45,000 bases of DNA from assembly GCF_031127815.1 (NCBI RefSeq), contig NZ_JARXHY010000014.1:1-45000 (forward strand), in the 5' to 3' direction. Below, piece after piece: positions 1-45,000 of the stretch. Both the position numbers and the translations under genes were made by a program. Source of the DNA: Pelagicoccus sp. SDUM812003 (GTDB lineage Bacteria; Verrucomicrobiota; Verrucomicrobiia; Opitutales; Opitutaceae). The stretch's first letter is position 1. The number at the start of each line of letters is the position of its first letter. Below the pieces are notes generated by a model. It made no database searches. It was not told the DNA's origin and saw only the letters and a program-made list of their open reading frames with translations.

Positions 1-631
1 GCCAGCCGCCGCCTTGCTTGCCGCGGTTCTTGTTCTTGTTGAACTGCCCGCCGCCTCCGCCTTGCTGGTTCGGGTTTCCGCCGCCCTTTTTCTTCTGCTT
101 GAACTTCTGCTTCTTCTGCTGGCGCTGCTGGTTGTGGCTGGAGTTCTGCTGGTTGTGATTCGGATTCTGTCCCTGATGGTGCTGTTTGGGAGAATCGTTT
201 CCGTCCTTGCTGGAGGAGGAACCGCGGTCCGACGCGGAGCTGTTGGCTTGCGGCTTGGGCGTTTCCTCGCGGGAGGGCTCCTGCTTCCTGCTGGAGTCGG
301 CCACCACTTCCACGTGATTGCCATCGTCGCTGTGCGAGCCGCGGCTCTTGAAGTCGGTCGGGCGAAAATCGGAATCGCTGTGCTCCGACGGCTTCGGACG
401 GGCCGCGGGGGCCACGCTTTCCACCTTCAGTTCGGAGGAGGAGCCGGTTTCGTCGCTGGGTCTAGCGGTCTTTCTGGCAACCTTCTTGGCCGCTTTCCTA
501 GCGGTCTTCTTAGCCGCTTTTTTAGCTGCCTTCTTCGCGGCTTTCCTGGCCGCTTTCTTGGCGGGCTTTCCCTCGCCATAATCCAAGGGCAGGTCGCCGT
601 CTTTATCGGTTGCTTCGAGATCGCTAGACAT
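1..631 (-). CDS. rho: Probable transcription termination factor Rho, N-terminal part (runs off the left edge)
   Basis: An open minus-strand frame of 210 codons begins at the ATG at 631 and leaves the window at base 1 without a stop. The visible part is entirely low complexity: an acidic start (MSSDLEATDKDGDLPLDYGE), then a histone H1-like Lys/Ala tract (AAKKAAKKAAKK, residues about 23-60), a Ser/Asp/Glu-rich stretch (about 60-140), and an Asn/Gln/His- then Lys/Gly-rich stretch (about 140-210). No Rho core is visible, so the name rests on context: it lies 99 bp downstream of coaE on the same strand, a neighbourhood I associate with rho in Verrucomicrobiota, and long disordered insertions ahead of the RNA-binding domain are known in Rho proteins of several phyla. 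An alternative is another RNA- or DNA-binding protein with a basic tail, such as a DEAD-box helicase or a histone-like protein. Confidence 0.6.
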   Translation of the reverse strand, partial: MSSDLEATDKDGDLPLDYGEGKPAKKAARKAAKKAAKKAAKKTARKAAKKVARKTARPSDETGSSSELKVESVAPAARPKPSEHSDSDFRPTDFKSRGSHSDDGNHVEVVADSSRKQEPSREETPKPQANSSASDRGSSSSKDGNDSPKQHHQGQNPNHNQQNSSHNQQRQQKKQKFKQKKKGGGNPNQQGGGGGQFNKNKNRGKQGGGW

Positions 632-635
632 ATCG

Positions 636-641
636 ATTATA
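636..641 (-). promoter_or_regulatory. Perfect TATAAT -10 box just ahead of the probable rho start
   Basis: On the minus strand a perfect TATAAT ends four bases before the ATG at 631. A start site 6-8 bases downstream would fall at or inside the start codon, giving a leaderless or nearly leaderless transcript. I see no convincing -35 hexamer at 16-18 bp spacing. The match may be chance, and the gene could instead be read from the coaE promoter. Confidence 0.35.
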
Positions 642-730
642 AAACTTCGAGCAGCCCAAGTCGGCCGCCGGTATAGAGGTGGGAAAGACGACCACGCCGG
701 TCGCGCTTTCGCGCAGAACAATAAGTTATA

Positions 731-1309
731 CTAGTGGAGTTTTTTTATGCGGGGGATCAGACAATCCAGTTGTTCGTCGAGGGCAGTCAAGGATCCATCA
801 TTCAAGATGACGAAATCCGCTAGTTCTGCCTTCTCCGACAGCGGCATCTGCCGATTCATGCGGGCCAACGCTTGAGAACGATTCAGGCCTCTCTTCTCAA
901 GCCGTTCGACTTGCGTCTCGAGATCAGAGAATACGCAAATCGTAATATCAACGTTTTTCTGTAGGTTTTTTTCGAAGAGCAGCGGGATCTCGATGACCCA
1001 ATCCCCCCCTTGCGAAGCAGCCTTGGACCAGCGCTCGCGCACCCGCGGATGGAGGAGCGACTCCAGCTCTCCAAGCAGGGCCTTGTCAGAGAAAACGCGC
1101 TCGCCCAAGGCAGCGCGATCCACCCCGCCTCCAGGTTTCAGCACCTCCGGACCAAACAGCCTTTCCACAGCCGCGATGGTATCCGCGTCCTCGGCCAGCA
1201 GATCATGCACGATCCGGTCGCAGTCCAGCGTTTGAAACCCGCGCTCGGCGAAGCGCTTCGCCACCGTGGACTTCCCGCAACCGATTCCGCCTGTCAGACC
1301 TATCTGCAT
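731..1309 (-). CDS. coaE: Dephospho-CoA kinase
   Basis: The 192-residue protein catalyses the last step of coenzyme A synthesis, ATP-dependent phosphorylation of the 3'-hydroxyl of dephospho-CoA, in the cytosol. The P-loop GGIGCGKST is at residues 7-15, followed by the family's [10 protein letters not shown] segment (about 29-38), LHPRVRERW (about 86-94), IPLLFEKNL in the CoA-binding/lid region, and [20 protein letters not shown] with the lid arginines. Length matches the family (about 190-210). The ATG at 1309 directly precedes the conserved QIGLTGGIG beta-strand, so the start is secure, although GAGGG abuts the start codon too closely for an ideal ribosome binding site. The probable rho gene follows 99 bp downstream; comM is divergent across 206 bp. 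Confidence 0.95.
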
Positions 1310-1515
1310 CCCTCAACCGCATAACGTCCACTAGACGCTGGTCTAGCCCAAAGCGCCGACCATCGCCACCCGGCAAACCGAGCGGACGCGACGCAGGCCT
1401 GGAGAAACGAGCCCCGAAATTGCCTTGCCTCCCCAAAGAGGCCACGCGAGCATCGAGCCACTGTTACCCAAGCTCTTACACGAAGCGCACCTCCACCTCA
1501 ACCCTCCTCCCACTC

Positions 1516-3054
1516 ATGCTCGCCATCGTATCAAGCGCGGCTCTTCAGGGCATCCACGCCGTGCCTGTTCTGGTAGAAGTCAACTCCGGCGAAAGCGGAG
1601 ACCCACGACTCATTCTCGTCGGCCTGCCCGACGCCGCGGTGAAGGAATCGGACGATCGCGTCTTCTCCGCCCTGGCGAACAGCGGCTATCGCAAGCCGCA
1701 AACCCGCACCACTATCAACCTCGCTCCCGGCGACCTGCGAAAGGAGGGCCCCATGTACGACCTGCCGATAGCCCTAGGCATTCTGCAGGCCACCGGACAG
1801 CTATCCGGCGAGCGGCGGCTCGACGCGTTTCTGATCGCGGGCGAGCTGAGCCTCTCCGGCGCCACCCGTCCCATCCGCGGAGGGTTGGCCTTCGCCATGC
1901 AAGCCCGGTCAGCCGGCAAGCGGGGAGTGCTCCTTCCCATGGCGTCCGCCCGCGAAGCAAGCCTGGTGGACGAAATCGAAGTCTACGGAGTCGAGAGCCT
2001 AGCCCAAGCGGCTGGTTTTATCGAAGGCAAAACGGACCTGCCAAACCTCGCCGGAACGAACGCGTTCGAAAACGCCAAAGAAACAAGTGACGACGGTCTC
2101 GATTTCTCCGACGTGAAGGGGCAGACCGCCGTGAAACGAGCCGTGGAGATCGCGGTCAGCGGCCGGCACAACCTGCTCATGATCGGGCCGCCGGGCTCCG
2201 GCAAGTCGATGATCGCCAAGCGCATCCCTGGCATCATGCCGGAGCCGAGCCTGGACGAGTTTCTGGAGATCCTGCAAATCGAATCGGCGGCCGGGAGCAC
2301 ACGCCGCGAACGCATCCAACGGCGGAGGCCCTACCGAGCTCCGCACCACACCATCAGCGACGTCGGCTTGCTGGGCGGCGGCAGCATTCCCGGTCCGGGC
2401 GAGATCTCCCTCGCCCACAACGGGGTGCTTTTCATGGACGAGCTCCCGGAGTTCAAACGCTCCGCTCTGGAAGTGATGCGACAACCGCTGGAGGATGCGA
2501 ACGTCACCATCTCTCGCTCCGCTGGAAAAGTGACGCTGCCTTGCAACTTCATGCTAGTCAGCGCCATGAACCCCTGCCCTTGTGGCTATCTCGGCTCCCA
2601 GCAAAAGGAGTGCAGCTGCTCGCCCCATCAGATCCACCGCTACCGGCAGCGGGTGAGCGGACCGCTCCTGGACCGCATCGACATACACATCGAAGCCCCC
2701 GCTCTCACCATATCGCAGCTGCGCGACGCCAGCGCTGGCGAATCCTCCGCCAGCATCCGCCAGCGCGTGGAAGCGGCCCGCGCCCGACAGCGGAAGCGCT
2801 TCGCCGGCACCACCATTCGCTCCAACGCGGACATGTCGCACCGCAGCATTCGCCAGCATTGCCAGATCTCGCCCGACCTGGGCGACCTTCTGCAGCAGGC
2901 CATGGAGCGCCTGGGCCTTTCCGCTCGGGCCTACGATCGCATCCTGAAGGTCAGCCGCACCATCGCCGACCTCGCGGAGAGCGAAACAATCCAGAGCTCC
3001 CACCTGCTGGAAGCCATCCAGTACCGCAGCCTCGACCGCCTGGGAAGCGCATGA
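1516..3054 (+). CDS. comM: YifB/ComM-family Mg-chelatase-like AAA+ ATPase
   Basis: This 512-residue cytosolic AAA+ protein belongs to the YifB/ComM family, whose studied member is a helicase aiding branch migration during natural transformation. The N-terminal Lon-protease/ChlI-like domain covers about residues 1-165. The AAA+ core has Walker A GPPGSGKS (about 224-231), Walker [11 protein letters not shown] (about 304-313) and the sensor/arginine region [13 protein letters not shown]. The cysteine cluster NPCPCGYLG...CSC typical of the family follows, then a C-terminal Mg-chelatase helical domain with [19 protein letters not shown] chose the ATG at 1516 because [18 protein letters not shown] is the family N-terminus; a 32-codon in-frame extension upstream looks non-native. 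No Shine-Dalgarno sequence is visible. It stands alone, divergent from coaE, so competence is the family role and not something the context shows. Confidence 0.92.
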
Positions 3055-3219
3055 TCGTGGCCGAGCGCTTACTCCTCGTTCCCAAACATCAAAAACGGGC
3101 GCCGCGTGCAGACTTCATTACAAACCGGCAAAAAATCGCATCTCATGGAGACTTGCGCTAGCTTGTCCTCGCTTTTTTTCCACCAGCCTTGGTTGCTGTC
3201 ATTCAGTAGGCACGCCCCT

Positions 3220-3228
3220 TGCTAAAAT
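3220..3228 (+). promoter_or_regulatory. Possible extended -10 promoter ahead of the ATP-grasp/alpha-E cluster
   Basis: TGCTAAAAT fits the extended -10 pattern TGnTAtaaT and would put transcription start near 3235, giving a leader of about 65 bases to the ATG at 3301. No good -35 box accompanies it, as is usual for extended -10 promoters. The 246 bp between comM and the cluster hold no other feature I can support. Confidence 0.3.
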
Positions 3229-3300
3229 GCAGGCATTCACTCACTCTCTCAACAAACACCCCAGTTCCCGAGTCAGCGACAGTCTGGCTCCAACGCTTCT

Positions 3301-4740
3301 ATGAATATTCAGTACGACGTCGGCGAATTTTTCGACGAGATGTTCGAGAAGGACGGCTCGGTCCGTCCCCACTACCAAACCTTTTTGCAGCGCCTTTCGG
3401 AGCTCAGCGAAGACGCCTTTCACCAGAAGCGAGAAGCCATCGACTTGGCGTTCCTCCAGCAAGGCATCACCTTCACCGTCTACGGCGACGAGCAGAGCAC
3501 CGAGCGCATCTTTCCCTTCGACCTCATACCCCGCATCATCCCGGCTAGCGAATGGTCCCACCTTTCGGCTGGCCTGGAGCAGCGGCTGGTCGCCCTGAAT
3601 CTTTTCCTCAAGGACGTCTACAGCGATCAGAAGATCGTGAAGGACGGCGTGGTGCCCGCCGACATCCTCAACTCCTCCAAGCACTTCCGCAAGGAACTGG
3701 TGGGGCTGAAAGTGCCGAAGGACATCTACATCCACATCTGCGGCACCGACATGATTCGCGACGACAATGGCGACTACCTGGTGCTGGAGGACAACGGACG
3801 CTGCCCATCAGGCGTTTCCTACATGCTGGAGAACCGTCAGGCCATGAAGCGGGCGTTCCCGCGCTTCTTCAGCGACGCTGGGGTTCGCTCCGTTCTCGAA
3901 TACCCGCGCTACCTGCTCAACGCCCTCAAACACATCGCTCCGGAGGGCATCGACAATCCGACTGTGGCGGTGCTCACCCCGGGCGTATACAACAGCGCCT
4001 ACTTCGAGCATTGCTTCCTGGCCCGCCAAATGGGGGTAGAGATCGTGGAAGGCCGCGACCTGGTGGTGAACAACGACGATCGCGTCTACATGCGCACCAC
4101 CACCGGACTCAAGCGAGTCGATGTGCTGTATCGCCGCATCGATGACGATTTCATCGACCCCGAAGTCTTCCGAAAGGACTCCCTGCTCGGCGTGCCGGGA
4201 CTGGTGCGGGCCTACCGCAAAGGCAATCTCGGCCTGGCCAACGCTCTGGGAACCGGGGTGGCGGACGACAAGGTCATGTACTGCTTCGTGCCCGACATGA
4301 TAAAGTACTATCTCGACCAGGACCCGATCCTGCCCAACGTGCAGACCTGGCTTCCCTACCGCGAAGACGATCTCAAGTACACCTTGGAAAACACCGAGAA
4401 ACTGGTGATCAAAGCGGCCAACGAAGCGGGCGGCTACGGCATGCTGATCGGCCCGCACGCCACCAAGGAGGAGGTGGAGAAATTCCGAGTCATGGTGAAG
4501 GAGAAGCCGCGCGACTTCATCGCCCAGACCCCGATTTCCCTTTCCCGCCACCCCACCTTCACCAAGGACGGATTCGATGGTCGTCACATCGATCTTCGCC
4601 CCTACATCATCAGCGGCGAAACCACCGAGATCATCCCCGGCGGCCTGACGCGCGTCGCCCTTCGCAAAGGCTCGCTCGTGGTGAACTCGTCCCAAGGCGG
4701 AGGCAGCAAGGACACTTGGGTCCTCAGCACCGATTCCTAA
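3301..4740 (+). CDS. Circularly permuted ATP-grasp protein (CP_ATPgrasp)
   Basis: The 479-residue protein has no signal peptide or membrane segment and is probably cytosolic. It matches the circularly permuted ATP-grasp family (former DUF404/DUF407). Recognisable blocks are YDEMFE-type N-terminal [19 protein letters not shown] (about 9-27), [10 protein letters not shown] (about 57-66), [19 protein letters not shown] with E163-D164-N165, [20 protein letters not shown] (about 222-241), and the C-terminal [16 protein letters not shown]-grasp enzymes couple ATP hydrolysis to carboxylate-amine bond formation; comparative genomics has predicted amide or peptide ligation for this family, but I know of no firmly established substrate. 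It is followed 63 bp later by a stand-alone alpha-E gene and then by a fused version of both, all co-directional. The ATG has no Shine-Dalgarno sequence, but conserved sequence begins at once. Confidence 0.9.
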
Positions 4741-4803
4741 CCTGGCCCGTTTCGCCAACTTCACCTTCACTCACCCCACAGCTTTCACAAACTCTATCTC
4801 CCT

Positions 4804-5793
4804 ATGCTTTGCCGAGTCGCAGACAGTCTCTTCTGGATGAGCCGCTACATCGAACGGGCCGAAAACACCGTTCGTCTGGTGGACGTCACCTTGCAAACCT
4901 TGCTGGAATCCGAGTCGCAGGACCCTGAAACCAGCTACATCCACTGGTCCGCCATCCTGGCGTCGCTCGGCGATCTGGAGCTCTTCGAAAGCCTCGACCT
5001 GCCGCAAACCAGCCAAAGCGTCACCGAATTTCTCAGCTTCAATCGAGAGAACCCGAGTTCGGTCTTCAACTGCATCGCCCACGCCCGCGAGAACGCCCGC
5101 ATGATCCGCGACCAGATTTCCTCGGAAATGTGGGAAACCATCAATCGGCTCTACCTCTATTTGAAGAAAACCGACCCCAACGAGGTGTGCGGCGACATCG
5201 ATTTCGAGTTCTTCGAAACCATCAAGCAGTACTCGCTGCTCTTCCAAGGCATCACCGAAACCACTTTCCCGCACAAGCTCGGCTACGAGTTCATCTCCTG
5301 CGGACTCTATATCGAGCGGGCCGACAAGACCTGCCGCATCCTGGATGCGAAACGATACATGCCGATGCCCGAAAACGAGGATCAAGCCGCCGTGGGAGCA
5401 GCCCAGTGGTCCGCCATCCTCAAAGGCTGCAGCGCCTTCGACGCCTACCACCAGGAGTTCGTCGACGAGGTTCGCGGCCCATCGGTTCGCGCCTTCCTCA
5501 TGCTGTCCCGCGAATTTCCCCGATCCGTGCTCTATTGCCTCCGACGCCTGCAGGGAGCCATCCACGCCATTTCCGGATGTCCCATCACCCACTTCCAGAA
5601 CGAAGCGGAACGCAGGCTCGGCATGCTGATCTCGCGCCTTAACTACGCCACCGCCGCGGATCTGGAGCGAAGCAGCGCCAAGCGCCTGCTCTCCGACATC
5701 GAGGACGAACTGGCGGCGATCGCCATCGAGATCAGCGACCTCTACATGTTTTCGGAAATCGTCGATCCAGCCCTCGAGGTGGTGGAGTCCTAG
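4804..5793 (+). CDS. Alpha-E domain protein (DUF403)
   Basis: The 329-residue all-helical protein consists of a single alpha-E domain. The diagnostic N-terminus is MLCRVADSLFWMSRYIERAENTVRLVD, where the SLFWMSRYIERAEN block names the family; WSAILASLGD, ENARMIRDQISSEMWETINRLY and a second YIERADKTCRILD motif follow. Alpha-E proteins almost always sit beside or are fused to circularly permuted ATP-grasp proteins and are thought to work with them, perhaps holding substrate; no catalytic activity is established. It follows the ATP-grasp gene by 63 bp and is probably co-transcribed with it. The start is fixed by the conserved N-terminus even though the upstream sequence is pyrimidine-rich and lacks a Shine-Dalgarno motif. 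Confidence 0.92.
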   Translation: MLCRVADSLFWMSRYIERAENTVRLVDVTLQTLLESESQDPETSYIHWSAILASLGDLELFESLDLPQTSQSVTEFLSFNRENPSSVFNCIAHARENARMIRDQISSEMWETINRLYLYLKKTDPNEVCGDIDFEFFETIKQYSLLFQGITETTFPHKLGYEFISCGLYIERADKTCRILDAKRYMPMPENEDQAAVGAAQWSAILKGCSAFDAYHQEFVDEVRGPSVRAFLMLSREFPRSVLYCLRRLQGAIHAISGCPITHFQNEAERRLGMLISRLNYATAADLERSSAKRLLSDIEDELAAIAIEISDLYMFSEIVDPALEVVES

Positions 5794-5877
5794 CCCAGCC
5801 GCCCTCTCAAAAAGCTCCGACCGAACGCCCCCAGCCGTTTCGCCACCGCCTCGCCAGGCCTTGGGCGCCACTGTTAT

Positions 5878-5891
5878 TTGCAACGTTGCAA
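5878..5891. promoter_or_regulatory. Perfect 14-bp palindrome TTGCAACGTTGCAA, candidate operator
   Basis: A perfect dyad centred on CG lies 122 bp upstream of the ATP-grasp/alpha-E fusion start. Symmetric sites with a central CG and GCAA/TTGC arms resemble operators of LacI-family regulators, but no regulator gene is nearby. The second half overlaps a further GCAAC-AAAGC-GTTGC inverted repeat. Function is inference. Confidence 0.3.
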
Positions 5892-5904
5892 CAAAGCGTT
5901 GCCC

Positions 5905-5923
5905 CCCACGGCTAACCCGTGGG
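5905..5923. repeat. Intergenic hairpin CCCACGG-CTAAC-CCGTGGG
   Basis: A perfect 7-bp stem with a 5-base loop lies in the 220-bp gap between the alpha-E gene and the fusion gene. No T-run follows on either strand, so it is a poor intrinsic terminator. A REP-like dispersed palindrome is one possibility; only one copy is present in this window. Confidence 0.35.
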
Positions 5924-6013
5924 AACGGGGAACTCCTGATAAAAAAACGCTTCCCACCGCTACGCCGATAGGCATCCTAGCCTCACGCCCGGTTTCGCGG
6001 GCTCACCCGCCGA

Positions 6014-8578
6014 ATGCCCGACATAGACAACAGCAAGCCTTTGACTCGCAACTGGATGCGAGAGTACAGCCCGCCAGAGGGGTATTACGACGAGTACCTA
6101 GACGCCGAGGGCAAGCCGCGTCCCCATTGGGCTCGAATCTCGGACGCCTTCGGGCGCATCGACAAGGATTCCTGGAAGCGCCGCAAGCGCCAGCTCGATC
6201 GCCTGATTCAGGACAACGGCATCACCTACAACGTCTACGGCGAGAACAAGGCGCACCTGCACCCCTGGTCCATGGACCTGCTTCCTCACGTGCTCGGCCC
6301 AGAGGAAGTCGCCAAGATCGAGTCCGCGCTCTCGCAGCGGGCCACCCTGCTCAACATCGTGCTGGGCGACGTCTATGGGCGCCAGACCATGCTGCAGAGC
6401 AGCCGCATGCCGCCCTTTCTCATCTATTCGAACCCCAATTTCCTGCGCCCCTGCCACGGCCTGCTGTCTCCGCGATCCAAGCACATCCACCTGTACGCCG
6501 CGGACATATCCCGGGCTCCGGACGGGAACTGGTGGGTGTTGGGCGACCGAGTCGAGGCCGCCTCGGGCTTGGGCTACGCTCTGGAAAACCGCATGCTCTC
6601 CTCGCGCATCTTCCCTAAGATCATGTGGGAGGCCCGCACCCGGTCCTTGCAGCCCTTCATCAACGCCTTCACCCAGCACATCGAATCGCTCGCACCGCAG
6701 AACAGCAACAGCCCGAACATCGCTCTGCTGACCGCCGGGCCCAACAACGAGACCTACTTCGAGCAGTCGTTCCTCGCCCGCAATCTCGGCTACACGCTGG
6801 CGGAAGGGGCTGACCTGACGGTTCGCAACAACCGCCTCTACATGAAAACCATCGGTGGGGTGCAGCAGGTGGACGTGCTGCTTCGACGCATCGACTCCTC
6901 CTGGACCGACCCGCTGGAACTGCGAAACGAGTCGCTCATCGGCATCCCAGGTCTGGTCAACGCGGTGCGACAAGGCAACGTATCCATCGCCAACGCCCTA
7001 GGCTCCGGCTTCGTGGAGACCTCCGCCATGCTGGCCTTCCTGCCCTGGTTCTGCCGAAACTACTTGGGCGAGAATCTGGAGATGCCATCGGTCGCCACCT
7101 GGTGGTGCGGCCAGGAGAGCGAGCGCAAGTACGTGCTGGACAACCTGGACAACCTCGCCATCAAGCCGACCTTCTGGGGCCCGGGCGCCGCGTCGTACTT
7201 CGGCCCTTCTCTCTCCTCCAAGCAAAAGGAGGAGCTGGTCGCGAAGATCCACCGCTACCCGGAAAGCTTCTGCGGCCAGGAAATCGTGTCAAACGGTACC
7301 ATACCGGTCGACATCGACGGAGCGTTGCAGCCGCGCCACTTCCAGCTGCGGGTCTTCCTCGCCCCAACGGAGAACGGGTGGAAAATGATGCCCGGCGGCC
7401 TGCTGCGCTACGCCCAGGAGGAAAACGACGTGGTGGTCTCCATGCAGCAAGGCGGGGCGACCAAGGATACCTGGGCCCTGCGCTCGAAGTCGGACAAATC
7501 GGAGCGGAGCTACGGATCGAACCACGATCGCGTGGTGGTGGAGCGTCGGCACTACAACGACCTGCCCAGCCGCACCGCGGACAACCTCTTCTGGCTCGGC
7601 CGATACGTGGAGCGGGCCGAAGGACTGACCCGCGTGCTGCGCTCTCTCTGCTCCATGATGGTGGACGAAGCGGACCGCGAAACCCATCAGGCGGCCCTGC
7701 CTTTCCTGCGCCAGATCCTGCCCCCAGGCAGCGATACCAAAGCCTTCGTCGACCCGAAAACCGCCTCGCCCAACCTGGAAAAAGTGGAAAAGGCCATCAG
7801 CTTCGCCCTTTTCGAGGAAAAGAATCTGGAAAGCCTGGTCTCCAACTTCGCCAGCATCGATCGAGCCGCCAACAAGGCCAAGGAACGCCTCTCCAACGAA
7901 ACCTGGTTTCGCCTCACCGAGCTCAAGGAGCTGGCCCAAGCCTCGGTGGACAACATGCCCACCGTCTTCGACGACGAAACGCTCTACCTGCTGGACAAGA
8001 CGCTCGAAACCCTGGCCAGCTTCTCAGGCAACCTGGCGGAGAACACCACCCGCAGCCAGGGCTGGCGCTTTCTGGAGATCGGACGACGCCTCGAACGGGC
8101 CCTCTCCATTTCCTTTCTGCTCTCGGCGGCCTACAAGTCCACCGGTCCCAACGACGAGACCCTGGTGGCGAAGCTGCTCGAATGGGGCGACAGCTCCATC
8201 ACCTACCGCAGACGCTACCTCAACAACATGCTGGACACCAATCTGCTGGAGGTTCTCTGCTTCGACACCAGCAACCCGCGCTCGCTCGCCTTCCAAATCG
8301 AGCAGCTCCGCCACCTGCTAGAGAAGCTGCCGCACACCGTGAATTCCAAGCGCCACCCCATCGATCAAGCCGCCCTGCGTCTCTACAGCCGCATCGGCCT
8401 AAGCAGCCCTGAGCAGCTGATGAGTCGCGGACTCAACGCCGGCGGCTCCCTGCCCCTGCTCTCGTTTCTCGAGCAGACCAACGACGATCTGCTCATTCTC
8501 GCCCAGCGCCTGGAACAGTCCTATTTCGCTCACACCCAGGTCGCCCAGCAGCAAAAGTCCTACATGAACCTCGCCTGA
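6014..8578 (+). CDS. Fusion of circularly permuted ATP-grasp and alpha-E domains
   Basis: This 854-residue cytosolic protein joins both preceding domain types in one chain. Residues about 60-490 are a circularly permuted ATP-grasp domain (GITYNVYGENK, IALLTAGPNNETYFEQSFLA, SMQQGGATKDTWAL). Residues about 515-854 are an alpha-E domain starting LPSRTADNLFWLGRYVERAE. Where the separate paralogue reads [11 protein letters not shown] (E163-D164-N165), this one reads VLGDRVEAASG (G177-D178-R179), so the presumed acidic residues are not conserved. As I recall, fused members of the family commonly carry a related DR...SG version, which suggests a distinct specificity or a structural role. The next gene begins only 4 bp after its stop, so the two are probably translated together. 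The ATG at 6014 is plausible but has no clear ribosome binding site. Confidence 0.9.
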   Translation: MPDIDNSKPLTRNWMREYSPPEGYYDEYLDAEGKPRPHWARISDAFGRIDKDSWKRRKRQLDRLIQDNGITYNVYGENKAHLHPWSMDLLPHVLGPEEVAKIESALSQRATLLNIVLGDVYGRQTMLQSSRMPPFLIYSNPNFLRPCHGLLSPRSKHIHLYAADISRAPDGNWWVLGDRVEAASGLGYALENRMLSSRIFPKIMWEARTRSLQPFINAFTQHIESLAPQNSNSPNIALLTAGPNNETYFEQSFLARNLGYTLAEGADLTVRNNRLYMKTIGGVQQVDVLLRRIDSSWTDPLELRNESLIGIPGLVNAVRQGNVSIANALGSGFVETSAMLAFLPWFCRNYLGENLEMPSVATWWCGQESERKYVLDNLDNLAIKPTFWGPGAASYFGPSLSSKQKEELVAKIHRYPESFCGQEIVSNGTIPVDIDGALQPRHFQLRVFLAPTENGWKMMPGGLLRYAQEENDVVVSMQQGGATKDTWALRSKSDKSERSYGSNHDRVVVERRHYNDLPSRTADNLFWLGRYVERAEGLTRVLRSLCSMMVDEADRETHQAALPFLRQILPPGSDTKAFVDPKTASPNLEKVEKAISFALFEEKNLESLVSNFASIDRAANKAKERLSNETWFRLTELKELAQASVDNMPTVFDDETLYLLDKTLETLASFSGNLAENTTRSQGWRFLEIGRRLERALSISFLLSAAYKSTGPNDETLVAKLLEWGDSSITYRRRYLNNMLDTNLLEVLCFDTSNPRSLAFQIEQLRHLLEKLPHTVNSKRHPIDQAALRLYSRIGLSSPEQLMSRGLNAGGSLPLLSFLEQTNDDLLILAQRLEQSYFAHTQVAQQQKSYMNLA

Positions 8579-8582
8579 GGCT

Positions 8583-9461
8583 ATGGCACGCTACGACATC
8601 AAGCACAAGACGACCTACCGCTACGCGTTTCCCGTGAACGTGTCGCACCATTCAGCCCGTCTCCAGCCGCTCAGCGACGATCGGCAAAGCTGCGAGAGCT
8701 TTCAGCTAAACATCAGCCCCAGCAGCGTCGACCTGATCGAACGCATCGACTACTTCGGCAACACCATGCAGATGTTCTCCGTGCAGGAGCTGCACGAATC
8801 GCTGGAAGTCGAATCCCGCAGCAAGGTCATCGTGACCGCCGAGGCCCTCGATCTCAGCTCGCTGGACCTGAGCTGCGCCTTCTGCTCGGAGGCCATCAAC
8901 AACTTTCGCTTCCCCGACAACATTGACGCCAAGCAGTTCGTCTACGCGACCGATACCACGCAGCCAACCGACGAAGTGGAAGCCTTCGCTCGTCGCTTCG
9001 TTCAGCCGGAAGCGCCCATCGGCAAGGCGCTCTCGGACATGCTGGACGCCTTCGCCACCGAATTCACCTTCGACCCGACCGCCACCGAGGTCAGCACCCC
9101 CATCACCCAGGTGCTCGAACAGCGCAAAGGCGTTTGCCAGGACTTCGCCCACCTCATGATCTCCGCCCTGCGCAGCCAAGGCCTCGCCGCCCGCTACGTG
9201 AGCGGCTACATCCTCACCGAGCCGCCCGAAGGCCAGGAGCGCCTCGAGGGAGCAGACGCCTCCCATGCATGGCTATCGGTCTACGTTCCCAAAGAGGGCT
9301 GGATCGATGTGGATCCGACCAATCGTCTGGTCTGCGGCGATCAGCACATCCGAGTGAGCGTGGGACGCGACTACTTCGACGTCAGCATGCTCAAGGGCGC
9401 CGTGACCGGCGGGGGCGAACAAAAGCTGTCCGTCGAGGTCACGGTGCGTCCAGTCGACTAG
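8583..9461 (+). CDS. Transglutaminase-like cysteine protein with bacterial N-terminal domain
   Basis: The 292-residue protein has an N-terminal bacterial transglutaminase-like domain (YDIKHKTTYRYAFPVNVSHHSARLQP, about 3-85) and a papain-fold transglutaminase core. The apparent catalytic triad is C185 in KGVCQDFAH, H228 in ASHAWLSVYVP, and D244 in IDVDPTN. Such domains act as peptidases or amide-exchange enzymes; the substrate is unknown. No signal peptide is seen. It starts 4 bp after the fusion gene and so is very probably in the same operon. A short GAGG lies just upstream of the ATG. In many bacteria a gene of this type accompanies the ATP-grasp/alpha-E pair, which supports a shared pathway. 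Confidence 0.93.
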   Translation: MARYDIKHKTTYRYAFPVNVSHHSARLQPLSDDRQSCESFQLNISPSSVDLIERIDYFGNTMQMFSVQELHESLEVESRSKVIVTAEALDLSSLDLSCAFCSEAINNFRFPDNIDAKQFVYATDTTQPTDEVEAFARRFVQPEAPIGKALSDMLDAFATEFTFDPTATEVSTPITQVLEQRKGVCQDFAHLMISALRSQGLAARYVSGYILTEPPEGQERLEGADASHAWLSVYVPKEGWIDVDPTNRLVCGDQHIRVSVGRDYFDVSMLKGAVTGGGEQKLSVEVTVRPVD

Positions 9462-9621
9462 CGGTCTTCCGCCCGTGCCCAACCGAGCAGCGAGACGCCG
9501 GCGGTAAACGTCGAGCTGGGTAGTTCGTGCCTTGCCGAGGCTTCCCCCGCACCCTGACGAAACCTGTCACATCAGGCTCGTCACCCGCGAGCATGCACCC
9601 CCCGACACCATCCGCTGCACC

Positions 9622-11601
9622 ATGCATTCTCACCCCTTCGCCGCATTCACGTTCGCTGCCCTACTGTCCCTCCCGAGTTCCCTTTGGGGAGCCGCCGCCA
9701 TCGTTTTCGAGGCGGAAACCGGAGACGCTGGATCGCAAATGGCTACCATCACCCTCGACGGCGAATCCGCCATTTCCACCACCACCGACGGAGCTGGCAA
9801 CGCCCCCGCCACCGACGCTCGCGTGGTCAGCTACTCCGTCACCTTCACCGAAGCAGGCACCTACCAGCTCTACGCCAAGCTCTACGTCGGCCCGGGAGCC
9901 GCCAGCGACGACAGCTTTTTCTACGGCAACGGATTCGGATCCAAGGACGCCGGCGACGAGGCGGACTGGATCACCGTGAATCAACTGGCCAGCGGCATCG
10001 GCTCCACCGCGGCCGACGACTTCGTGCCTGGCGAGGGCGCCGCCAGCGGCGAGGTCTGGAAGTGGGTCATGCTCTCCGGCTACAGCGGAGGCGAAGACCC
10101 GGTCAACTTCGAAGTGCCTGCGGGCTCGCTGACGCAGACCCTGCAGATCGGGGCTCGCGAGGACGGCCTCTCCCTCGACAAGCTGGCCTTCGGGAAGGAC
10201 GGTTTCTACTACACGGTGGAAAATCTGGAAAACGGCGAGCACGGCACCGAAACCACGCCCAACGAGCCGTTCACTCCTACCGGTCCGCCCATCGCCACCG
10301 GCAAATGGAAGTTTCTGGGAAACGTCCACTCCTCCAACCAGCTGCAGGACTTCGAAGCCTACTGGAACCAGGTCACCCCGGAAAACGCCGGCAAATGGGG
10401 CAGCGTGGAAGGCGCCCGCGACGTCATGAATTGGGGCGGCCTCGACGCAGCCTACGATTTCGCCAAGGAAAACGGCTTCCTTTTCCGCATGCATGTCATG
10501 GTCTAGGGAGCCCAGCAGCCAGCTTGGATCAACGACCTGGAGCCCGCGGAGCAGCGCCAGGAGATCGAGGAATGGTTCGCCGAAGTGGCAGCTCGCTACA
10601 AGGACATCGACTACCTGGAGGTGGTGAACGAACCGCTTCATCAGGCCCCGGACGGCGGCGATACCGGAGTGGTATCGGGACGGGCCAACTACGTCGACGC
10701 TCTGGGAGGCGACGGCGAAACGGGCTGGGACTGGATCATCACCTCCTTCGAGCTGGCACGAGAATACTTTCCCGACACGCCCCTTGTCATCAACGACTAC
10801 GGCATCATCGGAAACGCTGCCGAAGTGCAGGACTACCTCGAGATCGTCGACCTGCTGAAGGAGCGCGACCTGATCGACATCATCGCCTTCCAGGCTCACG
10901 CCTTCTCCACTCGCGCCAGCGCCGATGTCCTGAAGGCCAACCTCGACACCCTGGCCAGCCGCGAGCTTCCGCTCATGGTCACCGAAATGGACGTCGACGG
11001 GGCCACCGACATCAGCCAGCTCTCCGACTACAAGAAGATCTTTTCCGTGTTCTGGCAGCATCCCGCGGTGATGGGCGTCACCCTTTGGGGCTTCCGCCCG
11101 GGGCTCTGGCGAAACGATCAAGGCGCCTATCTGGTGCTGGCCAACGGGGCCGAACGCCCCGCCATGAAATGGTTGAAGGACTACGTGGCGGAATTCGATC
11201 TGCCCACCTTCGATAGCTACCTGAGCGCCGAAGGACTCTCGGAGAGCGATCACGCCTTTGCAGCCGACTTCGACGGAGACGGCCGCCCTACTGGGCTCGA
11301 ATACCTGCTGGGCAGCGATCCAGAGTCGGCGGAGTTCCAACCGCCGCTCTGGACCCAGCAAGAGATGAGGAACGGCCTGACGATCAACGTCTCCAACCAA
11401 ATTCGAGACGGTCGCATCGTCATCCAAAGAAGCATGAATCTCTCCGATTGGGAGGACGTCGCCTCCTACGACCTGCTCTCCCGCTTCGCGGTCAAGCTAG
11501 ACGCGACACAGGGCGAGTTCAGTCTCCAACTCCAGTTCGACGCCTCCCTGGCCAGCGACAGCGACGAGGCGTTCTATCGTCTCGCCTACCGGAACCGCTA
11601 G
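9622..11601 (+). pseudogene. Secreted GH10 endo-1,4-beta-xylanase interrupted by one in-frame TAG
   Basis: The frame encodes a signal peptide (MHSHPFAAFTFAALLSLPSS...WGAAA), a beta-rich carbohydrate-binding-like domain (about 27-200), a GH10 xylanase domain (about 225-530), and a C-terminal tail with a DFDGDGRPTGLEYLLGSDP motif of the Ca-binding/sorting type common in this kind of bacterium. The acid/base glutamate is in VVNEP (E337) and the nucleophile in VTEMDVDG (E455), counting through. At codon 295 (10504-10506) TAG replaces what should be the conserved tryptophan TGG of the GH10 motif (RMHVMV-W-GAQQPAWI). It is a single G-to-A change, and the remaining 364 sense codons stay open. Without readthrough the product lacks both catalytic residues. 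A start at 9532 is open but would bury the signal peptide. It could be a recent pseudogene, an assembly error or genuine readthrough. Confidence 0.88.
10504..10506 (+). other. In-frame amber codon at the conserved GH10 tryptophan
   Basis: The context is GTC TAG GGA GCC. Reading frame, domain content and homology-like sequence continue unchanged on both sides. TAG also ends several intact genes in this window (for example at 5793, 9461, 15255, 20709 and 38806), so the codon is not reassigned genome-wide. Confidence 0.9.
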
Positions 11602-11692
11602 AGCTAGGCGGATCCGCTTTGGCCCCGGTTCCTCACCCAGACGAACGCTGCAGGATCTTTTCGGGGGCCTTCGCGCGTTTGGCGCGGGATTC

Positions 11693-11719
11693 GCAGGGAG
11701 GAGCGAAAAACCTCCTTGC
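11693..11719. terminator. Hairpin downstream of the xylanase gene, possible terminator
   Basis: GCAGGGAGG and CCTCCTTGC form a 9-bp stem with one G-U pair and the loop AGCGAAAAA, 92 bp after the xylanase stop. No T-run follows, so it would be weak as an intrinsic terminator. It may also act in the leader of the transglutaminase/DUF2126 gene. The rest of the 276-bp gap shows nothing I can name. Confidence 0.3.
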
Positions 11720-11877
11720 AATTCGTATCAGGACAAACCGACGCAATGACCGCGTGTCTTTTCAAGCGCCGCTCGCCGCTGCGCTTAAAAATTGCCATCG
11801 CGCCCATCCGGAGCAAACCTCTGCTCACTACAAGCCGCTCGCCCGTCCTCTAACCAACCACTCTCTCGAAAGCTCCT

Positions 11878-14800
11878 ATGGCTATCCGTGTCGCTCTTAG
11901 CCACAAAACCCACTATCACTACGATCGTCTGGTCACCCTTGGCCCGCAAGTCGTCCGACTGCGTCCCGCGCCCCACTCGCGCACGCCGATCGTCAGCTAC
12001 TCCCTCAAGGTCACGCCCAGCAAGCACTTCCTGAACTGGCAGCAAGACCCGCAAAGCAACTACCTGGCGCGACTGGTCTTCGAGGAGCAGACTCGCCACT
12101 TCGGCGTGGACGTCGATCTGGTGGTCGATCTCGCGCCCATCAACCCATTTGACTTCTTCCTAGAGGACAGCGTCGAAAAGTATCCCTTCATCTACTCCTC
12201 CAACGCCAAGCGAGAGCTCCGCCCCTATTTCGCCAAAACGGCGGCCACGCCTCGTCTCAAGGAGCTGGTCGCATCCTTCGATGAGGTGAAGGACGTGCGC
12301 ACCATCGACTTCCTCTCGATCGTGAACCAACGCATCAACGGCATGCTGCAGTACACCCTGCGAATGGATCCAGGCATCTTCACCCCGGAACGCACGCTCA
12401 AGGAAGGCAAAGGCAGCTGCCGTGACATGGCTTGGCTGATGGTTCACGTTTTCCGCCGCCTCGGCATAGCGGCTCGCTTCGTATCTGGATACTCCATACA
12501 GCTCGTAGCCGACGAAAAGCCGATCGATCCCAACGCTCCCGCCGGCGTGGCGGAAGACATCTGCGACCTGCACGCCTGGTGCGAAGTCTATCTTCCCGGA
12601 GCTGGCTGGATCGGTTTGGACGCGACCAGCGGGCTCTTCTGCGGCGAAGGGCACATCCCGCTCGCCGCTTCCGCCAACGCCAAGGAGGCCGCCCCGATCA
12701 CCGGCGGCGTCTCCCAATCCAAGTGCGAATTCGAAGTGGAAATGACCGTGACGCGCATCCACGAGGATCCCCGCGTCACCAAGCCCTACACCGAAGGCCA
12801 GTGGAAATCCATTCTCGAGCTCGGAGATGTAGTCGATCAGCGACTACAGAACGGGGACGTTCGTCTCAGCATGGGCGGCGAGCCGACCTTCGTCTCCAAT
12901 CGCGACCAGGAAGGCGAGGAATGGAATACCGGCGCCGTGGGCCCGACCAAGAAACCGCTATCCGAAAAGCTGATACGCCGCCTCCGAAGCCGCTTCGGCC
13001 CGGGCGGATTGCTTCACTATGGACAAGGGAAATGGTATCCCGGCGAGCCGCTGCCTCGCTGGGCATTGGGGCTCTATTGGCGCAAGGACGGCGTGCCGAT
13101 GTGGGCGAACGAAAAGCTGCTTGCGGACGAGTCTCGAGACTACGGATACACCCACAAGGATGCCAAGGAACTGGTCGACGAGATCACCCACCAGCTGAAG
13201 CTCGACGCGCGCTACATCAACACCGCCTACGAGGATCCCGTCAAATTCTCCCTGCGCGAACGCGAACTCCCGGTGAACGTGGACCCGCTGGATAGTCGAC
13301 TGGAGGACCCGCAGGAGCGCGAGCAGCTGCTCAAGGTTTTCAGCCGAGGGCTCAACACTCCCGTAGGCTACGTTCTCCCCGTGGAGCGGACTTACAATTA
13401 CGACGGCCCCACCTGGCAAAGCGGCATCTGGATGCTGCGCGGCCATCGGCTCTACCTCACTCCCGGCGACTCGCCCCTCGGCCTGCGCCTTCCGCTAGAA
13501 AGCCTGCCTTGGGTTTCCAAGGAGGAGTATCCCTACGTCTACCCAGCCGATCCTTCGGCCCCTTGGCGCCCTCAGCTCCCTTCGCGTCGAGCCATGATCG
13601 TGCCCCAGCTCCCGGAGGATGATTCCAAGGGACGAATGGAGAAGAAGGCGAAAGAGGAAAAGAGAAAGGCTGCGGAGAGCTTCGAGGAGGTATTGGAGGA
13701 GCAACGACAAAACTCGATTCCCCAAGTGGGCGAGTCGGCCCCTTGGGTCGTGCGCACGGCGCTGTGCGTCGAGCCGCGTCAAGGTCGCCTCTACATCTTC
13801 CTCCCTCCCGTATCCAACATCGAAGACTACCTCGACCTTCTCACCGCGATCGAACACGCGGCGGAGATCACCGGAAAGTCCATCATCATCGAAGGCTATA
13901 CGCCGCCGCACGATCCAAGAATCGAATACATGAAGATCACTCCTGACCCGGGCGTCATGGAGGTGAACATACAACCCGCGTACTCATGGAGGGAGATGGT
14001 GCGCAATACGCAGATCATCTACCAGGAAGCCCGCCAATTGGAGTTGGGCACGGACAAGTACCAGCTCGACGGACGCCATACGGGGACCGGAGGTGGCAAC
14101 CACATCGTGGTGGGAGGCTCCACCCCTGCGGACTCGCCTTTCCTGAGACGCCCCGACGTACTGAAGTCGCTGATCGGCTTCTGGTTCAACCACCCCTCTC
14201 TCAGCTACCTCTTCAGCGGGCTGTTCATCGGACCGACTTCCCAGGCCCCGAGAGCGGACGAGGGACGTCCGGACGCGGCATACGAGATGGACATCGCTTT
14301 TCGTCAGGTCCCACGCTACGGCGAGGGCAGCATCCCTCCGTGGCTGGTCGACCGCATTTTCCGTCATCTGCTGACTGACCTGACCGGCAATACGCACCGA
14401 GCGGAGTTCTGCATCGACAAGCTCTTCTCGCCCGACAGCGCCACCGGACGTCTCGGGCTAGTGGAATTTCGCGGCTTCGAGATGCCGCCGCACGCCCGCA
14501 TGAGCCTCACGCAGCAGCTGCTGCTTCGCGCCATCATCGCCCACTTTTGGGAGACTCCCTACGAAGCGCCGCTCACCCGCTGGCTCACTCAGCTGCACGA
14601 TCGCTTCCTGCTGCCCCATTTCGTGCGCGAGGACTTCAAGAAGGTGATCGATCGGCTGCACAACGCGAACTTCCCCTTCCAGCTCGACTGGTTCACCACT
14701 CACTTCGAATTTCGATTCCCCATCATCGGGAAGGTCACCTACGACAACGTATCCATCGAACTGAGACAGGCGATAGAGCCGTGGCTCGTGCTCGGCGAGG

Positions 14801-15255
14801 AAGCGGGCGGCGGAGGCACGGCGCGCTATGTCGACTCCTCCATCGAGCGACTGCAGGTTCTGGTGAGCGGACTCAACGAAACCGCTCAAGCCATCTCGGT
14901 GAACGGTATCGAACTTCCCCTTACACCCACTGGCAATCCGGGCGAATACGTGGCAGGCGTGCGCTACCGAGCGTGGCAGCCGCCGAGCTGCTTGCACCCC
15001 ACCATCCCGGTGCACGCGCCTTTGGTCTTCGATTTGATCGATCGCTACAACTCCCACGCCATCGGCGGCTGCACCTACTACGTGAGCCATCCAGGCGGGC
15101 GAAGCCACGAGACCTTCCCGGTCAACGCCTTGGAAGCCGAGACGAGGCGGGCGGAGCGTTTCAACAGTTTCGGGCATACGCCCGGTCCATTCCAGATGCG
15201 CACCATCCCGCGCAGCCCGGAATTCCCCGTGACGCTGGACCTCAGACGGCAGTAG
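11878..15255 (+). CDS. Large transglutaminase/DUF2126 amidoligase protein
   Basis: The 1125-residue cytosolic protein has an N-terminal bacterial transglutaminase-like domain (about 1-85), a transglutaminase core with triad C181 (GKGSCRDMAW), H232 (DLHAWCEVYLP) and D248 (IGLDATSG), and a long C-terminal DUF2126 region (about 320-1120). DUF2126 is annotated as a putative amidoligase of the glutamine synthetase/glutamate-cysteine ligase type; blocks seen include LSMGGEPTFVS, GPGGLLHYGQGKWYPG, GRHTGTGGGNHIVVGG, EFRGFEMPPHARMSLTQQLL and GGCTYYVSHPGGRSHETFPV. It thus combines an ATP-dependent ligase-like and a peptidase-like activity. It is the last plus-strand gene of the cluster, and its 3' end overlaps the convergent hybrid kinase gene by 14 bp. 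The ATG has no Shine-Dalgarno sequence, but the conserved VALSHKTHYHYDR begins at residue 4. Confidence 0.93.
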   Translation: MAIRVALSHKTHYHYDRLVTLGPQVVRLRPAPHSRTPIVSYSLKVTPSKHFLNWQQDPQSNYLARLVFEEQTRHFGVDVDLVVDLAPINPFDFFLEDSVEKYPFIYSSNAKRELRPYFAKTAATPRLKELVASFDEVKDVRTIDFLSIVNQRINGMLQYTLRMDPGIFTPERTLKEGKGSCRDMAWLMVHVFRRLGIAARFVSGYSIQLVADEKPIDPNAPAGVAEDICDLHAWCEVYLPGAGWIGLDATSGLFCGEGHIPLAASANAKEAAPITGGVSQSKCEFEVEMTVTRIHEDPRVTKPYTEGQWKSILELGDVVDQRLQNGDVRLSMGGEPTFVSNRDQEGEEWNTGAVGPTKKPLSEKLIRRLRSRFGPGGLLHYGQGKWYPGEPLPRWALGLYWRKDGVPMWANEKLLADESRDYGYTHKDAKELVDEITHQLKLDARYINTAYEDPVKFSLRERELPVNVDPLDSRLEDPQEREQLLKVFSRGLNTPVGYVLPVERTYNYDGPTWQSGIWMLRGHRLYLTPGDSPLGLRLPLESLPWVSKEEYPYVYPADPSAPWRPQLPSRRAMIVPQLPEDDSKGRMEKKAKEEKRKAAESFEEVLEEQRQNSIPQVGESAPWVVRTALCVEPRQGRLYIFLPPVSNIEDYLDLLTAIEHAAEITGKSIIIEGYTPPHDPRIEYMKITPDPGVMEVNIQPAYSWREMVRNTQIIYQEARQLELGTDKYQLDGRHTGTGGGNHIVVGGSTPADSPFLRRPDVLKSLIGFWFNHPSLSYLFSGLFIGPTSQAPRADEGRPDAAYEMDIAFRQVPRYGEGSIPPWLVDRIFRHLLTDLTGNTHRAEFCIDKLFSPDSATGRLGLVEFRGFEMPPHARMSLTQQLLLRAIIAHFWETPYEAPLTRWLTQLHDRFLLPHFVREDFKKVIDRLHNANFPFQLDWFTTHFEFRFPIIGKVTYDNVSIELRQAIEPWLVLGEEAGGGGTARYVDSSIERLQVLVSGLNETAQAISVNGIELPLTPTGNPGEYVAGVRYRAWQPPSCLHPTIPVHAPLVFDLIDRYNSHAIGGCTYYVSHPGGRSHETFPVNALEAETRRAERFNSFGHTPGPFQMRTIPRSPEFPVTLDLRRQ

Positions 15256-18200
15256 CGCGCCAGTCCTCGCGTTCCAGAAGATGCTTGCGCACCGTCTCCA
15301 GAAAGTAGCGGTGATTGATCGGCTTGGTCACGCAGTCGTCGAATCCAGCGAGACGTAGGGATTCGCGGTCGCTCATCAAGGCGTGGGCGGTCAGGGCGAC
15401 CGCGGGAATGCCAGGCGCATGCTTGCGGATCTCTTCCAGGGCCCGATACCCGTCCATCACCGGCATGGCGATGTCGAGCAGCAGCAGATCGATCTGCGAT
15501 TCCTTCTTTCGAAACAAGTCGAGGGCCTGCTGCCCGTCCGCACCGCGATAGAGCTTGGCATTGGTCGGAGCGAGAAAGCGTTCGACCACCTGGTAGTTGC
15601 TATCCACGTCCTCCGCGATCAGGATGGATTTCCCCGTCAGGTCCAACTCCACGATGCGAGGCTCCTCGCGGCGCGGTCCCTTTCGATCGTTCGCCTGCTC
15701 CTTCACCTTCACGAGCGAAATGCCGACGGTGAAGGTGGAGCCCAGTCCCTTTTGGGACTCGAGATCGAGCGTGTAGCCGAGCTGATCCGCCAGACGCTGA
15801 CTGATCGCCAGCCCCAAGCCCGTACCACGCACCTTCGGCCGGTTGTTGTCGCTATCAGCGAGCTTGTAGAACCGGCGAAAGACCGCCTGCTGCTCCTCCT
15901 CGGCGATGCCGATTCCGGTGTCCTTGATGGAAAACAGCACTCGATTGATCGACCTCTCGAATCGCGCGATCAACGAAATGGAGCCCGATTCGGTGAACTT
16001 GCAGGCGTTGGTGACGAAGTTGGTCAGGATCTGTCGCAAGCGAACGCGATCGGTCTCGAAGAGCAGATCGACCTCTTCCGGCAGCCGACAGTCCGCCGCG
16101 AACGCTACCTTGCCCTGAGTCCGGCTCTCCACGATTTGCACAAACTCGAAACACATCTCCTCGAAGAAACGCCTCGCCTCCAGCGGCTCCGGAAAGACAT
16201 CGAGCTGATCCGATTCGATCATGGAAAGATCGATGATGTCGTCCAGCAGCTGGGCCAGCATCTCCGTGTTTTCTCGAATCCGGTCGCTGAACTCCTCGTA
16301 CTCGCCATTGCCGCGCGCCTCCATGGCGATGAGGTTTGAGAATCCCATGATCGCGTTGAGGGGCGTGCGGATCTCGTGCGACATGTTGGCGAGAAACGCG
16401 GATTTCAACTGGTCCGATTCCTCCGCCTTCTCCTTGGCTCGCAGCAAAGCGCCGGTGCGCTCCTCGATCAGGTCCTCCAAATGCTCGCGATGCCGCATTA
16501 GCTCCTTGTTCTGGGCCGCCAGCTCCTCCTTGGCCGAAGCGAGCTCCCTGGTTCGATCGGCCACCTTCTCGGCAAGCTGGATACCCGACCGCTTCAGGGC
16601 GTAAGTGCGCGCCTTGTAGATGCCGACGAAAACCAGAGCGACCGAAATCGCGATCAGCGATCGGAACCAAGGCGTCATCCACCAAGGCGGCAGGATATTG
16701 ACCGCAAGCCGCGTTTCCGAATCGGACCAGATCCCATCGCGGTTGGTGGACTTGACGCGAAAAACGTATTTCCCCGGATCGACGCGGGTGTAGATAGCTT
16801 GGTCGTCGCCCTTGCTCGATCGCCATTCCTGATCGTACCCATCAAGCAGATACCTGTACTCTATGTCCTTGCTTTTCGGATACGACAGCGCCGAGAAGCC
16901 GAATCCGATGACGGGATGCCCATACTCCAAGTCAAGCTCTCTGAGAAGAAAGGGCTGGACAGGCAGGTCGACCGCCGAGTCGTTCGGAAGGATCCGACGA
17001 TTGAGAACGTAGAGATTCGTCAAAAGCACCTTGGGAAAACTCTCGTCTACCGCCATCTGATCGGGCTTGAATCGAGTGAGCCCTTGAGTGCTTCCGACGT
17101 AAATTTCTCCAGAGTCGGCGACGAAGCTAGAGCGCTTGACGAACTCGACGCCTCCCAAGCCATCGCTCCGGCCGAAACTGATGAAATGCGGATCCTCCTC
17201 GGCAGCGATCCCGTTCACGAATTTGCTGAGCCCCTTGTTCGTGGTCATCCAAAGGTTTCCACGCTCGTCCTCCGAAATCGAACGGATGGAATTGTTTGGC
17301 AGTCCGTGGCGAGTGGTGAAGCGGGTGTGCGACCCACTCACCGGATCGAACTTGAATAGCCCCACCTCCGTGCCGAGCCAGATCTGGTCACGACTGTCCA
17401 CGAAGACCACCTCCAAATCACCGTTGTTGCGTCCGATAGGCTCCCCAGTGTGGCTGAAATGAGCGACCTCCCAAGTCTCCGGATCCAGACGATCCAGACC
17501 GGAGTACAATGATATCCAGAGCATCCCATCGGCAGTTTGCGCGATATCGTTTATGAAGGCGCTGTTGAGCGATTTGGGGTCGGCGGGGATATGAGTGATG
17601 CTTTCGAACCGTTTGGTGTCGTAATGGAAACGATTCAGGCCCGCGCCGACCGTTCCGACCCAAAGCCGCCGCTCGCTGTCCTCGAATATGGTGAACACGT
17701 TGTCGCCGCTCAAGCTGCCCGTATCCTCCGGATCATGACGAAAGACTTCGAAATCGTCCGTGTTCGGGTCATAGCGGCTCAACCCTCCATCCCAAGCGCC
17801 CACCCAAAGGTATCCCCTTGTGTCTCGAAAGATCGAATACACAGCATTGCCACCGAGCGAACGCGGATCCGACTCGTCCGCGAGATAGTGAACGACCTCG
17901 CCCGACTCCGAGTCCTGGCGCAGCAGCCCCATTTCCGTACCCAGCCACAGTTGCTCGGATTCGACGAGAATCGCGTTCACCTGGTCGCTGGTTTCCTTGT
18001 TCGGAGACAGCCCCGTCGGTCTAGTGGTCACGAAAATATCGTTGCGCGGCGAATAGAAGCTCAACCCATTGGAATAGGTCCCAATCCAAACATGGCCATC
18101 CACGTCCTGAAAGATCGATTCGATACTGTTGCCGCTTATGCTCGAAGGGTCGTATTGGTCCCACCGATACAGCTCCTTGGATCGCTCTTCATCGCGAAAC

Positions 18201-19057
18201 ACCTCCAAATCGCTGACTTCGATACCTAGGCCCTGGCCATGGCCGATCCACACGCGGTTTTCACGGTCCAGCATCAAGCGATGCACGCTGCCTTCTCGAA
18301 CAAAACGGGCGTCTTCGAAAGCGCGACTGCCGGATTCGCAGCGAAAAAGCCCTTCCCGGGCTCCTATCCAGACCGTGCCCCAAGGATCCTCCATGATCGT
18401 CTCGACCTGCGACTCGCTCAGCAGGCTTTCATTGCCTTCGGCATCCCGAATGCGCACGAAGACATCCTCTTGCGGCAGGTAGACCGAAACGCCGAGCTGC
18501 GTGCCGACCCAGATGCGACCCAGACGATCTTCGTGGACCCGCCAAACGATGTTGCTGCTGAGGCTGCGCTGATTCTCCGCGTCGTGAACGAAGAGCCTCT
18601 GCCCTTTTCCGTCGATTCGCCAAAGCCCATTTGGCGTGCAAAACCAAAGCTCGCCGGTGCTCGATTTCAACATGCTGCCCACCGTTTCCTCACCCATCGG
18701 CGCGAAGCGGGCGAACCAGTCCTTGGCGCTGTCGTAGCGGTAGACGCCCGCCAGCGTGCAGACCCAGAGGATGCCCTTGGGGTCCACGTAGATGTCGTTG
18801 ATCGACCCGTTGCCGAGACCTCGCGCGTTCGCCGTCTCTGGGCTGTAGATCCGAAACTCCCGACCGTCGTAGCGATTCAAGCCATCCTTGGTCCCAAACC
18901 ACATAAAGCCGTTCTCGTCCTGGTTGATGGTTTGCACCCAGCTCTGGGAGAGGCCATCTTCGACGCCGAGGCGGGCGAAGCGCTTGGTTTCGTCGAAACC
19001 GAACGCTCCATTGAGCGTCAGCGCCATAACGAACCAGATGGAAAACCAGCGGGGCAT
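15242..19057 (-). CDS. Hybrid two-component sensor kinase (Reg_prop propellers, Y_Y_Y, HisKA, HATPase, receiver)
   Basis: The 1271-residue inner-membrane protein has a signal sequence (MPRWFSIWFVMALTLNGAFG) and then about 14 Reg_prop motifs of the type GFMWFGTKDGLNRYDG. These would make two seven-bladed propellers in the periplasm (about 30-680). A Y_Y_Y domain follows (YRYLLDGYDQEW, about 730-785), then one membrane helix (about 795-815), a coiled coil, HisKA with H894 in NMSHEIRTPLN, HATPase with GTGLGLAIS, and a receiver whose D1195 is in LLLDIAMPVMDG. Related hybrid kinases of Bacteroidetes sense sugars and end in an AraC-type DNA-binding domain. This one has none, so its output must pass to another protein. 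No ligand can be named. It lies divergent from a second kinase gene. The start lacks a Shine-Dalgarno sequence but is supported by the signal peptide. Confidence 0.93.
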   Translation of the reverse strand: MPRWFSIWFVMALTLNGAFGFDETKRFARLGVEDGLSQSWVQTINQDENGFMWFGTKDGLNRYDGREFRIYSPETANARGLGNGSINDIYVDPKGILWVCTLAGVYRYDSAKDWFARFAPMGEETVGSMLKSSTGELWFCTPNGLWRIDGKGQRLFVHDAENQRSLSSNIVWRVHEDRLGRIWVGTQLGVSVYLPQEDVFVRIRDAEGNESLLSESQVETIMEDPWGTVWIGAREGLFRCESGSRAFEDARFVREGSVHRLMLDRENRVWIGHGQGLGIEVSDLEVFRDEERSKELYRWDQYDPSSISGNSIESIFQDVDGHVWIGTYSNGLSFYSPRNDIFVTTRPTGLSPNKETSDQVNAILVESEQLWLGTEMGLLRQDSESGEVVHYLADESDPRSLGGNAVYSIFRDTRGYLWVGAWDGGLSRYDPNTDDFEVFRHDPEDTGSLSGDNVFTIFEDSERRLWVGTVGAGLNRFHYDTKRFESITHIPADPKSLNSAFINDIAQTADGMLWISLYSGLDRLDPETWEVAHFSHTGEPIGRNNGDLEVVFVDSRDQIWLGTEVGLFKFDPVSGSHTRFTTRHGLPNNSIRSISEDERGNLWMTTNKGLSKFVNGIAAEEDPHFISFGRSDGLGGVEFVKRSSFVADSGEIYVGSTQGLTRFKPDQMAVDESFPKVLLTNLYVLNRRILPNDSAVDLPVQPFLLRELDLEYGHPVIGFGFSALSYPKSKDIEYRYLLDGYDQEWRSSKGDDQAIYTRVDPGKYVFRVKSTNRDGIWSDSETRLAVNILPPWWMTPWFRSLIAISVALVFVGIYKARTYALKRSGIQLAEKVADRTRELASAKEELAAQNKELMRHREHLEDLIEERTGALLRAKEKAEESDQLKSAFLANMSHEIRTPLNAIMGFSNLIAMEARGNGEYEEFSDRIRENTEMLAQLLDDIIDLSMIESDQLDVFPEPLEARRFFEEMCFEFVQIVESRTQGKVAFAADCRLPEEVDLLFETDRVRLRQILTNFVTNACKFTESGSISLIARFERSINRVLFSIKDTGIGIAEEEQQAVFRRFYKLADSDNNRPKVRGTGLGLAISQRLADQLGYTLDLESQKGLGSTFTVGISLVKVKEQANDRKGPRREEPRIVELDLTGKSILIAEDVDSNYQVVERFLAPTNAKLYRGADGQQALDLFRKKESQIDLLLLDIAMPVMDGYRALEEIRKHAPGIPAVALTAHALMSDRESLRLAGFDDCVTKPINHRYFLETVRKHLLEREDWRATAV

Positions 19058-19359
19058 GGTAGGAATAGAGGTGAGACGTGCTGCCGGGGCTCGCCGCGAA
19101 GGTCGCGAGCGTCCCGTGCGTGGTACGGCTAGAGATAGAGAAGACGAAGCGCCTCAGTTTCCACCCGTAAAACGCCTATGCCACCCTTCGTCGGTATGTT
19201 TATCGGGATATTTACACCTCTCTTTGCCGCCTCGCTTGATTCCAAAGTCGCCTACCCGAAGCTTCCCCTAGGCGACCTACGTATCCCGAGATTTCATTTC
19301 AAAACCCGTATGGCCTTCCCGGCTCGCAAAGCCTATCGCTAGGAAACGCCTTCTCATCC
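19058..19359. other. 302-bp divergent intergenic region with nested inverted repeats
   Basis: This gap separates two divergently transcribed kinase genes and should hold both promoters. It contains a perfect 8-bp pair TCGGGATA (19203-19210) / TATCCCGA (19282-19289) enclosing another perfect pair GTCGCCTA (19247-19254) / TAGGCGAC (19269-19276). A GACGAAG/CTTCGTC pair lies further upstream. No open frame in it looks real. The repeats could form a structured leader for the plus-strand kinase or be protein-binding sites; I match them to no known riboswitch. Confidence 0.4.
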
Positions 19360-20709
19360 ATGTCAAAACCGTTCCAGTACAAGCTCGACGAGCCTGAGCA
19401 GGAAGCAACCTTTCGCTCCTCGCGACTAGCTCAAGACAAGCGACAGCTGACACTCATATGCTGTCTCGCAGGCGCGCTGATGTGCGTTTTCCTGCCTTTG
19501 GACTACTTGTACATGCGGGCTCAGGAGGGACTGGTCCCCGTGCTGGCGGCGCGGGTGATGGGCATCGCCGCCATAGTCGTCTGCATAGCGCTCGTGCGCA
19601 GATCGAAAGACGGGCGGTCCTTGGACCGATCCGTTTTCGCCTGCGAGCTGCTCGTCATCGCCCACATCGCCCTCATCAACGAGTTCCAACACGCCGATCC
19701 CATCTCGATCGCCGCCTGGGATATCGTGGTCATCTTCGCTCTCTACATCCTCATCCCCGTCCGATTCGGATATCAGGTCGCCTGCGCTTGGGCCCTGACC
19801 GCTGGCAGCTTCTACACCTGGATCGCTCACACCGCTCCGTCCCTCGAATGGGTGGAGAGCCTGGCGACTCCGCTTGCCTACCTTGGGGCCAACCTCTTTG
19901 GAGCCCTCTTCTCCCTGAATCTCAACCGCGTGCTGCGCCATGAGTTTCAGCTTCTGAAAACGGAACGCGCCCTGAAGTCGGACCTGCAGCAAACCAACGC
20001 GTCCCTGCAGGAAAGCATCGGGACCCGGAACCGGCTGTTTTCCGTGCTGGCCCACGACCTGCGCAGCACCATCGGAGCCCTTGGCTCGATCGGCAGGCTG
20101 CTCAATTCCAAGACGCCTCGATCGGAAGAAGAGCGCCAAAACCTGCTCGACCTGCTGTGCGTCGGATCGAAATCGAGCTACGACGTTCTCGACAATCTGC
20201 TGCAATGGGCCCTCTCCGAAACTGGAAGCATCGCTCCCAACCTGCAACCCGTGCCGCTCGAGCAAGCCATCCAGAACAGCATCGATTTCCTTTCCGTCTC
20301 AGCTTCTCAGAAGAACATCGAATTGAGGGACGAGAGTTTCCAATCCCTTGCCGCCCAGGCCGATCCCCAAATGCTCGACACCATATTGAGGAACCTCATT
20401 TCGAACGCCATCAAGTTCACCCACCGTGGAGGTTCCGTCAGCATCACGCAACAGCAGCACGACGCCCAAACCGCCACCATCATCGTCGAGGACAACGGAG
20501 TGGGCATCGCCTCGAAGCAACTGGAGAACCTCTTCCAGCTGGACTACGGGCAAGTGTCCGTAGGCACCGCCGGGGAAAAGGGCTCCTCACTTGGCCTTCG
20601 CATCTGCGCCGAGTTCGCCGCCAAACAAGGCGGACGCCTTTGGGCGGAGAGCGAAGCCGGGCGCGGGAGCCGCTTCTACCTTTCGCTACCGCTCGCTGGT
20701 ACCGCCTAG
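19360..20709 (+). CDS. Membrane sensor histidine kinase
   Basis: The 449-residue protein has an N-terminal region of about five to six membrane helices (about 28-195, including LTLICCLAGALMCVFLPLDY, WDIVVIFALYILIPVRFGY and LGANLFGALFSLNL) with no recognisable sensor domain. A short coiled coil follows, then a HisKA-like domain with H232 in FSVLAHDLRSTIG. The HATPase domain shows NLISNAIKFTH (N box), VEDNGVGI (G1) and GSSLGLRICAEFA (G2). It would autophosphorylate and pass phosphate to a response regulator, but none is encoded beside it. The divergent neighbour carries a receiver domain, so the two may be linked; that is only inference. A pyrimidine-rich sequence with no Shine-Dalgarno motif precedes the ATG. 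It converges with putA across a short hairpin. Confidence 0.9.
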   Translation: MSKPFQYKLDEPEQEATFRSSRLAQDKRQLTLICCLAGALMCVFLPLDYLYMRAQEGLVPVLAARVMGIAAIVVCIALVRRSKDGRSLDRSVFACELLVIAHIALINEFQHADPISIAAWDIVVIFALYILIPVRFGYQVACAWALTAGSFYTWIAHTAPSLEWVESLATPLAYLGANLFGALFSLNLNRVLRHEFQLLKTERALKSDLQQTNASLQESIGTRNRLFSVLAHDLRSTIGALGSIGRLLNSKTPRSEEERQNLLDLLCVGSKSSYDVLDNLLQWALSETGSIAPNLQPVPLEQAIQNSIDFLSVSASQKNIELRDESFQSLAAQADPQMLDTILRNLISNAIKFTHRGGSVSITQQQHDAQTATIIVEDNGVGIASKQLENLFQLDYGQVSVGTAGEKGSSLGLRICAEFAAKQGGRLWAESEAGRGSRFYLSLPLAGTA

Positions 20710-20730
20710 CGCCGCGCCACTCAGGACCGA

Positions 20731-20759
20731 GCGGTTCGAAAGCGCCATCCTCGAACCGC
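20731..20759. terminator. Hairpin between convergent kinase and putA genes, probable bidirectional terminator
   Basis: A perfect 9-bp stem, GCGGTTCGA/TCGAACCGC with an 11-base loop, sits in the 85-bp gap between two convergent stop codons, where a shared terminator is expected. There is no T-run on either side, so termination may be weak or Rho-assisted. Confidence 0.45.
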
Positions 20760-20794
20760 GATCCAAACCAGCGTCCGACAAGGCGGAAGCGCTC

Positions 20795-23700
20795 CTAGGA
20801 AACGTCTTCCGGATCGGCCGGCACGATGAAATCCTCGTCGTCATCGTATCCTCGATACACCTCGTCAGGCAAGGCTCCTGGGGCCAGCACGTCCTCCGCG
20901 TGGGGATTGAGCTGATGCTGGCCGAGGTTTCCGTAGCGGTGGTAGCAATGCGTGACGCACTGCTCCCTGAAATAGAGCAGGAGCTCCAGGCGACCGTCCA
21001 TTTGCGGCGGGCTTGCCGCCAGATAAACGCCCCATTTCGCAGCGGTCTTCCAGAGCTCCTCGCTCACCGCCTCCGGCGAAGCGAAACGGATCCTCTCCAC
21101 CGATCGCACCCGCTCGACCAGCGCGGACTGCGGCTCCTCCTCCAACTCGAGACCGAGCTCCGGGGCCCGCAATCGAAACCAGGTTTTCACCGGGCCATCC
21201 AGCTCGGGCGAGATGCTGAGCAACACCTTGTTGCTGGAAAGCAGAGCGTTGAACAAGCGAGAGAAGATGCTGAAAACGGTATCCGCCGGCTCGATACGCA
21301 GCAGGATGTCATGCAACTTCAGGTAGCGACTTTGATTGGTCTCCCCGCGAATGCGAAAGTAGTCCTCGATGCGGCTGAAGACGCGGTCATGCTCGAAAAG
21401 AGAGCTTTCGAATGCCGCCCGCAAGTCCTTCGTTGTTTCCTCTCCAATACTCTTGGGGAAGGACTCCATCAAAAACCCGAACTGATCGAGCATCGGATGG
21501 TTCGGCAATCGATCGACCGGACGCCCGATTTCCTCGGCGTTTGCGAACTCCAGCGGGTAGTTCCATCCGCCGACCTTGATGCCTGGGCCGATGGCGGATT
21601 TGGCCATGCCGCCAAATGGCTGGCGCATCACGATCGCTCCCGTGGTGCCGCGATTGATGTATAGGTTTCCGGCCCTTATCTCCTCCCGCCAGCGAGCGAT
21701 CTCACGCTCGTCCAGCGAATGCAGTCCGGAGGTGAGCCCATAGTTCGTCTCGTTGACCAGTCGAATCGCCTCCTCGATGGTATCGTAGGGCATCACGCCG
21801 ATCACCGGACCGAACAGCTCGTGGCGATAGCAATAGGATTCCTGCGTGACGCCCCACAGCACGCCCGGCGAAAGCAGGTGCGGATCGCTCTCCGATATCT
21901 CGGGCTTGAGCAGCCATTGCTCCCCCTTTTTCAAATTGACCAGAGCCTCCGCCAACGCCCCTCCAACCGGGTTGGCCAAAGGGCCGAGCTTGCTCTTGAA
22001 ATCCCAGGCGTAACCGATGGGCAAGCTCTTGGCGGCGTCCACCAAGGACTCACGGAAGGATTTGTCGTTGTAGAGCGAGCGGTGCAGGATCACAAGCGAG
22101 GTAGCGGAACACTTCTGTCCCGCGTTTCCGAAGGCCGACTGCACGATGTCCGCGATGGCTTTATCCCGGTCCGCCGCCGCCGAAACCACCATGGCATTCT
22201 TACCACCGGTCTCCGCGTAGAGCGAGAGACGGGGACTCCGACGCAGCATGCCGAGCGCTGTGCGGGTGCTGCCTGTGAAGATCACGAAACCCGTCTTCGG
22301 ATGGGCGGTGAGGTACGAAGCCTCCGGATCGTTTCGACAGGGAAGAAATTGTAGCGCTTTTTTGGGCACGCCCGCTCGCCAGAGCGCTTTGCAAATGAGC
22401 CAGGAGCAATAGGTGGCCTGTGGCGACGGTTTGATGAGCGTATTGTTTCCTGCGGCCAGCGAAGCCAGCACTCCTCCGGCAGGGATCGCGATCGGAAAAT
22501 TCCACGGCGGGATCACCACGCCCACTCCCTTGCCTTCGAAGCGCAGATGCTCGCGCTTGGCGAAGCGTCCCATGGCGAACGGATAGAACTCCGCGAAATC
22601 GATAGCTTCGGAAACCTCCACATCGGTTTCCACAAAGAGCTTCCCGACTTCGGCCGCCGCCACTCCAATCAGATCCCCCCGGGCTTTTCGCAACTCCGTC
22701 GCTGCCTTTCGCAAGATCGCATGGCGCTGCTCATGATCCATGCCCGCCCAGCCGCTTTCGTCCTTCGAAGCGGTTTCCATCGCCTGATCGATATGCTCCT
22801 TTTCCGCCAAGGCGTAGCGAGCGATCGGAATCTTGGCTTCGTACTGGGACTGATCGATAAGCTCCACCGTATCCAATCCGTCATACAAATCGTCGCCCCC
22901 CACGGAGATAGGAATGCGACGCAGATCCTGATCCTTCGACCCTTTCCATTTCTCCACGATGCTACGGGCCCATTTCACATTGGCGCCGAGCGTCCAATCC
23001 GTATCAGGCTCGGGAACGAAACTCGAAGGATCGTCCTCCTGGTCCGGAGAGTCGTATCGCTCCTGCGATCGATTCTGCAGACGAAACGAACCATCCGGCA
23101 AGCTGGAGATCCGGTCGAACGACGCCCGAAACTGAGTCGATAGATAATTCCAATCCTCTCCTTCCGGCTTCAGGTCGAAACTGTGCGTGAGGAAATTCTG
23201 GGCGCTGGTGTTCTCGTCCAAGCGGCGCACGTAGTAGGCGATGGCGTGAGTGAAGTTGCGGCGCGTGGCCACCGGCGCGTACAACAGGACCGGGACCTTC
23301 TCCTTCTTCATCACCGCGACCGTCGCATCAGCCATGCCTTCGAGCATCTCGAACACCACGAAGTCCTCCACCGAGCGCTCCTGGGAAAGCAAACGAGCAT
23401 GAGCGAGTTCGAAGAGGTTATGCGAAGCGATGCCCAGCTTCACGCAAGCGGCCCGTTCCCGAGTCATGGCGTAGTCAAGCATGCGCTTGTAGTTGGCGTC
23501 GGAGTCGATCTTCTCGTGAAACGGAGCCTGCGGCCAGTGGCGCATGGACGCTTCGGTCTGCTCCATGTCCATGTTCGCGCCCTTGACCACGCGAAGCTTG
23601 ATGGGGGCCCCTCCCTCCGCCACGCGCGACTGGGCCCACTCGGTCAACCCACGCTGCCAGGAGAAGCTGTCAGGCAAATAGGCCTGCAAGACGATGCCCG

Positions 23701-24475
23701 CCTCGAAATCCCTGAACGCGTCCTTCTCCAAAACGCGCTTGAACGCCTCCACGGTGAGTGCCAGATCTCGATACTCCTCCATGTCCAGGTTCACGAACTT
23801 GTATCGCTTCGAGCCATCCTCCGTCCGGTAGAGGTTGTCCTTGGCCGCCTGGAAGATCCGCGTCAGCTTCTCCACCAGAAGCTCCACCGTCTGCTCGAAG
23901 GCAAGCGAATTGATCTGGCTGTAGATGGTCGAGATCTTGATGGAAATGTAGTTCACATCCGACATAGCAAGCGTGTCCAGGTAGATCTGGATACGCTTCT
24001 CAGCCTCTTGCTCGCCCAGCAGGGCCTCCCCGATGATATTGAGGTTCACGCCGGTCTTTTCCGAGCGACGGCGGCGAATGTGCTTCACCAGCTCGTCCTT
24101 CTCCCCTTCCAGGATGACGCCTGCCGTCTCGCTGCGTATGCGATTGACGATCGCTGGCACCGATACCTTAGGCACATGGCGGCCCGCCTTCTGAAACAGC
24201 TCGATGAGCAGCGACTCGAAACTATCGAAGAGATCGACGTTCTTGTATTTCTTTAGCAAATACACCAGTTGATCGGCGATGCGCTTCGATTCGATCGGCC
24301 GAAAGCTCTGATCGATCAGCTCGGTCAAGAAGACTTTGTTGACGGGGTTTCGGACCATTTTGGCCACCTTTTCGTCAAACTCCTTCTGACGTTTCGACTT
24401 GAGCTGATTGCTCTTCACGAGCCAGCTCTCCGCCAGCTCGACGCTCCGATCCACAATAGATTTCGTTTCTGTCAT
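20795..24475 (-). CDS. putA: Bifunctional proline dehydrogenase / L-glutamate gamma-semialdehyde dehydrogenase (PutA)
   Basis: The 1226-residue enzyme oxidises proline to pyrroline-5-carboxylate (FAD) and then to glutamate (NAD), with channelling between sites. The proline dehydrogenase barrel spans about residues 120-450 (VNLDMEEYRDLALTVEAFK, AYLPDSF, LRVVKGANMDME, GIASHNLFELA). The aldehyde dehydrogenase domain spans about 510-1000, with VVIPPWNFPIAIPAGG, E755 in YAETGGKNAM and catalytic C789 in NAGQKCSATS. About 200 C-terminal residues follow and may help oligomerisation or cap the channel. There is no N-terminal ribbon-helix-helix domain, so this is not a self-repressing PutA of the E. 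coli type. The ATG at 24475 (MTETKSIVDRSVELAESW) is preferred to a GTG eight codons upstream. ald is divergent across 288 bp. Confidence 0.95.
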   Translation of the reverse strand: MTETKSIVDRSVELAESWLVKSNQLKSKRQKEFDEKVAKMVRNPVNKVFLTELIDQSFRPIESKRIADQLVYLLKKYKNVDLFDSFESLLIELFQKAGRHVPKVSVPAIVNRIRSETAGVILEGEKDELVKHIRRRRSEKTGVNLNIIGEALLGEQEAEKRIQIYLDTLAMSDVNYISIKISTIYSQINSLAFEQTVELLVEKLTRIFQAAKDNLYRTEDGSKRYKFVNLDMEEYRDLALTVEAFKRVLEKDAFRDFEAGIVLQAYLPDSFSWQRGLTEWAQSRVAEGGAPIKLRVVKGANMDMEQTEASMRHWPQAPFHEKIDSDANYKRMLDYAMTRERAACVKLGIASHNLFELAHARLLSQERSVEDFVVFEMLEGMADATVAVMKKEKVPVLLYAPVATRRNFTHAIAYYVRRLDENTSAQNFLTHSFDLKPEGEDWNYLSTQFRASFDRISSLPDGSFRLQNRSQERYDSPDQEDDPSSFVPEPDTDWTLGANVKWARSIVEKWKGSKDQDLRRIPISVGGDDLYDGLDTVELIDQSQYEAKIPIARYALAEKEHIDQAMETASKDESGWAGMDHEQRHAILRKAATELRKARGDLIGVAAAEVGKLFVETDVEVSEAIDFAEFYPFAMGRFAKREHLRFEGKGVGVVIPPWNFPIAIPAGGVLASLAAGNNTLIKPSPQATYCSWLICKALWRAGVPKKALQFLPCRNDPEASYLTAHPKTGFVIFTGSTRTALGMLRRSPRLSLYAETGGKNAMVVSAAADRDKAIADIVQSAFGNAGQKCSATSLVILHRSLYNDKSFRESLVDAAKSLPIGYAWDFKSKLGPLANPVGGALAEALVNLKKGEQWLLKPEISESDPHLLSPGVLWGVTQESYCYRHELFGPVIGVMPYDTIEEAIRLVNETNYGLTSGLHSLDEREIARWREEIRAGNLYINRGTTGAIVMRQPFGGMAKSAIGPGIKVGGWNYPLEFANAEEIGRPVDRLPNHPMLDQFGFLMESFPKSIGEETTKDLRAAFESSLFEHDRVFSRIEDYFRIRGETNQSRYLKLHDILLRIEPADTVFSIFSRLFNALLSSNKVLLSISPELDGPVKTWFRLRAPELGLELEEEPQSALVERVRSVERIRFASPEAVSEELWKTAAKWGVYLAASPPQMDGRLELLLYFREQCVTHCYHRYGNLGQHQLNPHAEDVLAPGALPDEVYRGYDDDEDFIVPADPEDVS

Positions 24476-24650
24476 TATCCGTATCGCAGCCCTCCCCACG
24501 TTTTCCCTTCGATCGCAGGCGGCAGACTGGCTCTTTCCCTAGCAGACGACATTCCACCACAACTGATTGTGACGAATTAGTCCGCGACTCCAACCAATCG
24601 AACTTTTCAAACGGATCAAGGAAAGCCGCTTCTTTTCTTTCGGATCCGCC

Positions 24651-24668
24651 GATTCGTATGTACGAATC
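24651..24668. promoter_or_regulatory. Dyad GATTCGTA-TG-TACGAATC between putA and ald, candidate operator
   Basis: Two perfect 8-bp half sites separated by TG lie 96 bp from the ald start and 176 bp from the putA start. The position and symmetry suit a dimeric regulator controlling one or both amino-acid catabolic genes. No regulator gene is adjacent and the motif is not one I can assign to a named family. Confidence 0.4.
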
Positions 24669-24729
24669 CCCTACAAGCGAGCCCCGCGAGACTCGAGAAA
24701 GCGCCATATGATCAAAATCGCTCCGCTGC

Positions 24730-24757
24730 TTGAGAGCGGCTTCGAACTTGCTATGCT
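24730..24757 (+). promoter_or_regulatory. Sigma-70-like promoter ahead of ald (TTGAGA, 16 bp, TATGCT)
   Basis: A -35-like TTGAGA (24730-24735) and a -10-like TATGCT (24752-24757) are spaced by 16 bp. Transcription would begin about seven bases after the -10, at the A of the ald ATG (24764), implying a leaderless mRNA. This agrees with the absence of any Shine-Dalgarno sequence there. Both hexamers have mismatches, so it remains a candidate. Confidence 0.4.
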
Positions 24758-24763
24758 TTTCCC

Positions 24764-25897
24764 ATGATTATCGGAGTGGTGCGGGAGAAGAAGTCCGAGG
24801 AGAATCGCGTGGGCCTTATTCCATCAGGGGTCGAGGCCTTGCGCCCGTTCGGACACGAGATTCTAGTGGAGACGCAAGCTGGAGCGGGCAGCGACTTTTC
24901 CGATTCCGCCTACGAGGAAGCGGGAGCTGAGATTCTTGAGAGCAACCGCGAGGTCTTCCAGCGGAGCGATCTGGTGGTGAAGGTAAAGGAGCCTCTGCCG
25001 GAGGAGTACGACTTGATCCGCAAGGGGCAGATCCTTTTCACCTATTTCCACTTCGCGGCCTCCCAGGAACTGACCGAAGCCATGGCGCGTTCCGGCTGCA
25101 TCGCCCTAGCCTATGAAACCATCCAAGAGCCAAACGGCTATCTTCCGCTCCTGATGCCGATGAGCGAAGTGGCAGGGCGCATGGCGATCCAGCAGGCCGC
25201 CAAGTACCTCGAGCGGGAACATGGCGGACGCGGGGTGCTCTTCGGCGGCGTGCCGGGCGTGGCTCCGGCAAACGTGGTAATCATCGGAGCGGGAGTCGTG
25301 GGAAGCAACGCGGCGCGGATGGCTGCCGGGCTGGGAGCCCGCGTGCAGGTGCTGGATATCGACCTGCAAAAGTTGCGGCATCTCTCCGACACCATGCCCC
25401 CGAACGTCATCTCCCTGATGTCGAATCCAGCGAACATTCGCTCAGCCCTGGCGGAGGCGGATGTCGTAGTATCCAGCGTTTTGATACCAGGCAGCAAGTC
25501 GCCCAAACTGGTCAAGCGCGAACACCTCGCCCTGATGCGCAAAGGAGCGGTGATCGTCGACGTAGCGATCGATCAGGGCGGCTCCACCGAGACTTCGCGG
25601 CCGACTAGCCACAAGGACCCGATCTTCGTGGTCGACGGCATCATCCACTACTGCGTGACCAACATGCCTGGAGCGATGCCCGTCACCTCCACCCTGGCGC
25701 TGACCAACGCCACTCTCCCCGTGCTGCTGGAAATCGCGAACAAGGGATGGCGACGAAGCGCTCGAGAGCGTCCAGCCATCGCCAAAGGGCTGAACATGGT
25801 GGAAGGGAAAATAACCTACCAGCCCGTCGCGGACGCCTTCGACCTGCCGTTCCATCGTTTGGATACGATTCTCGATTCGACTGAGGAATCGCCCTGA
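24764..25897 (+). CDS. ald: Alanine dehydrogenase
   Basis: The 377-residue cytosolic enzyme reversibly deaminates L-alanine to pyruvate and ammonia with NAD. The sequence follows the family from the first residue: MIIGVVREKKSEENRVGLIPSG at the N-terminus, then VKVKEPLPEEY with the substrate lysine (about 72-75), FTYFHFAASQELT with the catalytic histidine (about 95), PMSEVAGRMAIQQAAKYLE, and the Rossmann motif VVIIGAGVVGSNAARMAAGLGA (about 168-190). VDVAIDQGGSTETSRPTSH and MPGAMPVTST complete the pattern. Length matches the usual 360-380. It is divergent from putA, suggesting joint control of proline and alanine use. The EEP-family gene follows 67 bp later on the same strand with no obvious functional link. 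Confidence 0.96.
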   Translation: MIIGVVREKKSEENRVGLIPSGVEALRPFGHEILVETQAGAGSDFSDSAYEEAGAEILESNREVFQRSDLVVKVKEPLPEEYDLIRKGQILFTYFHFAASQELTEAMARSGCIALAYETIQEPNGYLPLLMPMSEVAGRMAIQQAAKYLEREHGGRGVLFGGVPGVAPANVVIIGAGVVGSNAARMAAGLGARVQVLDIDLQKLRHLSDTMPPNVISLMSNPANIRSALAEADVVVSSVLIPGSKSPKLVKREHLALMRKGAVIVDVAIDQGGSTETSRPTSHKDPIFVVDGIIHYCVTNMPGAMPVTSTLALTNATLPVLLEIANKGWRRSARERPAIAKGLNMVEGKITYQPVADAFDLPFHRLDTILDSTEESP

Positions 25898-25964
25898 CGG
25901 GCCACCGCTTTCGCCCGCGCCCCCCGCCTTTTCTTCCCATCGCCCTCAGCCCCTCTCTCCGTCC

Positions 25965-27047
25965 ATGCCTGACTACCAACGTATCGATACCCGCACCGTC
26001 GAGGGAGCGCGCACCGCCCAGCGGCTGATCGTCCTTCGTGACGCCTTGTCGGAAATCCCGCCGAAAACATTGGACGACAACCTTCTGCTGGCCACCTGGA
26101 ACATTCGCGATTTCGACAAGCCGACCTTCGGCGAACGCAGCGAGGAGGCGATCGCCTACATCGCGGAGATCATTTCCCGCTTTGACCTGGTTGCGGTTCA
26201 GGAAGTCTATCGCGACCTCAAGGCTCTCGACCGTGTTCTGACGGCGTTGGGACCGTTCTGGAAGGTCATCGTCAGCGATACCACCGAAGGCGACTCGGGC
26301 AACGACGAGCGCATGGCGTTTCTCTACGACTCCCGCAAGGTTCGCTTCGGAGGCCTGGCGGGCGAGCTCGTCCTCCCCCCTGTGAAAACGGATGGCGGCT
26401 CGATGGCTCCGGCTCACCAGGTCTGGCGTAGTCCCTATATCTGCGGCTTCGAAGCCGGCTGGTCGCGCTTCATGATCTGCTCGGTGCACATTCTCTGGGG
26501 CAAGAAACGGGCCTTCGGCGGCAAGGAACCGGAAGATCGCATCGAAGAAATCCGCAAAGTGGCGCGTTTCCTCAAGCAACGCACCGAAGACCCCTTCGCA
26601 TGGGCCCGAAACCTGATCCTGCTCGGCGACTTCAATATCTTTTCGTCCAACGAAAACGGGGCCTTCGGCGAGCTCACCCAAACCGGCGAGTTCACCATCC
26701 CGGAAAACCACCGGGCCTTCGTCACCAACGCCGCCCGCACCAAGAGCTACGACCAGATCGCCTACCGCATCCAGGAGGACCGTCTAGGCTGGACCGGCCG
26801 AGCGGGCGTGTTCGACTATTTCAAATACGTCTACACCGAGGACGATGTCGACCTCTACAAGGATGCCATGGGCGACTCCTACCACACGAACAGTCGGGGC
26901 CAGCCGCGCAGCGATCGCAGCAAACGGAACTACTACAAGACCTACTGGCGCACGCATCAGATGTCCGATCACCTGCCGCTCTGGGTGGAGCTGGACATCG
27001 ACTTCTCCAAGCGCTTCCTTCGCCGCAAGCTCGATGGCCAGGCCTGA
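25965..27047 (+). CDS. Endonuclease/exonuclease/phosphatase (EEP) family protein
   Basis: The 360-residue protein carries the metal-dependent EEP fold. Motifs in order are ATWNIRDFDKPTFGER (about 43-58), the metal-binding glutamate in FDLVAVQEVYRD (about 75-86), ICSVHILWG, LLGDFNIFSS (about 221-230) with the catalytic Asp/Asn, and the terminal SDHLPLWVEL with the Asp-His pair (about 334-343). Members cleave nucleic acids, inositol phosphates or sphingomyelin, and the sequence does not tell which. No signal peptide is seen, so a cytosolic nuclease or phosphodiesterase is likelier than a secreted toxin. A rhomboid gene begins 91 bp after its stop. The ATG has no Shine-Dalgarno sequence, and an N-terminal extension of about 35 residues precedes the fold. 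Confidence 0.85.
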   Translation: MPDYQRIDTRTVEGARTAQRLIVLRDALSEIPPKTLDDNLLLATWNIRDFDKPTFGERSEEAIAYIAEIISRFDLVAVQEVYRDLKALDRVLTALGPFWKVIVSDTTEGDSGNDERMAFLYDSRKVRFGGLAGELVLPPVKTDGGSMAPAHQVWRSPYICGFEAGWSRFMICSVHILWGKKRAFGGKEPEDRIEEIRKVARFLKQRTEDPFAWARNLILLGDFNIFSSNENGAFGELTQTGEFTIPENHRAFVTNAARTKSYDQIAYRIQEDRLGWTGRAGVFDYFKYVYTEDDVDLYKDAMGDSYHTNSRGQPRSDRSKRNYYKTYWRTHQMSDHLPLWVELDIDFSKRFLRRKLDGQA

Positions 27048-27138
27048 AGCCTCGAGGCCCGAGTCGAGAGAGCCGCTTCAACCTCTTCGAAGCTTTTTCA
27101 TTGCCCCGGTCGCTGGCGGCCAATCAATCTCGCCCGCG

Positions 27139-27708
27139 ATGCGCAATTCCTGGATACAGCGATTCATTCCTTTGCTTTGGCTGGTGGCTCTGATGTGGGT
27201 TGTCTTCCTCGTCGACTCCGCAGCATCTCTCCAGCTCTCCCGTTTCGGCATCCTGCCCCGAAACAGCGAGGGGCTGCTTGGCATCGTCACCTGGAGCTTT
27301 CTCCACGGAAACCTCTCTCACATCGCGAACAATTCCGTGTCCTTGCTCATCTTCGGAGGCATCGTCGCCGCCCGCAGCCGCGACACCTTCATCAAACTGA
27401 CCGCCTACGTCATCCCAATCTCGGGAGTCTGCGTATGGGTCTTCGGACGGCCCGCGGTCCACATCGGCGCCAGCGGGCTGGTGTTCGGATATTTTGGATA
27501 CCTCGTGACACGCGGCTTCTACGATCGACAGTTTCTTTCCGTTACCATCTCCATCGTGGTCATCCTGGTCTGGGGCAGCCTGGTCTGGGGCGTGCTGCCC
27601 AGCGATGGCCCCGTCTCATGGGAAGGACACCTCGCCGGTTTGCTAGCGGGAGCCGCTTTCGCTCGCGTATCCAAAAAGCCAAGAGGCAAACGTCGCCGAG
27701 CCTACTGA
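27139..27708 (+). CDS. Rhomboid-family intramembrane serine protease
   Basis: The compact 189-residue inner-membrane protein has about six hydrophobic helices. Rhomboid signatures are the WSFLHGNLSHIANNSVSLL segment (HxxxxHxxNN, about 53-71), the catalytic serine S112 in HIGASGLVFGYFG, and the partner histidine H164 in SWEGHLAGLLAG. This Ser-His dyad cleaves membrane helices near the bilayer surface; the substrate is unknown. The C-terminus is basic (KKPRGKRRRAY), consistent with a cytosolic tail. An in-frame extension reaches back into the preceding gene, but it is Arg/Thr-rich read-through of that gene's other frame. I therefore chose ATG 27139, directly before WIQRFIPLLWLVALMWVVF. Confidence 0.93.
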   Translation: MRNSWIQRFIPLLWLVALMWVVFLVDSAASLQLSRFGILPRNSEGLLGIVTWSFLHGNLSHIANNSVSLLIFGGIVAARSRDTFIKLTAYVIPISGVCVWVFGRPAVHIGASGLVFGYFGYLVTRGFYDRQFLSVTISIVVILVWGSLVWGVLPSDGPVSWEGHLAGLLAGAAFARVSKKPRGKRRRAY

Positions 27709-27769
27709 AGAGGACTGGCGAAGCGAGCGATCTACCGTCGCTAGCCCCGCTCACGTCTTACTTGATCGA

Positions 27770-28771
27770 CTAGCGAGCCGATGGGGCTTCGTCACGACGA
27801 TCAGGCTGGAGTATGATGGCGCCGTCGCGCTGCTCCATTTCCACTATGTGGTGAGCTTGAGCGGCTTCACTGAAGGGAAAAACGCGATCGACCAGGGAGC
27901 GAATACGTCCCTCTTCGATCCACTCGGTGAGGGTATCTAGCTCGTGTTGGGCTTCGGCCGCGAAGCGGACGTAGGCACGTTTTTGGGAAAACAGCGAAGT
28001 GAAAAGCGCGCGGAAGAAGTCAAGGAACCGAACGTTGCCCTTTAGGTAGCATCCGTCTGGGACGAGCGCTGAAAGCGTCTTGGAGTACGGACTGCGAACG
28101 ACCATATCGAAGATCACGTGGTAGGCGTGGGGCTCGTTCCGAAAGTCGAGGCGAGTGTAGTCGATGAAGCGGTCGGCTCCCGCTCGGCGAATGACAGTTT
28201 CCTTCTGGGGCTTGTCGACCACAGTGACATGAGCGCCCATGGATTTGGCGATTTGGATGGCGAACAATCCGATGCTGCCGCCACCGCCGTTGATGAGAAC
28301 GGATTGCTCCGGTCTGATCTTCGCCAGCCGGAGAAAATGCAACGCATTGAGCCCCCCGAGCGGGACCGCCGCAGCTTCGGCGTGGCTTACATTGGGCGGC
28401 TTCTTGGCGAGTGTACGTTTTTGCGGCAGACAGAGGTACTCTCCGTAAGCGCCGAGCGAGAATTGGCTCGATCCATAGATCTGATCACCAGGAGCGAAAC
28501 GGGGATTGGCATGGTTTGTAGACACGACCTCGCCTGAGAAGTAGGATCCGAGAACGGGGTTGCGTGGACGGAAAACGCCTAAGCCGAGACGAAGCGGGAG
28601 CCAGAACCAGAAAACGGGAAAACGAAAGCTTCGCATTTCGCAGTCGGCTTTCGTGACCTCCGCGGCATGGACGCGGACCAGGATTTCCCCTTCCTTCGGA
28701 GTGGGATCGGGAAGATCCCGATAGGCTAGGACTTCCGGCGGTCCGTAGCGCTGGTAGGCAACCGCTTTCAC
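27770..28771 (-). CDS. MDR-superfamily NAD(P)-dependent oxidoreductase (quinone reductase-like)
   Basis: The 333-residue protein is a medium-chain dehydrogenase/reductase. The N-terminal GroES-like domain starts KAVAYQRYGPPEVLAYRDLPDPTPKEGEILV-type sequence; the Rossmann fold has VLINGGGGSIGLFAIQIAKSMG (about 140-160) and a nucleotide-sugar acidic turn VVDKPQK. The catalytic zinc ligands of true alcohol dehydrogenases are absent, so a quinone oxidoreductase or enoyl-reductase-like role is likelier; the substrate is unknown. I chose the GTG at 28771 because it starts exactly at the family N-terminus; the 30 extra codons upstream look non-coding. It is convergent with the rhomboid gene and separated from the SPFH pair upstream by a strong hairpin. 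Confidence 0.88.
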   Translation of the reverse strand: MKAVAYQRYGPPEVLAYRDLPDPTPKEGEILVRVHAAEVTKADCEMRSFRFPVFWFWLPLRLGLGVFRPRNPVLGSYFSGEVVSTNHANPRFAPGDQIYGSSQFSLGAYGEYLCLPQKRTLAKKPPNVSHAEAAAVPLGGLNALHFLRLAKIRPEQSVLINGGGGSIGLFAIQIAKSMGAHVTVVDKPQKETVIRRAGADRFIDYTRLDFRNEPHAYHVIFDMVVRSPYSKTLSALVPDGCYLKGNVRFLDFFRALFTSLFSQKRAYVRFAAEAQHELDTLTEWIEEGRIRSLVDRVFPFSEAAQAHHIVEMEQRDGAIILQPDRRDEAPSAR

Positions 28772-28984
28772 TGCGAACAAAGTGCAGGGCTCGAGAGTCC
28801 GAGTCAAACAATGATGCCAGCTCCACTCACGAGGGCATTGCAATCGCAGATGCGGCACCAACGAGCGAGGACATGCGAGCGCCAGGCAGGCCGCCTACCC
28901 GACCCAGTTTCGAGCGCGGCCACTCGAAGATGGAATATCCCTAGCCTGTACCATAAAATCAAATACGCGATAAGACGAAACGAT

Positions 28985-29010
28985 CGACCGGTCCGATGGT
29001 GGACCGGTCG
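28985..29010 (-). terminator. Perfect 10-bp hairpin after the SPFH operon, probable terminator
   Basis: CGACCGGTCC and GGACCGGTCG pair perfectly around a six-base loop, 36 bp after the second SPFH gene's stop and before the start of the oxidoreductase gene, both on the minus strand. On the minus strand ATCGTTTCGTC follows, only modestly T-rich. A dispersed palindromic repeat is the alternative. Confidence 0.45.
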
Positions 29011-29045
29011 AATCCCAAACCTTTCGATATCCAGGCAAGGCGGAC

Positions 29046-29918
29046 TTATACTTGCTTCACGAACTCGATGCCGCCGCCAAGGGCCACGATCTCCACCTCG
29101 GGCTTGGCTTCGATGAGCTTCTCCGTTTCCAATACGGTGATCACCGCATCGCGAATCTCCGGATCCTTCCCGCCGATTTCGTTAAGCATATTGCCCACCA
29201 CCTCAGGACGCATGGCCATGGCTCGCGCCATTTCCTCCGAGACGCGCCGATTGGCCTGGCTTCGAATCAGTCCCACGCGATTCTCCCCATCCTGCTTCAT
29301 GGCGCTAGTCACCTGCACCAGGCGTTTCACCACTTTGCCAGTGATGTCGTGCACCATCTGGGCATCGGTGAATGCCACCTTGCGAATGTAGACCGAACCG
29401 AGCTGATAGCCCCATTTTTCCGAAAGCGGGGAGACATGAGAACGGACTGAGCGGCTCAAGCTGTGACGATCCTCCAGCATGGTTTCCATTTCAAGATTGC
29501 TCAGTACCGAAACCGTGGCGTTCGCCACGTTCGCCTCCAGCGACTGGTCCGGATTCGCGTTCACGAAGAGGAACTTCTCTGGATCGATCACCTTCATTTC
29601 ATACCAGATGCCAACCCCCATAGGCGTGCCTTCCTCCGAATTGACCATCTGGTTGCGCAAATAGCTCTGACGCATGGAAGAGCTCACGAAGTGCCGCTTG
29701 CCAAAGAACGGCACCAGCAGAGCTCGCATTCCCAGCAGCCGCACGGGCGAGTGGAGGCCAGCTTCGTCGATGCACCCGATGACCTTGCCAAACAAGGTGA
29801 AGACCACGCTGGTGCGTTCCTGAACCGCAATGAAAAGCCCGAAAAACGAGAGCAAGGATAGAAAAACAGGCACAAACAGGATGCCTGCAAAAAACGCGAT
29901 AGCAGCAAAGATTTCCAT
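29046..29918 (-). CDS. SPFH/Band-7 domain membrane protein (second of a pair)
   Basis: The 290-residue protein has one N-terminal membrane segment (IFAAIAFFAGILFVPVFLSL, about 3-30) and an SPFH/Band-7 domain (about 35-215). Recognisable parts are VQERTSVVFTLFGKV, MGVGIWYEMKVIDPEKFLFV and LSEKWGYQLGSVYIRKVAF. A C-terminal helical region (RVGLIRSQANRRVSEEMARAMAMRP) would drive oligomer formation. SPFH proteins assemble into large membrane rings or microdomains; HflKC, which restrains FtsH, is the best-known bacterial pair. Pairing and spacing recall HflK/HflC, but the sequence is not clearly either. A GGAGG lies eight bases before the ATG at 29918, just behind the stop of the first SPFH gene 16 bp away, so the two are co-translated. 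A longer start upstream would overlap that gene and lacks this site. Confidence 0.85.
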   Translation of the reverse strand: MEIFAAIAFFAGILFVPVFLSLLSFFGLFIAVQERTSVVFTLFGKVIGCIDEAGLHSPVRLLGMRALLVPFFGKRHFVSSSMRQSYLRNQMVNSEEGTPMGVGIWYEMKVIDPEKFLFVNANPDQSLEANVANATVSVLSNLEMETMLEDRHSLSRSVRSHVSPLSEKWGYQLGSVYIRKVAFTDAQMVHDITGKVVKRLVQVTSAMKQDGENRVGLIRSQANRRVSEEMARAMAMRPEVVGNMLNEIGGKDPEIRDAVITVLETEKLIEAKPEVEIVALGGGIEFVKQV

Positions 29919-29934
29919 TTTCGTAGCCTCCGTA

Positions 29935-30912
29935 TTAGTTGCTTCGATACATCTTCTTAGCCTGCCCCAAGAGCGGGACACGCATGTTCCTGAGGTAGAC
30001 TTCCAATCCGGAAGAACCGCCTTCCTGCTTGATCTTGCTCAGCGTCTCGCTGAGCTGCTTGAGCGGGGCGACCTCCGCTTCCGCATTGTTGGTGGCGATC
30101 TCCACCGCTCGCTTGGAAAGCGTGATTTGCTGATCTGCGTCAGCCTGAGCGGTCGAGATGTCCGCCGCGACTTGGTTCCGGGTGCTGTTGATCGCCGCCA
30201 ATGCCCGGTCCACTTCTTCAGGCGGATCGATTTCCGTGATGAGCGCCGCGTCGAGCTCGATCCCGTAGCGTGCCGCCGTCGTCTGGCATTGCTCCTCCAT
30301 ATACTTGTTGATCAAAGGGAGGTTCTTTCTCAAATCGTTGATCGAGACGCCCTCCTGAGCCTCCTCCGGCACGCTGTTCCCCAGCTCCTCTCCGCCGACC
30401 TCCATCTTCAGCAAGCTGGGACTCTTGGGATCCACGAAGTTGGAAATGCGTTCCCGCAAAATGGATACGAAATAGCCCATCACATGCTCGAGGGGACTCT
30501 CCACGCCGAACAAGTACGCGTATAAGTGATTTTCTGATACACGATACCGGATCTGTCCTCGAACGCCTGTCGTGAGGTTGTCCTTGGTCACCGCCTCGAT
30601 CGTAGGCTGATCCTTGGAAGGGTCCCAGGTGATGTCCATGGACTGCGTCGAAATGTTCACCTTGTAAACCTTCTGCCAAGGCCAGCGAAAATAGGGGCCG
30701 CCAGGCTTGATCACCTCGACTTCGGGGAAATTGTATCGAACGGCTTCTTCTTCGCTCAAGCCGTTCGCTTGAGGATCGCCTTTCAATCGGCGAGCTCTGC
30801 CAAAGGAGGTGATGACCGCCCGTTCGTTTGGTTTAACCGTGTAGAATCCTGAAAGGATGCAGCGAATCAGGCCGTAGAGGAGCAGGCCGACGACAAAGAG
30901 CAATGGGGTCAT
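29935..30912 (-). CDS. SPFH/Band-7 domain membrane protein (HflK-like, first of a pair)
   Basis: The 325-residue protein starts with one membrane helix (PLLFVVGLLLYGLIRCILSG, about 3-22) and the SPFH entry motif FYTVKPNERAVITSFGRARR (about 23-42). The Band-7 domain continues through GGPYFRWPWQKVYKVNISTQ, VRGQIRYRVSEN and AARYGIELDAALITEIDPPEEV, the last being very like the HflK/stomatin consensus. A helical coiled-coil tail (ADADQQITLSKRAVEIATNN) follows. It probably forms hetero-oligomers with the product of the next gene. An insert after residue 42 (KGDPQANGLSEEEAVRYNFPE) is longer than in ordinary stomatins. The ATG at 30912 was chosen because the membrane helix begins there; the 51-codon upstream extension is low quality. 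A 221-bp gap with a strong hairpin separates it from the upstream membrane coiled-coil gene. Confidence 0.87.
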   Translation of the reverse strand: MTPLLFVVGLLLYGLIRCILSGFYTVKPNERAVITSFGRARRLKGDPQANGLSEEEAVRYNFPEVEVIKPGGPYFRWPWQKVYKVNISTQSMDITWDPSKDQPTIEAVTKDNLTTGVRGQIRYRVSENHLYAYLFGVESPLEHVMGYFVSILRERISNFVDPKSPSLLKMEVGGEELGNSVPEEAQEGVSINDLRKNLPLINKYMEEQCQTTAARYGIELDAALITEIDPPEEVDRALAAINSTRNQVAADISTAQADADQQITLSKRAVEIATNNAEAEVAPLKQLSETLSKIKQEGGSSGLEVYLRNMRVPLLGQAKKMYRSN

Positions 30913-31031
30913 TTTATCTAGGGTTGGGTAGAGTGAGGATTGCTGAGGAAAACGGACTCCAGCCTCGCCGCCCCCCCCGTTTCGATTTATCGGAGCGGTT
31001 CGGGGACTCAAGGGTTGGATCCAAGGAGCGC

Positions 31032-31050
31032 CGGCTGGCGATGCCAGCCG
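31032..31050. repeat. Strong hairpin CGGCTGGC-GAT-GCCAGCCG, REP-like or terminator
   Basis: A perfect 8-bp stem with a three-base loop lies in the 221-bp gap between the membrane coiled-coil gene and the first SPFH gene. A second inverted pair, GGCGCCG/CGGCGCC, flanks the adjacent 60 bp. There is no T-run. Extragenic palindromes of this shape are often dispersed (REP-like), but only one copy is seen here. Confidence 0.4.
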
Positions 31051-31133
31051 AACGTGGCTACCCAAAGGCGCCGACTGCGGATCGTCAATCGCCCAATTGC
31101 CATGCGACCGGTCAAACCGGCGCCGGACACCAC

Positions 31134-32528
31134 TCAGTCACCGATGCCTGGCCGCGTTCGAGTGAAGGCGATCAAAGGCATCGCCACTGCCAGACCGAAA
31201 GCGATCCAACCGTTCAAGACCGCTGAATACGCCAGAGTCGAAGCGACATGAAGTCCGCTGCTCGATTCACGAATCGCCTCGAGTTCCCCCAATCTACGGT
31301 TGCAGTATACAATCCAGCCAAGCGCTGCCAAGCAGCCCGCCACCGAATAGATCCGAAGCCGGACCGCCGAAACATCCAAGCTCAAGAGAAAGTCCACCTT
31401 TGCCACCTCTTCGGATCGCTTCGCCGACGTATCCAAAATGTTAAGATAGCTCGACCGCTTCACGAGCAACCAACCGACTCCCGCCCCCAGCGAGCAGGCA
31501 ATCCAGAACGGCATGAGCAAAACGACATCCCCGATGCCCAGCGGCAGCCAGCTCATGGGGCCGAGCAATTGCGTCATGGTTCCTTCGAAAGCGGCAAACG
31601 TCGCCTCGAGATCCGCCTGCCTTTTCTCCAGCTCCGCGCTCGTCTCTTTCAGGGTTTGCAACTCGGAGCTCAGGGTTGCCACGATCGACTCGTAGCCCAA
31701 CGCCTCTCGAAGCGTCTCCATCACCTCCTGCAAGCTGCGCAGCTCCAGGGAACGGGCGCCGAGCTTACCCTCCATCGACCACCACCATCTCTCGTCGCTC
31801 GGAGGTGTCAGACTGATCGACTTCAGGCTTTCCTCCGCTCGCTCCGACGCGTCTTCAGCCTTGTTCCATGCTTGTTGCAGCTCCGGCTCCAAGGCGCCGA
31901 GATTGCTCGGCCGCCAACCGTTCGCCTTTTCAATCCGAGACAACGCGTCATCTATCGCCTGCTGCAAATCGACATTGTACTCAGAAACCCTTACTTCAAT
32001 GACCTGCCGCTCCACCACCTCCTGCAGGAGCTCCCGAATCTCCCGCCAACTCGTCGCTTCACCGAGCTCCACCTGGACCGAATAGGGTATGTGCAAAGAG
32101 GCGGCTGGGACGTCGCTGGAGAGCGGCATCTGCATCGCCATGCTCGACGGATCGCTCTCCTCCATTCCCAACTCGGCAAGGGGCTTTCTCAGCTCGTCTC
32201 GTATGTAGCCATTCACCTGATACGTCAATTGATCCAGATCGCTGGCGATGCCGTCCATCATCGTTTCGAGCAGCCTTTCGACATCCGCTTCCAGTTGCTT
32301 CTGAAGCTCCACGTAGGCCGCCTCGCGCTTCTCGAGGTTGCGAAGCAAGGCATCGACCTGCTCCTTCTCGTTCTGAGAATCGCTCAGACCACGAGTGGTC
32401 TCGATGTAGGGGTCGAAGATAAGAAACTGGAAAGCGAGCAAGGTCGCGATCGAAAGAAAGACCAAGCGGGCTTGCTTCAAATAGCGAGCGCGTCGCTCCG
32501 TCACGATCGACAAGAGGGAGTCCGGCAT
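31134..32528 (-). CDS. Unrecognised inner-membrane protein with large coiled-coil domain
   Basis: I do not recognise this 464-residue protein. An N-terminal membrane helix (ARLVFLSIATLLAFQFLIFD, about 19-40) is followed by roughly 290 residues of largely helical, charged sequence. Coiled coil is likely at about 45-95 (EKEQVDALLRNLEKREAAYV) and about 280-325 (LSSELQTLKETSAELEKRQA). Three C-terminal membrane helices lie at about 335-360, 395-413 and 433-457. The central part would lie in the periplasm if the first helix runs in-to-out. Five tryptophans sit in a short middle stretch and in the ATSWREIRELL segment. It precedes the SPFH pair on the same strand, separated by 221 bp with a hairpin, so co-function is possible but not shown. 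The ATG at 32528 has no Shine-Dalgarno sequence. Confidence 0.7.
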   Translation of the reverse strand: MPDSLLSIVTERRARYLKQARLVFLSIATLLAFQFLIFDPYIETTRGLSDSQNEKEQVDALLRNLEKREAAYVELQKQLEADVERLLETMMDGIASDLDQLTYQVNGYIRDELRKPLAELGMEESDPSSMAMQMPLSSDVPAASLHIPYSVQVELGEATSWREIRELLQEVVERQVIEVRVSEYNVDLQQAIDDALSRIEKANGWRPSNLGALEPELQQAWNKAEDASERAEESLKSISLTPPSDERWWWSMEGKLGARSLELRSLQEVMETLREALGYESIVATLSSELQTLKETSAELEKRQADLEATFAAFEGTMTQLLGPMSWLPLGIGDVVLLMPFWIACSLGAGVGWLLVKRSSYLNILDTSAKRSEEVAKVDFLLSLDVSAVRLRIYSVAGCLAALGWIVYCNRRLGELEAIRESSSGLHVASTLAYSAVLNGWIAFGLAVAMPLIAFTRTRPGIGD

Positions 32529-32617
32529 GGGAATAGGGCGTTGATGTTGGCAGGCAGGTAGAGGACTGGAACCTACCTTGCCACAAACCCCGTGAGACTC
32601 AACACTGCGATGGGGAC

Positions 32618-32647
32618 AAAAAAAGAGCGAACCTAAGCGGCTCGCTC
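32618..32647 (-). terminator. Rho-independent terminator of the GH43 gene
   Basis: On the minus strand GAGCGAGCC-GCTTA-GGTTCGCTC forms a 9-bp stem (one G-U pair) followed at once by seven T residues, 28 bp after the GH43 stop. This is the clearest intrinsic terminator in the window. The flanking TAGGAGCGAGCC resembles the core of REP elements in other bacteria. Confidence 0.8.
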
Positions 32648-32675
32648 CTACGAAACAGAAACGCCCTCGTTTCCC

Positions 32676-33629
32676 CTATTCCACCGGATCGACGCCTTCC
32701 GTGGTCATCACCACGCGCTTGAGCGTGCCATCCTCGTTGTAGTGGAGATAGTCGATACAGACCGAGCGACGGAAGCTGCCGCCGTGCACGTCGGCGCCGC
32801 CGTTGTGGTAGAAGAAGTAGTCCTTACCCTTGTACTCGATGATCGCCTGGTGGTTGGTGTTACTATTGCCCGCCAACTCGTTGAGGATGCCTTTGTACTC
32901 CCAAGGGCCCTCGATGCTGCGGCTCATGGCGTAGGCGATCTTCTCCGGAAACTCAGCCGCGTAGCTCAGATAGTACCAGTCGCCCTTCTTGTGGATCCAA
33001 GGAGCCTCGGTGAACTTAGGCAGATCGAGGATGTGGATCTCGCCCTCGATCTCGGTCATGTTGTCCTTGAGCTTCACCCATTTGCAGCTCTGGTTTCCCC
33101 AGAACAGGTAGGCCTGACCGTCTTCTTCGATCCAGACCGTCGGGTCGATGTCGTCCCACGAGATGGGACGATCGGTCGTCATGTCGTTGGTGATCAGAGC
33201 TTCGCCTTTCGCGTCGACGAACGGCCCGGTGGGACTATCCGACACCGCGACCCCGATGGCCTTGCCCGGGATGGTGGCGTGCTCGACCGTGCTGTAGAAA
33301 TAGAACTTTCCGTCGCGCTCGATCACCTGCGAAGCCCACGCGTCGCCCTTCGCCCACTTGAAGTCCTTCGCGTTGAGGGCCACGCCTTCCTCCTTCCAGT
33401 TCACCATATCGGTGGAGGAAAACACCAGCCACTCGTTGAGCACGTAAAACTCCACGCCGCCCGGTTCGTCTTCGTCGTGCCCAACATACAAATACACCGT
33501 GTCGTCGTGCACGATCGCTGCAGGATCCGCCGTGTACTTGTGGGTGATGATTGGATTCTTGGCCATCAATTGGCCCGTCCCGAAAACAGTCGCTGCAAGC
33601 GCCGAAAGAGTGAGAGTAAGGGTTTTCAT
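32676..33629 (-). CDS. Secreted glycoside hydrolase, family 43-like
   Basis: The 317-residue protein has a signal peptide (MKTLTLTLSALAATVFGTGQ, cleavage near LMAKN) and a five-bladed propeller of the GH43 type. The catalytic triad is visible: general base D35 in YTADPAAIV, pKa-modulating D162 in DDIDPTVWIEEDG, and general acid E208 in FTEAPWIHKKGDWYYLSYAA. The segment HDDTVYLYVGHDE is typical of arabinan- and xylan-active members, so arabinofuranosidase or xylosidase activity is the best guess; subfamily cannot be fixed by eye. The ATG at 33629 was chosen for the signal peptide; an in-frame extension of 21 codons would hide it. A clear terminator follows it. It is divergent from the TonB operon across 191 bp, so substrate release outside the cell and TonB-driven uptake may be co-regulated. 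Confidence 0.9.
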   Translation of the reverse strand: MKTLTLTLSALAATVFGTGQLMAKNPIITHKYTADPAAIVHDDTVYLYVGHDEDEPGGVEFYVLNEWLVFSSTDMVNWKEEGVALNAKDFKWAKGDAWASQVIERDGKFYFYSTVEHATIPGKAIGVAVSDSPTGPFVDAKGEALITNDMTTDRPISWDDIDPTVWIEEDGQAYLFWGNQSCKWVKLKDNMTEIEGEIHILDLPKFTEAPWIHKKGDWYYLSYAAEFPEKIAYAMSRSIEGPWEYKGILNELAGNSNTNHQAIIEYKGKDYFFYHNGGADVHGGSFRRSVCIDYLHYNEDGTLKRVVMTTEGVDPVE

Positions 33630-33820
33630 AGGGCAAAACCTAGGACCAGGTTCGCCGTTTCTCAATCCGTGGCTGACTTTACCGTACCGCATCGTGAGCC
33701 GAGGGCTTGCGTAGTTTACTGTCTGAGTTATTCTTCGTAGAAGAGCTCGTCTCCGAATGACAGCCTTCGAGGGCCCACCCCTTGACTTTGCCTGTACCCC
33801 AGCAAACCCAACGTCGCCCT

Positions 33821-35620
33821 ATGCAAATCTCTACGACAAGAGCTTTCATCGCACGAACCCTAGCCTTCGTTTACCTGCCTCTGCTCGTGGCCGCGCCTCA
33901 GCTCTGCCTTGGCGCGAAACAAAGCAGCGTCGGCGCCGATGAAGCCCTACGAAGCACCATCTCCAAACTCCGTTCGGATCTCTCGCTGCTCGAAAGCGAC
34001 AACATATCGAGCCGAATCCAGCTGCTGCAAACCATGCTGGAGCTCTCTTCCGACCCCCTTCCCAAGGAGAGCAAGGAGCTTGCTTCCCTGCTCGAAAGGA
34101 AGCGATCGTTCGAGACAGAGCTCGAAATCGCCAATTCGCGCCAAAGCAGCCCGATCGAGGATCTCGACCGTCTCGCCCCCTTCGCTAAAAACCTTGCTGC
34201 GGATCAGAAGCTCTTGCGGGAGCTCCGCAATTCCCCGTTTAGCGAAGAGCTCACGTTCTTCGCCAACCGCGCCGCTGCCACCGCCGACTTCACCCGCCTG
34301 GAAACGCTCGACCGAGCGCTTTCACGATCCGGACTCGCTCCCGCTCTCCAAGAGGACGTCGAACGAGCGCTTGCAAGCGGATTGGCAGATCATTTCAGAA
34401 CCGCTTTGGCATCCTCGGAGCTTCCCGATGACGATCGTCATTCGCTATCGGTCATCACCAGCAGGTTGCTCGATAAAGAGACAGCGAAACTCGCCATAGC
34501 GCTGCAAATCGATGCGGGCGACGCCGAGCTCGCTTCGCTCGTGATGGATGCCCTCGCTCGGCAGAAAGGCCACCGTTTCGAGCTTAACGAGGCCTCCGCC
34601 AGTAGCGGCCACTCGGATGCTTCCACCCTGAAGCTGAAGCTCGAGCTCGAGGAAGTCGTCGAAAAGTCCCAGGTCACGGAAACCCTGCTCGACTCTCAGA
34701 TTCCAGGAAAGGTGACGGTGAAGGAGAATCCGGAATTCGCCAAAGCCGTCTACCTGTACGAGAGCGCCAACAGGATGTACAAGGAGGAGCTTGAGCAATT
34801 CTACCGCTACGAGCACGGCCAGTTCCTCGAAGACCTGGAAGACATCAGGACCGCCGCGAAGGAAGAGATCGCCGCCCGCGACGAGCCCGCTTTCAATCCC
34901 GGCGCCACCGAAGATGATGACGACCTATCCATGGAACCTCCGCCTGACGCGAACGAAATCGTCTCAACCGAGATGCTGGTGCGCGAGCGAGCCCGCCTGG
35001 TAAACCTCAAGCAACCCGAGCGTCCCGAGCCACCCCACGAACGCCTCCTGAAGAACGTGCAGGACACTCCCAGCACCCTCCAGGAAAGGGAAGACGACAC
35101 CCCCTATCAGTATACGCATCGACGCATCGAAACCGTTTTCGCCACCAAAGCGATCATCCAACTCTCGCCAATCGATTCCGACATCCAAATCGAAACCGCT
35201 CCAGAACTCGAACACAGCAACCGATGGTTCCAGAACCTCGACGTTCACCCGCTTGACGCGAGCCCGGCCCGAAGCACCTACTCGCAGGAACGCAAGGACT
35301 CGGCCCGCAAGCTCTTTATGCTCGAGTTCAGCGCCGACTGCAGGAAGGAGCTCGACAAAGCCTTCGACGAGCTGGCAGAGGAGCTCGCCGCAAAGCCCGA
35401 TCTCCACCACGTGCAGCTCGCCGCAGCGATCAAACTCTCGAACCAGCCACCGAACAAATCGCAGCTTAGCTACGGCGAGCTGCTGGAATTGACGAGAGCG
35501 CTTTCGTCCAAGACAGGACAGCTCGAAGAACTACGAATCGATATCCTCAAACTGGCGCTCTCCAAAACGGACTGGGTCAAAACGCCGAACATCGAAAAGT
35601 GGTCAGGAAGCGATTCATAG
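33821..35620 (+). CDS. Unrecognised exported helical protein, first gene of the TonB operon
   Basis: I do not recognise this 599-residue protein. It has a signal peptide (TLAFVYLPLLVAAPQLCLG, about 12-30) and then mostly helical, charged sequence with coiled-coil segments (about 38-110 and 270-350) and a disordered acidic/proline region (about 360-440, containing EDDDDLSMEPPPD and PERPEPPHE). No enzymatic motif is visible. The context is the useful clue: six co-directional genes downstream make a TonB2-type energy-transduction operon, starting 54 bp after this stop with DUF3450. The signal peptide predicts a periplasmic location, where it could meet TonB, the long ExbB or DUF3450. The ATG at 33821 is preferred to one 13 codons earlier because the signal sequence begins there; no Shine-Dalgarno motif is present. 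Confidence 0.75.
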   Translation: MQISTTRAFIARTLAFVYLPLLVAAPQLCLGAKQSSVGADEALRSTISKLRSDLSLLESDNISSRIQLLQTMLELSSDPLPKESKELASLLERKRSFETELEIANSRQSSPIEDLDRLAPFAKNLAADQKLLRELRNSPFSEELTFFANRAAATADFTRLETLDRALSRSGLAPALQEDVERALASGLADHFRTALASSELPDDDRHSLSVITSRLLDKETAKLAIALQIDAGDAELASLVMDALARQKGHRFELNEASASSGHSDASTLKLKLELEEVVEKSQVTETLLDSQIPGKVTVKENPEFAKAVYLYESANRMYKEELEQFYRYEHGQFLEDLEDIRTAAKEEIAARDEPAFNPGATEDDDDLSMEPPPDANEIVSTEMLVRERARLVNLKQPERPEPPHERLLKNVQDTPSTLQEREDDTPYQYTHRRIETVFATKAIIQLSPIDSDIQIETAPELEHSNRWFQNLDVHPLDASPARSTYSQERKDSARKLFMLEFSADCRKELDKAFDELAEELAAKPDLHHVQLAAAIKLSNQPPNKSQLSYGELLELTRALSSKTGQLEELRIDILKLALSKTDWVKTPNIEKWSGSDS

Positions 35621-35651
35621 TCGACCCAGCACCGACCGATCGGTCCTGACC
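35601..35651. repeat. Inverted repeats at the first junction of the TonB operon
   Basis: GGTCAGGA (35601-35608) pairs perfectly with TCCTGACC (35644-35651) and overlaps the palindrome GACCGATCGGTC (35634-35645). The two pairings exclude each other, so the junction could form alternative RNA structures or be processed. The outer arm lies inside the last codons of the first gene. Confidence 0.35.
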
Positions 35652-35674
35652 GTCCCTTTATTCTCCCCCAAAAC

Positions 35675-36463
35675 ATGCCGCGCCCCAAAACGATCCTTCT
35701 CCTCGGTTTCACGTTCGCGTCCTGGGCTGCTTCAGCCATGATTGGCAGCACCGAGGACTCGCCCCTGCAGCAACTCAAGCGCTACCCGTCGGAGAGCATC
35801 GAAGTCCGCATCAGAGAGGTGGAAGCCCGACAACGCTGGCGCACGGAAAAGGAAGTGCTCCAGCACAGCATTTCAGTGATGCGGGAAACGCTCGACGAGC
35901 TGCAACGCCAAATCGAGCAAAGTCGGGAACGAGCTCAAGCCGCTTCGGCGTCAGAAGAAAAAACCAAGAGCGCCCTCGACGACAAGGAGTCCGGCAATCG
36001 CTTGCTCGCCTCTCGGATCGACCTACTGGAAGCAAGGACCCGTGAACTGGCTCGATTCGCCCCTCCCCCACTACGCAAACAAATCGAGCCACAACTGCTT
36101 CGGCTCGGAGGGACAGGAGAAGACGATTCATTGGCAATTCGTATCCAGTCTATCACCACGATCCTCACCCGTTTCGACCAATTCAACAAACAGATCACCG
36201 ACACCCGCACCATACGAAAAACCGATGCGGGCGAGGCACGCGAAACGCGAATCCTCTACTGGGGACTCGCCCAGGGATACGCGATCAGCTCGAACGGGAG
36301 CGAAGCCTGGCTGCTGACGCCTGCTCTCGACGATTGGAAATGGTTGGAACTCACCACAGAGCGAGATTCCGTCGCTCGACTCTTCGAAACCTACGACAAG
36401 GACCTGATGCCACAGTTCGTATCCGCTCCGGCCCGACAAAGCAAGGAGGAGCCGGCCCGATGA
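35675..36463 (+). CDS. DUF3450 family periplasmic protein
   Basis: The 262-residue protein has a signal peptide (MPRPKTILLLGFTFASWAASA), a long coiled coil (about 40-110, including LDELQRQIEQSRERAQAAS), and a globular C-terminal half with FAPPPLRKQIEPQL, DSLAIRIQSITTILTRFDQFN, ILYWGLAQGYAISSNGSEAW and LTPALDDWKWLEL. This pattern matches DUF3450, a family typically encoded just ahead of ExbB/TolQ-type genes in TonB2-like operons of Gram-negative bacteria; its biochemical role is not established. Its stop overlaps the start of the long ExbB gene (ATGA), so the two are translationally coupled. A periplasmic scaffold coupling the ExbB/ExbD motor to TonB is a reasonable inference. Confidence 0.85.
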   Translation: MPRPKTILLLGFTFASWAASAMIGSTEDSPLQQLKRYPSESIEVRIREVEARQRWRTEKEVLQHSISVMRETLDELQRQIEQSRERAQAASASEEKTKSALDDKESGNRLLASRIDLLEARTRELARFAPPPLRKQIEPQLLRLGGTGEDDSLAIRIQSITTILTRFDQFNKQITDTRTIRKTDAGEARETRILYWGLAQGYAISSNGSEAWLLTPALDDWKWLELTTERDSVARLFETYDKDLMPQFVSAPARQSKEEPAR

Positions 36464-37884
36464 AACCCCATGCGCTAGCCGCCTCTCTGCTCACGTTGGC
36501 CACCTGTTCGCTTTTTCAGCCTATTTGGTCGCAATCCGAACCCGCACCGCAAGACCCGGAGCTGCAGCAGATTGCGAGCAAGCTGAAACAGGAGCGAGAA
36601 GATGCCATCGAATCCTACAACCGAACCCTAGATGAGATCGAAACCGAGAAGCTCGAAATCATCCAAGAAACCAACCGCCTGGAGCGAAACCTCATCGACA
36701 GCAAGAAACAGCACCGTGAAGTCCGCTCTGAAACTCAATCCGCATTGGAATCGGAAAGAAGAGCCAAAGAACAACTCGATCAACTGAATTCGCAATCCGG
36801 ATACATCGTTGGAGTGCTACGCGAGTTCTCCAGCAACTTCCTGCCCCGCATCGATATATCCGAACAGCAAAGATTCCTCCCTCTCCTCACCAAGACCAAC
36901 GAGACCGCCCGCGACGAAGGCGCCAGCTACCAGCAGAAGATCGACACCCAGCTTCAGACGCTCGAAGCCTCGCTCGACCGCCTCTTCGCCACCGTCGGCG
37001 GCAACTCCTTTCCCGCAACCGCCCTCGATCAAAACGGCACCCTTATGGAAGGGACTGCATTGGTGTTCGGCCCATCCTCCTACTTTCTCGATACCTCTTC
37101 CTCCGCCGGCCACACCCTGACCTACAACGCGGGCACCATCGAGCCCCGGGCGGTATCCCTGTCCCCCGAGCAAAGCGAGTCCATCGCAAGCTTCATTCGC
37201 TCTGGAGCAGGCGACCTGCCCCTAGACCCGACGGGCAGCGCCCTTTCGTTGGAAAACGCCCGAGGAGGAGTTCTCAAACACATCCAGAAAGGCGGCTGGG
37301 TCGGCTACGTCATCATCACCCTCGGCCTCGTTTCCGCGATCCTGAGCGCGGTCAAGCTGATCATGCTTCAGCGCGAACGACCGACCGCGCCGCAAGCGAT
37401 CGACTCCATCGCCCGCGATTCGAAATCGGGAGCCATCCAAACCGCACAGGACAAACTAACTGGATGCACCCGAAGCGTCAGAAAACTCCTGAGCGCCGGC
37501 ATAGAGAACGCTCGCGAATCCTCAAACATGCTAGAAGAGTGCCTCCTGTCGGTGATTCTTGAATACAAGCTCAGGCTGGAACGCTACACCCCGGCCCTGG
37601 CCTTGACTGCAGCGACCGCTCCATTGCTGGGATTGCTCGGAACAGTGGTGGGCATGATCAAGACCTTCACCTTGATAACCGTCTTCGGCACTGGTGACGC
37701 GAAATCGCTCTCCAGCGGCATCTCCGAAGCGCTCATCACCACGGAGCTCGGACTCATCGTAGCCGTGCCCGCATTGATCATGCACGGGCTTATTCTTAGA
37801 ATGATCAAAGCCCGCACCTCCGCGATGGAGAGCATCGCGTTCGAGTTCGTCAAATCCAGTTCCTCCCAACGCGATCCAGAGTGA
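36460..37884 (+). CDS. Long MotA/TolQ/ExbB proton-channel protein (TtpC-like)
   Basis: The 474-residue inner-membrane protein has a signal peptide (MKPHALAASLLTLATCSLFQ), a periplasmic coiled coil (about 35-130), a beta-rich periplasmic domain (about 150-270) and a C-terminal ExbB channel domain with three helices. These are WVGYVIITLGLVSAILSAVK (about 287-306), LALTAATAPLLGLLGTVVGM (about 380-400), and a third around TTELGLIVAVPALIMHGLIL (about 427-446). The TAPLLGLLGTVVGMIKTF signature is diagnostic. The extra periplasmic part equals that of TtpC in the Vibrio TonB2 system. The start is certain: AAGGAGGA at 36443-36450 is nine bases ahead of the ATG, which overlaps the DUF3450 stop as ATGA. 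Its own stop overlaps the next start (GTGA). Confidence 0.93.
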   Translation: MKPHALAASLLTLATCSLFQPIWSQSEPAPQDPELQQIASKLKQEREDAIESYNRTLDEIETEKLEIIQETNRLERNLIDSKKQHREVRSETQSALESERRAKEQLDQLNSQSGYIVGVLREFSSNFLPRIDISEQQRFLPLLTKTNETARDEGASYQQKIDTQLQTLEASLDRLFATVGGNSFPATALDQNGTLMEGTALVFGPSSYFLDTSSSAGHTLTYNAGTIEPRAVSLSPEQSESIASFIRSGAGDLPLDPTGSALSLENARGGVLKHIQKGGWVGYVIITLGLVSAILSAVKLIMLQRERPTAPQAIDSIARDSKSGAIQTAQDKLTGCTRSVRKLLSAGIENARESSNMLEECLLSVILEYKLRLERYTPALALTAATAPLLGLLGTVVGMIKTFTLITVFGTGDAKSLSSGISEALITTELGLIVAVPALIMHGLILRMIKARTSAMESIAFEFVKSSSSQRDPE

Positions 37885-38399
37885 ACCTGCAACCACTAGC
37901 TGAAGCGGTCGAACAAAGCTTTCGCAGCGGAGGCATTCCTATGGCGGGCCTCGCAACGCTTTCCATCATTCTGTACAGCAGCCTCTTCGCATCCCATCGC
38001 TTCGTCGCCCGAATCAACCGAGCAGCTAAGAGCATTCACCAAACACAGGCCGTGGCCGCCAACGCCTTTCCCGAACTACGGATCCAGTTTCGCGAAGCGG
38101 TCAGATCCCGCCTGAAGTTCGCCAGAGTCCTGATCGTATCCGCCCCGCTTCTCGGACTGCTCGGCACCGTGATCGGAATGCTCAAGACGTTTCAAGTCCT
38201 CTCGGAAACAAAATCGCTCGATACCACGCAAGCAGTCGCCGACGGCATCTCGATGGCCCTCGTCACCACTCAAGCGGGGCTCATGGTCGCTTTGCCGGCC
38301 TTGTTCATCACTGAATCCATTCGCCAAAAGTCCAAGCGCTGCGAACAGAGCCTCTTCGCGCGTCCGCACGCCAACATCCCGCCCAGCCCTACCGCCTAA
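37881..38399 (+). CDS. exbB: Short ExbB/TolQ-type proton-channel protein
   Basis: The 172-residue inner-membrane protein has three helices (about 20-38, 95-118 and 135-155) and the channel signature VSAPLLGLLGTVIGMLKTF (about 91-110), with TTQAGLMVALPALF forming the third helix. It is the stator-type partner that, with ExbD, converts the proton gradient into movement of TonB. Having both a long and a short ExbB in one operon matches the TonB2/TtpC arrangement. The GTG start overlaps the stop of the long ExbB gene (GTGA), and its TAA overlaps the ExbD start (TAATG), so translation is coupled on both sides. Confidence 0.93.
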   Translation: MNLQPLAEAVEQSFRSGGIPMAGLATLSIILYSSLFASHRFVARINRAAKSIHQTQAVAANAFPELRIQFREAVRSRLKFARVLIVSAPLLGLLGTVIGMLKTFQVLSETKSLDTTQAVADGISMALVTTQAGLMVALPALFITESIRQKSKRCEQSLFARPHANIPPSPTA

Positions 38400-38806
38400 T
38401 GATCAAGGAAAAGCTACGCGATGAAAGCAACGAACAGGTTGAGATCAACCTGTCGCCCATGATCGACTGCATCTTCATCCTGCTGATCTTCTTCATCCTG
38501 ACGACCGTCTTCGTCGAAGAAACGGGCATAGAAGTGAACAAGCCGAATGCCGCGAACTCCGTCATGCTGGAAAAAAACAGCGTATTGATCGCGATCAACG
38601 CCCAGGACAAAGTGTACTATGGAGGACACGAAATCGGCATCTCCGGCGTCCGTCCGGTGGTCGAGCAGGCGTTGAGCAACACCGAGTCCTCCATCATCAT
38701 TCAAGCGGATAGACTCTCCACTCACCAGACCTTCAGCGAGGTCTACGGCGAGGCAAAAGCTGCCGGAGCAGAACGTATCCAGTTTTCAACTAACAAAAGC
38801 GATTAG
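38399..38806 (+). CDS. exbD: ExbD/TolR biopolymer transport protein
   Basis: The 135-residue protein has a short cytosolic N-terminus, a single membrane helix (PMIDCIFILLIFFILTTVFV, about 20-39) and a periplasmic domain. The essential proton-carrying aspartate is D23 in SPMIDCIFIL. The periplasmic part shows the family pattern IQADRLSTHQTFSEVYGEAKAAG. It forms the proton pathway with the two ExbB proteins just upstream. Length is normal for ExbD (130-140). The start overlaps the preceding stop as TAATG and has no Shine-Dalgarno sequence, so it depends on coupling. The tonB gene follows six bases after its stop. Confidence 0.95.
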   Translation: MIKEKLRDESNEQVEINLSPMIDCIFILLIFFILTTVFVEETGIEVNKPNAANSVMLEKNSVLIAINAQDKVYYGGHEIGISGVRPVVEQALSNTESSIIIQADRLSTHQTFSEVYGEAKAAGAERIQFSTNKSD

Positions 38807-38812
38807 CACCCC

Positions 38813-39511
38813 ATGTCGACCGACAGGCTAGAGCAACTTCTCTCCTCAAAGCGACCTTCCCTTATCGGCAACCTCGTGGGCATCGGCGCGACCTTTCTCC
38901 TTTTCGTGGCCTTAGGTGCCAGTCGCTTGGATATTGAACTGCCCGAATTGGCAGAAGAGCAATCCCTCGAGGAATTCACCCTGCCGCCGCCCCCACCGCC
39001 GAAGCCTCCCCCGCCCCGAGCGAAGACGAAACCGGTGGAAATCGATTTCTCAGTCCCCATCGACCCGACCCCCTTCGAAATGAGCCTCGACTTCCTTCAG
39101 GTCAGCGTGGGGGTGGAAAACAAAGCAATCACGGAAGTGACCTTCGATCACGAACGCGCCTTCGAAGATTTCAGAAACAAAGGACTCGAAGAACTGCGCG
39201 TCTACGAACGAAGCGAGGTCGACACTCCCCCAAAACCGATCAAGCGCTTCGAGCCGAAGCTACCGTCTCACCTCAAAAACGCCGAATACAGAGCCTTCGT
39301 TCAATACCGTATCACTCAAGACGGCTCAGCCACAAACGTCATCGTGCTCGATTGCGACCTGCCCGAAGCAATACCCGCGATACGAGTCGCCATACGAAAA
39401 TGGAAGTTCAAACCGGCAATGAAAGACGGACAACCCGTGGAATGCTGGGGTCGCCATCCCATTTCGATCAAAAAGCAGGACCGTCCCGACAACCCGTTCG
39501 CACGCGACTAA
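38813..39511 (+). CDS. tonB: TonB energy transducer
   Basis: The 232-residue protein has a cytosolic start, one membrane anchor (LIGNLVGIGATFLLFVALGA, about 17-36), a proline-rich spacer that begins LPPPPPPKPPPPRAKTKP (about 57-74), and a C-terminal TonB domain (about 150-225). The latter shows EYRAFVQYRITQDGSATNVIVLDC and AIRVAIRKWKFKPAMKDGQPV. TonB spans the periplasm and pulls open TonB-dependent outer-membrane receptors. The spacer is shorter than in E. coli TonB, as in TonB2-type proteins. No receptor gene is visible in the window. It lies six bases after exbD, and the TPR gene starts two bases after its stop. Confidence 0.93.
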   Translation: MSTDRLEQLLSSKRPSLIGNLVGIGATFLLFVALGASRLDIELPELAEEQSLEEFTLPPPPPPKPPPPRAKTKPVEIDFSVPIDPTPFEMSLDFLQVSVGVENKAITEVTFDHERAFEDFRNKGLEELRVYERSEVDTPPKPIKRFEPKLPSHLKNAEYRAFVQYRITQDGSATNVIVLDCDLPEAIPAIRVAIRKWKFKPAMKDGQPVECWGRHPISIKKQDRPDNPFARD

Positions 39512-39513
39512 AT

Positions 39514-40920
39514 ATGAGAACCCTTGTATTCAGCATATCATTACTTCTATCCGCAAATACCTTCGGTCAGCTGGAGCAAGGCGGTTCTCCAGAACGCCTC
39601 TTCGACCTCGGCTATCGCCTCCAGAGCGACGAATCGTTCCGCAAGCGCATGCTTGGCAGCTATGGCGTCCTCTCCCAACGCGAACCACCCATCACCGAGA
39701 CAGAACAAGTGATCCTCGAAAAAGCGGTCGAAATGTTCGAGGTGAACACGGCCTACGCTCAAACCATGCTCGAGGCGATGCTCAAGCAGGAAGCGAATGT
39801 AAGCGCCACCTTCAACTACCTGCTCGGGAACCTCTACTTCGAAAACGAGGAATACATACTCGCCGAAAACGAGTATCGGCGGGCGATCGAAAAGTTCCCA
39901 GACTTCCAGAGAGCTTGGCGCAATCTGGGCGCGCTTCGTATGCGTAGCGAGGATACGGACGGGGCATTGGATGCCTACGCCCGCGCCGTGCAGCTGGGCG
40001 ACAACTCCTCCGGCACCTACGGACGATTGGCATACTGCCACTTCCTCAAAGGAAACGTGCGCTCAGCCGACGCCGCCTACACCCTGGCCATCCTGCAAGA
40101 TCCGGAAAACCGACAGTGGCTCGAGGGAAAGGTGGAACTCTACATGCAGGCAGGCCGCTTCGAAGACGCCACCGAAATGCTCGACGAGCTGATCTCCATC
40201 GCCCCGGAAAGCAGCATCTATTGGCTCGCCCAGTCCAACGCCTACCTCGCGCTCAACAAGCATCGCCTCGCCGCTCGCAACATCGAAGTCGTACGCAGCA
40301 TGGGAAAAGCGCATCGCGCTGAGCTGCAGCAACTCGCCAGCCTCTACGCCTACCTTGGCGTCGGCAGCAAATCGTATTCATATTTCAGTGACATTCTATC
40401 ATCCGGAGAAAAGCCCGCTATAGCCGACCTGATTGAGGCTGCCATGTCGCTTCAGGAAAAAGGAGACCTGCAAAGCTCGCTGAAGATACTGGGCCTGGTT
40501 GACCTCAACGAAAACGACATCCCCGAACAGGATGCGGAGCTTTATTTCCAGCTCAGAGCAAGCCTGGCAGAGCAAACCGAACAACCGCAGCAAGCGATCG
40601 CATATTGGGAGAAAGCCTCCCGGCGCTCGCCCACAAATGGGCAGTACCTTCTCAGGCTGGCGAAACTGCACAAGGATCTCGATCGAATAGATCAGGCGCA
40701 AGTCCTCGCGGAACGCGCCGAGCTCGACCCCGCGGCCACCTTTCAAGCTACGCTTTTTAGATCGAAGATTCTGGTGGAGGAGAGACGGTTCGGCGAAGCG
40801 CTTCCGCTTCTGCAAAAAGCTCTCAAACTGAATCCAAGCGACAGCCTGCAAAACCTGTACAACCGCATCGTGGAGGCCGAAGCCTTGGTCAGAAGCGACA
40901 CCCCGAGCGAGCCTCTCTAA
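39514..40920 (+). CDS. Exported tetratricopeptide-repeat protein of the TonB operon
   Basis: The 468-residue protein has a signal peptide (MRTLVFSISLLLSANTFGQ) and tandem TPR motifs over most of its length. Examples are YLLGNLYFENEEYILAENEY, FQRAWRNLGALRMRSEDTDG, YGRLAYCHFLKGNVRSADAA and YLLRLAKLHKDLDRIDQAQV. TPR superhelices bind other proteins. As the last gene of the operon it matches the TPR gene that closes TonB2-type clusters, so it may tie the TonB motor to envelope partners. The ATG at 39514 is preferred, two bases after the tonB stop, because a longer frame overlapping tonB would bury the signal peptide. The convergent esterase gene ends 33 bp downstream, and I see no terminator in that gap. 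Confidence 0.9.
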   Translation: MRTLVFSISLLLSANTFGQLEQGGSPERLFDLGYRLQSDESFRKRMLGSYGVLSQREPPITETEQVILEKAVEMFEVNTAYAQTMLEAMLKQEANVSATFNYLLGNLYFENEEYILAENEYRRAIEKFPDFQRAWRNLGALRMRSEDTDGALDAYARAVQLGDNSSGTYGRLAYCHFLKGNVRSADAAYTLAILQDPENRQWLEGKVELYMQAGRFEDATEMLDELISIAPESSIYWLAQSNAYLALNKHRLAARNIEVVRSMGKAHRAELQQLASLYAYLGVGSKSYSYFSDILSSGEKPAIADLIEAAMSLQEKGDLQSSLKILGLVDLNENDIPEQDAELYFQLRASLAEQTEQPQQAIAYWEKASRRSPTNGQYLLRLAKLHKDLDRIDQAQVLAERAELDPAATFQATLFRSKILVEERRFGEALPLLQKALKLNPSDSLQNLYNRIVEAEALVRSDTPSEPL

Positions 40921-40953
40921 TTCCGAGTGCCGAGAAAAGGCTCCGCTCTATCG

Positions 40954-41937
40954 CTACGGATCAGGAAACAGTATATCCAAAGCCTCGTCAAAGGACGGAT
41001 CGGCCACGTCGTTGTGCACCACAGGATAGCTTAGGCGGACAATCTCCAAGCCCTCGTATTCACGCTCTTGGAGACGACTCTGGAACCGCCCGACAGCGAT
41101 ATGGTTGTTCGGGTAACGCGTCGCGCTCGACAGAATCAGCCGCGCCTTCATGGTTTGGCTCGCCTCGAACCGGGCCTGCTCCAGAGCGTAGGTCTCCGAA
41201 CGATGGGTGTAGAAACTGCCGTCGAAAGAAAGATAGTTTCGAAAGAGCGGGGCCTCGACATCGTCCATCAAGAGCGACAGTCCTACGAACAGACCGCCGT
41301 AGGACGTGCCGCACAAGCTGCGGTTTTCCGTATCGATCGAGTAAATACTCTCCACCGTCGGGATCAGTTCCGTCTTTAGAAACGCGAAGTAGTCGATCGC
41401 CCCAGGCAGCAGGTAGTCGATCGCCCTGCGATCTCCCGGTCCTTGCTCGATCGTCACGAGGATCGCCCGGATTCCCTTCTCCTCGATCATCGAGGAAAAG
41501 CTGCTCGTGATCCACTGGCCGTCCGTCGCATAGATGATCGGCAAAACCTCCGTTTCATCGAGTCCAGGTGGCTCGTATACATGGATCGGATACTCGATAC
41601 CCGTTATTTCAGACAGGAAATGATCGTCCAGTTCGTAGGTGATGCGAAAGAACTGCCGATCTTTTAGAGTCGGAACCACGATCTCGCAGAGACCTCCGTT
41701 ACCCGAAGCGACATGGTCTGTGTTTTCCCATTGCTTCAGATCTTCGCTCTCCTGCAATCGGTAGAGACGCCCGCGCTGGGATTGGAAACGAAAGCCGAGC
41801 GCTGCAGTCTCAAACTCTCCACTTGCCGCCCAAACCGAATAACGGACCTGCAGCAACCGTGGCTCCTGCGAGTGTAGGGAAGCCGCAAACACGATCGTAG
41901 CAGCAGTGCTCAGCATGAATATCAGTCGGAAACGCAT
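40954..41937 (-). CDS. Secreted alpha/beta-hydrolase, enterochelin-esterase-like
   Basis: The 327-residue protein has a signal peptide (MRFRLIFMLSTAATIVFAAS), an N-terminal beta-rich region (about 28-105, RYSVWAASGEFETAALGFRF and RLYRLQESEDLKQWENTDH) of the kind often attached to secreted verrucomicrobial proteins, and an alpha/beta-hydrolase fold of the Fes/esterase D type. The nucleophile is S212 in CGTSYGGLFVG, the histidine is H308 in PVVHNDVADPSFDEAL, and LPIIYATDGQW matches the family's first strand. Likely substrates are siderophore, carbohydrate or polyphenol esters; the sequence does not decide. The ATG at 41937 is preferred to the GTG one codon earlier. It is divergent from the SMP-30-like gene and convergent with the TonB operon. 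Confidence 0.85.
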   Translation of the reverse strand: MRFRLIFMLSTAATIVFAASLHSQEPRLLQVRYSVWAASGEFETAALGFRFQSQRGRLYRLQESEDLKQWENTDHVASGNGGLCEIVVPTLKDRQFFRITYELDDHFLSEITGIEYPIHVYEPPGLDETEVLPIIYATDGQWITSSFSSMIEEKGIRAILVTIEQGPGDRRAIDYLLPGAIDYFAFLKTELIPTVESIYSIDTENRSLCGTSYGGLFVGLSLLMDDVEAPLFRNYLSFDGSFYTHRSETYALEQARFEASQTMKARLILSSATRYPNNHIAVGRFQSRLQEREYEGLEIVRLSYPVVHNDVADPSFDEALDILFPDP

Positions 41938-42075
41938 CACTCGTCGTCGGGCGGAAACGCCATCCTCGCTCCTCTATACCCGGACTCTGGTCAAAGCCCT
42001 TCAACATAGCTCCATGATGGCCTGGAAAATTGACGACACCGTTGGTTTGCGCTGCTCGGCCCATTCGCTCACCGT

Positions 42076-43137
42076 ATGGGAACAATGCTCGAAAAACGAT
42101 CTCGATCACTTTTGATGGCAGCTTGCCTGCTCGCCTGGCCCAGCCTCCTCACCTCTCAGGAGGATCAACCGCGAGCGCGCCAGCAGCCCTACCAGACGAT
42201 CGGAGAAGTGATACGACTCGACCCTCGTCTAGATCAGCTGCTCGCAGAGGATGCTCGCCTGGAAATCATCACCAGCGGTTTCGACTGGTCCGAGGGTCCA
42301 GTTTGGGACGCCTCGCAGGACCGTTTGCTCTTTAGCGACATTCCCCGAAACGCGGTCTACGCATGGAATGAGACGGAAGACCTTTCTGTCTTCCTTCAAC
42401 CAAGCGGCTTCACCGGCGAACAGTTCGATGGCCGCGAACCGGGCTCAAACGGGCTCGCTATCGACAGCGAAGGACACTTGCTTCTATGCCAGCACGGGGA
42501 TCGGCGGGTCGCTCGACTCGCAGCGGATCAATCGAGTTTCGTCACCTTGGCTGACGCCTACCGCGGGGATCGTCTCAACAGTCCGAACGACCTGTGCAGC
42601 GACTCGCATGGCAATCTCTTTTTCACCGACCCTCCCTACGGACTCCCCTACAATACAGCTCAGGAGCTCCCGTTTCAGGGCGTCTATCGATTGACTCCTA
42701 GCGGTCAACTGACCCTGCTCACCAAGGAGCTCTACCGCCCGAACGGGATCGCGCTCTCTCCGGACGAAAAAACGCTCTATGTCGCAAGCTCCCACCACGA
42801 GCAGCCTTTCATTATGGAGTATCCACTGCTCGACGACGACAGCCTCGGCAGCGGCCGGATATTTTTCGATAGCTCACCCTTAAGACAGAACGGCATGCGC
42901 GGGAGCAACGACGGGCTCAAGACGGACGTGCACGGCAACGTCTGGGCTACGACCGCTGGCGGCCTTGCAGTGCTGAGCCCCAAGGGCGAGCTTCTCGGCC
43001 ATCTCCTCACCACCCGTCTCACCGCGAACTGCGCCTTCGGCGGGGAGGACGGCAAAACGCTCTTCCTGACCGCGGACGACCTGATCCTTCGAATCGAAAC
43101 GAAAGTCCGCGGCTATTCCCCCAAACGGACCGATTGA
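42076..43137 (+). CDS. Exported SMP-30/gluconolactonase-family protein
   Basis: The 353-residue protein has a signal peptide (MLEKRSRSLLMAACLLAWPS, using ATG at residue 4 as the possible true start) and a six-bladed propeller of the SMP-30/gluconolactonase/LRE-like type. Metal-ligand positions of the family are visible: the glutamate in FDWSEGPVWDASQ, asparagines in LNSPNDLCSDSHGNLFFTD and RPNGIALSPDEKTLYVA, and the aspartate in GSNDGLKTDVHGNVWAT. Such enzymes hydrolyse sugar lactones with a bound Ca or Zn ion; the actual substrate is unknown. A DUF1080 gene follows 72 bp later on the same strand. Together with the esterase and GH genes it suggests extracytoplasmic carbohydrate processing. 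Confidence 0.9.
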   Translation: MGTMLEKRSRSLLMAACLLAWPSLLTSQEDQPRARQQPYQTIGEVIRLDPRLDQLLAEDARLEIITSGFDWSEGPVWDASQDRLLFSDIPRNAVYAWNETEDLSVFLQPSGFTGEQFDGREPGSNGLAIDSEGHLLLCQHGDRRVARLAADQSSFVTLADAYRGDRLNSPNDLCSDSHGNLFFTDPPYGLPYNTAQELPFQGVYRLTPSGQLTLLTKELYRPNGIALSPDEKTLYVASSHHEQPFIMEYPLLDDDSLGSGRIFFDSSPLRQNGMRGSNDGLKTDVHGNVWATTAGGLAVLSPKGELLGHLLTTRLTANCAFGGEDGKTLFLTADDLILRIETKVRGYSPKRTD

Positions 43138-43209
43138 CCAAAGCGCTCCCTGTCACGCTGGCCGTTTCTCCGAAAACACCGACCAAAGCTACCCCGAATC
43201 CCAAAGTAA

Positions 43210-43983
43210 ATGAGAGTCTTCACCACCTTCCTCGCCGCTGTTCATCTGCTCGTTCTCGCCCCTTCCGAAGAGCTCGCCTGGAAGCCCTTGTTCGACGGGA
43301 AAAGCCTACATGGTTGGACCGTCAAAGTAGCCAAGCATCCGCTAGGGGAGAACTTCGCCAACACCTTCAGAGTGGAGGACGGCATCCTCAAGGTCAGCTA
43401 CGACGACTACCAGAGCTTCGACATGCAGGTCGCGCACCTCTATTCCGACCTCAGCTACTCCCACTACCGCCTTCGGCTGAAATACAAGTTCGTCGAGGAC
43501 TTTCGCGCAGACGCTCCTCCCTGGACCAAGCGCAACAGCGGCGTAATGCTTCACTCACAATCGCCTCTGAGCATGGAGCTAGACCAAGCCTTTCCGGTGA
43601 GCATCGAAGCCCAGTTTCTTGCCGAGGAAACGGAGGCGGGACGGCAAACCGGAAACGCGGCCACACCCGGCACCCATATTTCGATCAACGGCCAGCAGAC
43701 AACCGATCACATTATCGATTCCTCCTCCGCGCTGCATCCCATCAACACCTGGATTCAAGTGGAGGTTTTGGTTAGAGGGCACGAGGAGCTCGTCTATTTC
43801 ATAAACGGCGAGGAAGTCCTTCGTTTCCATTCACCAGTTCTCGATCCGGAGGACCCCGACGCGAAACGGCTGCTCGACGCCGGAGCATCGCCAGCGATCG
43901 GCTTCGGACATATAGCCCTGCAAGCCGAGGGACAAGCCATCTGGTTTCGCGATATTGAAATCATGCCCCTTGCCAAACCATAG
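43210..43983 (+). CDS. Exported DUF1080 (3-keto-disaccharide hydrolase-type) protein
   Basis: The 257-residue protein has a signal peptide (MRVFTTFLAAVHLLVLAPSE) and one concanavalin-like jelly-roll domain of the DUF1080 family. It opens with the diagnostic WKPLFDGKSLHGWTVK (about 24-39), followed by FRVEDGILKVSYDD, LRLKYKF, KRNSGVMLHSQ, SIEAQFLA, WIQVEVLVRG, VYFINGEEVLRF and GHIALQAEGQAIWFRDIEIMPL. Some members release glucose from 3-keto-glycosides; many are uncharacterised and expanded in Verrucomicrobiota and Planctomycetota. No lipobox is seen, so it is predicted to be soluble in the periplasm or secreted. It follows the SMP-30-like gene by 72 bp and may be co-transcribed with it. Confidence 0.92.
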   Translation: MRVFTTFLAAVHLLVLAPSEELAWKPLFDGKSLHGWTVKVAKHPLGENFANTFRVEDGILKVSYDDYQSFDMQVAHLYSDLSYSHYRLRLKYKFVEDFRADAPPWTKRNSGVMLHSQSPLSMELDQAFPVSIEAQFLAEETEAGRQTGNAATPGTHISINGQQTTDHIIDSSSALHPINTWIQVEVLVRGHEELVYFINGEEVLRFHSPVLDPEDPDAKRLLDAGASPAIGFGHIALQAEGQAIWFRDIEIMPLAKP

Positions 43984-44115
43984 ATCGCAAGCGCCCTCGA
44001 ATCGAGGCGGAAAACCACCTCTCGCGCCTCGTCAAAACACGAAGCGACGCATCCATTGCCCCATCTCCATCGTTTCCTCGACAAACCTTCCAACCGAAAC
44101 GACCGACCCGTTACC

Positions 44116-44652
44116 ATGCGCAAAGTACTCGCACCTCTCGCCACCTTGATCTTCGTTGCCGTCATGAACGCCGCTTCAAGCATTTACGAAATTCCGCTCG
44201 TCGACATCGACGGAAACGAAACCACCCTAGCCGAGCACAAGGGCAAGGTCATGCTCATCGTGAACGTCGCATCGAAATGCGGCTACACCAAGCAGTATGA
44301 CGGTCTCGAGAAACTCTACGACCAATACAAGGATCAAGGAGTGGTCGTGCTCGGATTCCCTTGCAACCAATTCGGAGGACAGGAACCCGGCACCGAGGCC
44401 GAAATCGAAGAGTTCTGCCGACTCACCTTCGGCGTCAGCTTCCCGATGTACTCGAAGATCGACGTCAACGGCCCCGATCGCCATCCCCTCTACCAACACC
44501 TGGCAGGCGAAAACTCTCCCTTTCCGGGCAAAATCAGCTGGAACTTCAACAAGTTCCTCGTGGGCAAGGATGGCGCCATCCTGCATCGCTACCCATCCAA
44601 GGTGGAGCCTCTTTCCGACGAACTATTGACCGATCTGAAAGCGGCGCTCTAA
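44116..44652 (+). CDS. Exported glutathione peroxidase-family protein
   Basis: The 178-residue thiol peroxidase reduces hydroperoxides, using glutathione or, more likely for a bacterial cysteine form, thioredoxin-type donors. The peroxidatic residue is C55 in NVASKCGYTKQYDG (cysteine, not selenocysteine). The family motifs VVVLGFPCNQFGGQEPG (with the glutamine near residue 90 and a second cysteine) and ISWNFNKFLVGKDG (tryptophan near 143) complete the active site. The hydrophobic N-terminus (MRKVLAPLATLIFVAVMNAAS) before YEIPLVDIDG looks like a signal peptide, which points to the periplasm; most bacterial homologues are cytosolic. The ATG at 44116 was chosen for this reason; an extension of 20 codons upstream lacks support. 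Confidence 0.92.
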   Translation: MRKVLAPLATLIFVAVMNAASSIYEIPLVDIDGNETTLAEHKGKVMLIVNVASKCGYTKQYDGLEKLYDQYKDQGVVVLGFPCNQFGGQEPGTEAEIEEFCRLTFGVSFPMYSKIDVNGPDRHPLYQHLAGENSPFPGKISWNFNKFLVGKDGAILHRYPSKVEPLSDELLTDLKAAL

Positions 44653-44680
44653 GACCCGCCACTTAGTCGCTGGCAGAAAC

Positions 44681-44710
44681 GGCTGGGCCGACTCGTCCTC
44701 CGTCCCAGCC
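44681..44710. terminator. Hairpin between convergent peroxidase and barrel genes
   Basis: GGCTGGG (44681-44687) and CCCAGCC (44704-44710) pair perfectly around a 16-base loop in the 67-bp gap between two convergent stops. No T-run follows. The position suits a shared terminator, but the long loop makes it weak. Confidence 0.3.
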
Positions 44711-44719
44711 AACTCGCAC

Positions 44720-45000
44720 CTACCAGAAATAGCTAACTCGGTAGGAAACCTCTTCAAAGGTCTCGCCTTTCTGCAAACTCACGCTGATCGCGGCCTCGCT
44801 GCCTTCGGGCAACCGCTTCTGCAGGCTAAAACCGCAACTGCCAAACTGAGACACCCCAGCGTCTTCCAGAAAGTCCGTGCCCGTCAGAAACGTCCGCAAT
44901 TGAAGGTCGCTGGAGATCTGACAATCCCACGTCAGTGATGCCTGAGCGATGGTCTGCTCCACTTCGCTATCGAGATCGAAGCCTTCGTAGCGAATGGGGA
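44720..45000 (-). CDS. C-terminal end of a probable outer-membrane beta-barrel protein (runs off the right edge)
   Basis: An open minus-strand frame enters at the right edge and ends at 44720, giving 92 visible residues. It alternates hydrophobic and polar residues (LTWDCQISSDLQLRTFLTG, SEAAISVSLQKGETFEEVSY) and ends in VSYRVSYFW. A terminal strand with a final aromatic residue is the signal recognised by the BAM complex, so a beta-barrel outer-membrane protein is likely. The frame is already open upstream of a GTG at 44962, so that codon is probably internal. The protein family cannot be named from this fragment. Confidence 0.6.
   Translation of the reverse strand, partial: PIRYEGFDLDSEVEQTIAQASLTWDCQISSDLQLRTFLTGTDFLEDAGVSQFGSCGFSLQKRLPEGSEAAISVSLQKGETFEEVSYRVSYFW

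Follow-up and report, generated by a model that had tools for sequence, protein, structure and literature searches.

A conserved ATP-grasp/Alpha-E/transglutaminase/DUF2126 cluster of Pelagicoccus with a probable pseudo-ligase and a sigma-54-type site at its start

The window, a 45-kb stretch of DNA from Pelagicoccus sp. SDUM812003 analyzed at its full length, holds a gene cluster in which the ATP-grasp ligase fused to an Alpha-E domain looks catalytically dead, judging from its sequence, in every relative examined, and in which a sigma-54-type site was recognized at the cluster start. Both results go beyond the accounts of the system in the literature searched. The cluster had been called probably undescribed in an earlier note on this DNA; its ATP-grasp/Alpha-E/transglutaminase core proved to be already accepted as a predicted system (PMC6376114; here and below, PMC numbers refer to excerpts of the papers). 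Conservation of these families extends over several phyla; no established function was found for them in the literature searched.

Gene Content and Conservation of the Cluster

The cluster consists of five co-directional genes on the forward strand, and the Pfam matches of all five proteins exceeded the curated cut-offs, which bore out the domains given in the earlier note; no NCBIfam match was obtained for any of the five. The first gene (3301..4740) encodes a stand-alone circularly permuted (CP) ATP-grasp ligase of 479 amino acid residues (PF14403, CP_ATPgrasp_2, 8.6e-160), with 3n6x as its relative in the PDB (E 1.5e-171) and the only strong match of the profile search. It is followed by a stand-alone Alpha-E protein of 329 residues (4804..5793; PF04168, 3.1e-86), for which a phmmer search up to E 1 yielded no relative of solved structure, and by a CP ATP-grasp fused to Alpha-E, a predicted pseudo-ligase of 854 residues (6014..8578; PF14403, 9.1e-137, and PF04168, 2.8e-64). 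A transglutaminase-like papain-fold protein of 292 residues comes next (8583..9461; PF08379, Bact_transglu_N, and PF01841, Transglut_core, core 6e-23), and the last gene (11878..15255) encodes a transglutaminase-like domain fused to a DUF2126 amidoligase domain (1125 residues; PF09899, 1303 bits, with PF08379/PF01841). The Cys-His-Asp triads, said earlier to be intact, are complete in both transglutaminases of the window; among 213 aligned copies Cys is kept in 209 (Ser in the other 4), and His and Asp are kept in all 213. This five-gene domain assignment with intact triads is far beyond chance.

A sixth co-directional gene, not mentioned in the earlier note, separates the transglutaminase gene from the DUF2126 gene (9622..11601, forward strand). 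It encodes a GH10 glycoside hydrolase interrupted by an in-frame TAG at 10504-10506, PF00331 being matched before the stop as well as after it (profile positions 27-82 and 86-310). Neither piece had a match in any of the other loci searched, and the gene is regarded as interposed and not part of the amidoligase system.

Co-conservation of the families was confirmed in the phylum sample: all 21 genomes with DUF2126 fall among the 35 of 145 that have Alpha-E (p ~2e-16). This co-occurrence, together with the glutathione-synthetase-like fold described below, supports the proposed pairing of amide ligases with papain-like enzymes, although for DUF2126 itself the evidence is weak. Its model is of moderate quality (mean pLDDT 72.6), and all 50 Foldseek matches listed were weak ones to glutamine synthetases, the best E among them being 0.010 and the TM-score at most about 0.3 by target. 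DUF2126 may thus be a second, glutamine-synthetase-type amidoligase, a weak suggestion that comes from the predicted fold.

The stand-alone CP ATP-grasp adjoins the stand-alone Alpha-E gene in the window, and the two lie within 300 bp in 36 of 37 same-phylum copies; in the exception (L069) the neighbor falls below the score cut used. The fusion adjoins its transglutaminase (6014-9461), as it does within 300 bp in 26 of 33 same-phylum fusions. The transglutaminase-DUF2126 gene shares the window locus, and a fused ATP-grasp/Alpha-E was found within 5 kb of only 15/26 same-phylum DUF2126 genes. In other genomes the fusion was present in 72 of 80 DUF2126 loci, a set that over-represents loci like that of the window, since it comprises the best 80 of at least 593 candidates picked by DUF2126 similarity (many from Pseudomonas and Burkholderiales). 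When neighboring ORFs of 141 loci were clustered, only histidine kinases (in 17) and genus- or family-level synteny were shared beyond the system. The DUF2126 gene of one genus mate (G001) is divergent from gltBD; nitrogen genes were nevertheless rejected as general neighbors, being found in only a few of the 142 stretches searched (amt in 1, gltB in 2, gltD in 2). A P-II query gave no matches among the stretches searched, and was uninformative because it had been cut at approximate coordinates.

Active and Degenerate ATP-Grasp Proteins

In a single MAFFT alignment, on which all motif counts rest, the E-x-N pair (presumed to bind Mg) was present in 70/70 stand-alone copies and 0/105 fused copies, and the glycine loop in 69/70 and 0/105, respectively. 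The stand-alone ligase of the window retains both E163-x-N165 (codons 3787-3795) and a GGYG loop, whereas the fused protein has G177-D-R179 (codons 6542-6550) in place of E-x-N and has lost the glycine loop. The tree of 175 tips split the stand-alone and fused forms cleanly, with none misplaced and a local support of 1.0, and the fused form makes up one clade. The AlphaFold2 model of the fused protein (mean pLDDT 84.5) matched 3n6x in Foldseek with a TM-score of 0.88 by target length; further matches were glutathione and homoglutathione synthetases, YgiC/YjfC, Gss and 9cjn (Cp1B). Because the E-x-N pair and the glycine loop are lost while the fold is kept, the fused ATP-grasp is probably a conserved pseudo-ligase of glutathione-synthetase-like fold.

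It is unlikely, in our judgment, that the fused ATP-grasp is still active, with Arg in place of the former Asn as part of an altered metal- or nucleotide-binding site. In favor of this, the replacement shows conservation of its own, with Arg in 81/105 fused copies; by the numbering of the window protein, R193, D299, N327, G330 and D485 occur in all 105, and K384 is retained in 69/105. Against it, neither the E-x-N pair nor the GGxG loop survives in any of the 105 copies, and the DDK, D431 and NSSQ positions are mostly altered. Two working ATP-grasp ligases are not supported, the catalytic motif being missing from every fused copy examined. The lack of an ATP site in both ligase folds, which the earlier note would have counted against its proposal, was found in one half of the pair, as the stand-alone ligase keeps the site and the fused one lacks the signature.

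A Mg-binding role of E163 and N165 is suggested by the form of the motif. The Mg ligands of E. coli Gss are D318, E330 and N332; positions 318, 330 and 332 of the K-12 protein are D, E and N, the same E-x-N form. At the sequence level no homology between the active ligase and this Gss could be detected (best BLASTP E 0.69; hhalign probability of 0.1), and it was rejected.

A Sigma-54-Type Promoter Site

A sigma-54 (-24/-12) promoter-like site, AGGCACGCCCCTTGC, matching 10 of 11 consensus bases, was recognized on the forward strand at 3208..3222, 93 bp before the first gene, and is the top-scoring site of this type in the 45 kb. A weaker match (9/11), TGGCGCGGGATTCGC, at 11680..11694 on the same strand, 198 bp upstream of the displaced DUF2126 gene, is suggestive only. 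In the whole genome the strict pattern is no commoner (25 sites) than its reversed control (27), so that a single sigma-54-like site proves little. Relatives were scanned, with approximate gene starts, mechanical ORFs of at least 150 residues as controls and related genomes weighted equally: among the same-phylum copies of the ATP-grasp gene, 21/37 have a site of at least 9/11 upstream, against 1/37 on the antisense strand, 2.8% of shuffles and 18/451 control genes (p 1.2e-16), while 16/37 copies scored below 9. In the 80-locus set (the best 80 of at least 593), sites were found before the ATP-grasp gene in 21/33 loci (antisense 5/33) and before transglutaminase-DUF2126 in 43/80 (antisense 9/80). 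Genus mates scored 8-9/11, four with the site at -94 to -96 and two elsewhere (L055 at -24; G001 at -52); a second copy in G007 reached a promoter score of only 7. This promoter evidence, which points to nitrogen limitation, was not at the disposal of the earlier note.

The sigma-54 gene is present in 8/8 genus genomes, and amt, its identity checked in all eight, stands beside the P-II gene (amt-glnK) with a sigma-54-type site of 10-11/11 in 8/8. Four genus mates carry a dyad around -155. The dyad found upstream of amt was not recognizable in the cluster promoter of the window, where a nitrogen-activator dyad common to amt and the cluster was thus not found. An NtrC equivalog in the genus was rejected, with no match at the cut-off in any of the 8 genomes.

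Nitrogen regulation has been published for related operons. I35_5080-83 of Burkholderia cenocepacia H111 depends on NtrC and sigma-54 (PMC5491218). In the Anbu-type operon of Pseudomonas putida, nitrogen limitation raised PP_2686-2688 by 11- to 37-fold in the three listed columns and PP_2685 by 1.1- to 4.8-fold (PMC7801951); PP_2685 and PP_2688 were up on nitrate versus ammonium (PMC8050072), PP2685-2687 were up in a further study (PMC3325844), and expression of the Anbu operon was unchanged under various other conditions (PMC5666114). An RpoN study (PMC13207237) tabulates a CP_ATPgrasp gene of Bradyrhizobium that has a sigma-54-type site, and a Sinorhizobium meliloti nodule-competition study lists a COG2308 regulatory region, without mechanism. 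The P. putida operon with expression data is of the Anbu type without DUF2126; B. cenocepacia alone is a DUF2126-like case with data.

That the system has nothing nitrogen-specific, its sigma-54-like sites belonging to other stress regulons, is considered improbable. Sigma-54 does serve many regulons, and the 78 matches to the NtrC model in the window's genome include none over the cut-off; yet nitrogen-limitation induction or NtrC dependence has been published in two genera, and the amt gene of the genus stands behind the same promoter type.

Possible Function

The reading we prefer, with about an even chance of being correct, is a predicted cytosolic system, induced by nitrogen limitation, in which amide bonds (peptide or isopeptide) are formed and trimmed. 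Nitrogen shortage would lead sigma-54 RNA polymerase to transcribe the cluster from the 3208 site. The stand-alone ATP-grasp, by its family, motif and solved relative, would phosphorylate a carboxylate and join it to an amine, like glutathione synthetase and the peptide-spermidine ligases; the fused protein would be a catalytically silent partner that either keeps hold of the substrate or acts on the active ligase as a regulator, by way of the Alpha-E domains. DUF2126, to go by its weakly matched fold, might act as a second amidoligase of the glutamine synthetase type, and the two transglutaminase-like enzymes, whose triads are observed, would hydrolyze or transfer the amide product. More tentatively, the one-active-one-dead pair may recur in every group sampled as an active glutathione-synthetase-like ligase with an ancient pseudo-ATP-grasp/Alpha-E that senses or holds the substrate, all switched on by sigma-54 at nitrogen starvation and locking up or recycling amide nitrogen.

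The same genes could instead serve protein tagging: the ligases would mark proteins with a peptide or an amino acid, and the papain-like enzymes, joined in other genomes by Anbu, would strip off the mark or degrade its bearer, as in the ubiquitin/deubiquitinase pair. Such a scheme has been proposed for the related Anbu operon (PMC6376114) and suits two ligase types and cysteine-protease folds within one cluster. We hold it to be unlikely, as the window's genome has no proteasome-family match (9/145 genomes of the phylum sample have one) and Yersinia Anbu, in the same source, showed no peptidase activity on the substrates tried, with no specific partners detected. Decidedly unlikely is a natural product (RiPP or oligopeptide), in which the ligases would assemble a diffusible small peptide for the transglutaminase-like enzymes to cleave or cyclize: enzymes with glutathione-synthetase-like folds also make natural products, e.g., Cp1B (9cjn; PMC12568646), but reading the ORF list of the cluster turned up neither a precursor nor an exporter or resistance gene, the clustering of 141 loci brought out no common gene apart from the histidine kinases and the synteny named above, and the wide distribution better suits general metabolism.

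For the preferred amide-bond system, the probable conserved pseudoenzyme separates the protein worth assaying from the one better treated as its partner, and the link with sigma-54 and nitrogen limitation gives the condition for seeking product and phenotype.

Comparison With Known Systems

In 2009 Iyer et al. predicted an amidoligase system that reportedly included DUF2126; no mention of DUF2126 by name was found in the literature searched on the system. Its core gene families, ATP-grasp/Alpha-E/transglutaminase, are the same as those of the window and are credited to that work in PMC6376114, PMC5666114 and PMC3597751. The order differs: DUF2126 comes last in the window, behind GH10, whereas most of the relatives examined have transglutaminase-DUF2126 directly before the fusion. 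Papers on the Rlo operon, Caulobacter hvyA, the Klebsiella pneumoniae phosphoproteome and a survey of papain-like proteins had no bearing on the system, and nor did a listing of Mycobacterium tuberculosis locus tags.

The glutathione-synthetase-type ATP-grasp fold of the cluster is shared with Gss and YgiC/YjfC. YgiC/YjfC are peptide-spermidine ligases according to a reference title in PMC12568646; Gss is annotated as a fused amidase/synthetase and has no detectable sequence similarity to the window ligase. For a Yersinia ATP-grasp homolog, phosphate release from ATP was assayed and shown (PMC6376114).

B. cenocepacia I35_5080-83 likewise has DUF404/407 (CP-ATP-grasp), DUF403 (Alpha-E) and a transglutaminase, and its large transglutaminase-domain protein is likely a DUF2126 fusion; regulation was measured there (PMC5491218) and is only predicted in the window. 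The Anbu operon of Yersinia and Pseudomonas (ATP-grasp, Alpha-E, transglutaminase, Anbu) was rejected as the identity of the cluster, as the window's genome (G000) has no PF00227 match. It shares its first three genes with the window, and its induction by nitrogen limitation has been reported in P. putida; the window cluster differs in having no proteasome-family partner and in adding the ATP-grasp/Alpha-E fusion and DUF2126.

Content of the cluster

Five genes in the same direction were found at 3301-15255 of the window, with each domain above its Pfam cut-off, which confirmed the co-directional ATP-grasp, Alpha-E, transglutaminase and DUF2126 genes described by the earlier note. The same note had called the system probably undescribed; the cluster is a sound representative of a system already known from prediction. 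In the literature searched, with the founding 2009 paper lying outside that search, no discussion was found of a degenerate fused ligase or of sigma-54 control in this lineage.

PDB 3n6x was a close relative of the stand-alone ATP-grasp protein of the first gene (3301-4740; E 1.5e-171), no relative of solved structure was found for Alpha-E by phmmer, and the protein of the transglutaminase-like (Tgl)-DUF2126 gene (11878-15255) gave only weak matches to solved structures, in its transglutaminase part. The transglutaminase triad was kept among the aligned copies (Cys in 209/213, His and Asp each in 213/213). For DUF2126, a moderate model was obtained (mean pLDDT 72.6), and the 50 Foldseek matches listed for it were all glutamine synthetases (best E 0.010). 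These model-based matches agree with the Pfam name of DUF2126 and fall short of proof.

Between the transglutaminase and DUF2126 genes lies a GH10 hydrolase gene (9622-11601) with an in-frame TAG at 10504-10506; matches to the GH10 profile reach this codon and restart just past it. Neither piece had a match in any other locus searched, and the gene may represent a pseudogene, a sequencing error or recoding. Two histidine kinases, the first of them a Reg_prop hybrid, are found at 15242-25897 together with a PutA-type proline dehydrogenase/aldehyde dehydrogenase, followed by an alanine dehydrogenase (24764-25897).

Conservation and gene order

Across 145 genomes drawn evenly from the phylum, the window's own among them, 21 encoded DUF2126, 35 Alpha-E and 36 CP_ATPgrasp_2 (35 above the cut-off); proteasome-family proteins occurred in nine, with none in the window's own genome. 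Of the neighbourhood conservation that the earlier note had proposed to check, co-occurrence held, Alpha-E being present in 21/21 DUF2126 genomes (hypergeometric p ~2e-16), and proximity held in part: the set was often split, and the fused ATP-grasp/Alpha-E gene (window 6014-8578) was within 5 kb of 15/26 DUF2126 genes. A second, shorter DUF2126 type, without several profile segments and often apart from its transglutaminase domain, was seen in G046, G052, G055, G098, G126, G135, G138, G147 and other compared genomes.

DUF2126 and Alpha-E were each present in 7/8 genomes of the genus. Five genus mates shared the gapless order ATP-grasp, Alpha-E, Tgl-DUF2126, ATP-grasp/Alpha-E, Tgl, whereas the DUF2126 gene, third in these mates, is last in the window. 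In the genus mate G001, the other four genes lie together on one contig and the DUF2126 gene on a second (L054:5270-15273), divergent from the glutamate synthase genes gltBD.

A scan of genome contigs yielded at least 593 relatives. The best 80 of these belonged, by title, to Pseudomonadota, Planctomycetes, Acidobacteria, Desulforhopalus and its relatives, Verrucomicrobia and Kiritimatiellales; the fused gene was found in 72 of these best 80, and at least two of the remaining eight were cut by contig ends. When neighbouring ORFs from 141 loci were clustered, no widely common extra gene was found; histidine kinases occurred in 17 loci, and the remainder was mostly Pseudomonas or Comamonadaceae synteny. 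In one locus (L027:5504-12159, G085) the set was present in an additional, divergent copy whose open frames were unusually long: 1905 aa for the one with DUF2126 and 1098 aa for the one with ATP-grasp and Alpha-E.

Stand-alone and fused ATP-grasp domains

Two kinds of ATP-grasp protein were aligned: 70 stand-alone copies, of which 37 came from the phylum sample, the genus and the window and 33 from the 80 loci, and 105 fused copies, with 33 and 72 from these respective sources. The earlier note had counted two ATP-grasp domains, and the ATP-site motifs were borne out for the stand-alone proteins and not for the fused ones. The E-x-N pair at 163/165 (window stand-alone numbering) was present in 70/70 stand-alone copies, and the glycine loop in 69/70, the remaining copy having an unknown residue there; among the fused copies the loop was found in 0/105, Glu in 7/105 and Asn in 0/105, with Arg replacing Asn in 81/105. 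In the tree of 175 tips the two kinds were cleanly apart (0/175 misplaced, local support 1.0). In form, the stand-alone pair equals E330-x-N332 in Gss of E. coli, residues which we take to be Mg ligands. D318, E330 and N332 were confirmed as D, E and N in the K-12 sequence; sequence comparison gave no similarity between the stand-alone ATP-grasp protein and Gss.

The fused protein is probably a conserved pseudo-ligase, as predicted from the alignment and the model. A rival explanation is that its site is changed yet active. Five other residues are invariant in the fused domain (105/105), and the domain is therefore under selection; the fused protein as a whole is predicted to be well folded (mean pLDDT 84.5), and its model resembles 3n6x, the synthetases of glutathione, homoglutathione and glutathionylspermidine, and YgiC/YjfC. 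The lost loop and Asn point to the pseudo-ligase.

Sigma-54-type sites

Of the sigma-54-type sites in the window, the highest-scoring one matches 10 of 11 consensus bases and lies 93 bp upstream of the first gene. Sites scoring at least 9 preceded the homologous gene in 21/37 same-phylum copies, against 1/37 on the opposite strand, 2.8% in shuffles and 18/451 before other ORFs of the same loci (p 1.2e-16). Within the best 80 of at least 593 relatives, such sites were observed before the ATP-grasp gene in 21/33 (antisense 5/33) and before Tgl-DUF2126 in 43/80 (antisense 9/80). Two observations speak against the site: genome-wide, the strict pattern was not enriched (25 sites vs 27 reversed), and the genus mates had weaker sites, which matched 8 or 9 of 11 bases and lay at -94 to -96 in four mates, at -24 in L055 and at -52 in G001. 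Sigma-54 is encoded in 8/8 genus genomes.

In the same 8/8 genomes (L188-L195), amt (64-100% identical to that of the window's genome, whose Pfam family was checked) adjoins a P-II gene behind a sigma-54-type site of 10-11 of 11. A conserved CGCTCAAATTYGAGCG-like dyad, with a second, weaker copy, was observed upstream of this site, at roughly -180 to -240 relative to the start of amt, and is a probable nitrogen activator site. In four genus mates (L050-L053), the first cluster gene is preceded at about -155 by a CGATCAACTTTGATCG-like dyad that closely resembles the amt dyad in form and lies some 60 bp upstream of the sigma-54-like site.

Comparison with known systems

In published work, I35_5080-83 of B. 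cenocepacia is listed at -6.0 to -9.4 in an ntrC mutant (PMC5491218), and under nitrogen limitation the increase of PP_2686-2688 of P. putida ranged from 11- to 37-fold over the columns given, with PP_2685 rising only 1.1- to 4.8-fold (PMC7801951). PP_2685 and PP_2688 were up on nitrate relative to ammonium (PMC8050072), and a table on nutrient limitation shows PP2685-2687 as up (PMC3325844); under various other conditions, the Anbu operon is described as unchanged in expression (PMC5666114). A Bradyrhizobium CP_ATPgrasp gene is included among the sites tabulated in an RpoN study (PMC13207237), and in marine metagenomes these domains were placed with urea metabolism (PMC3597751). Because the operon of P. 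putida belongs to the Anbu type, B. cenocepacia alone speaks for the DUF2126-like set.
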